Part shown: positions 1-64,000 of the stretch, piece after piece
Numbering within the stretch: the stretch's first letter is position 1
How the letters are laid out: each line of letters starts with the position of its first letter
DNA from: Paraburkholderia agricolaris
Lineage (GTDB): Bacteria; Pseudomonadota; Gammaproteobacteria; Burkholderiales; Burkholderiaceae
Length of the DNA stretch: 64,000 bases
Direction of reading: 5' to 3'
NCBI RefSeq assembly: GCF_009455635.1
Contig: NZ_QPER01000001.1
Location: 3,286,001 to 3,350,000, forward strand
Position numbers and translations under genes: made by a program
The notes under the pieces: generated by a model
Told to the model about the DNA's origin: nothing
What the model saw: only the letters and a program-made list of their open reading frames with translations
Databases searched by the model: none

Positions 1-1
1 C

Positions 2-181
2 GGCACACCATCTGGCAGAACCAGCCGCGCGGCGCCCGTCGCGTGGAAAACCGCCGTGTCGATGGGCGCGCTAAAGGATCACAATCGCCTGATGGTCGAA
101 CGCGCCCGTCTGTGGATCGTCGCCACCAGCGACGATCAACTGGTGTCCATACAGGATCGCTTCAAGAAAGACGACGCATAA
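2..181 (+). CDS. C-terminal end of an unidentified protein (partial)
   Basis: An open frame enters from the left edge and ends at TAA 179-181. The visible tail is about 59 residues and includes the stretches APVAWKTAVSMGALKDHN and LWIVATSDDQLVSIQDRF. I do not recognise the family. The mixed charged and hydrophobic composition looks like normal coding sequence, and no other frame here is more convincing. The next gene converges on it from the minus strand with a 30-nt gap. Without the N-terminal part no function can be given. Confidence 0.5.
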   Translation, partial: GTPSGRTSRAAPVAWKTAVSMGALKDHNRLMVERARLWIVATSDDQLVSIQDRFKKDDA

Positions 182-211
182 GCAGCGTCGTCCTCCCAGC
201 CCTCACGACCC

Positions 212-1321
212 TCACGCCTCGCGGCGTGCATGCGCTGCGAGGTCAAACGAAAATGCCAGATGGCCGATTTCGATGCCCATGGTGTTGAACATCGGCGGCG
301 CATGGAACGCGCTCAATTGCGCACGCTGTTCAGCGCTGCCGATATCGAGCCGCGCAAGCAGTTCGGCAACGGTCGCATACAACACGCCGATGTTGCCGTC
401 CTCCACTTTCACCGCGATACCGAGCGCACCGTCTGCGCCAAGCCGCGCTGTCTGCCGCGAAGCCCGCACACCGATCGCATAGCTGCCGTCGGCGCCGACC
501 TTGCCGATCAGCGCGCCGTCGAATGTCCGCATCAACGTGGTGCAGAAGCGCCCCTCGCCGCCCACCCACTCCGGATGCGCCGCCATCGCCCGGTAGATGC
601 GCGCGAGCGCAACGGTGCGTGGCGAAATCGCAGAAGGGGTGCCCGCAGAAGCGGCGGCGGACGCCGATATCTCATCCTCCGCGGCCGCAAGCTTCGCGAA
701 CAGCCGGGCAAGACGGTCAAGGGCAAATGCCGGCGTCGGCAGATTGCAACCGTCGATCGACCATTGCACCCCGTCGTCCGGCAAGTCGCACACCTCGGCG
801 ACGGTGTGCTTCACGCGCACCTGCAACGGATGCTCCGGCAGTTCATAACCCGCTATCGCCGCGCCGATCGAACGCGCGCCGGCCAGCATGCCGGCGTGCT
901 TGCCCGAACAGTTGCTGCACACAGCGTCCGGTTTGAAGTCGCGCTTTAACCAGTCGACATACACGGCGTCGGACAACGGGGGATGGCCGCCGCAACGCAG
1001 GTCGGCTTCGCTAACCTGCACCTTGGCCAGCATCTGCCGCGTGCGTTCGATGTGCCGCGGCTCGCTGCTATGCGACGCACACATGAGCGCAAGATCGGCT
1101 TCGTCGAAGCCGAAGCGTTCGAGCGCGCCGGTTTCCAGCACCGCCAGAGCCTGGGCGGGCTTTGCCGCGGAGCGCACCAGCGTGATGCGCGACGGGTCGC
1201 CAAATGAATACAGCAGACGGCCGTCGGCCTGAACCACCGCAACATGGACGATATGGGTGTTCTCGATCGCTTCGCCACGATAGACAGTCGCCGCGATCGG
1301 CCCGGTTTCACGCAAGCTCAT
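212..1321 (-). CDS. L-asparaginase II family protein
   Basis: A 369-residue protein of the asparaginase II family (the thermolabile type first described in Rhizobium etli, not the E. coli AnsA/AnsB fold). It should hydrolyse L-asparagine to aspartate and ammonia in the cytoplasm. Family-like stretches include GDPSRITLVRSAAKPAQALA near the N-terminus, CSNCSGKHAGMLA around residues 135-150 and KVGADGSYAIGVR in the C-terminal half. The start at 1321 is chosen over an upstream in-frame ATG because an AGGAGG Shine-Dalgarno (minus strand, 1331-1336) lies 9 nt before it. It sits 50 nt downstream of the LysR gene in the same direction, so read-through is possible. Family assignment is secure; the exact substrate is not tested. 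Confidence 0.88.
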   Translation of the reverse strand: MSLRETGPIAATVYRGEAIENTHIVHVAVVQADGRLLYSFGDPSRITLVRSAAKPAQALAVLETGALERFGFDEADLALMCASHSSEPRHIERTRQMLAKVQVSEADLRCGGHPPLSDAVYVDWLKRDFKPDAVCSNCSGKHAGMLAGARSIGAAIAGYELPEHPLQVRVKHTVAEVCDLPDDGVQWSIDGCNLPTPAFALDRLARLFAKLAAAEDEISASAAASAGTPSAISPRTVALARIYRAMAAHPEWVGGEGRFCTTLMRTFDGALIGKVGADGSYAIGVRASRQTARLGADGALGIAVKVEDGNIGVLYATVAELLARLDIGSAEQRAQLSAFHAPPMFNTMGIEIGHLAFSFDLAAHARREA

Positions 1322-1371
1322 GTTCGTTCTCCTCCTGATCGCCTCTGTTGTTGCGATCGCTATGAATGGTG

Positions 1372-2292
1372 TTATGAAGCTTCGTGTAATTGCGCGACAA
1401 GGTAATCGATCAGCACTCTCACCTTCGGCGGCAAGAAACGGTTCGGCGGATATAGCAGCCACACCGACCCTACGTAAGCGCGTGCTTCGAGATTCCAGTC
1501 TGGCAGCACCTGCACGAGTTCGCCGCTTTGCAGTGCCTCGGTGGCCGCAAACTCAGGCAGATTGGCAATGCCGAAATCCTGCTGCGCGGCCTCGAGCCTT
1601 GCGCCGGCATGATTGGCAATGTAGCGCCCTTTCACGTCCACAGTTTGCGTCTCCGTGCCGCGACGAAAACGCCAGCGGTTGTCGTCGGCAGTTTCGCCCA
1701 GATAGATGCAATCGTGCTTGAGAAGATCGCGCGGTTGCACCGGCGTGCCGCGCTCACGCACGTAAGCCGGCGATGCAACCAGCAGCCAGCGCACCCTGCC
1801 CAGCCTGCGCCCCGCGAGCCCTTGCGGTGGATGCCCGGTCAAACGGATCACCAGATCGACGTCGTCGGCAAGCGGATCGACATCGTGGTCGGTGAAAAGC
1901 AGTTGCAGATCGACTTCGCCATAGGCGCGCAGAAAGCCGGGAATCAACGGGTGAATCACCGTCTTCGCAAACGCGGTCGGCGCGCTCACGCGCACCTTGC
2001 CTTGCGGTCGGTCGGCCAGTTGCCCCGCGGCATCCACCGCGCCCGATGCCGCGCTCACCATGTCCCGGCAAAAACGCGCCACCTGGGCACCCGATTCGGT
2101 GACCCGTACCGTGCGCGTGGACCGTTCCAGCAGGCGTGTCGCCAGGGCGTCTTCGAGGCGCTTGATCTGACGGCTGACCGTGGACGGCGTGCTGCCGAGC
2201 TGACGCGCGGCCACTGAAAAGTTGCCGGCATCGACAACGCGCGCGAAAACCGCCATATCCGGCAGCAAAGCGAAAAGGTCGGTTGGGTTCAT
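1372..2292 (-). CDS. LysR-family transcriptional regulator
   Basis: A 306-residue LysR regulator. The N-terminal winged helix-turn-helix is clear (FSVAARQLGSTPSTVSRQIK, residues about 26-46, then the RLLERSTRTVRVTESG strand). The remaining 210 residues are the periplasmic-binding-protein-like effector domain. It is divergent from the EamA transporter across a 122-nt gap, the classic layout for a LysR protein controlling its neighbour and itself, so the exporter is the most likely target. The asparaginase gene lies just downstream in the same direction. The effector is unknown. Confidence 0.92.
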   Translation of the reverse strand: MNPTDLFALLPDMAVFARVVDAGNFSVAARQLGSTPSTVSRQIKRLEDALATRLLERSTRTVRVTESGAQVARFCRDMVSAASGAVDAAGQLADRPQGKVRVSAPTAFAKTVIHPLIPGFLRAYGEVDLQLLFTDHDVDPLADDVDLVIRLTGHPPQGLAGRRLGRVRWLLVASPAYVRERGTPVQPRDLLKHDCIYLGETADDNRWRFRRGTETQTVDVKGRYIANHAGARLEAAQQDFGIANLPEFAATEALQSGELVQVLPDWNLEARAYVGSVWLLYPPNRFLPPKVRVLIDYLVAQLHEAS

Positions 2293-2414
2293 TGTCGGAC
2301 GCTCGCGGCTTGAGCCTATTTATGCATCTTCAACACAAATGATATGCACAGCAACCCGATTATCGCTTTCTATACAAAGTTCGACAATACGCGTTCATCT
2401 GTCCGAGGTCCGCC
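2293..2414. promoter_or_regulatory. Divergent promoter region between lysR and the EamA gene
   Basis: This 122-nt AT-richer gap separates two divergently transcribed genes and must hold both promoters and any LysR operator. I see AT-rich stretches such as CTATTTATGCAT and TTTCTATACAAAG, but no operator convincing enough to place exactly. Confidence 0.5.
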
Positions 2415-3320
2415 ATGTCGAAACAAGAACGTCTGCTTCTGCTCTCCGATCTGATGCTGCTCGCGGTCGCAGTGGTCTGGGGCACCAGTTACGGCGTCGT
2501 CAAAAGCGCCCTGGTGTTCTACCCGGTGCTGGGCTTGCTGGCGATGCGCTTCGGCATCACTTTCGTGATCCTGTCGCCCACCTTGCGTCACTTACGCGCT
2601 GCCGATGCCCGCACGCTGCGCGGCGTGCTGATCGCGGGCGCCCTGCTGCTCGGCATCTTTCTGTGCGAGACCTTCGGCATTCTGCTCACGCGTGCGGCCA
2701 ATGCGGCGTTTCTGATCAGCCTGTGCGTGGTGCTGACGCCGCTCGTCGAATGGTGGATGCTCAAGCGCACGCCGAGCCGCATCGAATGGGGGGCGGTCGG
2801 GCTGTCGCTGCTGGGTGCCTGGTTGCTGGCGGGGGAGGGGGCACTGAGTTTCAATCCCGGCGACGCGCTGATTCTGCTCGCCGCGCTGCTGCGCGCGCTG
2901 AATGTGTGCGTGACCAAGCGCGTGATGCGCGACTCGGCGTTACCGCCTTTGTCGGTGACGGCGGTTCAGTCGGGCGTGGTCGCGTTCGGCAGCGCGGCGG
3001 TTGCGCTGTTGTTTGCGCCGCAACAGTGGCAACCGGTGCCGTCGCTCGCCGGGCATGCGGTGTTCTGGGGCTACATCGGCTATCTGGTGATAGCGTGCAC
3101 ACTGTTCGCGTTCTTCGCGCAAAACTTCGCGATCAAACGCAGCAGCCCGACGCGCGTGTCCTTGCTGATGGGGAGCGAACCCGCGTTCGGTGCGCTGTTC
3201 GCGTGCCTCTGGCTAGGTGAACGGATTTCAACGGCAGCGTGGATCGGCGGTGCCTTGATCGTCGTGGCGTCGATTCTTGCCACGGTGCGATGGACGGCGC
3301 TGCGGGTGAGCGCCGCCTAA
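2415..3320 (+). CDS. EamA/DMT-family inner-membrane transporter
   Basis: A 301-residue protein with about ten hydrophobic segments in two EamA repeats, typical of RhtA/YdcZ-like metabolite exporters. The first segment contains LMLLAVAVVWGTSYGVVKS, the hallmark W-G-T/S opening of EamA proteins. The second repeat ends with GSEPAFGALFACLWLGERIS, which carries the conserved E-P and L-G-E signatures. The protein likely exports amino acids or small metabolites across the inner membrane. It is divergent from a LysR gene, which probably regulates it. The substrate cannot be read from sequence. Confidence 0.9.
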   Translation: MSKQERLLLLSDLMLLAVAVVWGTSYGVVKSALVFYPVLGLLAMRFGITFVILSPTLRHLRAADARTLRGVLIAGALLLGIFLCETFGILLTRAANAAFLISLCVVLTPLVEWWMLKRTPSRIEWGAVGLSLLGAWLLAGEGALSFNPGDALILLAALLRALNVCVTKRVMRDSALPPLSVTAVQSGVVAFGSAAVALLFAPQQWQPVPSLAGHAVFWGYIGYLVIACTLFAFFAQNFAIKRSSPTRVSLLMGSEPAFGALFACLWLGERISTAAWIGGALIVVASILATVRWTALRVSAA

Positions 3321-3327
3321 GCTCAAA

Positions 3328-3951
3328 TCATGCGCGCGATGCCGCCCGTAATCGCGCGATTTCGGCTTCCAGCGTCTCGATGCGCCGGTCCCGTTCCGCC
3401 AGCGCGGCAGCCACGTCCGCGGCTTCGAACCGCTGCGGAATATGTTGCGGACAGTTCATATCCCACGCGCTGACGGTCATCACGATCACCCGTTCGCCGC
3501 GCGCTTTATAGCCCTGTGGCATCAGTCTGGCCAGCAGCTCCGGATCGTCTTCGACCACGCGCGCGTTGCCCCATAGCTTGATGCGGCGCCGGCGCGCATA
3601 GTCGATCAGGAAGAGATACGCCTTCGGGTTGTCGGCGAGATTGCCCAGCGTGATGTACTGGCGATTGCCGGCGAAATCGGCGAACGCGATTGTGTGGTCG
3701 TCGAGTACGCGCAGAAAACCCGCAGGGCCGCCGCGATGCTGAATATAGGGCTGGCCTTCTTCATTCGCGGTGGCAAAAAATACGCTCGTCTGCTGCTCGA
3801 TGAAGCCTGCGACATCCGGCGTGATGCGCGTTTCCCAGCCGCGTTCGCTTTCCATGCGCGCATACGCATCACGCGAACCATGGCGTGCCTGGATCGCCTT
3901 CACCGTCGGCGTGAAGGCGATGTCGCTCGGGTACGGGTGTGTGTAGTTCAT
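3328..3951 (-). CDS. Pyridoxamine 5'-phosphate oxidase-fold (PNPOx-like) FMN protein
   Basis: A 207-residue protein of the PNPOx-like split-barrel family. The core (about residues 45-150) contains TSVFFATANEEGQPYIQHRGG and IAFADFAGNRQYITLGNL, the flavin-binding strands of the family. The last 35 residues (ALAERDRRIETLEAEIARLR) form a short coiled coil, not typical of true PNPOx enzymes. Proteins of this type usually bind FMN and reduce or detoxify small molecules rather than make PLP. It converges with the EamA gene (7-nt gap). A general oxidoreductase role is inferred. Confidence 0.82.
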   Translation of the reverse strand: MNYTHPYPSDIAFTPTVKAIQARHGSRDAYARMESERGWETRITPDVAGFIEQQTSVFFATANEEGQPYIQHRGGPAGFLRVLDDHTIAFADFAGNRQYITLGNLADNPKAYLFLIDYARRRRIKLWGNARVVEDDPELLARLMPQGYKARGERVIVMTVSAWDMNCPQHIPQRFEAADVAAALAERDRRIETLEAEIARLRAASRA

Positions 3952-4069
3952 TGAACGGCTCCTGTCTCGCGGATCAGCCCGCAGGTTGCACGTTCAAAGT
4001 TACCGGCTTCCATCTTTAAAGAGAACCCGGTGAAATCGGAAACCAGACTTTCAAAAATCGAGAAGATGA

Positions 4070-4100
4070 CACGGCGTCCCGTTGAAAGCGAAACGCCGTG
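4070..4100. terminator. Hairpin downstream of the MFS gene
   Basis: A perfect 8-bp inverted repeat (CACGGCGT at 4070-4077, ACGCCGTG at 4093-4100) begins 8 nt past the stop of the MFS gene, which reads leftward. There is no immediate U-tract on that strand, only ATTTTT about 20 nt later, so it may be a weak terminator or an mRNA 3' end structure. Confidence 0.3.
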
Positions 4101-4108
4101 CACCTCTG

Positions 4109-5374
4109 TCAATGGCTCGGCACCAAAGCCTCCTCCTCCCGTTCAAGCGAGCGGGTTCGCTTGAGTTCCGGAAAGAATCGCATCCACAACAAGGCGACGG
4201 CGATCGTTGCGATGCCGCCTACCAGAACGGCCGGCTGCGCGCCCCACCACCCTGCCGTCACACCCGATTCGAATTCGCCAAGTTGATTCGACGTCCCTAT
4301 GAAAAGCGAGTTGACCGCGCTGACACGGCCCAGCATTTCGTCCGGCGTACGCAGTTGCACGAGCGACAGGCGCACCACGACGCTGATCGTGTCCGACGCA
4401 CCCAGCACCATCAGCGCGAAGAATGACAGGAAGAACTGGTGCGACAGACCGAATACGATCGTGGCGGCGCCAAACGCAATCACGCCGCCGAACATCGCAG
4501 CGCCGGGCCGGTTGCGCAGCGGGAAATGTGCGAGCCAGATGGTGCCCGCGAGTGCGCCGATCGCGGTGCCCGAGCGCAACAGGCCGAGACCAAGCGGTCC
4601 GGCATGCAGGATGTCGCGAGCGAAGACCGGCAACAGCGCCGTCGCGCCGCCGAACAGGACCGCGAACAGATCGAGCGACAGTGCGCCGAGGATTACGGGT
4701 TCTTTGCGAATAAAAGCGATACCCGAGAACACCGACTCGAGCGTCACCGGCGCGCGGCTTGCCAACTTCGCCTGCAATGGGATGGCCCACACCGAGGCAG
4801 CGGCGGCCGCGAACGACAGCGTGCATGCAAGGTAAGCCGCACCGGGGCCGATGCCGTAAAGCAGACCGCCCAATGCCGGACCCGCGATCTGCGCGGACTG
4901 GTTGGCGGAAGTGGCCCATGCCGTCGCTTTGGGCAATTGCGCGCGCGGCACGACGCCTGGCAACAGCGAAGCGACCGCGGGGGACTCGAAGGCGCGAGCC
5001 GCACCCACGCATGCGGCCAGTACATAGATAACCGGCGCGCTGATCCAGCCGCCGAAGGTGCCGACGGCGAACAACAATGCAGCGACGCTTTCAAGGCTTT
5101 GACAGATGGCGGCGATCCGGCGACGGTCGTAGCGATCGGCAACATGGCCGACCACGAGCGTCAGCACGAACATCGGCAGGAATTGGGCGAGGCCGACGAG
5201 GCCCAGTGCGAAGGCGCTATGCGTTAGCGCGTAGATATGCCAGCCCATTGCGACGGCGAGCATCTGGAACGACAGCGACGAGAGGATACGGGTACACCAG
5301 AAACGCTGAAACGGAGGATGCTTTGGCAAACTGAAACTAGAGTCGCCGACGGAATCGGCCGGAGGTCGGGGCAT
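4109..5374 (-). CDS. MFS transporter (probable exporter)
   Basis: A 421-residue major facilitator protein with about eleven or twelve membrane segments. The loop between segments 2 and 3 carries VVGHVADRYDRRRIAAI, the standard G-x-x-x-D-R-x-x-R-R MFS motif A. The overall pattern, including FESPAVASLLPGVVPRAQL and NQSAQIAGPALGGLLYGIGP, is that of the EntS/MFS_3 exporter group. It probably expels a small molecule by proton antiport in the inner membrane. It is a single gene. The protein ends with a charged cytoplasmic tail. The substrate is unknown. Confidence 0.87.
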   Translation of the reverse strand: MPRPPADSVGDSSFSLPKHPPFQRFWCTRILSSLSFQMLAVAMGWHIYALTHSAFALGLVGLAQFLPMFVLTLVVGHVADRYDRRRIAAICQSLESVAALLFAVGTFGGWISAPVIYVLAACVGAARAFESPAVASLLPGVVPRAQLPKATAWATSANQSAQIAGPALGGLLYGIGPGAAYLACTLSFAAAAASVWAIPLQAKLASRAPVTLESVFSGIAFIRKEPVILGALSLDLFAVLFGGATALLPVFARDILHAGPLGLGLLRSGTAIGALAGTIWLAHFPLRNRPGAAMFGGVIAFGAATIVFGLSHQFFLSFFALMVLGASDTISVVVRLSLVQLRTPDEMLGRVSAVNSLFIGTSNQLGEFESGVTAGWWGAQPAVLVGGIATIAVALLWMRFFPELKRTRSLEREEEALVPSH

Positions 5375-5470
5375 GGGTTGCTTGCTCTCTACTAAGCTGG
5401 CTGGGGCGGCAGCTAGTTTAGAGCAAGTTTATTTATTTTGTTTTTACACTTACGCAGTGCTTTCTTTTTG

Positions 5471-5492
5471 TAAGGCCGAGGGGTCGGCCTTA
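5471..5492. terminator. GC hairpin after the P1 peptidase gene
   Basis: A perfect 9-bp stem (TAAGGCCGA at 5471-5479, TCGGCCTTA at 5484-5492) with a GGGG loop lies 12 nt past the stop of the leftward peptidase gene. No U-tract follows on that strand, so intrinsic termination is plausible but not certain. Confidence 0.35.
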
Positions 5493-5504
5493 GCCCGATA
5501 CGGT

Positions 5505-6623
5505 TCACCGATTCTGGCTGTCAGGCCTCCATCCCACCTTGCGAAGCGCAGAAAGTAAACGTTCGGAGCCGATCGCCTCCACGCGGGCGCCGCGTGTGCT
5601 CATATCCGTCGCGGCTAGCAGCGCATTGACGATGGCTTCTTCAACGGCTTCTGCCGCGGCCGAAAACAACGCGGACATGTGATCGTTATTCACCATCTCC
5701 ACGGCCGTGGTGGGCTTGCCGACGCGCCCGTAGCTCGCCGCCGGCAGATTCGAATTCCCGACTGAGAAGGCCACGAATATATCGCCGCTGGAATCTTCCG
5801 TGCCCCCACCCATGCGCGCAATTCCTACGCTCGCCCGCTGCGCGAGGCGCGTGCACTGATGCGGCAGCAAAGGCGCATCCGTTGCGAGCGTCACGGCAAT
5901 CGAGCCCATGCCCGGCTCCCCGGTGCGCCCTCCTTCGGTTTGCCTGAAAGGCGAATGTACCTCCCCGAGCACTTCGCCCACCGGATACCCCGCCACCCGC
6001 AGCGCGTCGCGCCGGCCATAGTTCGCCTGCACCAGCGCCCCAACAGTCCAGCCTCCTTCGGCGGGTTTCAACACCCGCGATGCCGTGCCGATCCCCCCTT
6101 TGAACTCGTGGCAGATCATCCCCGTGCCACCGCCTACGTTCCCCTCCCTCACCTCGCCCGTGCGCGCCTCGGCTCGCGCTCGCTGCACGTGGTCCGCGGT
6201 GACATGCTGCCCCCAGACATCATTGAGCAGTCCGTCGTAGGTCTCGAGCACGACCGGCATGCACCAGTACACGTCGCCGTTGGTTTCATTCCGCTCCGCC
6301 GCGACCAGCGCGTCGCGCACCACGCCAACACTATGCGTGTTGGTGTACGCGATCGGTGTCGTCAGCAGACCCGCCTCGCGTATCCACTCGAGGCCGGTTG
6401 CGTCGCCATTACCGTTCAGAATGTGACATCCCGCAAAGCACGGCGCCATGCGCGCACTGCCCGCGCGTGGTTCGATGATGGTCACGCCGGTGTGGGTCGA
6501 CGCCTCTCCCGCTTCCACATTCAACGTGTGATGCCCGACACGAACGCCGGCGACATCGGTAATCGCATTGAAACGCCCTGGTGTGCCGCGTCCGATACGG
6601 ATGCCGAGTTCCCTTGTACGCAT
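5505..6623 (-). CDS. P1-family aminopeptidase (DmpA/BapA-like)
   Basis: A 372-residue N-terminal-nucleophile peptidase of family P1 (S58), which includes DmpA (L-aminopeptidase D-Ala-esterase/amidase) and the beta-peptidyl aminopeptidases. The autoprocessing site is visible as GMGSIAVTLATDAP: cleavage between Gly240 and Ser241 would free Ser241 as nucleophile. The conserved GNVGGGTGM (about 161-169) and GGGTEDSSGDI near the end also fit. Length agrees with the DmpA precursor. It lies 18 nt downstream of an APC permease, so the pair likely imports and hydrolyses a peptide or amino-acid amide. Substrate class (D-aminoacyl or beta-peptide) is unresolved. Confidence 0.9.
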   Translation of the reverse strand: MRTRELGIRIGRGTPGRFNAITDVAGVRVGHHTLNVEAGEASTHTGVTIIEPRAGSARMAPCFAGCHILNGNGDATGLEWIREAGLLTTPIAYTNTHSVGVVRDALVAAERNETNGDVYWCMPVVLETYDGLLNDVWGQHVTADHVQRARAEARTGEVREGNVGGGTGMICHEFKGGIGTASRVLKPAEGGWTVGALVQANYGRRDALRVAGYPVGEVLGEVHSPFRQTEGGRTGEPGMGSIAVTLATDAPLLPHQCTRLAQRASVGIARMGGGTEDSSGDIFVAFSVGNSNLPAASYGRVGKPTTAVEMVNNDHMSALFSAAAEAVEEAIVNALLAATDMSTRGARVEAIGSERLLSALRKVGWRPDSQNR

Positions 6624-6641
6624 TGCCTGTTTTCCTTAGAT

Positions 6642-8045
6642 TCAAAGTTCGCGAAACGTCACGCTATGACGTGCCCACGCCGCATACATCGCGAGCGCCA
6701 ACACCAACAATCCACCAATGATGTACAGATCCGTCGGCTTGGCCGCGCTCTGCATTGTCGTATACAACGTGTAGGTTGCGCCGACGATCGCCACCAGCGG
6801 CGGCAGCGGCCACAACGGCATCCGGTAGTGATGCTCGACATCGCGCCGCACCACGCGGCTCGCCAGCGCCGCCACCGCGATCACGATGTAGATCACCAGC
6901 AGCAGGTCGACCGTGAACGCGGTCAGTTCATCCAGGCTCGATACGAAAAGCAGCAGCGCGGACGGAATCGCCAGCGTCAACGTGGCGAGCCAGGGCGAAT
7001 CGAAGCGCGGATGAATGCGCGTGAAGGCGTGGTTGCAACCGCGCACCCACAGTGCGTGGCGGCCACTGCTATACAGCAGACGTCCCACCTGAATCACGAT
7101 GGCGATAATCGCGTTGAATACCGACAGGAAAATCCCCGCGCTCACCACGCGCATGATGACCGGGCTGCTGAGTTCGCGGACCACGTAACCAATCGGATCC
7201 GCGCTCTTCGACATATCGATCAGTGAGGGCGCGCCGAGCACGATCGCCGTCAACGGGATCAATTCGATCAGCAGGATGACCAGCAACGAGTACATGACGG
7301 CTTTCGCGACACTGCGATTGCCCCCTTCGAGGTCCTCAGCGAGAAACACCGCGGCGCCGAAACCGTTGTAGCAAAAGATCGCTGTGCCCACTGCCGGGAT
7401 GATCGCGGCGGCAGTCGCGGCAATCAGCGTGCCATTGCTCGCGACCTGAGGATGAACCAACGCGCCAAAGGCACGATGCGGCTCTGAAAACCCCAGATAG
7501 GCAATCAGGAGAAGCACCAGCACTTCGACCGTCAGGAACGCGCCGGTGATCCACGCGTTGGTCTTGATGTTGAGAATGCCGAGCACGTAACTGAGTACGA
7601 CGATCGCGAGCGCGACGGACTGATTGCTGAAGCTCGTGCCGAGGGCATTGTTCAGATATGGCGCCGCGCCGCTCGCCAGCACGGCAGGGATGAACACACT
7701 GACAGCCAGCACCGCGATGAAGGTCAGATAGCCCGGCAGCGCACCGAACACCCGTTTCGCCATCACGTACTCGCCACCGGCGCTGCGATGCGCCGCGCTC
7801 AATTCCGCATAGCACAACGCGAAAGCCAGCGCGAGCACGCCGCCTAACAGGAACGACAATACCGCCCCGCTGCCCGCCTGCTGGATCGCAAACGGCGCGA
7901 TCACGAAGATGGAACTGGCGGGCGTCACCCCCGATACGGTAATCATCACCACATCCCGCACGCTGAGCGACTGCTTCAGCGCGCTGGACGTGCCCAGCCC
8001 CGCGGAGACGGCCTGCGCCGCAACCGATGTTTCCGTGATCGCCAT
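6642..8045 (-). CDS. APC-family amino acid permease
   Basis: A 467-residue inner-membrane permease with about twelve membrane segments. The opening SVRDVVMITVSGVTPASSIFV is the conserved first helix of APC transporters, and ELSAAHRSAGGEYVMAKR is the second signature (helix 2-3). The start at 8045 is preferred over an upstream in-frame ATG at 8081 because AAGGAG lies 6 nt ahead of it. It is the first gene of a likely two-gene operon with the P1 peptidase, and divergent from a LuxR regulator. It probably imports an amino acid or small peptide-like compound that the peptidase then cleaves. Confidence 0.9.
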   Translation of the reverse strand: MAITETSVAAQAVSAGLGTSSALKQSLSVRDVVMITVSGVTPASSIFVIAPFAIQQAGSGAVLSFLLGGVLALAFALCYAELSAAHRSAGGEYVMAKRVFGALPGYLTFIAVLAVSVFIPAVLASGAAPYLNNALGTSFSNQSVALAIVVLSYVLGILNIKTNAWITGAFLTVEVLVLLLIAYLGFSEPHRAFGALVHPQVASNGTLIAATAAAIIPAVGTAIFCYNGFGAAVFLAEDLEGGNRSVAKAVMYSLLVILLIELIPLTAIVLGAPSLIDMSKSADPIGYVVRELSSPVIMRVVSAGIFLSVFNAIIAIVIQVGRLLYSSGRHALWVRGCNHAFTRIHPRFDSPWLATLTLAIPSALLLFVSSLDELTAFTVDLLLVIYIVIAVAALASRVVRRDVEHHYRMPLWPLPPLVAIVGATYTLYTTMQSAAKPTDLYIIGGLLVLALAMYAAWARHSVTFREL

Positions 8046-8117
8046 CTTCATCTCCTTTGCAATGTTTTTTTCAACGTCCATACTTGAGCACCGTTCGGCG
8101 GAGTGTAAGAAGTCAAT

Positions 8118-8148
8118 TTACGTAACGCTATTACCGCTTAGGGTTACG
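8118..8148. promoter_or_regulatory. Palindromes in the permease/LuxR divergent promoter
   Basis: Within the 121-nt divergent gap there is an 8-bp palindrome TTACGTAA (8118-8125). An overlapping spaced inverted repeat is also present: CGTAAC at 8121-8126 and GTTACG at 8143-8148, 16 nt apart. Such dyads are typical of regulator operators. Binding by the adjacent LuxR-type protein is inferred from position only. Confidence 0.35.
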
Positions 8149-8166
8149 CCAATTAGGTGGAGACGC

Positions 8167-8970
8167 ATGGATCGACTGTTCACGGAAGTAGCAATGCATC
8201 AGGCCCTGGCGCGTGTGATCGACCAGTTGGGTGGGTCCCGGTTCTGGCGGAATCTGATTCTTCTGCTGAACGAAATGGTGCCGTTTGACAATGCGCTGGC
8301 GGTGCTCGTCGGTCAGGATGGGGTGCCCGGCGTGTTGGAAGAGTTCGATGCCGGAGGTACGGACAAGCCGTCGCCGGTGCCGCTTTACCTGAACGGACTG
8401 TATCTACTGGATCCCTTTCTGCAGGCCGCACATGACGGGTTAGCCGACGGGCTCTATCGGCTTGAAGAGGTGGCGCCGGATCTGTTCCGGCAAAGCGAAT
8501 ACTTCCTGAGTTACTTCCGCGATGCGGTTGGGGTGGATGAACTGCAACTGATTCTCAAAGTTGCGCCTGCGGGCGGCGTGGTGTCGTTGTCGCTGGGAGC
8601 GAAGGCGCGATTCGATGTGGAGACGCTTGGGCGGCTTTCCGTTTGCGCGCCCTGGCTGATCGCGACGATACGCCAGCATGTGGCGCGTCTCGCCACCGAA
8701 CCCGGCAAGAGCGTGGAGAGCGGCGATCTATCCGGACGGGTCGAGCGCGCGTTAGCCGGGTTTGGGGCGGAGTTGCTGTCGGAGCGGGAAATGGCGATTG
8801 CGCGCCTGGTGTTGCGCGGCAACTCTTCCAAAGCGATTGCCGAACGGCTGGCTATTTCACCGGAGACAGTGAAGGTACACCGGCGGAATCTTTATAACAA
8901 GCTCGGCATTTCGACGCAGCCGGAACTATTTTCGTTGTTTATTCAGGCGTTGGGGCATGAGGCGGCGTAG
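8167..8970 (+). CDS. LuxR-family transcriptional regulator
   Basis: A 267-residue regulator with a C-terminal LuxR/GerE helix-turn-helix (LLSEREMAIARLVLRGNSS, then AIAERLAISPETVKVHRRN, about residues 200-245). The N-terminal 190 residues form a sensor region I cannot assign; nothing identifies an acyl-homoserine-lactone domain. The start at 8167 is chosen because GGTGGAG precedes it and the longer frame runs back into the divergent permease. The position strongly suggests control of the permease-peptidase operon. Confidence 0.9.
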   Translation: MDRLFTEVAMHQALARVIDQLGGSRFWRNLILLLNEMVPFDNALAVLVGQDGVPGVLEEFDAGGTDKPSPVPLYLNGLYLLDPFLQAAHDGLADGLYRLEEVAPDLFRQSEYFLSYFRDAVGVDELQLILKVAPAGGVVSLSLGAKARFDVETLGRLSVCAPWLIATIRQHVARLATEPGKSVESGDLSGRVERALAGFGAELLSEREMAIARLVLRGNSSKAIAERLAISPETVKVHRRNLYNKLGISTQPELFSLFIQALGHEAA

Positions 8971-8986
8971 TGTGTCCGGGTGTGCT

Positions 8987-9262
8987 TCAGGTCGCTTGAG
9001 ATCCACGCTTCAATGCACCCTCGTGAATCCCATCAACACGCCGCTTGCCTTCAACATACCCGGCTTCACGAGCCGCTTCTTCACTGGGAAAAGTGGCGAC
9101 CAGCTCTTCAAAACGAAAGCTCTGCCCAGCGATGTGGGCATGGGCGCCGTGCTGACAGATGTACGCCGAGTAATGCCACAAGGTGTCTGGCGCCGGCGGC
9201 CCGTACGCCAGCATCGGAAGAACCCAGACCTCATATCCGTTGTGCTCGATCTTGTCCCACAT
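8987..9262 (-). CDS. Small conserved-looking unknown protein
   Basis: A 91-residue protein beginning MWDKIEHNGYEVWVLPML. I do not recognise the family. It has a compact alpha/beta look: aromatic strands (YEVWVLPML, WHYSAYICQHG) followed by a charged helix (SEEAAREAGYVEGKRR). The start at 9262 has GGAG 6 nt ahead and is preferred to an ATG four codons earlier. It converges with the LuxR gene and is not obviously in an operon. Confidence 0.6.
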   Translation of the reverse strand: MWDKIEHNGYEVWVLPMLAYGPPAPDTLWHYSAYICQHGAHAHIAGQSFRFEELVATFPSEEAAREAGYVEGKRRVDGIHEGALKRGSQAT

Positions 9263-9348
9263 GACACTCTCCATCCGGAATCTGAAGGAAGCTTATTCAG
9301 GTGCCGCGGCATGAAAGTCGAATGTCCACGACCCTGCCGGTTGCTTCG

Positions 9349-9657
9349 TTAAACGTGCGGAAGATCGTCGATGGACTTTTCGACACTGCCGTCAGGCTCC
9401 TCCGTGTCGATTCCATCAGGGCCGTTGGTGTGCGGGACGATCTTTATTTTCGGCCCCAGAAATCTCACGCCGCCGAGGGTAAAGAGTGACCAGCCTACGT
9501 CCCCCGCGCGGATCGCTTTAACCACCTCCGCCACCTCGACGATCGCAGTTGGAGACAGGCAGTCATGTGTCCTCTGGTCGATGAGCGACCAGCGCACGTG
9601 CGTGACACGATCAGTTGCAGGGTTAATGCGCACGCCGTCAATAGCAAACGCAGCCAT
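9349..9657 (-). CDS. Small unknown protein
   Basis: A 102-residue soluble protein starting MAAFAIDGVRINPATDRVTH. A strong GGAGGT lies 4 nt before this ATG, favouring it over one five codons upstream. The first half reads as beta strands carrying a basic surface (ITDRVTHVRW-like), the middle as a helix (AIVEVAEVVKAIRAGDVGW), and the tail is acidic. I do not recognise it; it somewhat recalls small DUF3892-type proteins, but that is a weak impression. It lies 86 nt upstream of the preceding small gene in the same direction. Confidence 0.6.
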   Translation of the reverse strand: MAAFAIDGVRINPATDRVTHVRWSLIDQRTHDCLSPTAIVEVAEVVKAIRAGDVGWSLFTLGGVRFLGPKIKIVPHTNGPDGIDTEEPDGSVEKSIDDLPHV

Positions 9658-9794
9658 ATCAACCTCCATCATTCCGACCAGGGAATCCTCGTATTATGCC
9701 CCGCTTCATTCCCGCTTTTTTCCAGGCTCTCCGACCCGTTGCGGGGCGGGATCATCTGCGTCGGGTGCAAATCGCTGTGAACGAGATTCGACCA

Positions 9795-10571
9795 TCACAG
9801 CGCGAACAAACGACCCAATTGAGGTTCGCAATCCTCCACGCCTGCGAGGCGCAACGCATGCCACGCCATCGCGAAGTTGCTCGATATCACGGGCTTGCCG
9901 ATCCTTGCCTCGAGTTCTGGAATGAGCCCGGCAATCCGCAGACTCGTGCAGGACACGAAAACAGCGTCCACGTCGGCGCTCTGTGCGAGATGCCCGACGG
10001 CGGCTTCTAAAGACGCGGCGTCGATTCGCGCCACTTCGTTGTCGTTCGCATGCTCGAACGAGGCCATACGCGTGACGCCGACACCGCGCGCTTCGATGTA
10101 GTCGCGCATCGTGTTGTTGATCGGACGCACATAGGGTGTCAACAATGCGACGCGCTGCGTGCCGAGCGCACGCAACGCCGCGAGCGCGGCGGTGATCGGC
10201 GTGGTGCACGCGACGCCGGGACGCGCTTCGTGGATGCGCTCGAACACCTTCTCCTCGCCGATCACCATCGATGCCGACGTGCAGCCAAACGCCACGACAT
10301 CGATCCGCTCGCCAGGTCGAATCAGCGCCACCGCCGCCGCAATACGGGATTCCATTTCCATCAGCCGTTCAGGCGTGATTTCCGCCGAGTTGTACACGCG
10401 GCTTTCGTAGAACGCCACGCCATCCTGCGTCAGCAGCTTGCGCCATTCGTGCTCGATCGTATGGTCGGTCGCGAGCACCACGAGACCAATGGCGGCACGC
10501 CGGCAGATGCCGTCGTCCAGCACGAAATCGAGTTTTGCATAAGCGTCGTCGTGCGGTGCATTCATGCTCAT
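9795..10571 (-). CDS. Asp/Glu racemase-superfamily enzyme (maleate isomerase/AMDase-like)
   Basis: A 258-residue cytoplasmic enzyme of the Asp/Glu racemase superfamily, closest in pattern to maleate cis-trans isomerases, arylmalonate decarboxylases and EutA-like proteins. Two catalytic cysteine motifs are visible: FGCTSAS (Cys97) and VSCTSLR (Cys208). The ATG overlaps the stop of dadA as ATGA, so the two are translationally coupled. The partner dehydrogenase suggests a role in catabolism of a D-amino acid or dicarboxylate-like compound, but racemase, isomerase and decarboxylase activities cannot be separated from sequence. Confidence 0.8.
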   Translation of the reverse strand: MSMNAPHDDAYAKLDFVLDDGICRRAAIGLVVLATDHTIEHEWRKLLTQDGVAFYESRVYNSAEITPERLMEMESRIAAAVALIRPGERIDVVAFGCTSASMVIGEEKVFERIHEARPGVACTTPITAALAALRALGTQRVALLTPYVRPINNTMRDYIEARGVGVTRMASFEHANDNEVARIDAASLEAAVGHLAQSADVDAVFVSCTSLRIAGLIPELEARIGKPVISSNFAMAWHALRLAGVEDCEPQLGRLFAL

Positions 10572-11812
10572 TTCAGTGTCATCCCTGTCATGTCGATCTC
10601 GGGTTGGCGACCAGCCATGACGTCGGCCAGCAGTTTCGCGGTGCCGCACGACATGGTCCATCCCATGTGCCCGTGCCCGGTGTTCAGGTACAGGTTCCTG
10701 TGACGCGTGCGGCCGATCAAGGGCGTCCCCTCCGGCGTCATCGGCCGCAAACCGGCCCAGTAGGACGGGTTGTCATAGTCGGCGCCATCGGGAAACAGTT
10801 CGCGTGCTGCCTGCAGCATGGTCGTGAAGTCTGCGGGTGTATGGCGGGTGTCATAACCGGCGAATTCCGCGGTTGCGGTAAAACGCAGCCGCTCGCCAAA
10901 ACGCGCCCACGCCACGAGGTTGTTCTCATCGACACCGCCAAGGTCCGGCGGACGGTGACCCGGTCGAACCGGGAAGGTGGCCGAGTAGCCCTTTACCGGA
11001 TACACCGGTAGCCGATAGCCGAGGCGACGCGCAACAATCGGCGACCAGGAACCGAGCGCCAGCACGAACTCGTCACCCCCCACGAGTCCTCCTGGCGTAC
11101 GCACGCCGATTATCTGGTCGCCCGAAGCCTCGATTGCGCTGATCGGCGTGTCGAATTCGAAACGCACACCAAGGCGTTCGCACGCCGCTTTCAACGCGCG
11201 AGTAAAAAGGTGCGCGTCGCCGCTTTCGTCGGTGGGGCAATAGATCGCCCCGGCAATCCTGTCACGCGCCGCGCTCAGCGCCGGTTCCCGTGCGACAACC
11301 TGGGCTGCATCGAGCGTGCGGAGCGGCAGGCCGTTGTCCTTGAGGATCGACATGTTCCGCGTGCCGCGCGCGAGGGACGCTTCGTCGCGATAGAGATACA
11401 ACAGGCCACGGCTAAGGCGGTCGTATTGCAGATGCTCGGCGGCCGTCAACTGTTGCAGTTGCGTCTGTGCGTAGCGGCAAAGCGCGACCTTGCGCGTCGT
11501 GTTCCGGCGCGAGCGTTCCGCGGTGCAGTTTCGCAGGAACTGGAGGCACCAGATCCACATGTGCGGGTCTGCGTTGAGCTTGAGCCGTAGCGCCTGCCCG
11601 TCGACGAAGAGCGACTTCAGCAGGATTTTCGGTGCACGGGGGGACGCCCATGTATAGGAGTGGCCCGGCGCGACCAACCCGGCGTTGGCGAAACTGGTCT
11701 CGAGCGCAACGCCCGGCCGGCGGTCGATCACCGTCACCTCGCGCCCCTCTTTCGCGAGGTACCAGGCCGCCGTGACGCCTGCGATCCCGCCACCCAGAAT
11801 GACGCTTTTCAT
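10568..11812 (-). CDS. dadA: D-amino acid dehydrogenase, DadA-type FAD oxidoreductase
   Basis: A 414-residue flavoprotein of the DAO/DadA family, which oxidises D-amino acids to 2-oxo acids and passes electrons to the respiratory chain. The N-terminus is the FAD dinucleotide-binding fold (ILGGGIAGVTAAWYLAKEG, with GxGxxG-type spacing, followed by EVTVIDRRP). The C-terminus carries NTGHGHMGWTMSCGTAKLLAD, the typical family end. The start at 11812 has GGGAG ahead. It is the first gene of a two-gene unit with the racemase-like gene and is divergent from an amino-acid ABC importer. It could be a paralogue of the housekeeping DadA acting on another amine, so the symbol is tentative. Confidence 0.83.
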   Translation of the reverse strand: MKSVILGGGIAGVTAAWYLAKEGREVTVIDRRPGVALETSFANAGLVAPGHSYTWASPRAPKILLKSLFVDGQALRLKLNADPHMWIWCLQFLRNCTAERSRRNTTRKVALCRYAQTQLQQLTAAEHLQYDRLSRGLLYLYRDEASLARGTRNMSILKDNGLPLRTLDAAQVVAREPALSAARDRIAGAIYCPTDESGDAHLFTRALKAACERLGVRFEFDTPISAIEASGDQIIGVRTPGGLVGGDEFVLALGSWSPIVARRLGYRLPVYPVKGYSATFPVRPGHRPPDLGGVDENNLVAWARFGERLRFTATAEFAGYDTRHTPADFTTMLQAARELFPDGADYDNPSYWAGLRPMTPEGTPLIGRTRHRNLYLNTGHGHMGWTMSCGTAKLLADVMAGRQPEIDMTGMTLK

Positions 11813-12084
11813 GCACGACTCCCATTCCGATCGTTCAAATATAGTGCCGCGCACGCGTTGGATGGAGGTTTATACGCGGATACCCTAGCCCGCCCATTCG
11901 GCAGCGAGACCTATCATGAAAGGAGCACTTTCGTAACGGCGCCGCGATAAGCCTGACGGCCAGTCCATCGGGCTGGCGGATCACGCATGGCATGCGAACG
12001 CACGTTTTCGTCCGTTTTCTGATGTCACCGGTCTATCCGTGTGGCGGATCGCTTCGATCCCTTTCACGATAAGGAGTCACTAAC

Positions 12085-13284
12085 ATGATTGCTCAGAAGA
12101 ATGGCACGGCCGATGCAGTGAGCGTTTTGCGGCGCACAACAATCGCGACCATGGCCGCGCTCGCCGTGCTCGCCGGCACCGTCCCCGGTTCGGCGCGCAG
12201 CCAGGGCGCGACGATCAAGATCGGCGTGCCAGTGCCGCTGTCGGGCAGTAGCGCCAACGCGGGCCAGGACATCGTCAACGGCGCCAAACTCGCCGCCGCC
12301 AAAATCAACGCGGCCGGCGGCGTGCTCGGCAAGCAGATCGAACTGGTGCCGGAAGACGACGCCTGCGATGCACAGACAGCGGTACAGGCAGCGCAGAAAC
12401 TCGTCGATGCGGGCGTCGTGGCGGTGGCTGGCGGCTACTGCTCCAGCGCGGCGCTGCCGGAGTTGACAACCTTTCACCGAGCCGGCATTCCTTACGTAAT
12501 GGACGCGTCGACCAATCCCAAGCTGACCGAGATGGGCTACGACAACGTGTTCCGCACGATCGGCCGTGATGACGAGCAAGGCCCGTTTGCCGCCAACTTC
12601 ATGAAGAACTTCCTGCACGCAAAACGGGCGGCGGTCATCAACGACAACACGACTTATTCCAAGGGTCTCGCCGATAACACGGTGGACGCCCTGAAGAAGG
12701 ACGGCGTCGATGTGGTCTACGACGACGCGATCACGCCCGGCCAGATGGACTATTCGCCGACGCTGACCCACGTTGCGGCACTGAAGCCGGACGTCATCTA
12801 TTACACCGGCTATTTCGCCGAAGCGGGCCTGCTGGTGAAGGAAGCGCGGCAACTAGGCATGAAAATGACGCTGATGGGCGGCGACGCCACCAACGACCCC
12901 ACGCTGATGAAAACAGCCGGCCCCGCCGCCGACGACATGCTCATCACCACGGCGCCGCTGGCGCAATTCCTGAGCGCCGCGCACGGCTACGTCGACGACT
13001 ATACGAAGGCTTACGGGCAAGGCCCCGGCCCCTATTCCGTCTACGAATACGATGCCGTCGGAGTCACGGCAAAAGCGATCGCGAACGCAAAATCGACGAC
13101 GCCCGCGGCGATCACTGCTGCCCTGCACAAAATCTCGGGCTATCAAGGCGTGACGGGAGCCATCAGCTTCAATGCCAAAGGTGATCGCAGCAACGCGGTG
13201 TATATCGTCATCACCGTGCGCGGCGGCAATTTCACGCCGTATCAGCGGCTCGATTCCGGCGGACACTGGGTGGCGATGAAGTAG
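12085..13284 (+). CDS. Branched-chain amino acid ABC transporter, periplasmic binding protein (LivJ/K-like)
   Basis: A 399-residue secreted binding protein. An N-terminal signal peptide carries a twin arginine (VLRRTTIATMAALAVLAGT) and a cleavage region near ARSQGA. The mature protein begins IKIGVPVPLSGSSANAGQD, the standard opening of the Peripla_BP_6 family. AAGGAG lies 8 nt before the ATG. It is the first gene of a four-gene ABC operon. The divergent dadA/racemase pair suggests that the ligand could be an amino acid metabolised by them, but the ligand is not readable. Confidence 0.9.
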   Translation: MIAQKNGTADAVSVLRRTTIATMAALAVLAGTVPGSARSQGATIKIGVPVPLSGSSANAGQDIVNGAKLAAAKINAAGGVLGKQIELVPEDDACDAQTAVQAAQKLVDAGVVAVAGGYCSSAALPELTTFHRAGIPYVMDASTNPKLTEMGYDNVFRTIGRDDEQGPFAANFMKNFLHAKRAAVINDNTTYSKGLADNTVDALKKDGVDVVYDDAITPGQMDYSPTLTHVAALKPDVIYYTGYFAEAGLLVKEARQLGMKMTLMGGDATNDPTLMKTAGPAADDMLITTAPLAQFLSAAHGYVDDYTKAYGQGPGPYSVYEYDAVGVTAKAIANAKSTTPAAITAALHKISGYQGVTGAISFNAKGDRSNAVYIVITVRGGNFTPYQRLDSGGHWVAMK

Positions 13285-13309
13285 GCCCTGGCGCGCACCG
13301 GGCCACGCC

Positions 13310-14209
13310 ATGAGCACCTTTTTCCAGTTCGTCATCGAAGGGCTGACGACGGGCTCTTTCTATGCCCTCGTCGCCCTCGGCTACACGATGGTCTACGGGA
13401 TTATCAGGCTGATCAACTTCGCTCACGGCGACCTGTTCATGGTCGGTGCGTTCGTCGGCTGGACCGCTTTGACGGCACTCGCCGCGGTGCACCTGCCGCT
13501 TGCTCTCGCGCTGCTGATTGCGCTCGTTGCTTCGATGGCCGTCACCGGCGCCCTGGGTCTTGCCATCGAGCGCCTCGCATATCAGCCGCTGTTGCGCGCG
13601 CCGCGGTTGTCGATCCTGATCACCGCGCTCGGCGTTTCGCTCGCGCTGGAGAACGGCGTGCTGCTGCTCTACGGGGCCGGTTTCGACACCTACCCGCATG
13701 TGCTCAGCCAGGCAGGACTCGACCTGCTCGGCGTGCGAGTCAGCTTCACGCAGATCGGCATCATCGTGGCGAGCCTCGCGCTGATGCTGGCGCTTTACTT
13801 CTTCGTCCATCACACCTTCCTCGGCACGGCCATGCGCGCGCTGGCGATCGATCAGGACGCGGCACGTCTGATGGGCGTCAATGTCGAGCGGCTGATCCAA
13901 CTGACCTTTCTGCTTGGTTCGGTATTGGCCGCCGTCGCCGGCGTCATGGAAGGGCTCTACTACACGCAGATCAATTTCTTCATGGGCTTCGTGCTGGGCT
14001 TGCGTGCATTCACCGCCGCCGTTCTCGGCGGCATCGGCAACATTCCGGGCGCGATGGCCGGCGGTATTCTGATCGGCCTGCTCGAAGCATTCGGCGCCGG
14101 CTATGTTTCGTCGCAGTGGACCGATGTGCTGGTGTTCGGTGTACTGATCGGTGTGCTCGTGATCAAGCCGACGGGCTTGTTCGGCGAACGCGTCGTCGAG
14201 AGAATGTAG
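13310..14209 (+). CDS. livH: Branched-chain amino acid ABC transporter permease (LivH-like)
   Basis: A 299-residue inner-membrane permease with about eight hydrophobic helices. LTTGSFYALVALGYTMVYGI and RLINFAHGDLFMVGA are the diagnostic LivH opening, and AFTAAVLGGIGNIPGAMAGG is the conserved cytoplasmic coupling region that contacts the ATPase. It follows the binding protein by 25 nt and precedes the LivM-LivG fusion by 3 nt, so the genes are co-transcribed. Confidence 0.93.
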   Translation: MSTFFQFVIEGLTTGSFYALVALGYTMVYGIIRLINFAHGDLFMVGAFVGWTALTALAAVHLPLALALLIALVASMAVTGALGLAIERLAYQPLLRAPRLSILITALGVSLALENGVLLLYGAGFDTYPHVLSQAGLDLLGVRVSFTQIGIIVASLALMLALYFFVHHTFLGTAMRALAIDQDAARLMGVNVERLIQLTFLLGSVLAAVAGVMEGLYYTQINFFMGFVLGLRAFTAAVLGGIGNIPGAMAGGILIGLLEAFGAGYVSSQWTDVLVFGVLIGVLVIKPTGLFGERVVERM

Positions 14210-14212
14210 GCC

Positions 14213-16015
14213 ATGGGCGCGACGTCAGCCTCAGCGCGTTGGCGCCGCCCCGCGGCAGGCGGCGCTCTGCTGCTCGCCGCCGTGGCGTTGCCGGCAGTCG
14301 CCAGCAGCTATATCGTCGACGTCGGCCTGACGATCGCCACCTATTCGATCCTCGGGCTCGGGCTGAATATTGTTGTCGGATATGCGGGGCTGCTGGATCT
14401 GGGCTATGCGGCCTTCTTCGCCATCGGTGCGTACACGACGGCGCTGCTGGAAACACTGCTGCACTTCTCGTTCTGGGAAACGCTGCCGTTCAGCCTCGCG
14501 TTTGCCGGTGTTTCCGGCATCGTCATCGGCTACCCCACTTTGCGCCTGCGCAGCGACTACCTGGCGATCGTCACGCTTGGGTTCGGCGAGATCACGCGCA
14601 TCGTTGCCACCAATCTGCGGATTACGGGCGGCCCGAACGGTATCTACGGTATCGATAGTCCCAGCCTGTTCGGCTACGAAATCAGTTCGCCCCGCGCGGT
14701 GTACGAACTGGGCATTGCGTTCTTCCTGATAGTGCTCGTGTTCGCGATCCGGCTCGGCCAGTCACGGCTCGGGCGCGCCTGGACCAGCATCCGCGAGGAC
14801 GAGGCGGCGGCCGAAGCCGTGGGCGTACCGACGCTGCGCGTCAAACTGCTTGCTTACGTGATGGGCGCGTTGATCGGCGGTTTTGGCGGCAGCCTGTTTG
14901 CTGCGCGCTTCGGGACGATCGACCCGACCGGCTTCACCTATCTGCAGTCCGTCACGATCCTCATCATTGTGGTGCTGGGCGGCCGAGGCAGTATTCCTGG
15001 CGTGATACTCGGCGCCATCATTGTTGCCGGGCTGCCCGAGGTGCTGCGTTTCCTCAACCTGTGGCGCATTTTCGGCTTCGCGATCGGGCTGGTGATTCTG
15101 ATGCTGCTCCGCCCGCAAGGCCTGTGGCCCGCGCCGCTGCGCCGCGTGGCGCCGCCACGCGAAGGCGACAGCGTAGCAAAGCCCGCGCACCGGGAGATCG
15201 TCGCCGATGACATCCTGCTCGATGTGCGCGACATGCAGCGCCGCTTTGGCGGGGTGCGGGCGGTCGGCGGCGTCAGCTTCACGGTGCGCGGCGGCGAGAT
15301 TCTCAGCCTGATCGGCCCGAACGGCGCCGGCAAGACCACGGTGTTCAATTGCCTCACCGGCGTGACCCGTCTGAGCGGCGGCCAGGTTCTCTGGCGCGGC
15401 GCCTCGCTGGCTGGCGGAGCACCGCATCGCATCGTTCATCGCGGCATGGCGCGCACTTTCCAGGGCATCCGTCTGTTCGCCAATATGACTGCGTTCGAAA
15501 ACGTGCTGATCGGCATGGACCATCGGCTCCACACCTCGTTAATCGCCGAATTGCTTGCGCTCCCCTCCGCCCGCTCCGAAGCGGCCGATCACGCGGCAGA
15601 GGGCCTCGGCTGGCTCAGCTTCGTCGGCCTCTGTGCCCGGGCAGGCGAACGCGCGGCCGATCTGCCTTATGGCGACCAACGCCGGCTGGAGATTGCTCGC
15701 GCGCTCGCCAGCAACCCGTATCTCCTGCTATTGGACGAACCGGCTGCCGGGATGAATCCGACCGAGAAGCATGCGCTGATGGAATTGATCCGGCGTATCC
15801 GGGACCTTGGCGTGACGGTGTTGCTGATTGAACACGACATGATGCTGGTGATGGGCGTGTCGGACCGGATCATCGTCATGGATCATGGCGTCATCATCGC
15901 CGAAGGTTCGCCGGGCGAGATCCAGGCCGACCCGCGTGTGATCGATGCCTATCTCGGTACAGCAGAAGAAACGGCCGACGATGCCGCCGGGGAGAAATCG
16001 CTGTGGGACTCCTAG
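14213..16015 (+). CDS. Fused LivM-LivG: ABC permease plus ATP-binding protein
   Basis: A 600-residue natural fusion. Residues about 20-320 are a LivM-type permease (SILGLGLNIVVGYAGLLDLGY and VILGGRGSIPGVILGA-like coupling sequence). Residues about 338-590 are a LivG-type ATPase with Walker A GPNGAGKTT, the LivG-specific ARTFQGIRLF, signature region LPYGDQRRLEIARALA and Walker B LLLLDEPAAGMNP. The fusion fixes a 1:1 ratio of permease half to nucleotide-binding half. The last 13 nt overlap livF. Similar fusions occur in Burkholderiaceae, so it is uncommon but not unique. Confidence 0.93.
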   Translation: MGATSASARWRRPAAGGALLLAAVALPAVASSYIVDVGLTIATYSILGLGLNIVVGYAGLLDLGYAAFFAIGAYTTALLETLLHFSFWETLPFSLAFAGVSGIVIGYPTLRLRSDYLAIVTLGFGEITRIVATNLRITGGPNGIYGIDSPSLFGYEISSPRAVYELGIAFFLIVLVFAIRLGQSRLGRAWTSIREDEAAAEAVGVPTLRVKLLAYVMGALIGGFGGSLFAARFGTIDPTGFTYLQSVTILIIVVLGGRGSIPGVILGAIIVAGLPEVLRFLNLWRIFGFAIGLVILMLLRPQGLWPAPLRRVAPPREGDSVAKPAHREIVADDILLDVRDMQRRFGGVRAVGGVSFTVRGGEILSLIGPNGAGKTTVFNCLTGVTRLSGGQVLWRGASLAGGAPHRIVHRGMARTFQGIRLFANMTAFENVLIGMDHRLHTSLIAELLALPSARSEAADHAAEGLGWLSFVGLCARAGERAADLPYGDQRRLEIARALASNPYLLLLDEPAAGMNPTEKHALMELIRRIRDLGVTVLLIEHDMMLVMGVSDRIIVMDHGVIIAEGSPGEIQADPRVIDAYLGTAEETADDAAGEKSLWDS

Positions 16016-16734
16016 AAATCCGCGATCTGCATGTGAGCTATGGGAACGTCGAAGTTCTGCACGGCATATCGCTCGATGTCGCCGAAGGTGAGATCGTGGC
16101 CTTGCTGGGCAGCAACGGCGCTGGCAAGACCACGACGCTGCGCAGCATTTCCGGCCTGCTTCGCCCGCGTGCGGGACAGATCGCGATGGCCGGAGAGCCG
16201 CTCACCGGACTGCGGGCCCACCAGATCGTGGCGCGAGGTCTCGGCCATGTGCCGGAAGGGCGCCGCATGTTCGGAGCGTTGACGGTCGAGGAAAATCTGC
16301 GGCTCGGCGGTTATCTGATCCGGGCCGACGGCGCGTTGCTGGAACAGCGCATGGCCGAGGTCTATCAAACTTTCTCGCGGCTCGGCGAACGGCGCAGCCA
16401 GTTGGCGGGGACGCTTAGCGGCGGCGAACAGCAGATGCTGGCCATCGCTCGCGCGCTGATGCTGCGACCTCGCGTCGTTCTGCTGGACGAGCCGTCCATG
16501 GGATTGGCGCCGAAGCTGGTCCGGGTGATCTTCGGCATGATTGCGAATATCTGCAACGAAGGCACCTCGATTCTTCTGGTCGAGCAGAATGCGCGTCAGG
16601 CCCTGCGTATCGCGCATCGGGCCTACGTGCTGGAAAGCGGCCGCATCGCACTAGCCGGCCCCGCCAGGGAACTGGCGCAGGATAGCCGGGTTCGCGCCGC
16701 GTATCTGGGTGGGAGTGCTATCGCGACGGAGTGA
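16003..16734 (+). CDS. livF: Branched-chain amino acid ABC transporter ATP-binding protein (LivF-like)
   Basis: A 243-residue ATPase starting from GTG inside the end of the previous gene, with GGGGAG ahead. Walker A is GSNGAGKTT, the family stretch VARGLGHVPEGRRMFGALTV is LivF-specific, the signature is LSGGEQQMLAIARALM and Walker B VVLLDEPSMGL. It is the last gene of the importer operon and the second nucleotide-binding subunit that pairs with the LivG half of the fusion. Its end is convergent with the parvulin gene, 41 nt away. Confidence 0.95.
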   Translation: MGLLEIRDLHVSYGNVEVLHGISLDVAEGEIVALLGSNGAGKTTTLRSISGLLRPRAGQIAMAGEPLTGLRAHQIVARGLGHVPEGRRMFGALTVEENLRLGGYLIRADGALLEQRMAEVYQTFSRLGERRSQLAGTLSGGEQQMLAIARALMLRPRVVLLDEPSMGLAPKLVRVIFGMIANICNEGTSILLVEQNARQALRIAHRAYVLESGRIALAGPARELAQDSRVRAAYLGGSAIATE

Positions 16735-16775
16735 TGCTGGGGCGGCTGGATGGCGTGTCGGACCGGGGCAGGTAC

Positions 16776-17669
16776 TTATTGCTGGATGCGTGCATCTTTC
16801 AGCAGTCCTGCCACCAGATTTGCGGCCGCTTTTTCCAGCGCCACCGCCTGCAATTGCTGACGGATCGCCGCCTTTGCCTGATCGAACGCAGGGATCTCCG
16901 TCGGCCGCTTTGCATCCAGCTTGATAAGCACGCGTGCATTATCGACAACGATCGGCACAGGCGTAACGCCGCCGGGAGGCAGTTGCACCAACGCCTGTGC
17001 TATCGGCAACGGCATACCCTGTGTCTGTCCGTCCACAAGTGGCATTCTGAGGCTGACCCAAGCCAACTCGCCTCCGGCTGACTTGCTCGGCGCAATGCTG
17101 TACTCCCTGGCGAGCTGGTCGAATGCCACGCCGGATTTCAGCTTTCCAAGCACGAGAGCGGCCGCTGCATCGTCCGCGACCAGAATGATGCGAGGCTTGT
17201 ATTCGTCCTTGCCGAGCGACGCAACGATCCGATCGTACTGAGCTTTTACCTGCAAATCTGTTACCGGCTCAGCGCGGACGTTTTCTTTCAGGAAGAGCGC
17301 CGTTTCGGTGTTCGCCTTCGCCGCGTCCATCGCCTGCTTCACCTCGAGCTTCGTCCCATAGTGCTGTTTCTCAGCCTCCTGCCGGAACAACTCAAGCGCT
17401 ATCAGTTGTGATGTCAGCGTCTTGCGCAGTTGCGGAGTATCGGGCTGGCGCGACAGGAGCACGGCTTCGTCCAGCTTCGCCTGCGGGATCGCCACGTTAT
17501 TGACGATCGCCACCGTGCCAGTCGGCATCGGCATCGGCATCGGGGTCTGGGTTGCAGTCGTCGCGGAATCAGCGATCGCTTGAGCCGAAACCGTTGCTGA
17601 TGTCACGAGGCAAAAGCCGAACACTGCACGAATCACCGTCCGCGACGTAAAAGAGAAGTTTCGTTTCAT
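16776..17669 (-). CDS. Periplasmic parvulin-type peptidyl-prolyl isomerase
   Basis: A 297-residue secreted protein: signal peptide (VIRAVFGFCLVTSATVSAQA), then a Met-Pro linker (PMPMPMPTG), a SurA-like helical N-domain (about 50-150) and a parvulin domain (about 155-260). Characteristic segments are KPRIILVADDAAAALVLGKL, SGVAFDQLAREYSIAPSKSA and GGELAWV. The start is 2 nt after the tpsB stop, so it is the last gene of the TpsA-TpsB operon. A periplasmic parvulin, Par27 of Bordetella, binds filamentous haemagglutinin; by analogy this protein may keep TpsA/CdiA unfolded in the periplasm. That role is inferred from position. Confidence 0.88.
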   Translation of the reverse strand: MKRNFSFTSRTVIRAVFGFCLVTSATVSAQAIADSATTATQTPMPMPMPTGTVAIVNNVAIPQAKLDEAVLLSRQPDTPQLRKTLTSQLIALELFRQEAEKQHYGTKLEVKQAMDAAKANTETALFLKENVRAEPVTDLQVKAQYDRIVASLGKDEYKPRIILVADDAAAALVLGKLKSGVAFDQLAREYSIAPSKSAGGELAWVSLRMPLVDGQTQGMPLPIAQALVQLPPGGVTPVPIVVDNARVLIKLDAKRPTEIPAFDQAKAAIRQQLQAVALEKAAANLVAGLLKDARIQQ

Positions 17670-17671
17670 GC

Positions 17672-19483
17672 CTAGTAATTCCAATTGAGTGTTGCAAGGA
17701 CAAGTGTGGCTTTCGGCCCAAGCGCCGCCGGCTGTGTGAGCGCCCGCCCGACCAGCGCTTCGGCCGATAGCATCTGCCGATGCCATAACCACTGCGCGCG
17801 CAGCCCGGCGCCAGCACCAGCCAGTGTCGGAAACCCTGGGAGCGCAATGAGGCTCGCTTTTCCTGCATCGACAAAGATGTACGGCTCGATCCGCCCGTCG
17901 TGCCATGCGGGCGCATTCACCCATGCGATCTCGTTGCGCGAATACAAACCCCGGTCGCCTGATATCTCACCAGAGCGGAAACCGCGAACCGTATCCATGC
18001 CACCAAGATATAGCTGCTCGGAACCATACAGCGCGACATTCGTGAACTGACCGCTCAGAACGCCGCGATAAGCGAACATGGCGCGGCCTGCCTTCGGAAG
18101 TGGCACGGTGAACGATGCCGTCGCGTCGAGTTTGGTGAACTGGCTATGGGCGTCGTCACGGCCTATTCCATGCGCGTCATGATCCGCTTCTAACCAGGGC
18201 AATCCCTGCGAGACACCGGCGTCGAACGTGACATTGCCAGGAGCGTCGTTCAGCACGAATTTGCGTAACCAGTTACCTCCGACGCGAAGTACCGCAATAT
18301 GCTGCGGGTTCAACTCGATGTCGTTGATTTCGCGGTCGGTGCGTCGCCATGACAACGTCGCATCGATGTTTGCAATGCCGGACTGGGTGCGATCCAGCGT
18401 GTAGTTCCAACCGAGAATATGACTCAGCGTGCGCCCGTACATCAGCGCGCTCGTTCCAACTAACTGCTGGTATTCCGAATCGGAGAACGTATAGCTGAAT
18501 GTGTGACGGCCATACGGCATCGCGAACGAACCGACGAACGCATTGCTGTCCTCGCTGTCGAGGAAATTCAGACTGATCGACTCCTGCAAACCGATCAGGT
18601 TGTCCGCTTCCACACCCGCCCGGTAGCGGGTTATTCCAGTCGCGGCACTGCCGTAATTGTCGACACCTAGCGTGTAGTAAAGGCGGTCGCCGGGCCGGTT
18701 GTTGATCGCGACAATGGAATCCCCCGGCGATTGGCCAGGCAGAATCTGGATTTCGGCCTGATTGCGCCGCAGCCGGTTGATCTGGGACACCCCCTGATCG
18801 ATGTCGCCAAGGTTGAGCGCATCGCCAGGCGCCGCCGGGAATGCCCACTCCGATCCCGCGTCTGTCAGGAGTCCACCACCGGCCGACTGTTCGTCCTTTT
18901 TAAGCCGCTGGCCCAACGGCTTGCCGTTCAATGTATAGCCCGCGATGCGGCCTGCCTGAACTCTGATTTTCAGCACTCCCGACTCGAGATTCTGCGGACC
19001 CAGAAACGCACGCGTTGTGATATAGCCGGACGACACGAACGCGTCAGTCAATCGCTTGAGCAGCACGTTCAGGCGATGCGACCCGAGCGCGTGCCCGACG
19101 AACGGCGCCACGATTGCGTCGATGCGCTTTTGCGCAAGCACCGTATTACCGTCCACAGTGATACGGTTGATCGCGAAGGCGGGGCCCGTCTCGACGATCT
19201 GATCGACCGGAGTGTCGGGAGGAACGTCGAGCGAACCCTGCGAAGCCGGTTCCGGCAGTGCGATGGATGCGGGCGGCTGATTCAGTTGCCGCTGTGTCGC
19301 CTGTTCGCGCTGCTGGTCGATGATCAACTGGGCGGGGTCCTGAATCGGACGTGCTAACGGCAGAGGTTGAGCGGGCGGCGGTGGCGTCTGCGCGTGGACG
19401 GCGACGCTATGCACGAAGACGAGTGCAACTGCGCGCACTATCCCCGCGCACTTCAGGCGCGGGCTGGTCGATACGAACTGCAT
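17672..19483 (-). CDS. Two-partner secretion outer-membrane transporter TpsB (ShlB/FhaC/CdiB family)
   Basis: A 603-residue Omp85-superfamily transporter. After a signal peptide ending near VAVHAQ there is a proline-rich linker, the POTRA region (FAINRITVDGNTVLAQKRID onward, about residues 110-290) and a C-terminal 16-strand barrel. The barrel holds the hallmark VRGF in TVRGFRSGEISGDRGLYSRN. The ATG at 19483 overlaps the TpsA stop as TGATG, so translation is coupled; an ATG five codons earlier has no better ribosome site. As the only TpsB in the window it may export both the short TpsA and the giant CdiA encoded farther upstream in the same direction. Confidence 0.92.
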   Translation of the reverse strand: MQFVSTSPRLKCAGIVRAVALVFVHSVAVHAQTPPPPAQPLPLARPIQDPAQLIIDQQREQATQRQLNQPPASIALPEPASQGSLDVPPDTPVDQIVETGPAFAINRITVDGNTVLAQKRIDAIVAPFVGHALGSHRLNVLLKRLTDAFVSSGYITTRAFLGPQNLESGVLKIRVQAGRIAGYTLNGKPLGQRLKKDEQSAGGGLLTDAGSEWAFPAAPGDALNLGDIDQGVSQINRLRRNQAEIQILPGQSPGDSIVAINNRPGDRLYYTLGVDNYGSAATGITRYRAGVEADNLIGLQESISLNFLDSEDSNAFVGSFAMPYGRHTFSYTFSDSEYQQLVGTSALMYGRTLSHILGWNYTLDRTQSGIANIDATLSWRRTDREINDIELNPQHIAVLRVGGNWLRKFVLNDAPGNVTFDAGVSQGLPWLEADHDAHGIGRDDAHSQFTKLDATASFTVPLPKAGRAMFAYRGVLSGQFTNVALYGSEQLYLGGMDTVRGFRSGEISGDRGLYSRNEIAWVNAPAWHDGRIEPYIFVDAGKASLIALPGFPTLAGAGAGLRAQWLWHRQMLSAEALVGRALTQPAALGPKATLVLATLNWNY

Positions 19484-21552
19484 CAATGCCACCACCACGT
19501 CGTCATGCCGAGATGCTGACCGATCTGGACAGGTGTCGTCGCGGGCGCGCGGACTGTCTTTATGCCACCGCTTGCCGAGACGCCGTTGCTACCCGTGATA
19601 TAACCGCCATCGATAACGGCGCTGCCGACTAACGAAACCGAGCCGTTGGCCGTGAAGCCTCCGCCAACATCGCTCGCGATAATCTGCGCCCAGGTGCTGC
19701 CGAAAAATGCCTTGAAACCGCGGTCCTGATTGATCGCTGAGTAACCGGTTACGCCTTGTGCGTATGTCACCGGCGCCGACACGTTGAGGTTGCCGGCTGC
19801 AAAAACGTTACCCCCGATGTTACGCGCGACGGTCCCCGCGGAAATTGCAATGTCCGCACCGGACTGGATGGTGCCGCCATTAGGCATCACATTGCTCGAT
19901 GCGCTCGCATGACAGAATATCCAGCAACTACGCGAATAGCTGGCCTGTCCCGAGAACACCGCGGCGTTGGTAAAGGCCTGCTGCGCAGTTATCGATATGT
20001 TGCCCTTATCCGACTGGATCAAGCCGCCTGTGTTGGTGACATTCTTCCCCGAAATCGAGACTGCTCCACCGGTCGACGCGATGTAGGCCAATTGGGCCGG
20101 TTGCGCGACGCTGCCGTAGTCGACGTTGAAGCCGCTGGTGTTATGCGTGAAGAACACGAAGCTGCCACCCGTATGCGAGTACGCGACCGGCTGACCGCTG
20201 TTCGTGCCGTCGGTGTGATCGATGATGTTCGAAACGTCGCCTTGCGCGGTCACGGTCGTTTTGTCGTTCGCGAGGATGCGGGCGTTCTCGTTGGTGATGT
20301 TGCCTTGCGCGCTTAGCGACGTTTGCCCATTCGCCGCGAAGACGACGCCCAGATTCGCTGTGCTCGAACGATTCAGAATGTTGCCTGTGGCGCTCAAGGT
20401 CACGTCGCCGCCGACCGCTGCGCCGCTCGCGTCGATCGCGCCGGCCTGGATCAGGCTGCCGGTGCTGGAGATGTCGCCGGTACTGGTCAGCTTGACCGCG
20501 CCGTTTTGCGCGCTGAGCGTCGAGGCGCCAGTGGCATCGTCGACTAACGTGATGCCGCTCGCACTGAGCGTCGCGCCGTTTGCGGCGGACATCTGCGCGC
20601 CCTGCAACGAGAACGCACCGGGCGTGGCGACCTGGATATTGTTTTCGGCCTTGATCGATCCATCGATTACGCCGATGTCGCCGAGCGACGACACGACGAC
20701 GTCCCCCGCGCTTGCGTAGATCGCGCCGAGATTGCGAACGCCCGCGCCTTTGTCCGTGACGATGAGTTGGACACGGCCTCCGGTCAGCCCGCCGAGTGCG
20801 GTGATATCGACGGCCAATGCCGGGTTCGTCGTGCCGGGCGACGTCGTGCTGACTAGCCAGTCGTGGTTGTTGTCGCTGGGGGATAGGCTCGTGTCGTAGG
20901 TATTCGTGCTGTCGCCGATGATCGCTCGCACGCCGCCAGTAGAGGTCGTGAAATCGTTCTTCACCGGACCATTCACCGAGAGCTGTTTGGCGATCAGGTC
21001 GAGATTGACGAGTGTGCCGCTCAGGCCGCCGGGACCGATTGCAATCGCGCCACGGTTGGTGGTCAGCACAACATTGCGTTGGGTCACGCCGGGTGCCGGC
21101 ACGAGATCGTTGAAACTCACCTGACCCGTCGAGAGCACGACGTGGCCCGTGTTGACGAAGCTGCCGCCGTCGATCGTGATGCCGTTCGGATTGGCGAGGA
21201 TTACGTTCGCGCGCGGGCCCAGTACGTTGATGTCGCCCTGGATTAGCGAGGGATTCGTGCTGGTTACCTGATTAACGATCGTGCGTGCGTTGATGCCGAC
21301 GTTGTTCAGATCGGCTCCGGCCTTCGATACGTTGAATGAGCCGTAAGTGTTGTTCGAGACGCCGCCGATTGTGGGGGCCAAGTTGACCGTTTGGCGACCA
21401 GTTGGAGACGTGGTGACGGTCGTGGCCGTGCCGCCGTCGGGGACGATGCCGGTCGCGTGAGCCGCGGACGTTGCGATGGCGAAGGTCGCGTCAACGGCGA
21501 TAACGAACAGCAAGCGTGATAAACGCTTTGTTCCTCGAATACTAGTGTTCAA
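19483..21552 (-). CDS. Short TpsA: filamentous-haemagglutinin-type exoprotein
   Basis: About 689 residues if started at the TTG at 21552, which follows GGGGA; no ATG lies at the signal-peptide boundary. A signal peptide (LLFVIAVDATFAIATSAAHA) precedes the TPS secretion domain. That domain has the family signatures NAPNG-like ILANPNGITIDGG and TIVNQVTSTNPSLIQGDINV. Beta-helix-type repeats follow to the end. There is no pre-toxin region or toxin domain: the protein simply ends with TTWWWH. It is far shorter than FhaB or CdiA, so it is either a compact adhesin or a locus truncated by recombination. It is immediately followed by tpsB. Confidence 0.8.
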   Translation of the reverse strand: MNTSIRGTKRLSRLLFVIAVDATFAIATSAAHATGIVPDGGTATTVTTSPTGRQTVNLAPTIGGVSNNTYGSFNVSKAGADLNNVGINARTIVNQVTSTNPSLIQGDINVLGPRANVILANPNGITIDGGSFVNTGHVVLSTGQVSFNDLVPAPGVTQRNVVLTTNRGAIAIGPGGLSGTLVNLDLIAKQLSVNGPVKNDFTTSTGGVRAIIGDSTNTYDTSLSPSDNNHDWLVSTTSPGTTNPALAVDITALGGLTGGRVQLIVTDKGAGVRNLGAIYASAGDVVVSSLGDIGVIDGSIKAENNIQVATPGAFSLQGAQMSAANGATLSASGITLVDDATGASTLSAQNGAVKLTSTGDISSTGSLIQAGAIDASGAAVGGDVTLSATGNILNRSSTANLGVVFAANGQTSLSAQGNITNENARILANDKTTVTAQGDVSNIIDHTDGTNSGQPVAYSHTGGSFVFFTHNTSGFNVDYGSVAQPAQLAYIASTGGAVSISGKNVTNTGGLIQSDKGNISITAQQAFTNAAVFSGQASYSRSCWIFCHASASSNVMPNGGTIQSGADIAISAGTVARNIGGNVFAAGNLNVSAPVTYAQGVTGYSAINQDRGFKAFFGSTWAQIIASDVGGGFTANGSVSLVGSAVIDGGYITGSNGVSASGGIKTVRAPATTPVQIGQHLGMTTWWWH

Positions 21553-21835
21553 GTACTTCCCCGATTTTTGATTTTTATGTCCACTGAGCGGATCTTTTCG
21601 TCGCTCTATGGCGCTGCACAAGAAACGCCAGAGTGCGCGTCGTCGCATGCCAGGCATTCCACACGAGCTGGTTTGCCACTGAACGGTTTGCGTTGTCAGC
21701 CAACGGCGCTCGTAGATGGCAGATTCGTCGAAACAACTTCCGATGAGGTTGGCAGCGACACTGCGCGTTCGACTGAGCACCTCGCCGCAGCCGCCAATCC
21801 GTCGTGTTTGTGGCAACACCGTCCCGTCGCTGGAC

Positions 21836-22132
21836 TTAGCTAAGATCATCCCCGCTGCAAGCGTTCTGCCACTTGTCTACCGATTGCTTTGCGGCAAAGA
21901 ACCTTTGAAGTTGAACAGGATCACGCTCGAGAATTCCGACGTAATGATGATAGTCACTAACTAGGGCGTCATAGCCGACAAGCGCGGTGATACCAAACGC
22001 TTCCAGCAACCTCTGATAGTCACGAACCTGTCCCGTCACACATGCGTGAGTCGGATCGATCGCACCCAGCAACAGTGGCGACAGCACCGCACTCGTCGCC
22101 CCGCCAATGGCACCATCCGAGCAGACGATCAA
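21836..22132 (-). pseudogene. Degraded orphan CdiA C-terminal module
   Basis: A 98-codon open stretch begins (TTG) with DGAIGGATSAVLSPLLLGAI, clearly related to GGALGAATSAVVTPFALAGI in the pre-toxin region of the big CdiA. The similarity then decays: the following residues (TGQVRDYQRLLEAFGITALV) only faintly follow the CdiA pattern, and the end (SVDKWQNACSGDDLS) matches nothing I know. It lacks a TPS domain, signal peptide and complete toxin. It starts 10 nt past the stop of the previous module's candidate immunity gene. This fits a decayed relic of an older toxin module. Confidence 0.6.
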
Positions 22133-22141
22133 GCGACGTCT

Positions 22142-22405
22142 TCATGGGCTTTCGTGGCTAGGTATTTCAAGCCAATCCACAAGCCACGCAAAGGGCCCCC
22201 ACTGCTGCAGCAACGCCTGTCTTTTCGTCAAATAAACGGTCGTCCCGTGATTGTTATAAGGAATAATATTTCCAGTCGTCACATTGGGTGAATGTGGGGC
22301 AGTCAAAACATCTCGGTTATATGTTTCGACATTATAAATTAAGCAAACGGCCCCAATGGCTGCGGATAACCAGTAAATCAGACGTCGGAATTTTTCTTTA
22401 CGCAT
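22142..22405 (-). CDS. Candidate immunity protein of the orphan CdiA-CT module (small membrane protein)
   Basis: An 87-residue protein starting MRKEKFRRLIYWLSAAIGAV, with one clear membrane helix near the N-terminus (about 9-29) and a second weakly hydrophobic stretch (QQWGPFAWLVDWLEI). The ATG overlaps the stop of the upstream toxin fragment as TGATG, the arrangement expected of a toxin-immunity pair. Neither the family nor a lipobox is recognised. Membrane immunity proteins usually protect against pore-forming or ionophore toxins. The immunity role is inferred from position and coupling. Confidence 0.5.
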   Translation of the reverse strand: MRKEKFRRLIYWLSAAIGAVCLIYNVETYNRDVLTAPHSPNVTTGNIIPYNNHGTTVYLTKRQALLQQWGPFAWLVDWLEIPSHESP

Positions 22406-23226
22406 CAATTTTTCACGCTTCCGATCGGATGAACTGTTGTACTAGGGCGGGTAACCGATCCCCCGCCTCCGAGCCCAAGACCGAACGTAACGCCGCCTCC
22501 ATAGCTAGATGGATTCCAAGGGGCCTTGGTCGGGTCTTGATACACATCGAAACCGCCATATGGCCCTAATCCGACTCCAAAACTTGCCGTATTGAACGGG
22601 CCGCCTAGATCCATAATGGTACCCGCACCGGGATACGACCCCGCGCTAATGCCGATTGAACCAGATCCTCCAAACCCTACGCCAGGTATGTTTTTTTGAT
22701 TGAACGCCGTGTACCACCCGAAGTTTCCATTGCCGTCTGCCGCCACACCCACCCCGCCTGAGTAGGTAAGGCCGCCCAAAGTCACGCTGCCGGATAATCC
22801 AACGTGCACCGCCCAGTTATTTAACGTTTCATTCTGCGCGGCCGTCACCGCGCCCTGCACATTGAACCCGAGCGCGCCCGCCACGCTGCCGCTCACCAAT
22901 GTTTCAATGCCAGCAAGAGCTGCGGGAGGGATATTGCCGTTTGCGTCGATGACCGGATTCAGCCCAGCCGAGACCGCCCCGCCAATGGCACCGCCACCGC
23001 ATCCGGTTCCTTCCGCCGCACTGGCCGCACAGCCTAAAGCCGCGTGCGCCAGCCAGTAACCTGGTGTGCCTCGAGCCAGAATCGACGTACTGTCCATCCC
23101 GGCATTACCGATCGCATACGCCCCCGCCGCAGCCAAATCGCTAACGGCACTGTTACGCAAGTTCGTCAGGAAGCTGCCGCCTCCAATCGCCGTCTGTAAA
23201 ACCCCTGACACGGCCCGCGCTTGCAA
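22405..23226 (-). CDS. Orphan CdiA-CT module: pre-toxin fragment plus glycine-rich C-terminal domain
   Basis: A 273-codon frame without signal peptide or TPS domain. In-frame stop TAG (23239-23241) closes it upstream, and only TTG could start it. Residues about 10-137 match the CdiA pre-toxin region of this window (QTAIGGGSFLTNLRN versus QTAIGGGSFLTNLKN; CAASAAEG in both) up to the shared boundary QNETLNN (QNEALNN in CdiA). The last 136 residues are unrelated to the CdiA toxin: they are extremely rich in Gly, Ser and aromatic residues (LSGSVTLGGLTYSGGVGVAA, GGGVTFGLGLGGGGSV). This is the classical layout of an orphan cdiA-CT, a silent cassette that can replace the active toxin by recombination. 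The toxin domain is not one I recognise. Confidence 0.7.
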   Translation of the reverse strand: MQARAVSGVLQTAIGGGSFLTNLRNSAVSDLAAAGAYAIGNAGMDSTSILARGTPGYWLAHAALGCAASAAEGTGCGGGAIGGAVSAGLNPVIDANGNIPPAALAGIETLVSGSVAGALGFNVQGAVTAAQNETLNNWAVHVGLSGSVTLGGLTYSGGVGVAADGNGNFGWYTAFNQKNIPGVGFGGSGSIGISAGSYPGAGTIMDLGGPFNTASFGVGLGPYGGFDVYQDPTKAPWNPSSYGGGVTFGLGLGGGGSVTRPSTTVHPIGSVKN

Positions 23227-23434
23227 TGACCCGCAACCCTAGACGCCATAAGGCTTTGCAACAGCAAACATCCTGACGCGATCCCACTTCACAAGTTTTT
23301 TGCCCCGACGCACTTTTCAGCCGCGCAGCGAAGTCGCTTAAAGAACGATGCGCCGCAGTCTCCCGCGCGCGAGTGCACGAATTCTAACCGTACCGCGACG
23401 GCCAGACTATCAAGATTTGTGAAGCCGGTTGACG

Positions 23435-23451
23435 GCTAAAGGAGAGGCGCC
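23435..23451. repeat. 17-bp direct repeat, left copy, flanking the integrase gene
   Basis: GCTAAAGGAGAGGCGCC at 23435-23451 recurs as GCTAAAGGAGAAGCGCC at 24630-24646 (16 of 17 identical). The two copies bracket the tyrosine recombinase gene almost exactly. They could be recombination sites or the mark of a local duplication. Confidence 0.55.
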
Positions 23452-23458
23452 AGGTAGG

Positions 23459-23483
23459 CGTTTCTCCCGCTCAGGGAGAAACG
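23459..23483. repeat. Perfect 10-bp inverted repeat downstream of the integrase
   Basis: CGTTTCTCCC (23459-23468) and GGGAGAAACG (23474-23483) form a hairpin with a 5-nt loop, 45 nt past the integrase stop. There is no U-tract on the coding strand, so it could be a terminator stem, a recombinase core site or the element end. Confidence 0.4.
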
Positions 23484-23527
23484 AGGAAGTGGGCTTGGGG
23501 GTAAGACTGGAGGGGTACGCGGCTGGC

Positions 23528-24607
23528 CTACTCGCCGCTTTCTTCGCCTGCCTCGTCATCGGGTGCAGCCAGCAGGTCGGCCGCCGTGGCCGGTGGCCCG
23601 TCTTCGCCGTCGATGGATTTCGTGACGCTGCGCACGAACCGCGCTGGGTGCGTGGCCGTGTGGATATCCTTCAGCGCCCGGATACTGACCCGCGTATAGA
23701 CCTGCGTCGTCTTGATGTCCGCGTGCCCCAGCATCGCCTGGATGTACCGCACGTCCGCTCCGTTCTCCAGCATCTGCGTGGCCATCGCGTGCCGGAACAT
23801 GTGGCAGCTGCCAATCGGCCCCAGTCCCGCCGCGCGCACGTAGTCCCGCACCATCCGCGTCATCCGGTTGTCCGAGAACAACTCGCCCGCCACCGTCAGG
23901 AACAGCGTGCCGTCATCACCCGCCAAGGCCAGCTCCGGGCGAACCTCATCCCGGTACCTCGCGATCCACGCCAGTGCCCGCTCCCCGATCGGCACCATCC
24001 GGTCTTTCCTGCCTTTACCCTGCCGGATCATCAGTGTGCCGCGCTCGTAGTCCACCTCGCGCTGTTGCAGCCCAATCACCTCCATGCGACGCATCCCCGT
24101 GCTGTACAGCGTCTCCAGGATCGCCCGGTCCCGGACCCCTGTCGGCGTATCAAGGTTCGGCATGCCCAGCACCCGCTCCATCTCGCCAGGCGTCGGCACG
24201 TATTTCGGCAACCGCTCTTCCTTGCGCGGCAGGTCCAGATCCGCTGCCGGGTTGTACAGCAGCCGGTTATTGCGCGTAAGCCACCGGAACCACTTCTGCA
24301 CCGGCACCGTCTGCCCCGCCTGGTGCGTCGCCGACAGCGGCGCGCCGTTCGCCTTGCGTTTCAGGAACAGGTGCCGCTGGTAGCGCTCGAGGATTGGCCG
24401 CGTGATCTCCGTGGGTCGCGTCAGTCCACGCTCATCGCACCACGTCACGAAGTACCGCAGATACCGTTCCCACGTCAGCACCGAGCGCGGCGAGTAGTTC
24501 TTTTCCGCAAGCCACTCAAGATAGTCCTTCATCTGCCGGTACAGGCTCTGCGGATCATGCGCCGGGCCAATCGGCGCAAACGGCTCGCGGCGGCCAAGGT
24601 TCGGCAT
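23528..24607 (-). CDS. Tyrosine recombinase/integrase (XerC/D-like)
   Basis: A 359-residue site-specific recombinase. The N-terminal SAM-like core-binding domain is visible (MKDYLEWLAEKNYSPRSVLT), as is the catalytic domain with Arg in YSTGMRRMEVIGLQ, the HxxR box HMFRHAMATQML, the HTH-like LGHADIKTTQVYTRVS and the nucleophile Tyr in that last motif. All catalytic residues seem present, so the protein may be active. It starts 3 nt after the primase-like gene, implying one transcript. It belongs to the mobile element inserted into the CDI island. Confidence 0.9.
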   Translation of the reverse strand: MPNLGRREPFAPIGPAHDPQSLYRQMKDYLEWLAEKNYSPRSVLTWERYLRYFVTWCDERGLTRPTEITRPILERYQRHLFLKRKANGAPLSATHQAGQTVPVQKWFRWLTRNNRLLYNPAADLDLPRKEERLPKYVPTPGEMERVLGMPNLDTPTGVRDRAILETLYSTGMRRMEVIGLQQREVDYERGTLMIRQGKGRKDRMVPIGERALAWIARYRDEVRPELALAGDDGTLFLTVAGELFSDNRMTRMVRDYVRAAGLGPIGSCHMFRHAMATQMLENGADVRYIQAMLGHADIKTTQVYTRVSIRALKDIHTATHPARFVRSVTKSIDGEDGPPATAADLLAAPDDEAGEESGE

Positions 24608-24610
24608 CGC

Positions 24611-26977
24611 CTAACCCTGAACACCGGCAGCTAAAGGAGAAGCGCCGTTTGCATGGTTCGCGTGGTTAAGCGCATTTCGCGCAAACCCGACCGGTTCCGC
24701 CGCTTCACCTTGATGGGCATGGCTTTGTGCCGTGTTTTCAAGGTCCGACTGCACGCCGACTACGACCCGACCAGACCCCGACCGCCCGCTCTCTGACCCC
24801 GACCAGGATTCCGTATTGGTGAGGTCGCCCGTGCTGCCGGTGAGCTTTTCCGGGTCCAGCAGACCGCACAGGTGTGGGCGGCCATCATCCTCGCCGCTGT
24901 ACAGCAACTCGTATTCGAACGTGCCGTTGCGCCCGCGATGCGCGATCACGTATTCCAGTTCAACGAGCCGGGCAAGATGGATTTTCAGCTGCGTGTCGCC
25001 CCAGCTCGTCGCCGCCCTCACGTCGCGACGCGTGAAGCGGAACGCCGCGCGCGTCTCGTCGCGTATCGTGCATTGCGCCATCACCCAATCGGCCAGCAGC
25101 GTCAGCAGGCGCCGCGTCTGCGGCGGCAGCTCATCGAGCGTGCGCCCCAGCACGTCATGCGCAATCCGGTTCGCCAGCGCAATATCGTCGCGCGTGACCT
25201 CGATGTATTCGAGCGTCTGGCCACGATGCTGCACGCGTTTCACTTCGCGCTGGTGCTGGTGCAGCAGCGCAATCGAGCGGATCAGCGTCAGGTATTTCAC
25301 GTGGTCCCGGCGCATGCGCGTCTTGTCGTCCAGGAACGTCAGCAGGTGAGCAAACGGGTTCACAACATGGACCGGCTTCAGCAGTCGCTGCGCGTTGCGG
25401 TGCAGCGCCGTGATCGCCTCGCGATCCGCCCCGGCCAGCAGCCCTTCGAGCGTCTGCGCGACACGCTGGCGTGCGTGGATCGCCCGCGTCTGCTCGCGCG
25501 TCTCGTTGATCGTCAGCACCAGACAGCGATTTAATAATTCCTCGTCGACGTCGATCGCGGTCGTCGTCAGCATCAGCATCACCGGCCCCTTGACGCGGTA
25601 CTGCTTCGTCACCAGATTGCCCGTCGCCTCGTCCTTGCCCGTCGAGGCAATCGTCAGCTCGCCGTCCGATTGCAACAGCTTGAGCGCATACGCGGCCTGC
25701 CGCACCCCTTCCTCTTCGGCGATCGCCAGGATCTTGTGCTGCAAATCCGTCTCGCCGAGATAGAACAGGCTCTGCCCGGTCATCGCGCTATATTGAATCC
25801 GCTCCTCGTCGGGCATCAGGTTCAGCACCGCATCCATCAGTGAGCTTTTACCCGCCGCGCTTGTGGACTGGATCAGGATCGCCAGCGGCGCATCGAGCTT
25901 GCGGCTCACCGCCGCGAGATAGCCCGCCAGCAGGTTTGCGGACTCGCCGACGATCCCGCAGCGGTCCATGTCAGCAACGATACGCTCCACGAGATCCGGC
26001 GACTTCAGCAGATCCATCGCGCTGCGCTGCTGTGCCTCATCAATCGACGGCGCGGTGTCCTTCGGCGCGAGCGCCGCCGTGATCGCCGCGTCCTGCAACG
26101 TCTCGAGCTTCAGCAGCACACGCCCGAGATCGCGCTTCACCGTGTCGTCCTGCGCGCCGAGTTCGGCCGCAGCCTGCCGGATGAACGCGGCACGCTGCTT
26201 CGCGCTGTACACGTCGAGCGTATCGACGTGATACCCGGCATCATTGCGCACCTGCACGTTCACCCGCATCTGGTCCGGCCCGAGGTTTTTCTGCCAGCCG
26301 CGAATCCGCCAGTGACGCTCGCCAAACGCAAGCAGCAGCTCGCCCGCCGCGCCTTCGCTTGCGACCGGTTCCGCTGGCGGCGTCGCCGGCGTGCTGGCCG
26401 GCACGGGCGGCAATTCGCGTGGCAACGCAGGTTCGAGTTCAGCATGGGCGGCTAACAGAGGAGCGGTGTTCGCCGGTTCCGGCGCATGCGCAACGGCAGG
26501 CGCTGGCAGCAGCGGCGCGACTGGTTCGACCGGCACCGCTTCTTCTCTAGCTGCCAGTCCGGGCGCCGGGTGGACCACTGCGGCCACACCCGGCCGCTGG
26601 CCCTTGCCCAGCCACTCGGACTGTTGCAGCAGCAGGCCCAGGCTCTTTTGTGCAGGCTGAACCTTGCGCGCATACTCGTTCGCATCCATCCCCTTCGGGA
26701 ACAGCACGCGGAAGCATTCGATGCCCGACTCCAGCAGCTCCGTCGAGAGCTTCTGTGCCGCCGCGTTGCCCGCGTCATCGCGGTCATACGCAATCAGCAC
26801 CCGCTGCGTACCGTGGCGTTTCAGCGCAGCCCGGTGATCACCGGTGAAGCCGTTCACGCCGTACGCCGCGATCACATTGCGATACCCCGCACACCAGAAC
26901 GTCATCGCGTCGATCAGCGAACCATCACGACCAATTGCGTCCAGCGAGCGAACCGGCCAACCTGCAGCACGACGCAC
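24611..26977 (-). CDS. 5'-truncated TOPRIM/ATPase (primase-helicase-like) protein of a mobile element
   Basis: About 788 codons. Residues about 20-110 form a TOPRIM-like domain (AAYGVNGFTGDHRAALKRHG; VLIAYDRDDAGNAAAQKL gives the D-x-D of the motif). A proline/alanine-rich linker follows, then a P-loop ATPase with SAAGKSSLMDAVLNLMPDEE. The usual N-terminal CHC2 zinc finger is absent and the catalytic Glu expected four residues before Asp in the first TOPRIM motif is Gly (GSLID), right at the frame's beginning. The gene therefore looks cut at its 5' end by recombination. The true start cannot be placed; the ATG used is only the first available. Confidence 0.65.
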   Translation of the reverse strand: MRRAAGWPVRSLDAIGRDGSLIDAMTFWCAGYRNVIAAYGVNGFTGDHRAALKRHGTQRVLIAYDRDDAGNAAAQKLSTELLESGIECFRVLFPKGMDANEYARKVQPAQKSLGLLLQQSEWLGKGQRPGVAAVVHPAPGLAAREEAVPVEPVAPLLPAPAVAHAPEPANTAPLLAAHAELEPALPRELPPVPASTPATPPAEPVASEGAAGELLLAFGERHWRIRGWQKNLGPDQMRVNVQVRNDAGYHVDTLDVYSAKQRAAFIRQAAAELGAQDDTVKRDLGRVLLKLETLQDAAITAALAPKDTAPSIDEAQQRSAMDLLKSPDLVERIVADMDRCGIVGESANLLAGYLAAVSRKLDAPLAILIQSTSAAGKSSLMDAVLNLMPDEERIQYSAMTGQSLFYLGETDLQHKILAIAEEEGVRQAAYALKLLQSDGELTIASTGKDEATGNLVTKQYRVKGPVMLMLTTTAIDVDEELLNRCLVLTINETREQTRAIHARQRVAQTLEGLLAGADREAITALHRNAQRLLKPVHVVNPFAHLLTFLDDKTRMRRDHVKYLTLIRSIALLHQHQREVKRVQHRGQTLEYIEVTRDDIALANRIAHDVLGRTLDELPPQTRRLLTLLADWVMAQCTIRDETRAAFRFTRRDVRAATSWGDTQLKIHLARLVELEYVIAHRGRNGTFEYELLYSGEDDGRPHLCGLLDPEKLTGSTGDLTNTESWSGSESGRSGSGRVVVGVQSDLENTAQSHAHQGEAAEPVGFARNALNHANHANGASPLAAGVQG

Positions 26978-27000
26978 ATCGCGTTATTGCCGACGAGTGG

Positions 27001-27225
27001 CTACAGCGTGCGATCGCCGGAATTCAGCAAATGCATTGGGACGAAGTTGCCCGCAGGGAAGTCGCGCAAAGGCTGTTTTAGCTCCCGCACGCTGAACGCT
27101 CGGCCAGCGACGGATTGCACCAATCGAACGACAGCGCCCTCACGCTCGCCGACGCCATAACGCACAAACCCGGCGCTCGGGCCGGGTTCGGGTCTCTGCG
27201 GCTGTCCGGATAAAAACCGGCGCAA
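27001..27225 (-). pseudogene. Gene fragment of unknown origin
   Basis: A 74-codon open stretch between the truncated primase gene and the immunity gene. Its middle (REGAVVRLVQSVAGRAFSVR) looks like true protein sequence, but I recognise no family and it is probably a remnant left by the insertion of the mobile element. The rest of 26978-27262 shows nothing else. Confidence 0.3.
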
Positions 27226-27262
27226 GGCGGCTATCCTGCAAGATCAAAGGATGAGAACCGAT

Positions 27263-27880
27263 TCACATTGAAGGAAGAAACAGATGCCCATGCTCTAGCT
27301 CCTGTTTTAATGAATTCTTCGGTATATCATCGGGCACTTTCATTGATGAATTCACATATAGTGCCCTGTCTAGAAACGGACCTGCATCAGCGTGCAGGTC
27401 CAATGCAGAGCGAGACGCGATGATAGCCCAGTCCGGATTCCACGCTTGAGCCAAGGCGGTTGCTACTTGTCGGACTTGATCGAATGAAGTTGTATCAAAG
27501 CGTGACGGAAGCTTAAGAACGATCGCATTAGACAATCCAGCTACGGCTGAGTACAGCCCACACTTCATCGTCAAAGACGATGCTTCTTCATCGCCCCCAC
27601 CGTTCCAAACGGAAATGCGATATCCCAACTCGTCAATAACTTCGCCGCCGACGTCCCTTCGATTACGCCCCTTCATGAACAATTCGGCGAGTGCATCCGT
27701 TGACAGATCAATGGGCACCGCCTGCGTCGCTTCGGAACGACTACGGCCTAGCGGACGCCAACCTTTCAGATATTCGGAGACCTGCGAAAGCGAAATGAAG
27801 AACTGACCTGCACGGCAGGCACAAGCATCGACTGGCTCACGCCGTGGGCCCCAGTAAGCAGCAGCAAGGTAGGTTTCCAA
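27263..27880 (-). CDS. cdiI: Immunity protein for the CdiA toxin (Imm52-like)
   Basis: A 205-residue soluble protein that starts at a TTG (27880) with AAAGGA placed well ahead, 12 nt after the CdiA stop. Its N-terminus LAAAYWGPRREP has the W-G-P motif I associate with the Imm52 family, which usually neighbours Tox-REase-5 toxins, and that is the toxin type predicted next to it. No membrane segment is seen, consistent with cytoplasmic binding of a nuclease toxin. It should protect the producer and its siblings. Position is decisive; the Imm52 name is from memory of the family pattern. Confidence 0.78.
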   Translation of the reverse strand: METYLAAAYWGPRREPVDACACRAGQFFISLSQVSEYLKGWRPLGRSRSEATQAVPIDLSTDALAELFMKGRNRRDVGGEVIDELGYRISVWNGGGDEEASSLTMKCGLYSAVAGLSNAIVLKLPSRFDTTSFDQVRQVATALAQAWNPDWAIIASRSALDLHADAGPFLDRALYVNSSMKVPDDIPKNSLKQELEHGHLFLPSM

Positions 27881-27892
27881 AAGCGTCGTCCT

Positions 27893-30800
27893 TTACTTTG
27901 GGGGCTGGTAAATAACAGAAACTCCTTTAATGCCTTCGTCACTCAGCAGGTTCTTGATCGCCGTGGCGGCTGATGGCTCAGCCACACTCCATTGGATCGA
28001 TTGGCCCTGAGCTGCAGCAACCTGACGTTCTGCTTGGTCAATGAGGCTATATTGACCAGCAAACCAAGGTTGGAATTCGCCATTGCTTCCAACGAAATTC
28101 GCGTATCCCGGTCCCTTGGCATCGAGTAAAGTCCCGTCAGCACTTATGCCGTCGAATTTTACTCCGTTGACAACGTACGCCTGTCCCGTAACGCCAGTGA
28201 TCTGCGTTTGGTAAGCCTGTGCTTGTGGTGACATTGACTCATTGACAGGTGTCCAATTACCGCCTGCATTGCTGGTGCTCTGTCCGGTCGTGCTGTTGCC
28301 CGAGCCACTACTGCCCTCGCCGTTCGACAGAATCGCATTGCTCGGCATATACCCCGGCATTCCCGGCGCAGCAACCGGAGGTGTTACGACACACCCGGCT
28401 GGCCCGCAAGCCACCAACGGCGGCGTCACCACCGCTCCGCCTGTAGCAGGCGGATTGCCACCGTTGTTCGCACCAGCGATCTGGTTGTTCGGATCTGCGG
28501 GCGGCGTCTGCCCGCTGTTCGCGTTCATCAGACCGATGAACTGGTTGCCCATGTTCACCGCGCCCCGCCCTGCACTCGCAAGCTGACCGCCAATCCAGTC
28601 CGTCGCATCGTTTGCTGCGCCAACAGCAGCCTGGATATGGAGCAGTGAAGCTAGGTCGTTGTTCAATGCCTCGTTCTGCGCCCATGTCGCGCCCGACGCC
28701 GCGTTCTGCCCGAGCGCCCCGGCCACGCCTCCGCCCGCAAGCATGGCGATGGCCGCGATCGCTGCTGTCTGTCCAGCGTCCGGTGCAGTTCCATTCGGAT
28801 CGATACCGGCCAGCGCGAACGGTGTCACCACCGCACTCGTCGCAGCCCCCAGGGCTCCACCCGCGCATCCGTTGCCTTCGGCGGCGCTTGCTGCACATCC
28901 GAGAACTGCATGTTCCGCAACGTTCGCAAACGTCAGCGGATCAGTCCCACTACCGATCGCGTAGGCACCCGCTGCCGCAACATCGCTGACCGCATCGTTT
29001 TTCAGATTCGTCAGGAAGCTGCCGCCACCGATCGCAGTCTGCACGCCAGCCTGAATCGTCGCTTCGCCCGCAATCCCCGCGCCTTGCGCGAATACCGTGC
29101 TCGCCGTCACCTGCCCAGCTTGCGGCACCAGCGCATTGCCGACACTCTGTACGCCCGCCAGCGACGCAAGGCTGTCAGGTGACGCGGTCCACGTCCATCC
29201 CGGGGTGCCGTCACTCACCGTAATGCCGTTGGTCAGCCCTGCAGTCAGGAATGCCGTAGCACCACTTTCAAGCATCGAGTTCAGACTGAACGAGCCATTC
29301 GCTGCTTGTCCTAATGCGCTGCTCGCCATCCCCGCGATGCCCGCCGACAATGCAATATTCCCCAATCCCGCAGCGACCGCCGGCATCGCCACGCCTTCGG
29401 TCGTCGTCGTGGCGGCGGCACCCGCCGCGAATGTGCTGCCTGCGTCAGCACCCGCCCCTATAGCGGCCGACGCAGCCCCCGCCGTCATAACCGACGCGAC
29501 CACCATTACAGCCAGCATCCCGATCGTCTGGAACATCCCCTCGCTGTCCGCCAGCGACGTCACATCAGTATGCAGATCGTTCTGCACCGTCGACTGCGTA
29601 AAGCTGCTGCCCAACTGCGCCTTCAGCGCAGCCAGTTGCTGCTGCGTCCCCGCCGCGTCAACCGTGCCATCCGCGTTGAGCTTCTGCAGTACGCCACCAA
29701 TCTGGTTCACCGCATCGACATTCAACTGGTAGTTGCCAGCCGACATGAAACCGCCCTGCTGCGCGACGGTGCCCGTGGTCGTGATCAACTCATAGAGATC
29801 GGGGACGTAGGTGCTTTGCGTCCCGATGTCCGTCGAACGCTGCTGGTTCGTCAACGAACCCGCGTTGACCGTCAACGTATCCGTCGCCGTGATCGAACCC
29901 GTATTCGTGATCGCTCCACCGTTCGACGCCGTCAGCGTGACGCTCTGCCCGCTGATCGTCCCGTCGTGCTGAACTACTGCATAGTTCTGCGGCAGATACA
30001 CCTGCGGCATCAGCGCATCAACCGTCGGGCAGCTCGCCGTCCCGGTGGCGGTACATCCCGGCTCAGGCACGCTCTCTTCGACATACCAGAGCATCGGCTT
30101 GTCGAGTGCGGCAATCTGGCCCTGCGTCAGTGCTGTGCCAAGCGCAATGTTGTTCGCCTCGGCATACTGGATCGCGTTACCGTACAGCGCTTTCTTTTCC
30201 TGGTCCGTGACGGACGACTGCTTCGTGTTGTCATAAGACAGCCCACTCACGAAACTCGCCTGCCCCGTCTGCGCCAACGCAGCCTGCTGCAACAGTTGAT
30301 TTTCCGAGAACGGGTCGTAGTAGAACTGTGTGGTGTTCGGTTGCAGGCTCGCCGGCAGATTGGCCAGCAACTGGTTCGGCCCGATGTTGCCAATCACCAG
30401 TGAAGCCGGACTGTTGACCAGATAGTTGATGTTGGGGGCGCCGCTAGTGGCAGAAGCGCCCGTCGCTACCGTGATACCGGGCGACACGGGCGGCGGCGGA
30501 GAACCCAACTCAAGGGCCGGGGCGGTGATCGACCCTGCTGCGTTGCCCGGAGCAGTGACGCCTGTGGACGTGCTGCCCGCTGTGCCCAGCGATCCGCTGG
30601 AGTTGGCCGCAATACCTCCCGCAACGCCTGATGCGCCGGCCAGGCCGCTTCCGATGGTCACGATACCGCCAGCCAGAATCGCCGCGTTTGACGCAACGAC
30701 CGGGGTACCCACCGGCCCGAGCGGAACGAGCTGACTCGAGCCGGTCGGTTGCGGCGTATAAACAGCCGGCGACGTCAGGCCATTAACGAGCGTTGCACCC

Positions 30801-33800
30801 GTCAACGCCACCTGCTGTCCCAACACGTTGCCGGAGTTCTGCAACTGGCCGCCAGCAGTCACCGATAACGACGGGGCCTGGATCGTGCCCGACAGGCTCT
30901 TATATGGCGTAGGCGGCTGAACGCTGTCGCCACCGTGATACGCGCTGCCAAACAGCGTCGAACAGTTTGCCGCGGTTCCACAACCGAAGTTGTCCGGCGG
31001 TTTCGAGCCGCCGATCACAATGCCGTAGAAAGCATCGTGCCAATAGGCGTTCAGCGTCTGGTCCTGGTTCGTCACCGTCGACGTCGCCGCGATAGACGCT
31101 TGTGCGCCCGCCGTAATCAGGCTGCCCGTGTTGACCAGCGTGCCCACGCTGAACGACAGGTTACGGTTGGCCGTGATCGTCGATGCATCGCCCGACTGCT
31201 GGTCGGTGAAGGCGTCGCAATAGTGCAAATTGGCGCCGCTACAACCGGCCACGGCCGTCTTGCCGAAGTTCTGATATATCTGAACGGCCGCTGATAACGT
31301 GTTGGTCAACGCAGCGGTACTGATCGCGATATCGCGACCCGCCTGAATATTGCCCGACGTATTCGTCACACTCGCCGACTGCGTGAGATTGGTCTGCGGA
31401 TTGCCCGGATCGCTGTTGCCGCGCGTAGTGCCCGCACCGCCCATCACCACATCGCGGCCGGCGAGCAGATTGCCGTACGTGTTGCTCACGGTCGGCGCCG
31501 CGATGATGAGGTCGCGCCCGGCGAACACCGTGTTGTTCGTCTGCGTGTAGCTGTAGCTTTGCGTGACGGTCTGGTCGCCGTAGATATTCGCGGCATCGTT
31601 GCCCGGACCATACGTCGCGTAGAAGTGCAGGAGCGCCGCGTAGAATTCGGCGTTCGTCATTGCGTCGGTAAAATCCTGCCCCGGGCGCTGATAGTTGATG
31701 ATTTGGTCCGGGTACGAGATCACCGTTCCCAGGTAACCGCATTGCCCTACGGAGACGCCGGCCGCACAGCCTGTCTTTGACGTCACGGAATCAGTGTGAT
31801 AGCCCTGATTCGTGAAGCTGCTCGCGGTGACGCGCATGTCCTCCACCGCGTACAGCCCCCCAGCGTTCGTCAGCCCGCCCGCGGTTCCTGTCAGAGACAG
31901 ATCCTTGCCGGCAACAATCTGCCCGGCGTTCTGGTTCGTATAGACGGTGACCGTGGAGGTCTGCGCTGCCGGCGGGGCGCTCGTCGTGAGGATATTCGCG
32001 GAGGTCGCGGTATAGTTGCCGGGTGCCGGGTTGCCCTGATCGTCGATGGGTTGAAGCATTGGGGCCAGCGTCCCCGCTGTATAGGCCGCCTTAAGCTGCG
32101 TCAGGAAAGTTGCGTACGCAGCGCTATCTATACTGTCCGTAATCGTTGAGGTTGCCGCGTCGCCGCCGTTATCGAGCGACGCCACGTTCAACGTGATGTT
32201 GTTCCCGGCGGAGATGGTGCTGCCGTGGTTGTTCAACGCGCCGGTAGTGATCGACAGGTCGTGTCCGGCGGCAATCACGCCGGCCTGCCCGGTGGGCTGG
32301 GTCGTCGTCGTGGTCTGCGTGACCAGGGGCAGCGCGATACCGTTGAACGTCCCTCCGCTCAGATCGGCCGCCGTAACATCCGTCGCCGAAGCTGGCTGAA
32401 AATCGCCGATGCGCCCGGTGAGCGAACCCGAGTAGGTGTTGGTCGAACCGTCTATCGGGTTTGTCGTGGAACCCGAGAAGGTCAGCGATCCGATCGCCGT
32501 CGATAGAAACGCCGATCCCATTCCCGCCGCAGCAATGGTCGTACTCGATGTCGTCGTGGTCGTCGTGTTCGCGCCGGCCCTGCTATTGTTCACATCTGCG
32601 GCATTGATCGTAATGTCGTTCTGCGCGGTGATCTTGCCACCGACATTCGTCAGATCCCCCGACAGATTCGCAGTCAGATTACGCCCTGCCCCTGTCGACG
32701 CCCCACTGTTGTCGTAACTGCTGCCGTTGAGGTTGACGTCGCGCACGGCGCTGACCGTCCCCTGATTGGTCGTCGCGCCGTTGAGATTGATGTCCTCATT
32801 CGCATGGATCGTTGCGCCCGCCTGATTGACGATCGTGCCGGACAGGTTGACGTCATTGCCTGCGCTAATCGTGCCGCTATTGATCAACGTGCCGTTGGTC
32901 GACAGTGTGATGTCGCCCGCTTTACTGATCGTGCCGCTGTTGCTGAAGCCCTGCGTCGCGCTGATGGCTACACTATTGCCGGGCATGGCCCACGTGCCGG
33001 AATTGTTGAGTTGCAGCGTGTTGATCGTCAGCGCGTTGCCGAGATTGAACGTGCCGCTCGATGCCGCGGAAGGATCGAACGCCTGGTTCAGCAGGTTCAG
33101 CGTCAGATTGTGCTGAGCGAGAATCTGACCACCGGCATTGTTGAATGTGCCGTTGCCGCCCGTCACGGTGACCGTCGCGTCGCCCGGCGTGCCAGGGCTC
33201 GCAGCACTGGTACTGCCTGCAAAGATCACGCCGTTATTGTTGCCTGCCAGACTGCCGGTCGTCACGTTCAGCGAATTCGTCCCGATGATCGCGCCGCCGT
33301 TGTTCGTGAGCGCGCCATTTGCCGTAACTGCTGTCGTCAAGCCGGCAATCGATCCCTGGTTGTTCAGGTTCGTCGCATTGACGGTCGTCGCTGCGGTAGA
33401 AATCAGGCTGGCGTTGGCCGCATTCGTTACGTTCGCGCCGCCAACCGTCAGTGCGCCGCCCGCAAGCACGCTGCCCGTGTTCACGACCGCGCTCACACCA
33501 GACAACGTGGCCGAGCCTTGAACGAGCGTCTTGGCGCCAGCCGTCGTCAACTGATTCGACGCGTTCGCACTCAGATTCCCGCCGATCAGCGCGTTGCCCG
33601 TCGTCACGTTGACACCGGATAGCGTAGCGTTTTTCACTACGTTCAGTTGCCCGGCGGACAGGTCAAGACCGTTCTGCGCGGTCGCCACGAGGTTGCCCGA
33701 AACGGTGGTCGTGCCTCCCGTGCTGACGTTTGAACCGGTCAGGGTCGCGTCGCCACCAACCTGCGTCGTGCCTGTCACCGCGAGATTGTGGGCTGCTGCC

Positions 33801-36487
33801 AATGTTGCGTTGCTCGCGGAATTGAGACCGCCCTGTGCGGTGAGATTGCCGCCTTGGGCCGTCAGCGCGGTGGTCCCGAGACTGGTCACACTCCCTGTCA
33901 CGGTGAGATTGCCCGTGGCCTGCGCATTGAGGTTGCCACCGCTCAGGACCGCGCCGCTAACCGCGGCGTCCCCGCCATTGGCTTTGAGCGAGGCATTGCC
34001 CACTGCGGTTGCTGCACCCACTGTCAGGCTGGTGCCCGCAGTCGCGCTCAGATTGCCGCCCGTTTGCAACGATCCGGACAAACTGATCGCCTGCCCCGCG
34101 CTCAAGGTTGCATCCGATCCAAAGCCTGCCGTGCCGCCACCCGACAGATTGCGTCCCGCGCTCAGATTGCCTGTGCCATTGCCGGTGATCGCGCCTGAGA
34201 CGATTGCGTCCGTGGCGGCATTCACCGCTGTGTTGCCACCGGTAGCGAGCGCTCCGTCGACTGTCACAGCACCGCTCGTTGCAGTCAGCGTCGTATTGCC
34301 CACCACGCCCGCGCCGCCCACGGTCGCATTGTTGCCAGCCGTAACAGAGAAATTACCGCCAGCTTTTACCGCTGCGGCAAGGTCAGCGTTGCGGCCCGCA
34401 GTGACGATCGCGTCCTGCCCAAAAGTCACGGTCCCGCTCGATGACACATCGCGACCGCCGCTCAGCTTGCCTGCCTTGTTACCCGCAATGCTGCCGGCAA
34501 CGGCCACGTCTGTTGCGGCACTAACGGCGGTGTTTCCGCCGCTGAGGATTGCACCGTTGATCGTTGCAGCGCCACCGCTAGCTGCGAGCGTCGTATCGCC
34601 TGCTGCGGCCGCAGAACCCACGGTCAAGTTATTGCCCGCGGTCACATTCAAGTTTCCGCCTGCCGTCACGGCGCCGGGCAGGCTAACGTTCTGGCCGGCA
34701 GTAAGGGTCGCATTCTGGCCGAAGCTCACGGCGCCGTTCGCCGTGAGATTGCCGCCCGCGCCCAACACACCCGTACCATTACCTGCCAGGGTGCCGGAGA
34801 CATCAAGATCGGCACCGGCGTTTAGCGCCGTGTTGCCGTTTGCCGCAACGTTGCCGCCAAGCGCCATCGTCTGACCGGCAGTGGCGCTGAGGTTCCCGCT
34901 CGTCTGCACGTCTCCTGCGGTCGTTACGTTGCCGCTTTGACCGACCAGTGTGAGGTCGCTCGCCGACGACACGCGACCATTGACCGTCGCGCTGCGCTGC
35001 GCGAGAACCTGCACGGTGCCGCCACCTGAGACAGCGCCGTTCACAGTTGCATCGCGAGCAGCGCTCAGCGCGATCACGCCGGGCGCAGACACGGCGCCGC
35101 CGATGGTCATGTCACCATTGCCGGTGCTGCCGGTCGTCGTCATCGACAGGCTATTGCCTGTCTGCACCGATCCGACCGACATGTCGGCACCGGCCCGAAG
35201 GTTGATGCTTCCATTGGACTGCGCCGTGCCGACGTTCAAGCCACCGCCCGCAGTCATGTTCAGGTCCTGCACCGACTGCACGGACGCTGTCGCTGCGGCG
35301 ATATCCCCGGTTGCGCTGACGGTGTATTGATTCGCAAGGTTGCTGCCGGACATGGACACTTTGCCGGCGCCACTCAGACTTGCCGCCTGTTGCGCATAAG
35401 TTGCGTTCACCGCGATGTCACCGTTCGACGTAACGGTGAGATTGCCTGCTGTCGCCGTCAACGCGCCCTGCGTATTCACGCCCATGCCAGCGGCCGTCGA
35501 GACGATATAGATCTGGCCGCTCGTCACCGATCCGTACTGGTTGGCGTCGATGGCTGTTGCGTTGTTTCCGATCGCGGCCGCCGTATTGACCGCGCCGTTG
35601 GATGCCGTGCCGTAGTTCGTGCCCGATACATCAGATGTCGTCGGGCTCACGAGCTGATTACCCGCGACCAGGTTAATGCGCTGATCCGCCCGCAATGGTG
35701 CCTTCAGACTGATCGTCTGCGCGATCACGTCGATATTGCCAACTGTGCCCTCGATGCCGGCCCCTGGACCGTTTACTCCGGCAGGACCGTTGATCGACAG
35801 ATTGCCGGACGTCACGTTATAGGCAAGCGAACCCGCGTGAGCAAAGTCTGTGGATGCACCTCCGACACCGGTCAGGAATTGCGGCGTGCCCGTGGTCAAC
35901 ACCAGGCCCGTCGCGTTCGTCAGCGAGAGCCCGTTGACGGATATTCCGTTTGGATTACTGACAATGATCGAAGCCGGACTGCCGAATACCTCAAGAGGAC
36001 CAACCAGCGTCGAAGCGGGTCCGGTCGTCGTGACCTGGTTGACGATCACGCTCGCGGCACGGCCGGTGAGATTCGGGTTGGCACCAAGCGTGCCGCCCAG
36101 CAGGGGCGTCCCCGATGTGAGACTGTTGTTGAGTACCAGCCCGTTGCTGTCGATATTGAATGACTGGTAGCTATTGACGCTAATACCGTTGGCGTTCGGC
36201 GCGGCGATATTGACCGCCGGAATACCGGTACTCGTCTGGGTAATGGCAGGTTGAAACGGAATAGGTGCGCGCGGGTCGACGATCGGCGCTGCATGTGCGA
36301 CCTCGTCCAGCATCAGCACACCGGGCAGCAGATAGGTCACCACCGCCATGACACATGCGGTCGCCTTCATCCATAGCGGTCGCGACTGCGCCGCCACACT
36401 GCTTGACGTTACACCAAAAATTTTTGCCTGCCGCGCCGCCTCTATCTGGGCGAGTCGCTGCCTGCTCTCACGAGCACCCCGTAGCAT
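27893..36487 (-). CDS. cdiA: CdiA: giant contact-dependent inhibition / haemagglutinin protein with endonuclease-fold toxin
   Basis: A 2864-residue TpsA protein. An extended N-terminus and signal helix (ACVMAVVTYLLPGVLMLDEV) precede the TPS domain (about 75-320; SNPNGISVNGLSLTNATGLV). Long haemagglutinin-type beta-helix repeats then include three 100-residue tandem copies (551-850). A pre-toxin region with a hydrophobic segment (GMLAVMVVASVMTAGAASAA) ends at the boundary QNEALNN (2604-2610). The CT (2611-2864) finishes with a domain from about 2744 carrying FDGISADGTLLDAKGPGY. Asp and the D-A-K of LDAKG (2789-2791) are the expected restriction-endonuclease-fold residues, so I assign Tox-REase-5. 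It should be exported by the TpsB and delivered into neighbouring cells to cut nucleic acid. Confidence 0.93.
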   Translation of the reverse strand: MLRGARESRQRLAQIEAARQAKIFGVTSSSVAAQSRPLWMKATACVMAVVTYLLPGVLMLDEVAHAAPIVDPRAPIPFQPAITQTSTGIPAVNIAAPNANGISVNSYQSFNIDSNGLVLNNSLTSGTPLLGGTLGANPNLTGRAASVIVNQVTTTGPASTLVGPLEVFGSPASIIVSNPNGISVNGLSLTNATGLVLTTGTPQFLTGVGGASTDFAHAGSLAYNVTSGNLSINGPAGVNGPGAGIEGTVGNIDVIAQTISLKAPLRADQRINLVAGNQLVSPTTSDVSGTNYGTASNGAVNTAAAIGNNATAIDANQYGSVTSGQIYIVSTAAGMGVNTQGALTATAGNLTVTSNGDIAVNATYAQQAASLSGAGKVSMSGSNLANQYTVSATGDIAAATASVQSVQDLNMTAGGGLNVGTAQSNGSINLRAGADMSVGSVQTGNSLSMTTTGSTGNGDMTIGGAVSAPGVIALSAARDATVNGAVSGGGTVQVLAQRSATVNGRVSSASDLTLVGQSGNVTTAGDVQTSGNLSATAGQTMALGGNVAANGNTALNAGADLDVSGTLAGNGTGVLGAGGNLTANGAVSFGQNATLTAGQNVSLPGAVTAGGNLNVTAGNNLTVGSAAAAGDTTLAASGGAATINGAILSGGNTAVSAATDVAVAGSIAGNKAGKLSGGRDVSSSGTVTFGQDAIVTAGRNADLAAAVKAGGNFSVTAGNNATVGGAGVVGNTTLTATSGAVTVDGALATGGNTAVNAATDAIVSGAITGNGTGNLSAGRNLSGGGTAGFGSDATLSAGQAISLSGSLQTGGNLSATAGTSLTVGAATAVGNASLKANGGDAAVSGAVLSGGNLNAQATGNLTVTGSVTSLGTTALTAQGGNLTAQGGLNSASNATLAAAHNLAVTGTTQVGGDATLTGSNVSTGGTTTVSGNLVATAQNGLDLSAGQLNVVKNATLSGVNVTTGNALIGGNLSANASNQLTTAGAKTLVQGSATLSGVSAVVNTGSVLAGGALTVGGANVTNAANASLISTAATTVNATNLNNQGSIAGLTTAVTANGALTNNGGAIIGTNSLNVTTGSLAGNNNGVIFAGSTSAASPGTPGDATVTVTGGNGTFNNAGGQILAQHNLTLNLLNQAFDPSAASSGTFNLGNALTINTLQLNNSGTWAMPGNSVAISATQGFSNSGTISKAGDITLSTNGTLINSGTISAGNDVNLSGTIVNQAGATIHANEDINLNGATTNQGTVSAVRDVNLNGSSYDNSGASTGAGRNLTANLSGDLTNVGGKITAQNDITINAADVNNSRAGANTTTTTTSSTTIAAAGMGSAFLSTAIGSLTFSGSTTNPIDGSTNTYSGSLTGRIGDFQPASATDVTAADLSGGTFNGIALPLVTQTTTTTQPTGQAGVIAAGHDLSITTGALNNHGSTISAGNNITLNVASLDNGGDAATSTITDSIDSAAYATFLTQLKAAYTAGTLAPMLQPIDDQGNPAPGNYTATSANILTTSAPPAAQTSTVTVYTNQNAGQIVAGKDLSLTGTAGGLTNAGGLYAVEDMRVTASSFTNQGYHTDSVTSKTGCAAGVSVGQCGYLGTVISYPDQIINYQRPGQDFTDAMTNAEFYAALLHFYATYGPGNDAANIYGDQTVTQSYSYTQTNNTVFAGRDLIIAAPTVSNTYGNLLAGRDVVMGGAGTTRGNSDPGNPQTNLTQSASVTNTSGNIQAGRDIAISTAALTNTLSAAVQIYQNFGKTAVAGCSGANLHYCDAFTDQQSGDASTITANRNLSFSVGTLVNTGSLITAGAQASIAATSTVTNQDQTLNAYWHDAFYGIVIGGSKPPDNFGCGTAANCSTLFGSAYHGGDSVQPPTPYKSLSGTIQAPSLSVTAGGQLQNSGNVLGQQVALTGATLVNGLTSPAVYTPQPTGSSQLVPLGPVGTPVVASNAAILAGGIVTIGSGLAGASGVAGGIAANSSGSLGTAGSTSTGVTAPGNAAGSITAPALELGSPPPPVSPGITVATGASATSGAPNINYLVNSPASLVIGNIGPNQLLANLPASLQPNTTQFYYDPFSENQLLQQAALAQTGQASFVSGLSYDNTKQSSVTDQEKKALYGNAIQYAEANNIALGTALTQGQIAALDKPMLWYVEESVPEPGCTATGTASCPTVDALMPQVYLPQNYAVVQHDGTISGQSVTLTASNGGAITNTGSITATDTLTVNAGSLTNQQRSTDIGTQSTYVPDLYELITTTGTVAQQGGFMSAGNYQLNVDAVNQIGGVLQKLNADGTVDAAGTQQQLAALKAQLGSSFTQSTVQNDLHTDVTSLADSEGMFQTIGMLAVMVVASVMTAGAASAAIGAGADAGSTFAAGAAATTTTEGVAMPAVAAGLGNIALSAGIAGMASSALGQAANGSFSLNSMLESGATAFLTAGLTNGITVSDGTPGWTWTASPDSLASLAGVQSVGNALVPQAGQVTASTVFAQGAGIAGEATIQAGVQTAIGGGSFLTNLKNDAVSDVAAAGAYAIGSGTDPLTFANVAEHAVLGCAASAAEGNGCAGGALGAATSAVVTPFALAGIDPNGTAPDAGQTAAIAAIAMLAGGGVAGALGQNAASGATWAQNEALNNDLASLLHIQAAVGAANDATDWIGGQLASAGRGAVNMGNQFIGLMNANSGQTPPADPNNQIAGANNGGNPPATGGAVVTPPLVACGPAGCVVTPPVAAPGMPGYMPSNAILSNGEGSSGSGNSTTGQSTSNAGGNWTPVNESMSPQAQAYQTQITGVTGQAYVVNGVKFDGISADGTLLDAKGPGYANFVGSNGEFQPWFAGQYSLIDQAERQVAAAQGQSIQWSVAEPSAATAIKNLLSDEGIKGVSVIYQPPK
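33938..34837 (-). repeat. Three 300-bp in-frame tandem repeats in cdiA
   Basis: Residues 551-650, 651-750 and 751-850 of CdiA are successive 100-residue units, each beginning GNTA(L/V) and ending in a glycine before the next GN. The repeat is imperfect but register is exact for three copies. It adds stalk length and is a site for recombinational expansion or contraction. Confidence 0.75.
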
Positions 36488-36496
36488 TATTTTCTT

Positions 36497-36518
36497 ATCC
36501 GAATTTATTTTTTCGGAT
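36497..36518 (-). promoter_or_regulatory. Leader hairpin just upstream of the cdiA start
   Basis: On the coding strand ATCCGAA-8 nt-TTCGGAT forms a 7-bp hairpin ending 9 nt before the cdiA ATG. The only Shine-Dalgarno-like sequence (GGAT) lies in its 3' arm, so folding could hide the ribosome site. The surrounding leader is markedly AT-rich. Confidence 0.4.
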
Positions 36519-36769
36519 CGAATCTTACCGAATCTTCCGACGAATGAAGATCAGTAAATGCTTGGCTGTCTTTTTCAAGACACAGATTTACGATGCATTA
36601 ATTCCAGATGCATAGCCTTACATTTGTATTTCAATTTTAATTTAAATTTCAAAGATGAAGTTTGAAGCCGGCATATCGATTGGACTTAACAGTGAGCGCA
36701 AAGTCAGCACAACGCGAAAGTGGGTTCGCGAGCAAACACCACTTCTGCCAATAATTTTGCCTACTTCTG
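36519..36769. promoter_or_regulatory. AT-rich upstream region of cdiA
   Basis: About 250 nt of unusually AT-rich sequence (for example ATTTCAATTTTAATTTAAATTTC near 36630-36655) lies upstream of cdiA and holds no credible gene. It should contain the cdiA promoter. AT-rich leaders of this kind are commonly bound by H-NS-like silencers, but that is inference. Confidence 0.4.
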
Positions 36770-37112
36770 ATGATTGCCCCTGCTGTCGCACATGGCCCAG
36801 ACAGCGCAGCGGCATCTTCCACGGCTACGGTGTCCGTCGATACAGGACTCGTTACCGTCCTCAAGGGCGCAATCTGGGTCGGTAGCCTATTCATTGCTAT
36901 TTTTACCTTTATCTGGATCGTATTTTCTCGGCATGAATGTGCGCAAGGCGCGCACGACGCTACTGGATGCCCAAAAAGAAACCGGGAAATGCTCGCGGAA
37001 CTGAAAGTGATTTAGAGGCGTTGAAGGGACCAAAGGCAAGCTGACGCAGTTGGGAGCACAGCTTGAAGAAGCGAGGAGACTTGACCTGACAGGTAGTCGG
37101 CAAGCGAATTAA
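36770..37112 (+). pseudogene. Broken small membrane-protein gene
   Basis: The region reads like a small gene with frameshifts. Frame 2 gives a membrane helix (AIWVGSLFIAIFTFIWIVFS). The adjoining frame continues with LGMNVRKARTTLLDAQKETG. After two in-frame stops the same frame gives GTKGKLTQLGAQLEEARRLD up to TAA at 37110-37112. A membrane anchor plus coiled coil is the simplest ancestral product. The family is not recognised. No intact gene is seen in the rest of 36519-37139. Confidence 0.35.
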
Positions 37113-37126
37113 CAAAGCCGTTTCGT

Positions 37127-37172
37127 GAGCCAAAAAACAAAAAGCCGTTGAATCCTTTACGATTCAACGGCT
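37127..37172 (-). terminator. Rho-independent terminator downstream of tRNA-Ser
   Basis: A perfect 12-bp stem (AGCCGTTGAATC at 37143-37154, GATTCAACGGCT at 37161-37172) with a 6-nt loop is followed on the minus strand by TTTTGTTTTTT. It lies 14 nt past the 3' end of the tRNA and is a textbook intrinsic terminator. Confidence 0.92.
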
Positions 37173-37185
37173 TATCATTCATTTC

Positions 37186-37276
37186 TGGCGGAGAGACGGG
37201 GATTCGAACCCCGGATAGGTTATTAACCTATACACGCTTTCCAGGCGTGCGACTTAAACCGCTCATCCATCTCTCC
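37186..37276 (-). tRNA. tRNA-Ser (anticodon GGA)
   Basis: A 91-nt tRNA with acceptor stem GGAGAGA/TCTCTCC, discriminator G, encoded CCA end, a T-arm GGTTCGAATCC and the long variable arm typical of serine tRNA. The anticodon loop reads CTGGAAA, giving anticodon GGA for UCC/UCU codons. A terminator follows. Its neighbouring CDI island makes it a candidate integration landmark, but no duplicated 3' end was seen. Confidence 0.95.
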
Positions 37277-37336
37277 GGCGGGGAGCCGAATTATAGCAAA
37301 CTTCGCGCCCTGCGCCACACCCATGCGCAAACCCGC

Positions 37337-39355
37337 TTAAGGATGCCGGATGTAGTCCACCAGCGCCCTCGTATAAGCGTCCGGTTTCCGGTCGATCAGA
37401 CTCACACCAATCGCCACCAGAAACCCTGCCGGCACGCCGAACACGCCGGAGCTGATCGGCTCGATCCCAAACCACCGCGCGCCGGCAAAGCCAGTCATCT
37501 GCGTAAAGAACGGATACGTCGAGACGATGTAGTAAATGCACACCACCAGCCCCGCCACCATGCCCGCCACGGCCCCAAGCCGCGTGGTGCGTTTCCAGAA
37601 CACGCCCAGCACCAGCACCGGAAACAGACTCGAAGCCGCCAGCGAAAACGCCGCGCCCACCAGAAACAGAATATTCCCCGTATTCAGCGAAGCCACATAC
37701 GACGCGAATAGCGCCACGCCCAGCAACAGAATCTTCGAGATGGTCACGCGCCGCTGGCTCGATGCCGTCGGATCGATCATGTGATAGTAGACATCGTGCG
37801 ACAACGCGTTGGCGATCGTCAGCAGCAACCCATCAGCGGTCGAAAGCGCCGCGGCCAGCGCGCCGGCCGCGATCAGCCCCGACATCACATATGGCAGCCC
37901 AGCGATCTCGGGCGCGGCGAGCACCACCATATCCGGCTGCATCTGAATCTCGCTCCAGCGCACAATGCCGTCGCCATTCGTATCGGCCAGGCTGATCAGA
38001 CTCGGTTCGACCTTGCGCCACTGCGTAAGCCACTGCGGCAAATCGGCAAAGTGATGGCCTACCAGATTAGTCAATATCTCGTACTTGATCAGCACGGCCA
38101 GCACAGGCACCGTCAGATAAAACAGCGCGACGAAGAACAACGTCCAGCCGACCGAGCGTCGCGCGGAAGCCACCGAAGTCGTGGTGTTGTAGCGCGTCAG
38201 GATGTGCGGCAAGCTCGCCGTGCCAAGCGACAGGCACAGCAGCAGCGACAGGAAATTGCGCTCATGGGTGCGCCGGTCCTCTTCGCTCGTAGCGGGAAAC
38301 GGCTCGTGCATCGGCACCGGTGCGGCCGCGCGCGTCAGCATCTCGTCGCGGCGCTGGGTCCACACGATCTGCGCGGCGGCGGCGTCGCGTGGAAATTGCT
38401 CGAGCGATCTTTCGCGCTCCTTGATCTCTCGTAATGGACCATTGTGGCGACGCAAGTCCGCGACTTCCTGCATGAGGCGCAGTTTCTCGTCAACGAACGA
38501 TTGCGGCAGCGTATCGAGCCGCATCTGCATCAGATCGGCACGCCGCCGATAGTCGTCGCGTACGGTCTGCTCGAGCGGCGCCTCGCGCACCTGCTTCTCG
38601 AGACCTTCGACGCGCTCCATCAAGCGTCCGTAGTTGAACTGCGGCACCCAGCCAAGGCCATCCTTATGCGCGATCATCGACACGGGAATCAGAATCGCCG
38701 CGATCAGGATGATGTATTGCGCGACCTGAGTCCACGTCACGGCACGCATGCCACCCAGAAACGAGCACACGAGAATCCCCGCGAGCCCGCAGAAAATGCC
38801 GACCGCGAAATCCACGCCGATAAAACGCGTCGCAATCAGGCCGACACCCTGAATCTGCGCAACCAGGTAAACGAACGAGCACAGGATCGCCGCTAACGCA
38901 GCGAGTCCGCGCACCGCGTTGCTCGAAAAGCGCGTGCCGAGAAAGTCGGGAATCGTGTAGCGTGCGAGCTTGCGCACGTACGGTGCGAGCAGAAATGCAA
39001 CGAGGCAATAGCCGCCGGTCCAACCCATCAGGTACGCGAGACCGTCGTAGCCGGTCGCATAGATGGACCCGGCAAGGCCAATGAACGACGCCGCGGATAA
39101 CCAGTCAGCCGCAGTCGCCATGCCGTTGAAGAAGGACGGCACGCGCCGCCCGGCCACGTAGTATTCAACAAGGTCGGACGTGCGCGACAGCAAGCCGATC
39201 ACCGCATACACCGCGATCGGCACGAACAGGAACACATAGCCGATCCATACGCCAGGCCCGGTGGTCCGCTCGATACGCCACATCACGTAGATGAAAAGCA
39301 GGAAGCCGAGCGTATAAAGCGCGTAGGAGCGGATCAGACGGTTCGTGAGCTTCAT
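37337..39355 (-). CDS. Sodium:solute symporter (SSS family, VC_2705/ActP-like)
   Basis: A 672-residue inner-membrane symporter. The start MKLTNRLIRSYALYTLG (39355) follows the previous gene's stop by 4 nt. About twelve or thirteen membrane segments include YYVAGRRVPSFFNGMATAAD, the SSS signature. A roughly 150-residue hydrophilic insert (about 255-375, rich in Arg and Glu with coiled-coil character) splits the protein, as in symporters paired with DUF4212 subunits. Acs next door suggests acetate or another short monocarboxylate as substrate. This is inferred from context. Confidence 0.9.
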   Translation of the reverse strand: MKLTNRLIRSYALYTLGFLLFIYVMWRIERTTGPGVWIGYVFLFVPIAVYAVIGLLSRTSDLVEYYVAGRRVPSFFNGMATAADWLSAASFIGLAGSIYATGYDGLAYLMGWTGGYCLVAFLLAPYVRKLARYTIPDFLGTRFSSNAVRGLAALAAILCSFVYLVAQIQGVGLIATRFIGVDFAVGIFCGLAGILVCSFLGGMRAVTWTQVAQYIILIAAILIPVSMIAHKDGLGWVPQFNYGRLMERVEGLEKQVREAPLEQTVRDDYRRRADLMQMRLDTLPQSFVDEKLRLMQEVADLRRHNGPLREIKERERSLEQFPRDAAAAQIVWTQRRDEMLTRAAAPVPMHEPFPATSEEDRRTHERNFLSLLLCLSLGTASLPHILTRYNTTTSVASARRSVGWTLFFVALFYLTVPVLAVLIKYEILTNLVGHHFADLPQWLTQWRKVEPSLISLADTNGDGIVRWSEIQMQPDMVVLAAPEIAGLPYVMSGLIAAGALAAALSTADGLLLTIANALSHDVYYHMIDPTASSQRRVTISKILLLGVALFASYVASLNTGNILFLVGAAFSLAASSLFPVLVLGVFWKRTTRLGAVAGMVAGLVVCIYYIVSTYPFFTQMTGFAGARWFGIEPISSGVFGVPAGFLVAIGVSLIDRKPDAYTRALVDYIRHP

Positions 39356-39359
39356 CGGC

Positions 39360-39752
39360 TCAGCTTCCGCGCGCGGTGGGCGCACGGGAATCGGCACCGG
39401 TGCTGCTTAGGCTGCTGACACTCGCATCCGCATCGAAAGCGCGTTGCAGACGGCGATCGGCGCGCTGCATGAGCACGATATAAACCACGATCAACGCGAC
39501 GTAGAGCAGAATCGCCCCTTGCGCACCGAAGTAGAACGGCAACCTGAAGCCGATAAAGCGCACCTGATCCAACGCCGGCGCCACCAGCGGCAAAACGAAC
39601 GACACCACGAAGCCCACCGTCATCAACGCCGCGATCAACGCAAGATTGAAGCGCCAGTACTTCTGATGCGCGCGCGCCATCGCAGCCGAGACCGCAGGCG
39701 GTTCGGGCACGGGATTGATCGTAGCGTGAGAGGTGTGGTGCGGCGCGGCCAT
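39360..39752 (-). CDS. DUF4212 small subunit of the symporter
   Basis: A 130-residue membrane protein with two hydrophobic helices (LALIAALMTVGFVVSFVLPL and GAQGAILLYVALIVVYIVLM) and the family-like motif QKYWRFN ahead of the first helix. DUF4212 proteins are usually encoded directly before SSS symporters, as here, with a 4-nt gap. The start is unsure: ATG 39752 is chosen, but ATG 39680 (MARAHQKYW) is also possible and would leave room for a leader after the upstream terminator. Confidence 0.82.
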   Translation of the reverse strand: MAAPHHTSHATINPVPEPPAVSAAMARAHQKYWRFNLALIAALMTVGFVVSFVLPLVAPALDQVRFIGFRLPFYFGAQGAILLYVALIVVYIVLMQRADRRLQRAFDADASVSSLSSTGADSRAPTARGS

Positions 39753-39765
39753 GCGCCTATGTATC

Positions 39766-39812
39766 AAAAAGCCACCGGGCAGGCAATCGGGATTGTCCGC
39801 GCAGTGGCTTTA
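39766..39812 (-). terminator. Intrinsic terminator between acs and the symporter genes
   Basis: On the minus strand a long imperfect stem (AAGCCACTGCGCGGACAAT pairing with ATTGCCTGCCCGGTGGCTT, with wobble pairs) is followed by TTTTTG. It lies 88 nt beyond the acs stop and only 14 nt before the chosen ATG of the DUF4212 gene. Confidence 0.7.
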
Positions 39813-39900
39813 ACGGCCTGACGTGAGTGGTCGATACCCGGGTTCAGACAAGGGCGCATCGTTCGACACACCCTTGCTGCAAACCCAGGCAAACCCAAGC

Positions 39901-41883
39901 TCAGAGCGACTCGCCGAGCTGATCGAGAATCGCCGGGTTCTCCAGCGTCGAGACGTCCTGGGTGATTTCCTCGCCCTTCGCAAGCGAGCGCAACAGGCGG
40001 CGCATGATCTTGCCCGAACGCGTCTTCGGCAGGTTCTCGCCGAAGCGGATGTCCTTCGGCTTGGCGATCGGACCGATTTCCCTGGCAACCCAGGCACGCA
40101 GTTCGTTGGCGAGCTTCACCGCTTCCTCGCCTTCAGGACGCGCGCGCTTGAGCACCACGAAGGCACACACGGCTTCGCCGGTAGTCGCATCGGGACGGCC
40201 CACCACGGCCGCTTCCGCCACCATCGGGTTCGACACCAGCGCCGATTCGATCTCCATCGTGCCGAGACGGTGGCCGGACACGTTGAGCACATCGTCGATG
40301 CGGCCCATGATCGTGAAGTAGCCGGTGTCCTTGTCGCGCACCGCGCCATCGCCGGCGAGATACAGCGTGCCGCCGAGTTCCTCGGGGAAGTAGCTCTTTC
40401 TGTAACGATCCGGATCGCCCCACACGTTGCGCAGCATTGCGGGCCACGGACGCTTCACCACCAGAATGCCACCCTGCCCGTTCGGTACGTCCTGGCCGGT
40501 TTCATCGACCACCGCCGCCATGATGCCCGGCAGCGGCAGCGTGCACGAACCCGGCACCAAAGGCGTCGCGCCCGGCAGCGGCGTAATCATGTGGCCGCCG
40601 GTTTCGGTTTGCCACCACGTATCGACGATCGGGCAACGGCCGCCGCCGACGTTCTCGTGATACCACACCCATGCTTCCGGATTGATCGGCTCGCCGACCG
40701 TGCCGATAATGCGCAGCGTCGACAGATCGTAGCTCTTCGGATGCACTTTCGCGTCTGCTTCGGCGGCCTTGATCAGGGAGCGGATCGCTGTGGGCGCGGT
40801 ATAGAACAGCGTGACCTTGTGCTTCGCGATCATGTCCCAGAAGCGGCCGGCGTTCGGATAGGTCGGCACGCCTTCGAACACGACCTGAGTGCCGCCGAGC
40901 GTCAACGGTCCATACGTGATGTAGCTGTGGCCAGTAATCCAGCCGATGTCGGCGGTACACCAGAACACGTCCGTGGGCTTCCAGTCGAACGTCCACTTCA
41001 TGGTCTGCGCGGCCCACAGCAGATAGCCGCCGGTGCTGTGCTGCACGCCCTTCGGCTTGCCGGTCGAGCCCGACGTATACAGAATGAAAAGCGGATGCTC
41101 GGCGCCGACCCATTCAGGCGCGCATTGATCCGATTCGGCCTGCGTGAGTTCGTGCATCCACAGATCGCGGCTGTCGTCCCACGCGATCTTGCCGCCGGTG
41201 CGCTTGTAGACGATCACGCTCTTCACCGCATCGCAACCGCCCATGGCGATGGCTTCGTCGGCGATGTTTTTCAGCGGCAAGGCTTTGCCGCCGCGCATCT
41301 GTTCGTCGGACGTGACGAGCGCGACGGCGCCCACATCCACCAGCCGCTCATTGAGCGACTTCGACGAGAAGCCGCCGAACACCACCGAATGCGTCGCGCC
41401 GATCCGTGCGCAGGCCTGCATCGCGACAATGCCTTCGATCGACATCGGCATATAGATCACGACGCGATCGCCCTTCTTCACGCCGCGCTTCTTCAACGCG
41501 TTCGCAAAACGCGACACGCGTTGCAGCAGATCGTTATAGGTGACGTTGGTGACAGTGCCGTCGTCGGCTTCGAAGACGATCGCAACGCGCTCGCCATTGC
41601 CGGCTTCGACGTGACGGTCGATGCTGTTATACGACGCGTTCAACTGGCCGTCTTCGAACCAGGTATAGAAAGGCGCCTTCGATTCGTCGAGCACCTTGCT
41701 GAAGGGCTTATTCCAGCTTAGCGTCTCGCGAGCGAGGCGCCCCCAGAAACCCTCGTAATCGCGTTCCGCTTCGGCGGCCAGCGCCCGGTACGCATCCATG
41801 CCGGAGATCGTCGCACCAGCCACTGCTTCAGCGGAGGGCGGGAAAACACGGCGTTCCTGAAGAACCGATTCAATCGCAGACAT
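39901..41883 (-). CDS. acs: Acetyl-CoA synthetase (AMP-forming)
   Basis: A 660-residue enzyme making acetyl-CoA from acetate, ATP and CoA through acetyl-AMP. Motifs in order: [14 protein letters not shown] (P-loop-like A3), TWWQTETGG (A5), [20 protein letters not shown] (A8 hinge region) and the lysine motif [10 protein letters not shown] near the C-terminus, whose Lys is the acetylation-controlled residue in this family. AAGGGG precedes the ATG at 41883; length is standard. The symporter pair downstream likely supplies acetate. The acs leader has a strong GGCGCGCC inverted pair at 41924-41942. Confidence 0.96.
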
Positions 41884-42548
41884 CGACAACCCCTTGGTGA
41901 AGATGAAACGTAAAACCTGTGCCGGCGCGCCCGTGGCGCGCCATAGTCGCTCAACGATATGCCCGCGGTCTCGCGCATTTGTCTCGCGTGCCCGGTACGG
42001 ACCGACGATGAGATGGCAAATGCCGCACCGCATCATGCGCGACTGGATGCTGATCTCCGTCCAGGATAAATGCGTCAACTTACCCGTCACTTACGGCGAG
42101 CGTTGATCACACCTGGCGTTTGCACTAGTCATGTGCGTTAGCGCCGATGCCGCCATGTTAGCTGAAGCGCCTGGGCACTGTCATCGAAGTCGCCACGCGA
42201 ATAGCCATGAACCGGCAATGCGCGAATGCGATACCAGGGTAATACCGGAGGCGGGTCGAATCCAGGCAAGCCTCGGACGAACGTTCACGTCTGGCCAATC
42301 AGATGGCGTTGCTCGCGCCTCTGGTCGATGCCGCACATGCGCCACCTACGACCCCTCACTCGCATTTACCGCTCCCGCTGTCCTCAGGTCCGGCTCCGGA
42401 AACAATATTTTCGATCCTATACATAAGTAGCTCGATTCACATTTCGAACTCCCTACTATTTCATCAGCGGAGTCGCTCCCCAATACGTCGGCAACGCGGC
42501 TCCGGCTCACCGGTCAAGCCGACTCTTTTAATTCAGGAAATCATCGAC
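41884..42548. promoter_or_regulatory. 665-nt intergenic region between acs and the DUF1521 gene
   Basis: It carries divergent promoters for acs (leftward) and the effector candidate (rightward). Two GGCGCGCC palindromes, 3 nt apart (41924-41931 and 41935-41942), lie about 40 nt ahead of acs and can form an 8-bp hairpin in its mRNA leader. The right half (42390-42470) is AT-richer. I see no clear TTCG-N16-TTCG hrp-type box and no gene. Confidence 0.4.
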
Positions 42549-43472
42549 ATGCAAGCAGCAATGCAAATCAATGCCTCGTTCAATCCGCACGTTGCCAACG
42601 CGGCCGCTACGACGCGCAACGCGCACTGGCAGCAGCCGGCCGCCACGCCGTTCAACAACGGACGCAATGCCTTGGGCCAGATGTCGAATATGGCAAGCGG
42701 CTTCTCGAAGGCGTCGTTCTCGGTATACGGTCAAAGCACTGGCAACGGCCAGACGAGCAGCTTCTACGCGCAAGCGCATTTCAGCAATCCCGGCCGCTCC
42801 GCCAACCAGCAGCCGGCGAGCCGCGGCGGCTACAACAACCAACCGGTCAACCGTTATGACACCGGCTCGCGCGGCAACACCAGCGCGCCGCCGCGCAACA
42901 ACTGCCCGGACCGCACGCCGCCGCGCAACGATTGCGGCTGCCCGTCGAAAGGCCGCACGGAACAAACTCAATGGACCGCCACGCCGGTCACTAACAACAA
43001 GGCGAGCATCGATCTGGGCAACTACAAGCTCGACTTCAACAAGTCCGATTCGTCGATGACGATGACCAGCAAGAGCTCCGGCGACACCACCAAGGTATGG
43101 GGCGATCCGCACCTCACCCAGCACGCCAATGGCGCCAACTCGAGTACGGCGATGTTCAACGGTCCGATGACGTTCCAATTGCCGGACAACACCAAGGTCA
43201 CGGTCGGCACGCAGGCGGACAAGAACAACAAATCCGTCTCGTACGCGGACTCGGTGACGATCACCCACGGCAACAACGCCTATCAGGTCACCGGCCTGAG
43301 CCAGCAGAACAGCACCAGCCTCTCGGTGCAGAAGAGCCACGACGGCCGCGCACTCGACGCCGCCACGCCAGACGGTTACACGCTGGTCGCCAACCGCAAC
43401 GGCAGTGGCTTCGTCGATCCGAAGACAGGCAAGCAGCCGACTGAGGACGAAATCAGGAAAGCGAACACCTGA
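42549..43472 (+). CDS. DUF1521 (MIIA) self-cleaving T3SS effector candidate, NopE-like
   Basis: A 307-residue protein. The N-terminal 150 residues are low-complexity (Asn, Gln, Ser, Ala and Pro rich), as in secreted effectors. The C-terminal domain from about 160 is DUF1521: TTKVWGDPHLTQHANG holds the GDPH motif at residues 185-188 (43101-43112). In NopE1 of Bradyrhizobium this domain cuts itself between Asp and Pro in the presence of calcium (MIIA domain), so cleavage at Asp186-Pro187 is expected. It sits between acs and the T3SS operon. Secretion through this system is inferred from location and family. AGGA precedes the start; ATG 42561 is an alternative. Confidence 0.82.
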   Translation: MQAAMQINASFNPHVANAAATTRNAHWQQPAATPFNNGRNALGQMSNMASGFSKASFSVYGQSTGNGQTSSFYAQAHFSNPGRSANQQPASRGGYNNQPVNRYDTGSRGNTSAPPRNNCPDRTPPRNDCGCPSKGRTEQTQWTATPVTNNKASIDLGNYKLDFNKSDSSMTMTSKSSGDTTKVWGDPHLTQHANGANSSTAMFNGPMTFQLPDNTKVTVGTQADKNNKSVSYADSVTITHGNNAYQVTGLSQQNSTSLSVQKSHDGRALDAATPDGYTLVANRNGSGFVDPKTGKQPTEDEIRKANT

Positions 43473-43521
43473 GCAAGCCGCACGACACGGGGACAGAGGC
43501 GCCGTCCGTTTGTCCCCCGTG

Positions 43522-43560
43522 GATGTCGCACACACGCCTGACGAGGGTGTGTGCGACATC
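43522..43560. repeat. Perfect 14-bp inverted repeat upstream of the 844-residue gene
   Basis: GATGTCGCACACAC (43522-43535) and GTGTGTGCGACATC (43547-43560) form a hairpin with an 11-nt loop, 50 nt past the DUF1521 gene and 190 nt ahead of the next. No T-run follows on either side, so it could be a terminator lacking a U-tract or a regulatory dyad. Confidence 0.6.
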
Positions 43561-43750
43561 GAGCCAGCCCTCATCGATGGCCCAACAGTCTTGCGTCGGA
43601 CCTGTCCGTGAATCCACTGCCTGCTTCCGCGCCACGGAAACAGGTCAGCCGGATGAACGGTCGCTGCACCGGCCTCGACCGGCGCCGAAACGAGATGGTC
43701 CGCATTAATGAACGCGCGGCCTGGAACGCCGCACCAACCAGGAAAATCAG

Positions 43751-46285
43751 ATGACAAGCACAATCGTCGGCAATTCTTCGAGTTACGCCACTCAAACCCA
43801 GACCGTCGACACGAACGGCACCAACCAGCTCGCGCCCCCCCCGCCGCCGGAACGCAAGCCGCCGGTGAGTTACGACACGTCACGCGACAACCGTGACGCG
43901 CTAGCCGCCCACTTCGCGCTCGCCAACCTCGCGCTGCAAACCGTGGCCGCGTCGGCCGCGTCGACCACTTCAACCGTGACGACCACGGCAACCACGTCGA
44001 AGACCTCACCCGCCCCATCCAGCGCCAGCCTGCAGCAGATCGCCGACCGCTACGACGGCGGTCCGGGTGTCCAGCGCAACTACACGGCGGACCAGCAGAA
44101 CGGCGCACGTCTGCGCGATATGTTCGAGTCGTCGCTGGCCGGCTATCCGCCTGACTACCGGAAAAACTACGGCGATCTGATCGGGCTCGCCCCCGACCTG
44201 GCCCAGTTGGACAGTGGCGCGCAGCAGAAGTACGCGGCGCGCGCGAAGCAGGTCCTGCAGGCGCCGCTGGAGCAGCAGCGCCCCGTGATCGATTCGCTAC
44301 AACTCGATGTCTCACAGGATCGGCAAAAAGCCATGCAGGATCCGGCTCGACGTCTCGCCGGGATCTTCCATGCGCCGGTCGGTAGCGAATTGTTGCCCGA
44401 CGGCGGCAAGGCGGGGCAAGCGCAGTTGGGCGAACGGTACAAGCGCGTGGTGGCCCCCGACACCAGCCCCGCAGAGCGCGACAAAGCCTTGCAGGATACG
44501 TCGCAAATCAAGACGAAGATGCAGGCGGATATTGCCGCCCGCCTCGACAGTGAGTTGCAGAAACAGGAGAAACTGCACACGGCGTCCATGCAGCGGATCA
44601 ACAATTTCATGGACAAGGCCGAAAACCTGAACGGACACGAATTTGCCCTGCGTCGTAATAGCGAGGATGCCGACTGGAACGACGAGGCGCGCTCCCTCTC
44701 CGCGAAAGCGCATCCGCTCGAGGCGTTAGCGGAGCAACTCGTGTCGGAGGATGGCCGTTCACAACAGGAACGCGAGACGACCCCTGGCGCGATCCAGCCG
44801 ACGATGCGCACGCCGGAAGAAATGCAGCGCGATCTGCTGAATTTCCAGGATGGTATGAACACGCCAAATTCCGACATCTACAAACGGGTTCAGGCAATGG
44901 AGAAACAGGCGACCGACACGCTCACGCACAACGACCGGCCCAACTTTTACAACGTCGGCGCGCCGTCGACCTTTACTTCCATCACGAACAACCTGCCTGA
45001 TCCCGGCGGCAATTACACGCAGAAGCTCGCCAACAAATACGTGGATCTTGCCCAGGACAATCACGACAAGATTCTGGACATGGTAGGGCAGAAACCGGGG
45101 CTGGGCGAGCAGATAATCTACGGTGCGCGCAGATTCATCGCCGGTCAGATGCCGCCAGGACTGAGCGACTTTATGAATGGGCTAAACGACGCAGAATATC
45201 CGGACCACGCCGGTCTTACACAGGATCAGATCAAAGACATCGATCTGGGGGATGCGCTGAGCGGCCTTCTCCCGGGCGGGCGGGAAAGGGCCCCCCATCT
45301 GGAGGAAGGCATTCCAGCGGAGCGCGGCGCGGCACCACGCGAAGGCAAACCGCCCGAGGCCAATCCCACCGGGGCGCCGATGCTAACGGGCGCGAGCGGT
45401 ACGCTGTCGCTGGACAAGGGCCTGTCCGAACCGTCGTCGGAATTTGCGCCGGACTCCCTGCGCAAGGCGTTGGATCGAACAGCGCCGGCCGCCGAAACGC
45501 AGTTCGGTCCCGACGCGCACCTCGCGGGGCCAGCTGGCAACCTTGCACCCAACGCCGGCGTGTCGACAAACGGCACGGGGTTCGACGTTCCCGGGGCCTA
45601 CAGTCGTGAGCCGATCGGGAACCTGCTGCCCGACCCGCACGCATTCGGTGTCTACCGCGATGAAAAGGGGATGCCTTATGTCATGGCGAACCGGCAGCCC
45701 TTTCCGGTCACGTTCGATAAGGACAATCAGACTTGGCGCGTGGCCCGGCCAGATAATCCGGCGGGATACAAGTATCCGATCCATCTGGAACAGGGCAACT
45801 GGCAAGTTCATGGAGACGTCGGCCTCCCGGCGGGCAACAAACCGGACCCCGACACCTCGGGCAATAGTCTCGCCAACCGGGAACAGCTCGAATCCGTACT
45901 GGAACGGTCGCCCACCTACGGTCAACCGGGCTCGTATCCCAACACCGTCAGTGTCGTGAACCGGATGTTGAAGCACTACGGCATCAACCTGTCGGACCCC
46001 TCCACTGAAAGGATCATTGCCAACGTGCGCCGGGTCGATGCGGGCGACCTCTCCCACGCCGGCGCATCGGCGTCCGAAGTCTGGACCTTCCGCAACGACC
46101 TCATGAACGACAAATTGCCATTGAAGGACCGCGCCGCGGCAGCGGTCGGTGTCTGTCTGAATGCGATTGGCGGCCCAACTTACATGGCTGATTTCGACTT
46201 GCAGAATTACCACTTCGGCAAGGACCAGTCCGCCAATCTGCGCCAGGCAATGCACCTGTATTCCCAGTTCGACCCGAAGGGATAA
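43751..46285 (+). CDS. Large T3SS-associated protein, effector candidate
   Basis: An 844-residue hydrophilic protein with AGGAAA before the ATG. The first 110 residues are Ser/Thr/Pro-rich and low in charge, including APPPPPERKPPVSY, which fits a type III export signal. The middle (about 140-380) is strongly helical and charged. A later portion (about 620-700) carries YVMANRQPFPVTFDKDNQTW and EQGNWQVHGDVGLPAG, resembling the repeating module of large Pseudomonas and Burkholderia toxin-like effectors. There is no signal peptide or membrane helix. It lies convergent to sctO. I do not recognise a catalytic domain. Effector function is inferred. Confidence 0.6.
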   Translation: MTSTIVGNSSSYATQTQTVDTNGTNQLAPPPPPERKPPVSYDTSRDNRDALAAHFALANLALQTVAASAASTTSTVTTTATTSKTSPAPSSASLQQIADRYDGGPGVQRNYTADQQNGARLRDMFESSLAGYPPDYRKNYGDLIGLAPDLAQLDSGAQQKYAARAKQVLQAPLEQQRPVIDSLQLDVSQDRQKAMQDPARRLAGIFHAPVGSELLPDGGKAGQAQLGERYKRVVAPDTSPAERDKALQDTSQIKTKMQADIAARLDSELQKQEKLHTASMQRINNFMDKAENLNGHEFALRRNSEDADWNDEARSLSAKAHPLEALAEQLVSEDGRSQQERETTPGAIQPTMRTPEEMQRDLLNFQDGMNTPNSDIYKRVQAMEKQATDTLTHNDRPNFYNVGAPSTFTSITNNLPDPGGNYTQKLANKYVDLAQDNHDKILDMVGQKPGLGEQIIYGARRFIAGQMPPGLSDFMNGLNDAEYPDHAGLTQDQIKDIDLGDALSGLLPGGRERAPHLEEGIPAERGAAPREGKPPEANPTGAPMLTGASGTLSLDKGLSEPSSEFAPDSLRKALDRTAPAAETQFGPDAHLAGPAGNLAPNAGVSTNGTGFDVPGAYSREPIGNLLPDPHAFGVYRDEKGMPYVMANRQPFPVTFDKDNQTWRVARPDNPAGYKYPIHLEQGNWQVHGDVGLPAGNKPDPDTSGNSLANREQLESVLERSPTYGQPGSYPNTVSVVNRMLKHYGINLSDPSTERIIANVRRVDAGDLSHAGASASEVWTFRNDLMNDKLPLKDRAAAAVGVCLNAIGGPTYMADFDLQNYHFGKDQSANLRQAMHLYSQFDPKG

Positions 46286-46300
46286 CCGGTCTGAGTCGGC

Positions 46301-46330
46301 ATTGACCGGCATTGAGCGGCATTGAGCGGG
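46301..46330. repeat. Three 10-bp tandem repeats between convergent genes
   Basis: ATTGA(C/G)CGG(C/G) occurs three times with exact 10-bp register (46301-46310, 46311-46320, 46321-46330) in the 54-nt gap between the effector candidate and sctO. Confidence 0.6.
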
Positions 46331-46339
46331 CGGGCGGCG

Positions 46340-46771
46340 CTAGCCATGTTCGCGGCCCTCCGAGGCCACGCGGGCGAGCGCCGCCCGCCCGCGCGCTTTC
46401 GCGTCATCGTGCCGAGCCCGCTCGATCTGCCACGCCCGTAGCGCCTCGCCGGCCTGCTGGCGCGCCAGTTCGTGCGCCTGCCGCGCGTTGCTCAAGCTCT
46501 GCTGCAACACCGGCGCCATGGCGTCGTGCGCACGCAGCGTGGCGTACCACTGTCCGCCCGCGCGCTGCTCGTGCCGGCAGAACATAAGCACACGCGTGCG
46601 CTCGTCCCCATGACGCGCCAGTGCCGCAACCTCAGCCTCCACGACAGCGGCCGCGCGCCGCTCCTGACGACGTGCGTCGGCCAGCGCATGCAGCTTGCGG
46701 CGCACCCGCAAACCACGCACTTTCGCGAGCACCCGCCAAAGCTCTGCTTCCCGCGCCGCGCCGCACGTCAT
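46340..46771 (-). CDS. sctO: T3SS central stalk protein SctO (YscO/HrpD-like)
   Basis: A 143-residue, Arg/Ala-rich, almost wholly alpha-helical protein (LHALADARRQERRAAAVVEA, ARQQAGEALRAWQIERARHD), as expected for the SctO coiled-coil hairpin that links the ATPase ring to SctV. The ATG overlaps the sctN stop as ATGA. SctO sequences are poorly conserved, so the call rests on size, composition and its place right after sctN. It is the last gene of the operon. Confidence 0.75.
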   Translation of the reverse strand: MTCGAAREAELWRVLAKVRGLRVRRKLHALADARRQERRAAAVVEAEVAALARHGDERTRVLMFCRHEQRAGGQWYATLRAHDAMAPVLQQSLSNARQAHELARQQAGEALRAWQIERARHDDAKARGRAALARVASEGREHG

Positions 46772-48123
46772 ACAGTGCCTGGCGCCACACCCGCGCTCGC
46801 GCACAACGCGCGCAGCGACGCCAACGTTTCCGCCCACGGACTACTGCGATCGTACGGTTGACACAGAAAGCGCTGGATCGCGGGACGCTGGTCGATCGCG
46901 CAGTCCGTTTCGGCGTCGTGACCGCGCTCGTACTCGCCGATCTGCAGCAGCATTTCGATCTCTTCGTAACGCGCGAGCCAGTCGCGCACACGGTTGGCGT
47001 CCGCGCGCTGCGCCGCGCCCGCCACGCGATTCATCAGGCGGCTGCGGCTGCGCAGAATGTCGATGGCCGGATAATGGCCGGCCGCGCCGAGCTTCGTCGA
47101 AAGCTGGATATGGCCGTCGAGCAGCGAACGCGCTTCTTCCGCGACCGGGTCCGACATGTCGGCCTCGTCGGCGAGCACGGTGTAGAACGCGGTAATGCTG
47201 CCCTGCGCCGTCGCGCCCGCGCTTTCGATCAGGCGCGGCAACTGGGCGAACACGCTCGGCGGAAAGCCGCCGCGCAACGGCGGTTCGCCGACGGCGAGGC
47301 CCAGTTCGCGCAACGCGCGCGCGTAGCGGGTCAGCGAGTCGAACAACAGCAGCACGTTGCGGCCCGTCGCGCGCAATCCCACCGCCACGCGCGCGGCCAG
47401 TTCCGCCGCCTTGATGCGCTCGGCGGCGGGACGCTCAGAGGTGGCGGCGATCACCACCGTCGATTCACGCCGCTGCGCCAGGTGATCGTGGATGAACTCG
47501 GCCACCTCGCGGCCGCGTTCGCCGATCAGCGCGACCACGACCGCATCGGTGGCCGCGCCATTCGCGATCATGCCCATGATGGTGCTCTTGCCGCCGCCCG
47601 CTGGCGCGAAAATGCCGGTGCGTTGTCCGACGCCGCAGGTCAGCATGGCGTCGATCGCGCGCACGCCGGTGGCGAATGGCGCGGAGATCACCGGACGCTC
47701 GAGCGGGTTGACCGAAGCGGCCGCGTTTCCAGGCTGGGTTGCATCGAATGAGGACGGCGACGGTGGCAGCGCCCTGCCGTCGAGCGGATTGCCGAGTCCG
47801 TCCACCACGCGGCCGAGCAGTCCGCTCGCCTCCACACTGCTCCAGGTGGCGCCGCAGCCCTGCACCTCCGTGATGTCGGACAGCCCGATGAGCCCCGCGA
47901 GCGGCATGACGAGCGCGCCGTCGTGCGCGAAGCCCACCACCTCGCCGAACTGCGCTTCGAGCGTATCGGGCCGCACCAGCCGCACCTTTTCGCCGATGCG
48001 CAAGGACACGCCCACCACGCGCGCGATCACGCCGCGCGCTTCCACGACGCGGCCATGCAGCGTGGGCGTGGAAATCAGCGTCGGCGCCCCGCCTCGCGCC
48101 CCACGTGGCAGATCGAAAGTCAT
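46768..48123 (-). CDS. sctN: T3SS ATPase SctN
   Basis: A 451-residue F1-like ATPase that unfolds substrates and strips chaperones at the export gate. Walker A reads APAGGGKST, followed by VALIGERGREVAEF; LLFDSLTRYARALRELG is the Walker B region and YPAIDILRSRSRL near the end is diagnostic of secretion ATPases. The ATG (48123) overlaps the sctV stop as ATGA. Length is normal and all catalytic motifs seem present. Confidence 0.96.
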   Translation of the reverse strand: MTFDLPRGARGGAPTLISTPTLHGRVVEARGVIARVVGVSLRIGEKVRLVRPDTLEAQFGEVVGFAHDGALVMPLAGLIGLSDITEVQGCGATWSSVEASGLLGRVVDGLGNPLDGRALPPSPSSFDATQPGNAAASVNPLERPVISAPFATGVRAIDAMLTCGVGQRTGIFAPAGGGKSTIMGMIANGAATDAVVVALIGERGREVAEFIHDHLAQRRESTVVIAATSERPAAERIKAAELAARVAVGLRATGRNVLLLFDSLTRYARALRELGLAVGEPPLRGGFPPSVFAQLPRLIESAGATAQGSITAFYTVLADEADMSDPVAEEARSLLDGHIQLSTKLGAAGHYPAIDILRSRSRLMNRVAGAAQRADANRVRDWLARYEEIEMLLQIGEYERGHDAETDCAIDQRPAIQRFLCQPYDRSSPWAETLASLRALCASAGVAPGTV

Positions 48124-50198
48124 GCCACCCCCAGAGTGGCGACGGTCCGCACGCGATAGATGTCGAGTGGAATTTCCTCGATCGCCAGCACGTCGATACG
48201 TCGGCCAAAATCGTGCAGCAGACGCATCAGATGCGGACGCAACAAGGCATTCGTGACGATCAGTCCGATGCCCGACAGGTCGCCGGTCAGGATGTGCTGC
48301 GTGCGCGCCATTTCGTCGGCGGACAACACGCATTGCGGCTCGCCATCCACGCCACCCCGGATTTGCGCTTCCAGGCTCGCTTCCCAGCCGGGGTCCAGCA
48401 CCGCTGCACTGATCGTCCACGTTTCGAGGTCGGCGTAGACACGCGCGATCTGCCGCCCTAACTGAATGCGCGCCTCGCGCAGCATGCGGTCGGTGGTACG
48501 CTCGCCGGCGGGCACCCTCACGATCGCCTCCAGGATCGCGCGCAGATTGCGGATCGGCACCCGCTGCTGCAGCAATTGCCGCAGCACGCCCGCGAGTTGC
48601 ACCGTGCTCACCGCCTGCGCCGCCTGGGCAACCAGTTCGCGGAATTCGATCGCCAACTGATCGAGCAGGAAGCGTGTTTCCTGGGTGCCGAGAATGTCGG
48701 CGGCCGAACGCTCGCACACCTCCGCCAGATGCTCGCAGAGCGCCTCTTCCACCGTCGCCTTGTGCAGTTGCGGATCGCGAAGCGACGCCGCCGTCGCGGC
48801 CGCCACCCAGACCGCTTTTTCCGCGCGCGACCGATAGCCTTCCACGCCTTCGAACGTGACCTGTGCCGCGTCGCCGCTCACCAGCATGTGCCCCGCCACC
48901 AGCGTGCCGCTAGCGAACGGCACGTCCTCAATATCGACGATGTACCGTTCCGGTGACAGCCGTTTGTCGCGCAACAACGCGAGACCCGGAAACGGCACGC
49001 CGAGATCGGTCATCAGATTGCGGCGCAACTGGCCGAGCGAGCGGTTCAGCGCCTCGGGCCGCAACGCGTCGAACGCCTTCAGACCGACCCGCAAACGCAG
49101 CGTCGCGCTCGTACCCAGTTCAACGTCGTCGAGAATGCGCGGCACGTAGTTGCCGCCGTCGCGCGTCATGCCGGGCATCAGCGCGCGCTGCGAGTTCGCC
49201 GCCAGCGATGCGTTGCGCAGCAGCGTGATGGCGAGCGTGAGCAGGAGCCCGCCCGCCACCAGAAACTGGATGTGCGGAAAACCCGGGATCGCGGCCAGCG
49301 CCATGCAGGTGGCCCCGGCCATGCCGATCGCCTTCGGATGCACCGTGAGCTGCTTGTAGATGTCGCCGCCCAGGTGCGCGTCGGCGCCCTCGCCCGCGCT
49401 CACGCGCGTCACCAGAATGCCCGCCGCCACCGAGACGATCAGCGACGGAATCTGCGAGACGAGGCCGTCGCCCACGGTGAGGATCGTGTACGCCTGCAGT
49501 GCGTCGGCGAACGACATGCCACGTTGCGCGATCCCCACCGTCAGTCCGCCGACGATGTTCACTAGCGCCACCACGAGGCCCGCCACCGCGTCGCCCTTGA
49601 CGAACTTCATCGCGCCGTCGAGCGAGCCGTAGAAATACGTTTCGCGCTCCAGCGACGCGCGCATGCGACTTGCCTGCACCGCCGAGATCACGCCGTTGCG
49701 CAGATCGGCGTCGATACTCATCTGCCGCCCGGGAATACCGTCGAGCGTGAAGCGCGCCGCCACTTCCGCGACGCGGTCCGCGCCCTTCGCGACCACGATG
49801 AACTGGATCGCCGCCAGCACGATGAACACCACCAGCCCCACCGCCACGTTGCCGCCCACCACCAGCGCGCCGAACGCGCCGATGATCTGGCCGGCGTGCG
49901 CATGCAGCAGGATCATCTTGGTCGACGCGATCGCGAGCGCGAGGCGCAGCAAGGTGGTCAGCAGCAGCAAGGAGGGAAAGCTCGCCAGTTCCACCGACTT
50001 CGACACGTACAGCGTGGTGGTCAGCATCATCAGGCTGGCCGCGAAGCTCACGCAGATGAACAGATCGAGCACGAACGGCGGCACCGGCACGATCAGCAGC
50101 GCGAGCACCGCCAGAACGCCGATCCCGACGGCGAGATCGGCGTGCCGCGCGAAGAACGCCGAGAGATCGTAGCGACCGAGAAACGAAGGGTTCGACAT
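48120..50198 (-). CDS. sctV: T3SS export gate protein SctV
   Basis: A 692-residue FHIPEP-family protein with about seven or eight membrane helices in the N-terminal half. The conserved cytoplasmic loop contains DGIPGRQMSIDADLRNG and GDAVAGLVVALVNIVGGLTV. A large C-terminal cytoplasmic domain forms the nonameric docking ring. Start 50198 comes 1 nt after the sctU stop and gives the standard N-terminus. It is translationally coupled to sctN. Full length and intact, so it contrasts with the short sctU just ahead. Confidence 0.96.
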   Translation of the reverse strand: MSNPSFLGRYDLSAFFARHADLAVGIGVLAVLALLIVPVPPFVLDLFICVSFAASLMMLTTTLYVSKSVELASFPSLLLLTTLLRLALAIASTKMILLHAHAGQIIGAFGALVVGGNVAVGLVVFIVLAAIQFIVVAKGADRVAEVAARFTLDGIPGRQMSIDADLRNGVISAVQASRMRASLERETYFYGSLDGAMKFVKGDAVAGLVVALVNIVGGLTVGIAQRGMSFADALQAYTILTVGDGLVSQIPSLIVSVAAGILVTRVSAGEGADAHLGGDIYKQLTVHPKAIGMAGATCMALAAIPGFPHIQFLVAGGLLLTLAITLLRNASLAANSQRALMPGMTRDGGNYVPRILDDVELGTSATLRLRVGLKAFDALRPEALNRSLGQLRRNLMTDLGVPFPGLALLRDKRLSPERYIVDIEDVPFASGTLVAGHMLVSGDAAQVTFEGVEGYRSRAEKAVWVAAATAASLRDPQLHKATVEEALCEHLAEVCERSAADILGTQETRFLLDQLAIEFRELVAQAAQAVSTVQLAGVLRQLLQQRVPIRNLRAILEAIVRVPAGERTTDRMLREARIQLGRQIARVYADLETWTISAAVLDPGWEASLEAQIRGGVDGEPQCVLSADEMARTQHILTGDLSGIGLIVTNALLRPHLMRLLHDFGRRIDVLAIEEIPLDIYRVRTVATLGVA

Positions 50199-50199
50199 G

Positions 50200-50940
50200 T
50201 TATTGACCAAGCTCCCGATGAAGTGCGCGACGACGGCTTTTCACATAGGGGTCGCCCTCGTCGTCGCGGAATTCGCGTTTGATTTCGTTCTTGTCCATGC
50301 GCAGTCCGCGCATCCACAAGAAGTGTTGAATGAGATAGTCGGCCACGCCGGGCACGATCTGCGACGCCGCCATCCACGCCAGCAGATGCGAATGCGAGAT
50401 CGCCGTGTAGCCCAGCAGCACCGGCAGTGAAAACGTATAGGCGGGTGCGAGCTGGCGCAGCCATGTCTGGATCGCCATCGCGAAGAGAATCAGCAGAATC
50501 GCGAACTGTATGATCGTCAGCACGGAATCCCACACCAGTCGCAGGCTGAACATCTGCCTGAGTCCGTTGAGCGGATTGAGCCGCTTGAAGTCGGGCTTCA
50601 CCCGCTTCAACGCGAGCAGGCCGCGCGTTTGCGCCAACTCCGGAATCAGCACCGCGAGCGCCCCCACGCCGAGTGTCGTCAGGAACGGCATCGTGAACAC
50701 CTGGCAGGCGGCGAAGGTTGTAGCGAACTGGTCGTCGAAAGCGCGTGAGGCGTCGAGCGTCGTCACGCGCACGATCAACTGGCAAGCCAGCGCATAGAGA
50801 TGCGGCGCCTCAATGACGAGATACAGCCACCAGCACAGGCCGCTGAACGCGACGCTGACGTGCGTACTTCTGGCGATCTCGCCGTCGTCGCGCGCGCGGC
50901 GGATACGTTTTGGGGTTGGTGCTTCGGTTTTGTTGCTCAT
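50200..50940 (-). CDS. sctU: T3SS export switch protein SctU, lacking the NPTH autocleavage domain
   Basis: A 246-residue protein where SctU is usually about 350. The N-terminus is canonical (EAPTPKRIRRARDDGEIARS), followed by four membrane helices and the start of the cytoplasmic linker (MDKNEIKREFRDDEGDPYVK). It ends at HRELGQ, just before the region that normally carries the NPTH self-cleavage site and the C-terminal domain. sctV begins 1 nt later, so no further sequence could follow in any frame. The substrate-specificity switch domain is therefore missing rather than frameshifted. The membrane part may still support the export gate. Confidence 0.88.
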   Translation of the reverse strand: MSNKTEAPTPKRIRRARDDGEIARSTHVSVAFSGLCWWLYLVIEAPHLYALACQLIVRVTTLDASRAFDDQFATTFAACQVFTMPFLTTLGVGALAVLIPELAQTRGLLALKRVKPDFKRLNPLNGLRQMFSLRLVWDSVLTIIQFAILLILFAMAIQTWLRQLAPAYTFSLPVLLGYTAISHSHLLAWMAASQIVPGVADYLIQHFLWMRGLRMDKNEIKREFRDDEGDPYVKSRRRALHRELGQ

Positions 50941-50955
50941 GGGTCGCCCGGTGGC

Positions 50956-51681
50956 TTACGGAATCAGATGAATCGCGTGCTGGAAGACGAGTTGCAATTG
51001 CGCAAACAGCGCAGGCACACTCAACACCACCGCTAGAGAAAGCACCAGCGCCTTGACGGTGCGCGCGGTCGCAAACGGGTTGAGGCGCTTCGCGTGGCGC
51101 GACATCAGTCCGAAAGCGATGTCCACCATCAGCACGAGACCGAGCAGTGGGCTTGCGAGCCGCACGCCGTCGATAAACGTGTCCGTGATATCGCGTAGCG
51201 CGAGTTGCCGGAAAACGTCGACCAGATCGGTCCGCCAGCGTCCCGGTGGCCATAGCACCCAGGCGTCGGCAAAAAAGCCGAATAGCAACGGCAAGCCGGG
51301 CCCGGTGAAGAGCGTCAACGCGGCGAACTGCAGGAACAATGTTTCGAACAGCGCCGCGTCCTGCTGGAAGTTCGGGTCGTACATCGCGGCGCTCGCGTAG
51401 CCGCCCTGCTGGTCGAGAATCGCGCCGGCCGCGGCGGCGGCATGAAAAATCGTGCTGAGCAGCAAACCCAGCGCGATGCCGGTGGCCACCTCGAGACCGG
51501 CGCCCGTCAGCAGATGCGGCGGCCAGCCGACCTGCTGCGGCAGCATGGCGAGGGCCAGCAGCACCGGCAGGCGCAGCGCGATACCCAGCGAGCCGCTCTG
51601 CCCGAATGGAATCAGAAAGAGCGCCACGGCGGGGCGGATCGCGCAGAAGGCGAAGCCCTCCAGATAGTCGACGTGGTTCAT
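50956..51681 (-). CDS. sctT: T3SS export apparatus protein SctT
   Basis: A 241-residue multi-spanning membrane protein of the FliR/SctT family, with about six helices. Family segments include EVATGIALGLLLSTIFHAAA, GAILDQQGGYASAAMYDPNF and ASPLLGLVLMVDIAFGLMSR. It starts 2 nt after the sctS stop. It forms the export gate core with SctR and SctS. It is slightly shorter than many SctT proteins, but all segments seem present. Confidence 0.9.
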   Translation of the reverse strand: MNHVDYLEGFAFCAIRPAVALFLIPFGQSGSLGIALRLPVLLALAMLPQQVGWPPHLLTGAGLEVATGIALGLLLSTIFHAAAAAGAILDQQGGYASAAMYDPNFQQDAALFETLFLQFAALTLFTGPGLPLLFGFFADAWVLWPPGRWRTDLVDVFRQLALRDITDTFIDGVRLASPLLGLVLMVDIAFGLMSRHAKRLNPFATARTVKALVLSLAVVLSVPALFAQLQLVFQHAIHLIP

Positions 51682-51683
51682 GT

Positions 51684-51959
51684 TCAGTGCAGGCGCCCCG
51701 CCGCGATGAACGTGAAGACGTGCGCGAGAAAACGCGCCAGTTCGCGACTCGCCCACGGTCCGGTGAGCATCAGCACGAAGCCCACGCAGATGATCTTCAC
51801 GCCGTACGGCAGGCTCTGATCCTGAATCTGCGTGATCGACTGCAGGAGGCCGATCACGAGACCCACGGCGGTGGCGACCGCGAGCGCCGGCAACGAGAGC
51901 CAGAACACCAGCAGCAATGCGTCGCTGGACAAGGTGGCGAGAGTCGGCACGCTGCTCAT
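51684..51959 (-). CDS. sctS: T3SS export apparatus protein SctS
   Basis: A 91-residue protein with two membrane helices, as in the FliQ/SctS family. The diagnostic loop GLLQSITQIQDQSLPYGVKI lies between them. The ATG overlaps the sctR stop as ATGA. It is part of the SctRST export gate in the inner membrane. Confidence 0.93.
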   Translation of the reverse strand: MSSVPTLATLSSDALLLVFWLSLPALAVATAVGLVIGLLQSITQIQDQSLPYGVKIICVGFVLMLTGPWASRELARFLAHVFTFIAAGRLH

Positions 51960-52606
51960 TTAGCGTAGCCGACAATGAGGCCGTGCATCAGCCTGGACAT
52001 GCCCGATACCGATACGAAGACGAACAGCTTCAACGGAATCGATACCGTGCTCGGCGACAGCATCATCATGCCCATCGCCGTCAGCACGTTGGCCACCACG
52101 AGATCCACTACCAGGAACGCGATATACAGCAGGAAGCCCGCTTCGAAGCCGCTTGAAATCTCGCTGATCAGAAACGCGGGAATCAGAAGCGGCATATCGG
52201 TTTCGCGCGCGTCGCGGGCGGGGTCGATCCGCTTCGCGGCCGTGACGAGAAACTGCCGCTCGGCGGGGCGCGAATGCTTCATCATGAAATCGCCGAGCGG
52301 GCCGCGCACCGCCTGCAGCAACTCGGCGGGACGCGGCAGGGCGCCGGTGCTTTCAGCGCCCTGCGCGTCGTCGAGCGCCGACTGGATGGCGGCAATCGTC
52401 GGTGCCATCACGACCAGCGTCGCCGCGAGCGCGAGGCCCGAGATCACGAGATTGCTCGGCGCCTGCTGCACACCGAGCGCGGAACGCAGCAAGGTCAGAA
52501 CGATGCTGAACTTCGTGAACGAGGTGGTCATCGCGACCGCGAGCGGTAGCAGGCCCATCATGAAAAACAGACTGACGACCTGCAACTGGTCGAGTTGGGC
52601 GATCAT
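51956..52606 (-). CDS. sctR: T3SS export apparatus protein SctR
   Basis: A 216-residue FliP/SctR-family membrane protein with about four helices. FTKFSIVLTLLRSALGVQQA and PSNLVISGLALAATLVVMAP are the typical N-terminal block, and PAFLISEISSGFEAGFLLYI plus MGMMMLSPSTVSIPLKLFVF are the C-terminal hallmarks. The ATG overlaps the sctQ stop as ATGA. It pentamerises around SctS and SctT. Confidence 0.96.
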   Translation of the reverse strand: MIAQLDQLQVVSLFFMMGLLPLAVAMTTSFTKFSIVLTLLRSALGVQQAPSNLVISGLALAATLVVMAPTIAAIQSALDDAQGAESTGALPRPAELLQAVRGPLGDFMMKHSRPAERQFLVTAAKRIDPARDARETDMPLLIPAFLISEISSGFEAGFLLYIAFLVVDLVVANVLTAMGMMMLSPSTVSIPLKLFVFVSVSGMSRLMHGLIVGYAK

Positions 52607-53574
52607 GCCGGCAGATCTCCGTGCGTCAATCGCGTGACGCGCACGCCGAGCGATCCCTCGATATCGATCAGTTCGCCACGCGCGAACGGAATCCCTTGAC
52701 ATAGCAACGTTACCTTCCGTTCACGCGTCGGCAAGCGAAACGCGACGATCGATCCCTCGCGCAAATGCGCCAGTTCGGCAACCGATAGCGACAGCGTGCC
52801 GAGCACGGCGTCGAACGGAAAAGTCAGGGCGTCGATGGGCAGCAGTTCGCTGCTCACTTCGAGGGGCGTGGCGGCTTCGGTCAGGACTTGGTCAATCATG
52901 GTGTGCTCCTCAGCAAACTTCAACAAAACCCTGCCCGTGCCCATTCGCATGGGCACACGCAGGCAACAGGAATGACGGTCGAATAGCAGTGCGTCGCCCA
53001 CCGCGATCTTGCGCAGGCGCGGCAGCGATAAAGACGGACCGCTCACGCAAACAGGCAGGCGCACGTGAAGGCGTGCGAGCAGCGCCTCGCGGCCGACCGG
53101 GGGCGGCGGCCGCTGGCGCAGCCAGGCGTCGACCGCCGGACTGCGAAACGAAAAATGTGCTGTGCGACCGCTCGCGGTGTGCGTCACGGCGACGCCGTAG
53201 GCGCCCGTCGGCGCGAGCGCATCGAAGGCAACACCGTTCACGTCGAAGGTAAAACCAAACAGACCTTCGAGCGCGCACAGCCAGTCGCTCAGGGCGTCGG
53301 TGATATGCGTGGGGGCCGCGTCGCCGCGCGCGCCGAGCACCGGCGTGGCGAGTTCGGGCAGTAGCGCGCCGGCGTCGCACGCCACGCTGAACGGCGATTG
53401 CGCGGCAACGCCCGAGAGCAACAGCGGATAGCGCTCGCGGCACGCTTCGAATTGCAGCGTGAAGCGCCGCGCGCCGACCTGCACCGCGAGCGGGAAGCCA
53501 AAATGCCGGATCGCCAGGTTGTGGCGCTCCACGTCCTCCAGCGCGAGCGTCTCCATGTCGGGCCAGAGCGTCAT
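52603..53574 (-). CDS. sctQ: T3SS cytoplasmic ring (sorting platform) protein SctQ
   Basis: A 323-residue protein. The N-terminal two thirds are poorly conserved; the C-terminal SpoA domain is clear (about 240-315: LPIDALTFPFDAVLGTLSLS, VTLLCQGIPFARGELIDIEG). SctQ forms the pods of the cytoplasmic sorting platform with SctK and SctL. The ATG overlaps the sctL stop as ATGA. An internal Met226 (52899) has its own GAGGAG ribosome site and would yield a 98-residue SpoA-only SctQ-C. Confidence 0.9.
   Translation of the reverse strand: MTLWPDMETLALEDVERHNLAIRHFGFPLAVQVGARRFTLQFEACRERYPLLLSGVAAQSPFSVACDAGALLPELATPVLGARGDAAPTHITDALSDWLCALEGLFGFTFDVNGVAFDALAPTGAYGVAVTHTASGRTAHFSFRSPAVDAWLRQRPPPPVGREALLARLHVRLPVCVSGPSLSLPRLRKIAVGDALLFDRHSCCLRVPMRMGTGRVLLKFAEEHTMIDQVLTEAATPLEVSSELLPIDALTFPFDAVLGTLSLSVAELAHLREGSIVAFRLPTRERKVTLLCQGIPFARGELIDIEGSLGVRVTRLTHGDLPA
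52897..52911 (-). promoter_or_regulatory. Internal ribosome binding site and start for SctQ-C
   Basis: On the coding strand GAGGAG (52911-52906) is followed after 6 nt by ATG (52899-52897), in frame with sctQ at codon 226. It starts a 98-residue product comprising the SpoA domain. Comparable internal starts produce YscQ-C in Yersinia and similar short forms in other systems, where they are needed for the sorting platform. Use of this site is predicted, not shown. Confidence 0.65.
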
Positions 53575-54386
53575 GCCGCCTCCCGGATATAGGGGCGACG
53601 CACGATGCGCACGACGTTCGGCGGCGGGGCCGGCGGCACTGACGGTGGTGGCGAAAGTGGTGGCGAAGGCGGCGGCGCGATCGTCACGGGCGCCGACAAC
53701 GCGGCCAACGTGTCGCGCACGCCGTGCTCGATCGCCGCTAGCGTCGTGCGGCCGGCCCGATCCGGGAAGTCGTATTGGTGCAGCATCGCAGCCACGCCAT
53801 CGCGCATGCCCTGCTCCAGCGCGCGCAACTGCACCTTGAGGCCGCCGTCGATCACGCCCGCCTCCGTTTCGATCACGCACGAGTGCGCGGGCAGACCCGC
53901 ATCGGCAAGCACCGTGCATAACGGCGCGCCCAGTTCGCGCTCAACCGTGCCGATCAGTTGCTTCGCCTCGTCGAACACCTCAGGGGCGACGCGCACTGAG
54001 ACCAGCCGCTGTGATTGCGCGACGATCACCGAGCGGCGCAACTGATTCGCGAGCGCCGCCGAGGGCGGCAATTCGCCCACGATGTCCGTCACCGCCTCGA
54101 GCACCATGCGCATGAGCCGCTCCTCGAGACGATGCGCCGCGTACGCCGCCGCAGCCGTGCGCGCGACCTGCTCGCGCAACGCGGCGGCGACGCCGGACGC
54201 GTGCCCGCGCCGCCACGCCCGCCGCTTGAGCTTACGGGCGAGCGTCACGAGCCGACTGCGCTCGCGGGCGGTTTCGGCAGCGCGCTCCGCCTCGACGGCG
54301 CGCAGGCCATCGAGCGACAGTTGCTCACGTATGCTCAGATGCCCGTCGCATTCAATTCGCCACGGGCCAATTCGGCAGATCAGCAT
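53571..54386 (-). CDS. sctL: T3SS stator protein SctL, with unusual proline-rich tail
   Basis: A 271-residue FliH/SctL-like protein. The N-terminus begins LICRIGPWRIECDGHLSIRE, then a long Arg/Ala-rich helix (RSRLVTLARKLKRRAWRRGH) and a C-terminal domain with VSVRVAPEVFDEAKQLIG and ETEAGVIDGGLKVQLRAL, the usual SctL motif. It regulates the SctN ATPase and links it to SctQ. The last 30 residues are a Pro-rich run (APPPSPPLSPPPSVPPAPPP) not typical of the family. It overlaps sctK by 7 nt. Confidence 0.9.
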   Translation of the reverse strand: MLICRIGPWRIECDGHLSIREQLSLDGLRAVEAERAAETARERSRLVTLARKLKRRAWRRGHASGVAAALREQVARTAAAAYAAHRLEERLMRMVLEAVTDIVGELPPSAALANQLRRSVIVAQSQRLVSVRVAPEVFDEAKQLIGTVERELGAPLCTVLADAGLPAHSCVIETEAGVIDGGLKVQLRALEQGMRDGVAAMLHQYDFPDRAGRTTLAAIEHGVRDTLAALSAPVTIAPPPSPPLSPPPSVPPAPPPNVVRIVRRPYIREAA

Positions 54387-54955
54387 GGCTTGCCCTCCAA
54401 CAGACGTCGCGCGGTAGCGACCAGCTCGCGTGCGTCGGCGGCGGTGAATTCGTGCACCTGGTAATGCGACGCGGCTTCTGAAATCCCGCGCGGCAACCTC
54501 AGGCTCCACCAGAACGCGTAGCGCGAATCTGCGGCAGCTTCGAGCGCCAATGCGAGGCCGACCGCCGTCATCTCGCGGCGGCTGAACAGCGGCGGCATGG
54601 GTTCGATCCGCAGATCGGCAACGGCCGCGCGTGGGTGACGCTGGATCGCGCCGAGCATGCGCGGCGCGACGCCCATCGCGAAGGCGGTGCGCGCCTGCGC
54701 GGCGACCACGCGGCGCAGCGAACGGGCGAACGCGAGCGCGGCGACGATGCGGCACAGGCGCGCGCACGCGGGACGCGGCCAGATCGGCAGCGCGGGCGGC
54801 ACGTCGGAAAGCGCCACCTGAACCAATTGCGGGTAGCGGCCAAACAGCGCCGCATGTGCATTGCGCGCGGCGCGTTCGTTGCGGATCGGACGGCCGTCCT
54901 CGAGCCAGCTGTGATGCGCCCAGTCCGCCGGCGCGCAGGTATAGGCGTGCTTCAT
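54380..54955 (-). CDS. sctK: T3SS sorting-platform protein SctK
   Basis: A 191-residue, helix-rich, Ala/Arg-rich soluble protein between sctJ and sctL, the constant position of sctK (YscK/HrpD-like). Sequence conservation in the family is weak; LARGISEAASHYQVHEF-like C-terminal text gives little more. ATG overlaps the sctJ stop as ATGA. Assignment is by order and size. It would connect the SctD ring to SctQ. Confidence 0.75.
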   Translation of the reverse strand: MKHAYTCAPADWAHHSWLEDGRPIRNERAARNAHAALFGRYPQLVQVALSDVPPALPIWPRPACARLCRIVAALAFARSLRRVVAAQARTAFAMGVAPRMLGAIQRHPRAAVADLRIEPMPPLFSRREMTAVGLALALEAAADSRYAFWWSLRLPRGISEAASHYQVHEFTAADARELVATARRLLEGKPC

Positions 54956-55887
54956 GCGTCTTCTCCGCGATGCTCCGTCGGGCCGGCCGCTTCTCCTGCT
55001 TCTTTCGCTTCGCCGGCTGCGCGTGGCTTGTCGCCCGTCATCGGCTCGCGGCGCCCGTCTGACGCGCCTGCCGGCTTGCGGCCGCCGCGCGGCTCGCGTT
55101 CGAACCGCGTGCGCAGACCCGAGCGCCATAGCCAGATCGATCCCGACACCAGCAGCACCAGCGCAGCCAGCGCACCCAGCACGGTGGTGGCACGCGACGG
55201 CATGCGCGCCCTGGCTTCGCTACAGGTCGTCACGCTGACCGCGCCTGCGGCGCTGGCCACATCGTTTCCGCCGGCGATGTCGTGATCGTTGTCGCAACCG
55301 CCAGGAAAACTCAGCACCGGCGTGACCGGCACGAGCGTCAAGGCCACGCGCTCGGGCATCAGTCCCTCGACCCCACCCGCCACCAGCGCGCGAATCCGGT
55401 CACGCATCGGTTCAAGATTGGTGTCGCCCCGGTAGCGCATCATCACGGAGGCCGACGGCAGCGTGTCGTGCGTCGGGTCCATCGGATCCTTCTCCGGCAG
55501 CACGATATGCACGCGCGCCAGCAACACGCCGTCCATCTTTTCAAGCGTTTCGGAGAGTTCCTGCGACAGGCCGAACACGTAGCGAATCCGGTCCTCCTCC
55601 GGACTTGAGATCAAACCCTGGCGGCTGAACAGGTCGCCGAGGTTGGCGTGGCCGCCGCGCGGCAGCGCATAAGCGCTCGCGAGTTCGGTGGCGACCACCG
55701 CGTCGGCGTCGTCGACGGAAATGTTCCAGCTCCGGTCGGCGTTGCGTTCCTTGTAGCCATTGATGCCGTGATGGCTCAACGCGGCGACGATCCGGTTCGC
55801 CTGGTCCTCGTCCAGGCCTTCGAATAGCGAGGTTCTGCAGCCGGCAAGGAGGAACAGCACCGGCAGCAGGATCAGAACGCGGCGCAT
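54952..55887 (-). CDS. sctJ: T3SS inner-membrane ring lipoprotein SctJ
   Basis: A 311-residue YscJ/FliF-family lipoprotein. The signal peptide ends in the lipobox LLAGC with Cys17, followed by RTSLFEGLDEDQANRIVAAL, a family hallmark. The periplasmic ring-building motifs continue through ALPRGGHANLGDLFSRQGLI and VLLARVHIVLPEKDP. A C-terminal membrane helix (VLGALAALVLLVSGSIWLW) precedes an Arg/Gly/Glu-rich tail. The start overlaps the sctI stop as TGATG. It is longer than typical because of a loop with two Cys before the last helix. Confidence 0.95.
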   Translation of the reverse strand: MRRVLILLPVLFLLAGCRTSLFEGLDEDQANRIVAALSHHGINGYKERNADRSWNISVDDADAVVATELASAYALPRGGHANLGDLFSRQGLISSPEEDRIRYVFGLSQELSETLEKMDGVLLARVHIVLPEKDPMDPTHDTLPSASVMMRYRGDTNLEPMRDRIRALVAGGVEGLMPERVALTLVPVTPVLSFPGGCDNDHDIAGGNDVASAAGAVSVTTCSEARARMPSRATTVLGALAALVLLVSGSIWLWRSGLRTRFEREPRGGRKPAGASDGRREPMTGDKPRAAGEAKEAGEAAGPTEHRGEDA

Positions 55888-56210
55888 CAGCTTCGCTGCG
55901 ACAGCGTCTGGATCGCGCGACCGGCTTCGTCGGCGACGCGCACCGTCATCTGCACCCGCACCGCGAACGCGCCCATGTCCGCCTGGAGACGCAACATGTC
56001 GGAGGTCGAAATGCGACCGGAGTCGAGCTGCTCCATGTGCGTGTTCAGTTGCTGTGCCGACGCGTCCTGGGCGTCCTGGGCGCGCGCCAGCAGACGTTCG
56101 ATCAGGGAGCCGTCGGTAGCCGCGTCGCCTGGCTGGCCGATGGTCTGGGCGCCGACGGTGGACCAAAGATCGGCCGGCGGCGGCGCGGTAATAACAGGGG
56201 GTTGCAACAT
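55887..56210 (-). CDS. sctI: T3SS inner rod protein SctI
   Basis: A 107-residue protein with a disordered Pro-rich start (QPPVITAPPPADLWSTVG) and a C-terminal helix (STSDMLRLQADMGAFAVRVQ) typical of SctI/YscI, which forms the inner rod at the needle base. It lies between the sctG-like gene and sctJ, the canonical place. It starts 1 nt past the previous stop. Confidence 0.82.
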   Translation of the reverse strand: MLQPPVITAPPPADLWSTVGAQTIGQPGDAATDGSLIERLLARAQDAQDASAQQLNTHMEQLDSGRISTSDMLRLQADMGAFAVRVQMTVRVADEAGRAIQTLSQRS

Positions 56211-56211
56211 A

Positions 56212-56667
56212 TCAATGTCCGCTTCGGATAGTCAGTCGTTCATTGGTGGATAGAAAAACCGCAGGGCTCGCGGTCTGGGTCGTGCTGGCGGCTCGCGCGT
56301 AAGGCACGCATTCGGGCAGGCCGAGAAAGGCCGCCGCCATGGAACTGGCGCCGGGCTCGTCGGCTGTGACACTCGTCAACATCCGCACGCCGGCCGCGTA
56401 GCGCTGCTCGAGCACCAGACACACGCCAAGCCAGGCGCGCGCGAGCATGCTGGCGGGCGCGACGTCCATCGCCCGGCCAAACAACAGCGAGGCGCCGCGA
56501 TAGTTGGCGCGGTCCAGTTCGACGAGACCAAGGCCGAGATACGGAAAAGCGCGCTGCGGATACAGCAACGCCAGTCGCTCGAACAGATAGCGCGCCTCGT
56601 CGAAGCGTCGGTAGACGCGGGCGTAATGGCCGATCGAAATCAGCAGTTCCAGGGTATCGTCCTGCAT
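56212..56667 (-). CDS. sctG: TPR-like T3SS chaperone (SctG / HrpB1-like)
   Basis: A 151-residue protein built from TPR-like helices (ISIGHYARVYRRFDEARYLF, FPYLGLGLVELDRANYRGAS, ARAWLGVCLVLEQRYAAGVR). Placed right after the needle gene, it fits SctG, a TPR needle chaperone, and also the HrpB1/HrpK family. GGGAG precedes the ATG at 56667 by about 8 nt; a longer GTG start seems unlikely. It would keep SctF monomeric in the cytoplasm. Confidence 0.72.
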   Translation of the reverse strand: MQDDTLELLISIGHYARVYRRFDEARYLFERLALLYPQRAFPYLGLGLVELDRANYRGASLLFGRAMDVAPASMLARAWLGVCLVLEQRYAAGVRMLTSVTADEPGASSMAAAFLGLPECVPYARAASTTQTASPAVFLSTNERLTIRSGH

Positions 56668-56680
56668 CGATGAAGCTCCC

Positions 56681-56702
56681 GAAGACACCCGAAGGTGTCT
56701 CC
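56681..56702 (-). promoter_or_regulatory. Intercistronic cUUCGg hairpin between sctF and sctG
   Basis: In the transcript GGAGACACC-UUCG-GGUGUCUUC forms a nine-pair stem closed by C and G around a UUCG tetraloop, an exceptionally stable fold. It lies 20 nt past the sctF stop and 14 nt ahead of the sctG start. It probably protects the sctF message end or attenuates downstream expression, so that the needle subunit is made in excess. Confidence 0.65.
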
Positions 56703-56721
56703 GTCCGGTTAAGAAAAAGCG

Positions 56722-57051
56722 TTAGTGGGAAGCGCGAGCGGTTTCCTTCTGCGCGTCAGTCAGGCCCTGGATACAGGACGTCGCGACGCTCTGGGTCGTG
56801 TTGACCGCGCCCATGGCCTGCTGCACTTTCATCATCGCGACGTTCTGCTGTTTGTCGTCCGCGCCTTCGGCCTGTTGCAGCTTGTTGTCGAAGTCCTTGT
56901 TCTGCTTCTCGAGGATCTTCGCCAGCACTTCCGACACTTTCTGCGCGGAGATGCCGCCAGTCGCGCCGACCGTGGAACCGCCATCGCCGCCGCCAAAGCC
57001 GCCGAAACCGTTGGCCCCGGTGTTCGGAGCTACTGTGTTGACCTGATTCAT
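56722..57051 (-). CDS. sctF: T3SS needle subunit SctF (probable)
   Basis: A 109-residue protein. It begins MNQVNTVAPNTG, has a glycine-rich stretch (GFGGFGGGDGGSTVG) and then two helices (AQKVSEVLAKILEKQNKDF, NVAMMKVQQAMGAVNTTQSV) separated by a short turn, as in needle subunits. AAGGAA precedes the ATG. The order D-E-F-G strongly suggests SctF, although the glycine-rich front and the helix-breaking PxNP motif typical of YscF are not clearly matched. A pilin or harpin-like role is a second possibility. Confidence 0.65.
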   Translation of the reverse strand: MNQVNTVAPNTGANGFGGFGGGDGGSTVGATGGISAQKVSEVLAKILEKQNKDFDNKLQQAEGADDKQQNVAMMKVQQAMGAVNTTQSVATSCIQGLTDAQKETARASH

Positions 57052-57326
57052 GATCTGGATTCCTTTCTGTTGTCGCGCGCGTTTGTGAAGTTGGCACTTC
57101 GTTCCACCACTTGCCGAGCCGCGCGCAAACACTCGACAAGCAGAATCAGTTCTTTTTGCGGGGCCGGCGCCGCGCTTTGCAGCACCTGGCTCAGGGCGGC
57201 GATTTCGTCCGTCAGTTGCGCAACGATGGCCGCGCGTCCCGCGCCGCCGCCTTCGGCGAGCCGCTCTTCCAGCAGCAGATCGGCGCAGGCGCCAAGGGTG
57301 CTTTTAACGGCAGTTTCTGGGGGCAT
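57048..57326 (-). CDS. sctE: SctE-like needle chaperone (YscE-type)
   Basis: A 93-residue helical protein (LGACADLLLEERLAEGGGAG, QLTDEIAALSQVLQSAA) between sctD and sctF. In Ysc-type systems that slot holds SctE, a small co-chaperone of the needle subunit. It overlaps the end of sctD by 23 nt and its stop overlaps the sctF start as ATGA. Assignment is by order and size. Confidence 0.65.
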   Translation of the reverse strand: MPPETAVKSTLGACADLLLEERLAEGGGAGRAAIVAQLTDEIAALSQVLQSAAPAPQKELILLVECLRAARQVVERSANFTNARDNRKESRS

Positions 57327-58401
57327 GGCTCGCCTCCATGAAAAATTCGTATACCGAACCATCGTCATCACGCGTCACTTCCGCGGCGCACGCCGAGATG
57401 CGTGTAATCCGGCCCACCGGCAGCCGCGCCCCGGCGAAATAACGCGTGCCCTGCGCGTCCGTGAGCCAGAGCGCATGTTTTCCAACCAGCAGATTCATGC
57501 CGAGCGCGTCGAGGGGCACCCGCACGCGGTCCGCGCCTTGCGCATGGCCTGGGAAGGTAAGGCCGCGCAAGCCGTTGATTTCGCCGCGAGCCAGCCGCTC
57601 GACGCGGCCGTAGTCCCACGATTCGGGTGACACGAAGCCACGTCCGTCGGGCAGCGTCACGCTGAACGCACCGGGTTCGGCGGCACGCACCTCGGCGCCG
57701 CGGTAATAGCGGGTGAGGAACTCCCGGACCGCGTCCTGCAACTGGTCGAGCACGATCACCCGCATGACCGGCGCGCGTTGCCGCGACCACGCGCTCGCGC
57801 TCAGCGCAGCGAGATCGGTTTGCGTACGTACGTAGCCCTCGTAGACGAGCGCGCCGGATTTCGGATCGACATGGGTCTTGACGAGCCGAAAGGTCTCGCT
57901 GGTTCGAGATGAACGCGGCGGGTCCACCAGATGGTTCGACGCGAACCACGGAAGAAGCGCCAGCGCGCACGGCGTGGCGACCACGCAGGCCCTCAGGATC
58001 GGCGAAGCGTCCGACCAGCGTCTCGTCACGTAAGCGAGCGGCGCATGGCGCAGCAGATAGGCCCGCTCGGCGTCGCGCGCCATCGTCGTGGTGGATGCAT
58101 CGCGTCCGCTGAAACGGAACTTGACCGGCCCCGCCGAGAACCACGCACCACGCCGCAACAGCACGCGACGCCCTGGCGCCAGGCTTCGCCCGAACACCGC
58201 GACGCCCGCCCGATGCGCGGTCAACGCGAGGCGCGCGTCCTGCAACTGGACACTCAGATGGCGCGCGTGGACCCCTTCGTCGATCACCATCAGATCGGCC
58301 TCGCTGCTGCTGCCGATCTGCAGTAACCGACCCGGCTGCAGCACCACGCTCGCGCCGGTGTGCACGCCGTCCGTCACCTGGATTTGCGCATCAGCGGTCA
58401 C
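57304..58401 (-). CDS. sctD: T3SS inner-membrane ring protein SctD
   Basis: A 365-residue bitopic protein from a GTG start (58401) inside the end of sctC (11-nt overlap). Residues 1-110 are the cytoplasmic FHA-like domain (SSSEADLMVIDEGVHARHLS). One membrane helix follows at about 136-153 (ACVVATPCALALLPWFAS), then a periplasmic domain with ring-building repeats (GYVRTQTDLAALSASAWSRQ). It forms the outer of the two inner-membrane rings with SctJ and anchors SctK. Confidence 0.88.
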   Translation of the reverse strand: MTADAQIQVTDGVHTGASVVLQPGRLLQIGSSSEADLMVIDEGVHARHLSVQLQDARLALTAHRAGVAVFGRSLAPGRRVLLRRGAWFSAGPVKFRFSGRDASTTTMARDAERAYLLRHAPLAYVTRRWSDASPILRACVVATPCALALLPWFASNHLVDPPRSSRTSETFRLVKTHVDPKSGALVYEGYVRTQTDLAALSASAWSRQRAPVMRVIVLDQLQDAVREFLTRYYRGAEVRAAEPGAFSVTLPDGRGFVSPESWDYGRVERLARGEINGLRGLTFPGHAQGADRVRVPLDALGMNLLVGKHALWLTDAQGTRYFAGARLPVGRITRISACAAEVTRDDDGSVYEFFMEASHAPRNCR

Positions 58402-60376
58402 GGCGGTTCTCCCACGGCATCCTGTTCACCGGCTCGAGCGGAGACGGAGCCGATTGCATCGATTGGCCTGACGGCTTCGCTTGCGCCGCCTGGCCAGCCG
58501 GCAGCAACGCCGCGCCGACCTGCGACTGCACGGCTATGGCCGTCGCAGGCGCCGCCATCGACGCGCGCGCCAGTTGGCTCGTCAAATCCGGCGCTACGTC
58601 GCCGCCCGACGCGCGCTTCATGCGCGGCGTGATGAGAATCAGCCGCACGAGCCGCTCGTGAGTGGTCTCGGTGGAACGGAACAGCGCACCGACATACGGC
58701 ACATCGCCTAGCCACGGCACCTTCGAGGTGCTGCTCTCGCTGCGTTCGTATTGGTAGCCGCCGATCAGCAAACTTTCGCCGTCGCGCACCACGGCCTGTG
58801 TCACGATCGAATGGTTGTCGACCTTTGGAATCCCATCCACCGACATCGTCGAGTTGAAGCCGCCGTCCTCGATCTGGATATTCAGGCGGATGCTGCTGCG
58901 CGCGTCGCCGGTCGCTTCGACACTCGGCGTCACTTTCAGCGTGAGCCCCACGTCGATATTGAACAGATCGACGTCCTGATTGCCCGCGACCCGCACGTAC
59001 ACCGAACTGCGCGAGGTCAACACCGCCTCGGTGTTGTTCAGCGTCAGCACCTGCGGACGTGAGAGCACGCGCGCCTTGCCGGCGTCCTCGAGTGCGTGAA
59101 GCTGGGCGAACAGGTACTGCGCCGAATTGCCGACGAGCGTCGCGAGATTCAACCCGCTGGCGGCGCTGGCGGGAGTCAGCAACCCCGGATTGCCGAAGCT
59201 CACCGGTGCGTTCATGGTCCCGGAGGCACCATTGATGCGCCCGCTCGCGCCGCCCCACTGCACGCCGAGCGAACGCGCCGCGCTGGACGACACGTCGATC
59301 ACCACCGCATCGATCTCGACCAGCTCCTGCGGCTGATCCAGCATCGCGATCGCGCGTTCGTAATTCGGCATCATCGAAGCGAGGTCGTTGACGACCACCG
59401 AATTGGTGCGCGGATCGGCAAGGATGTTGCGCCGCGCGGGCGTCGCCGCCGGCGGCGCAGTCTGGGCATTCTGCGCGCCCGGCAGCGGCGGCGCGCTGTG
59501 GGTATCACTGTCGTCATCGCTGTCGGAGCTGGACGGCGTGCCGGCGAGACCCAGGCCGCGCAAGCTCGGCAGCGGCGGCGGCGCGCCGCGCGCATTGCGC
59601 ACCTCGGCGCGCGAGCGAGTCACGGCGGGCACGCTTGCCTGCCACGTGTCGTTCATCAGACGGCGTAGCAGCGAGGCCACGCCCGGCACCACCTGATCCT
59701 GCGAGCGCACCGTGTAGTGAATGTCTTCCGCCTGCGCGTAACGCAGCGGAAAAATCCGGATCACGGTCTGATCGAACGAAGGCTCGACCGTCGCCTGGCG
59801 TTGCGCCTTGTCGATAGCCTCAACCACCGCGTCGACGAAAATCGCAGGACCGGCCACGCGCGCGGTGGTCGGCGAGTAGCGGACCGGCAGACGGGCGTCG
59901 TCGAGATCGAGGTTGCGCAGCAACGAAGCGACCGCGTCGCGGGTCAACGGCGCGAACGGGATGACACGACTGCGCACGCCGGCCGCGCTTGTGACGTGCA
60001 TCGCCCTGCCGTCGAAATACCAGACCAGACCGTAGGCCTCGACCAGTTGCGCGAACACATTGCCCGGCGCGTCGTCGAAACGGCCGTTGACGACACCCTT
60101 GACGTCGCGGCCAATGTCCGCGGTCAGCCCTTCCACCGCGAGTACGTCGCGCAGCACGTCGGGCAACGGCGCGCCGTTCACCGCGTAGTGCATGGTGGCG
60201 CCTCGCCATACGGGCATGGCGGCGGGGGCTGCCGACACCAGCAACGCCGCCAGAACCGCCGCCACCGCAAGCTGGCCGGCGAGATGACGCACGGCCCGGG
60301 CCGCGGGCGGCGGCGAGCAGGCAGGTCGGCCACCGCCTTTCCTTCTGGTCGAATCACTGCGCAACATCATATGCAT
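58391..60376 (-). CDS. sctC: T3SS outer-membrane secretin SctC
   Basis: A 661-residue secretin. After a signal helix (AVAAVLAALLVSAAPAAMPV) come the N0/N1 domains (GAPLPDVLRDVLAVEGLTAD), N3 with a Pro/Asp/Ser-rich insert (around 280-330), and the secretin barrel. The barrel holds SRPQVLTLNNTEAVL and VPWLGDVPYVGALF, the diagnostic secretin box. Start 60376 is chosen over a GTG six codons earlier because AGGA lies 8 nt ahead. It is the first main gene of the sct operon. Confidence 0.94.
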   Translation of the reverse strand: MHMMLRSDSTRRKGGGRPACSPPPAARAVRHLAGQLAVAAVLAALLVSAAPAAMPVWRGATMHYAVNGAPLPDVLRDVLAVEGLTADIGRDVKGVVNGRFDDAPGNVFAQLVEAYGLVWYFDGRAMHVTSAAGVRSRVIPFAPLTRDAVASLLRNLDLDDARLPVRYSPTTARVAGPAIFVDAVVEAIDKAQRQATVEPSFDQTVIRIFPLRYAQAEDIHYTVRSQDQVVPGVASLLRRLMNDTWQASVPAVTRSRAEVRNARGAPPPLPSLRGLGLAGTPSSSDSDDDSDTHSAPPLPGAQNAQTAPPAATPARRNILADPRTNSVVVNDLASMMPNYERAIAMLDQPQELVEIDAVVIDVSSSAARSLGVQWGGASGRINGASGTMNAPVSFGNPGLLTPASAASGLNLATLVGNSAQYLFAQLHALEDAGKARVLSRPQVLTLNNTEAVLTSRSSVYVRVAGNQDVDLFNIDVGLTLKVTPSVEATGDARSSIRLNIQIEDGGFNSTMSVDGIPKVDNHSIVTQAVVRDGESLLIGGYQYERSESSTSKVPWLGDVPYVGALFRSTETTHERLVRLILITPRMKRASGGDVAPDLTSQLARASMAAPATAIAVQSQVGAALLPAGQAAQAKPSGQSMQSAPSPLEPVNRMPWENRRDR

Positions 60377-60548
60377 TGGAAAATTCCTGGCCACGTTTAT
60401 TGACTACGTCAGCCATGAATTTAATGGCCCCGACAAAATCGCGGTCATATACATGTACGACAAAGAGCGGCGACACAGCGAAATGCCGTCCGATTAAATT
60501 TTTCTTGATCAAAAACAAAAAAACCTCTTGAACGGCCTTTAAATTCAT
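60354..60548 (-). CDS. Small unknown protein ahead of sctC
   Basis: A 64-codon frame (MNLKAVQEVFLFLIKKNLIG at the start) overlaps the start of sctC by 23 nt in the same direction. It is rich in Phe, Val and Lys, with AT-rich codons unlike the sct genes. No clear ribosome site is seen. It may be a small T3SS-associated gene or leader peptide at the head of the operon, or non-coding. Family unknown. Confidence 0.35.
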   Translation of the reverse strand: MNLKAVQEVFLFLIKKNLIGRHFAVSPLFVVHVYDRDFVGAIKFMADVVNKRGQEFSNAYDVAQ

Positions 60549-60788
60549 TTCGCATATCCAGAAAATAAGACATTCATCGATTTATTAACGTCGTATCCCT
60601 GTATGACCCATTAGGCACTCCATAAGATGAAGATTGGCGAACTGCCACTCACTTCGTCCAGACATGCGAAACATCCGGTTCTATTTATCTCGTAAATTTA
60701 GCGATAACAATAAAAGCCTTGCGGCAGGAGTTGGCTTCATCGCATTACCCGTCGTCGCGTGTTCATGCATTCCTACACGCGAACGCCT

Positions 60789-61109
60789 ATGCGGATGACA
60801 GAGTATTGCAACTTCACTCCCGCGCTGGCACGGCCACGACTGCGCTCCATACGTATCAACGGACTCGCAACCTGTCTGCGGCTGGAAGAAGTCTATTGGC
60901 GAATCATTGAAGAAATTGCCCGCCAGAAATCCATGTCGGTGGGGAAATTGATTTCTCAATGGGCACGCGAAATTGATTTGACGCAGGAGACGGTCTGCAA
61001 CTTCACCGGCCTGATACGCATTATTTGCGTCACCCAATTACTTGACAAAAAACATCCAATCAATCCGGAAGCAATCGATCCCGACGCCTTGCGGAATCCG
61101 CCTCAATAA
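60789..61109 (+). CDS. Ribbon-helix-helix (RHH_4-like) protein next to the T3SS
   Basis: About 106 residues. The core RLRSIRINGLATCLRLEEVYW, then EIARQKSMSVGKLISQWARE, matches the Ribbon-helix-helix RHH_4 pattern (basic strand, aromatic-rich helix, second helix). The DNA-binding strand is residues about 12-18. It is divergent from the sctC operon and directly ahead of the harpin-like gene, so it is a candidate local regulator. The start is uncertain (60759, 60789 or 60795), as no strong ribosome site is present. Confidence 0.7.
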   Translation: MRMTEYCNFTPALARPRLRSIRINGLATCLRLEEVYWRIIEEIARQKSMSVGKLISQWAREIDLTQETVCNFTGLIRIICVTQLLDKKHPINPEAIDPDALRNPPQ

Positions 61110-61133
61110 CCCAGAAGGAGATTTATCGAAAAA

Positions 61134-61164
61134 TTGAAAAAGACTGATCCGTTAGCTTTATAAA
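61134..61164 (+). promoter_or_regulatory. Possible sigma-70-like promoter of the harpin-like gene
   Basis: TTGAAA (61134-61139) and TTATAA/TATAAA (61158-61164) lie 18 or 19 nt apart, about 95 nt ahead of the harpin-like ATG. A dyad TTTCGT-TTC-ACGAAA (61193-61207) follows and could bind a regulator. Confidence 0.35.
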
Positions 61165-61258
61165 AATCTTTAGCCGGCGGCTGACGCGCTATTTTCGTTT
61201 CACGAAATCGCCGCACGGCTTTTCCGGCTCGACAATGGGCCAACACAAGGATATTAGT

Positions 61259-61678
61259 ATGACGAATGCAATTGGTGACGGTGGCAACGGTATGGCTTTC
61301 GATATGGGCGCCAGCATGCCTTTCGATTTGGGCGGCGGTCCGGGCGCGCTGCAAGGCGGTATGCAGGCCGACGCGAATATCGGCGCCACGCAAATGTTCG
61401 CTCCTCCGGACGACGGCGGCGTTGGTGATATGGGCGGAGCCGGCCAGGTCGCCCGGCACGCGCCTGCGCAACAGGCCGGCGTCGCGGAGGACAATGGCGC
61501 GGCCCAAGGCGCGGGCGGCAAGAGTGGCGGCGGAGCGGACATGGCCCAGGGAATCGGCCAGATCATGGACATCATTAAACAGGCGCTCTCCGCCGCGACG
61601 CAACTGGTCTCGCCGATCCTCGGCATGATCACGTCCATGATGGGCAAGGCCGGTGGCACGGGCGGCGGCGGCGCCTGA
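61259..61678 (+). CDS. Glycine-rich harpin-like protein
   Basis: A 139-residue protein with AAGGA 8 nt ahead of its ATG. It is very rich in Gly and Ala, contains no Cys, and is hydrophilic except for an amphipathic C-terminal stretch (GQIMDIIKQALSAATQLVSP, then LGMITSMMGKAGG). These are the classical compositional traits of harpins secreted by plant-associated T3SS. It has no signal peptide. I do not recognise a precise family (HrpN, HrpZ, PopA or HopA1 sequence is not evident), so the call rests on composition and T3SS position. Confidence 0.6.
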   Translation: MTNAIGDGGNGMAFDMGASMPFDLGGGPGALQGGMQADANIGATQMFAPPDDGGVGDMGGAGQVARHAPAQQAGVAEDNGAAQGAGGKSGGGADMAQGIGQIMDIIKQALSAATQLVSPILGMITSMMGKAGGTGGGGA

Positions 61679-62145
61679 GCGGGGCGCTCCACGCGAGCTT
61701 GACTCGCGCTGAACGCAGCCGGCCGCCGCATGGGTCGCCGGGTCATCCAATAAACCAGTCGGCTGCGCCCGCTCTGACCCGGACCTCCGCTTGAACCACT
61801 ACGCCCGACTTCTCATTACCTTGATGTCGCGGGGCGGCAGCAATGTTGGAATCGGCAAGTCCATTGTCGAATTAGCTCCCGCCCCCGCTGTTCGCGCTAC
61901 CGCGCTTCGCGATCGCCATCGCGGTGGCGTGGCCCGTGCTGCGCCTCGCGAAGGTGCAGCGCGCCGCAGCAAATTCATCCGACGCTGTACAATAGCGCGC
62001 CTGACGCGAGCTTCTCCGGCCTCCCTGGCCGCGTACTGCGCCGTCTGCGCCCTGGTTTGCGTGCTCGACCGCGCGTTTGATTTGCGCGTCGGGACAGCGC
62101 ATTTAGTCCGTGTTCCGTCACCTGCGTTTCATCTGACTCTTACCT
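61679..62145. other. 467-nt non-coding stretch
   Basis: No credible gene is seen. A short dyad CGCGAG-CTTGA-CTCGCG (61692-61708) just past the harpin-like stop may help end its transcript. The rest is GC-rich and contains the promoter region of the UPF0114 gene. Confidence 0.4.
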
Positions 62146-62754
62146 ATGTCCGCTCCGCGACCCGACTCCGCCCGTCAGCGCCGCCCGATGCGCCCGCTGC
62201 CCGTCATCATCTTCATGAGCCGCTGGCTGCAGGTGCCGCTATACCTGGGGCTGATCGTCGCCCAGGCGGTCTACGTCGTCCTGTTCCTGAAAGAGGTCTG
62301 GCATCTGGTCAGCGCGTCCATGACGCTCGACGAAACCAACATCATGCTGGTGGTACTCGGCCTGATCGACGTGGTGATGATCTCGAACCTGCTGATCATG
62401 GTGATCATCGGCGGCTATGAAACCTTTGTGTCACGCCTCGGTGTGGAAGGTCATCCGGACGAACCGGAATGGCTCGACCACGTGAACGCCGGCGTGCTGA
62501 AGGTCAAACTGTCGATGGCGCTGATCAGTATCTCGTCGATCCATCTGTTGAAGACCTTCATCAGCCCCGACCAGAATTCGACGCACGCCATCATGTGGCA
62601 AGTGATCATTCACGTCGCGTTCCTCGTCTCGGCGCTGGTAATGGCACTGGTCGACCGCCTCACTACGCATACGCACCCGAAACATTTTCAGGAGCCCACG
62701 GCGCTGCATGTCGTGAGTTCCCACGATTCCACTCCCCTGAAGGCGCACGACTGA
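62146..62754 (+). CDS. UPF0114 (YqhA-like) inner-membrane protein
   Basis: A 202-residue membrane protein of the UPF0114/TIGR00645 family with about four helices: VPLYLGLIVAQAVYVVLFLK, MLVVLGLIDVVMISNLLIMV, LSMALISISSIHLLKTFISP and the last helix WQVIIHVAFLVSALVMALVD. The family signature GGYETFVSR is present. Its function is not established. It precedes the fumarase by 55 nt. Confidence 0.92.
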   Translation: MSAPRPDSARQRRPMRPLPVIIFMSRWLQVPLYLGLIVAQAVYVVLFLKEVWHLVSASMTLDETNIMLVVLGLIDVVMISNLLIMVIIGGYETFVSRLGVEGHPDEPEWLDHVNAGVLKVKLSMALISISSIHLLKTFISPDQNSTHAIMWQVIIHVAFLVSALVMALVDRLTTHTHPKHFQEPTALHVVSSHDSTPLKAHD

Positions 62755-62809
62755 CCGCACTGCCCTGCGTGTCGGAATAACAAGCGCCATTGTCCCCACT
62801 GAGCTAGCC

Positions 62810-64000
62810 ATGACCGTCATCAAACAGGAAGATCTGATTCAGAGCATTGCTGATTCGCTTCAGTACATCAGCTATTACCACCCGCTCGACTACATCCAGG
62901 CCTTGGGCCGCGCTTACGAGCTCGAAGAGAGCCCGGCCGCGAAGGATGCGATCGCGCAGATTCTCACCAACAGCCGCATGTGCGCCGAAGGCAAGCGCCC
63001 GATCTGCCAGGACACCGGCATCGTCACGGTGTTCGTGAAGGTCGGCATGGACGTGCGTTGGGACGGTGCGACGATGGGCGTCACCGAGATGATCAACGAA
63101 GGCGTGCGCCGCGGTTATCTGAACCCGGACAACGTGCTGCGCGCATCGATCGTGAGCCCGCCGGAAGGCGCGCGCAAGAATACGAAAGACAACACGCCGG
63201 CCGTGATCCACTACGAAATCGTGCCGGGCGACAAGGTCGACGTGCAGGTGGCGGCCAAGGGCGGCGGCTCGGAAAACAAGTCGAAGTTCGCGATGCTGAA
63301 TCCGTCGGATTCGATCGTCGACTGGATTCTGAAGACTGTGCCGACCATGGGCGCGGGCTGGTGCCCGCCGGGCATGCTCGGCATCGGCATCGGCGGCACC
63401 GCTGAGAAAGCGATGGTGATGGCGAAGGAATCGCTGATGGATCCGATCGACATTCAGGACGTGATCGCACGCGGTCCGCAAGACTGGATCGAAGAACTGC
63501 GCGTCGAACTGCACGAGAAGGTCAATGCGCTCGGGATCGGCGCGCAAGGTCTTGGCGGTCTTGCCACCGTGCTCGACGTGAAGATCATGGCCGCACCGAC
63601 GCACGCCGCGAGCAAGCCGATCGCAATCATTCCGAACTGCGCAGCGACCCGTCACGCGCACTTCACACTCGATGGTTCGGGCGTGGCGAAGCTCGAAGCA
63701 CCGTCGCTCGACGCATGGCCGAAAGTGCAGTGGGAACCGGATACGGAAAAGAGCCAGCGCGTCGATCTGAACACGCTGACGCCGGAACAAGTCGCCTCGT
63801 GGAAACCGGGCCAAACGCTGCTGCTGTCGGGCAAGATGTTGACGGGCCGCGACGCCGCGCACAAGCGCATCGCCGACATGCTCGCCAAGGGCGAAAAGCT
63901 GCCGGTCGATTTCACGAACCGCGTGATCTATTACGTCGGCCCGGTCGATCCGGTGCGCGACGAGGCAGTCGGCCCGGCAGGCCCGACCACCGCCACGCGC
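62810..64000 (+). CDS. Class I fumarate hydratase (partial, runs off the right edge)
   Basis: The first 397 codons of an iron-sulfur class I fumarase, which hydrates fumarate to malate. The start MTVIKQEDLIQSIADSLQYI is natural. Cluster ligands are visible in ICQDTGIV, GAGWCPPGMLGIG and NCAATRH; KSKFAMLNPSDS is also characteristic. No stop occurs before 64000, so the C-terminal beta domain (about 100 residues) lies outside. No frameshift is seen. Confidence 0.95.
   Translation, partial: MTVIKQEDLIQSIADSLQYISYYHPLDYIQALGRAYELEESPAAKDAIAQILTNSRMCAEGKRPICQDTGIVTVFVKVGMDVRWDGATMGVTEMINEGVRRGYLNPDNVLRASIVSPPEGARKNTKDNTPAVIHYEIVPGDKVDVQVAAKGGGSENKSKFAMLNPSDSIVDWILKTVPTMGAGWCPPGMLGIGIGGTAEKAMVMAKESLMDPIDIQDVIARGPQDWIEELRVELHEKVNALGIGAQGLGGLATVLDVKIMAAPTHAASKPIAIIPNCAATRHAHFTLDGSGVAKLEAPSLDAWPKVQWEPDTEKSQRVDLNTLTPEQVASWKPGQTLLLSGKMLTGRDAAHKRIADMLAKGEKLPVDFTNRVIYYVGPVDPVRDEAVGPAGPTTATR

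Follow-up and report, generated by a model that had tools for sequence, protein, structure and literature searches.

Can an injectisome work with an SctU protein that stops before the NPTH autocleavage site and the CC domain? The question is raised by a gene on the minus strand of a 64,000-nucleotide stretch of Paraburkholderia agricolaris DNA, the whole of which we refer to as the window. This gene, sctU (50200..50940), encodes a short form of 246 amino acids, made up of the membrane domain and the CN linker without the NPTH/CC domain. Its product ends in ...DDEGDPYVKSRRRALHRELGQ, eight residues past the linker quoted in the earlier note on this DNA. The stop codon (TAA) occupies 50202-50200 and the ATG of sctV lies at 50198-50196, leaving one base between the two genes.

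As the earlier note had claimed, the protein ends at residue 246, before the NPTH region: beyond the 246-aa open reading frame (ORF) itself, the matches to Pfam, TIGR and a solved structure all stop short. The Pfam family Bac_export_2 (PF01312) scored 170.8 bits against a cut-off of 24.4 and covers only profile positions 2-239 of 335. TIGR01404, the SctU equivalog, scored 179.5 bits, under its curated cut-off of 358, and the match stops at position 241 of 341. An alignment to Shigella SpaS (8axk) stops at chain residue 239. In Shigella Spa40, the cleavage point is between N257 and P258 (PMC3542141). What is missing from the protein is thus about 18 residues ahead of the NPTH place, the NPTH site and the whole CC domain.

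The rest of SctU is present. The SctU/FlhB membrane domain was recognized with PF01312, by sequence with 8axk and 6s3l, and by fold with 6s3l. The CN linker carries its EGDP motif, and G229, D230, and P231 are invariant across 53 rows. Membrane domain, loop, and CN linker, all retained in the short form, are the portion of SctU that wraps around the SctR/S/T gate. An AlphaFold2 model from 53 rows was of medium confidence (mean pLDDT 78.9, pTM 0.56) and helical up to residue 245. Its best match among solved structures was FlhB of the FliPQR-FlhB complex (6s3l_K; probability 1.00, E 1.7e-3, TM 0.47 by query), and the predicted structure resembles FlhB of the export gate.

The sctU gene belongs to a cluster of 16 minus-strand genes (46340-60376, ~14 kb) in the order C-D-(F)-chaperone-I-J-K-L-Q-R-S-T-U-V-N-(O). 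Wallner et al. (2021; PMC8565462) introduced the name Paraburkholderia Short Injectisome (PSI) for clusters of 12-14 kb with 14-16 genes in an atypical order and without sctF by homology, present in Paraburkholderia and Caballeronia. By gene set, size, order, and host range, the cluster is a PSI. Clusters of this type have also been published for P. phytofirmans PsJN and P. xenovorans LB400, the latter being our locus L006. Family matches identified sctC, which encodes the secretin (58391..60376; Secretin); sctD (57304..58401; Yop-YscD_cpl); sctJ, which encodes the lipoprotein (54952..55887; YscJ_FliF, with TIGR02544 above its cut-off); sctL (53571..54386; T3SS_SCTL); sctR (51956..52606; FliP); sctS (51684..51959; Bac_export_3); sctT (50956..51681; Bac_export_1); sctV (48120..50198, 692 aa; FHIPEP); and sctN, which encodes the ATPase (46768..48123, 451 aa). 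The C-terminal tail of SctL is rich in proline. We assigned sctQ (52603..53574) from FliMN_C, with SpaO_YscQ under its cut-off; sctI, the inner rod gene (55887..56210), weakly, from a T3SS_basalb_I match under its cut-off; and sctK (54380..54955), which matched no family, by position. A gene for a TPR chaperone of the CdsG/SycD type (56212..56667) matched NCBIfam CdsG and LcrH_SycD, both under their cut-offs, and was recognizable by tblastn in one PSI sub-lineage and not in the second.

Two further genes are candidates. The position and size of a 109-aa ORF (56722..57051) make it the candidate needle gene (sctF), and a 143-aa protein encoded directly after sctN and overlapping its stop (46340..46771) is a candidate SctO; neither matched a Pfam or NCBIfam family. 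The latter has a counterpart in at least 33 of 34 related loci (26 picked by script and seven of the other eight seen, with L018 the exception). Its model is a two-helix coiled-coil hairpin (pLDDT 93.6) that superposes on YscO (4mh6, TM 0.79) and CT670 (3k29, TM 0.80), with generic coiled coils ranking higher. From its position, conservation, and model, the protein is a probable SctO, whereas sctO is stated to be absent from the published PSI (PMC8565462).

On the plus strand, an RHH_4 protein, a possible regulator, is encoded divergently from sctC (60759..61109). Relatives of it are present in 23 of 35 PSI loci, several of the others being cut near that place. Between the PSI and a DUF1521 gene lies an ORF for an 844-aa protein (43751-46285, plus strand) without a Pfam match, recognizable by tblastn in part of the PSI loci.

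To what extent is the short SctU peculiar to this strain? A scan of species genomes yielded 14 loci, of which 13 are titled Paraburkholderia and the other is titled Caballeronia; SctU ends at residue 246 in every one of them. With 20 further stretches, the short form was present in 34 of 34 loci, with 246 aa in 33 and 247 aa in L050 (33.6% identity); some of these loci are one genome in two collections, and they comprise 32 distinct coding sequences, the window included. Within our genus set of 144 genomes, 36 contained a close SctU relative, 35 at E ≤1.3e-72 and one (G043) at 2.4e-36. All 36 of these PSI genomes encode a short SctU of 246-247 aa (all 30 of L020-L049, with L050-L055 the other six). 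Among 96 database proteins, 75 of the 77 with at least 46% identity are 246-249 aa and the remaining two (216 and 161 aa) share the same tail, while the other 19, at 36% identity or less, are 350-406 aa.

The end of the protein was kept while its stop codon changed, since that codon is TAA in 28 of the 34 loci and TGA in six. The sctU-sctV gap is one base in 33 of the 34; it is eight bases in L050 (G043), the most distant locus. As all 34 loci end at 246-247 aa with two different stop codons, we rejected a sequencing error or local deletion. Read-through or a frameshift into a hidden C-domain was rejected as well, since sctV comes next in 34 of 34 loci and the six frames hold no C-domain. The earlier note's proposals that the truncation is no frameshift and that the same short form in several strains would mark a real variant system are thus strongly supported, and what it had named as evidence to the contrary (full-length SctU in the same operon, a local deletion, or a sequencing error) did not appear.

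Full-length proteins outside the PSI served as a control. The next 40 non-PSI rows of the genus search were all full length (341-385 aa), and 36 contained NPTH or NPVH. The other four (L098, L102, L108, and L123) keep the C-domain with YS[SAP]R at the NPTH place. The view of the earlier note that essentially all homologs carry NPTH therefore needs an exception within the genus, where another injectisome type retains the C-domain with a different motif. We built a tree of the region common to both forms with 18 short and 40 full-length rows, selected among fetched sequences; eight of the 40 carry neither NPTH nor NPVH. A single branch separated the short forms from all other rows (93/76; recovered in 90% of bootstrap trees). 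Support for the short forms as one group is moderate with P0120 as the deepest short row; without this row, the branch was at 100/98. P0120 is a metagenomic protein of 254 aa (33% identity) that falls with the short forms and has no NPTH. Its composition was flagged, its completeness is unproven and its contig is 1977 bases long. P0118 (167 aa) was discarded as a fragment, as it ends inside the membrane domain.

We also scored up to seven candidates in each of 369 class-level genomes. All 19 loci that were fetched (L073-L091) encode full-length proteins; the other matches were judged by open-frame length alone, which may hide a short form. Among the fetched loci, L074, L075, L077, and L084 encode full-length SctU/FlhB-like proteins with no NPxH at the usual place, and L073 has NPTR there. 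In injectisomes of the PSI class, SctU is normally short.

A gene that has lost a widely conserved domain is often in decay, and the needle gene has been noted as missing in P. phytofirmans (PMC3639386, PMC3885511). We examined selection on sctU in two sub-lineages, represented by 17 and 14 sequences. Median pairwise dN/dS (Nei-Gojobori) was 0.256 and 0.209, respectively. For codons 1-210 the values were 0.266 and 0.250, and for codons 211-246 they were 0.124 and 0.096; all are rough, as some synonymous distances are close to saturation. Constraint is stronger on the retained tail than on the remainder of the protein, and sctU, under purifying selection, does not look like a decaying gene. With dN/dS well under 1 and the same protein end in 36 of 36 genomes behind two different stop codons, a local deletion, sequencing error, or pseudogene is a highly improbable explanation.

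Another possibility is that the missing domain is supplied in trans, by the flagellar FhlB protein or by a cleaved C-terminal fragment of flagellar FlhB or another SctU. We built a C-domain profile from 38 full-length relatives and searched all six frames of 35 PSI loci (750,146 bases, window included). Nothing scored better than E = 1, whereas the same profile matched in eight of eight control loci, including those of the FhlB and YS[SAP]R types. Besides the short SctU, the SctU/FlhB family is represented in the genome of this strain by three full-length proteins, all with NPTH, and by a stand-alone C-domain (C1:4584945). As the latter lacks NPTH, adjoins a Flg_hook gene and is separated by ~38 kb from the best match to FlhB, we identify it as FhlB. 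It was the only stand-alone C-domain recovered, so the search that the earlier note had suggested for a separate, FhlB-like NPTH protein gave only a candidate without NPTH beside a FliK-type gene, which we rejected.

The three full-length NPTH relatives in this genome, together with the single stand-alone C-domain protein found in each of 35 genus genomes, offer possible donors. However, such a protein is as common without a PSI (27 of 27 genomes) as with one (the other eight), and FhlB itself, near flhB, lacks NPTH. Moreover, the PSI genome G024 contains, besides the short SctU and FhlB, only one full-length relative, which is on the contig of FhlB, 40 kb away, and is thus flagellar; the PSI there cannot borrow from another injectisome. 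Complementation in trans is accordingly improbable.

Since NPTH and the CC domain are absent, we looked for the ruler that is their partner. SctP is poorly conserved, and a highly divergent one may escape recognition. Searches of the genome of this strain with PF02120 (Flg_hook) and PF09483 (HpaP) recognized no ruler of the SctP/FliK family in the PSI: Flg_hook matched twice, 28 and 38 kb from flhB, and HpaP once, beside a full-length SctU on C2, all outside the PSI. As the PSI has neither the NPTH/CC domain nor a recognized SctP, the known substrate-specificity switch seems to be lacking in its entirety.

The earlier note had left two outcomes, another switching mechanism or a machine locked in one state. 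Sequence does not distinguish them, although the lack of a recognizable SctP favors no switch. The main rival to that reading is that substrate order is set by a different switch, consisting of chaperones, SctV, or an unrecognized lineage-specific protein rather than the SctU C-domain and SctP. The TPR chaperone gene in the cluster of one sub-lineage could provide such a function, as could one of several small ORFs without a family, and our search of this genome for an HrpJ gatekeeper, which gave no match, had no working control. On the other hand, all operon genes in the window have structural or chaperone roles, leaving none spare for a ruler, and the chaperone was not recognizable by tblastn in the second sub-lineage. 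We consider a different switch a serious but minority possibility.

What might such a machine export? A gene on the plus strand (42549..43472) encodes a protein with a DUF1521 domain (E 6.5e-29) and a GDPH motif at 43101, the single occurrence of GDPH in six frames of the whole window. By Pfam, DUF1521 was present in 31 of the 144 genus genomes, namely in 31 of the 36 with a PSI and in none of the 108 others (Fisher p = 1.2e-26, uncorrected for kinship, the linkage being among related genomes). In the other five PSI genomes (G028, G047, G074, G085, and G091), where Pfam gave no hit, a GDPH protein with an MQ[AP]T start is encoded at the same place, and profile comparison with the DUF1521 set gave 98.6% probability. 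Thus, a GDPH protein of the NopE/MIIA type is encoded nearby in 36 of 36 PSI genomes. At the level of loci, it is a neighbor in 32 of 34; in L050 (G043) and L053 (G078), sctU and the DUF1521 hit are 10 and 11 kb apart, which puts the hit at the margin of the stretch or outside it. Genome G123 has an extra DUF1521 copy on another contig.

NopE proteins are secreted by type III systems, and VIC_001052 cuts itself at GDPH in a calcium-induced manner (PMC6506597). The PSI-linked proteins have the domain and the GDPH site in common with NopE1, NopE2, and VIC_001052 (MIIA, DUF1521), and their own cleavage and secretion are only predicted. From the linkage, the GDPH/DUF1521 protein is a probable PSI cargo, and it is a strong substrate candidate for a class in which the naming authors found none.

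This candidate bears on the proposal that the PSI no longer secretes effectors and is instead an appendage or a structure for adhesion, for which no switch would be required. A non-secretion role has been raised for non-canonical injectisomes by Wallner et al., who found no effectors for these types (PMC8565462). We likewise recognized no translocator in the PSI of this strain, where the single SseC-type translocator of the genome (C1:1275237) lies 11 kb from another SctU. Yet the ATPase, stator, gate, and secretin are all retained, and the cluster is linked to a protein whose family is secreted by type III systems, which makes a purely structural role unlikely.

We therefore lean, with some reserve, toward the reading that the PSI is a switchless type III exporter working in one export mode. 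Export would proceed through SctRST, the short SctU, and SctV with SctN-SctO and would serve a small cargo set. Rod and needle subunits and the main cargo, the GDPH/DUF1521 protein, would be recruited via SctV, SctN-SctO, and chaperones, with no early-to-late switch. That the machine assembles and exports, and that it has no other switch, we infer from its genes. A narrower version, which we regard as plausible but clearly less likely, is that the PSI could be a dedicated exporter for one GDPH protein family, in which case the only self-cutting step left would be in the cargo, after export.

Work on other systems bears on the one-mode reading. Early flagellar subunits in Salmonella dock on the FlhB C-domain (PMC8983047, PMC9307174); losing this domain should therefore impair export, which counts against the reading. 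Together with the ruler, the C-domain also carries out the change of substrate class, which in injectisomes leads from needle building to the export of other proteins. Cleavage and the action of FliK permit late export in flagella (PMC7911332). A non-cleaving Spa40 in Shigella still exports needle subunits (PMC3542141); cleavage is thus unneeded for early export there, the domain itself being present. If the PSI does export with an SctU that extends no further than the CN linker, the C-domain would serve to order substrates and be dispensable for export itself. A conserved injectisome class without the SctU C-domain and a recognized ruler is a natural experiment on the purpose of that domain, set in environmental and plant-associated bacteria.

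The injectisome class itself is already known, and the short SctU is a new aspect of it. The PSI of Wallner et al. (2021) agrees with ours in gene set, size, and host range, and the main text of that paper has a single mention of SctU, among the core components, with no word of a missing C-domain; it reports no cognate substrate (PMC8565462). A P. fungorum paper lists an HrcU homolog, with no comment on its length in that listing (PMC7474880), and among the titles and abstracts that our searches of open PMC papers brought up, none describes an SctU without its C-domain. Compared with canonical SctU/FlhB proteins (SpaS, YscU, and FlhB), the PSI form shares the membrane domain, the loop, and the CN linker with EGDP..K, but it lacks NPTH, the CC domain, and a recognized partner ruler. 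A second comparison is available within the genus. One full-length SctU of the YS[SAP]R type (L133:10301-11332, minus strand) is encoded beside a 3426-codon ORF, in agreement with what has been published on the BCI injectisome (PMC8565462). The YS[SAP]R-type loci are probably BCI, which would make it, after the PSI, the second injectisome type in this genus to lack the autocleavage site. SctU of this probable BCI type (L098, L102, L108, and L123) also lacks NPTH and presumably does not undergo autocleavage at that site; unlike the PSI form, it keeps a folded C-domain, in which YS[SAP]R replaces NPTH. FhlB, flagellar here by position, is the other natural split of the FlhB family: it consists of the C-domain alone, the half that is absent from PSI SctU.
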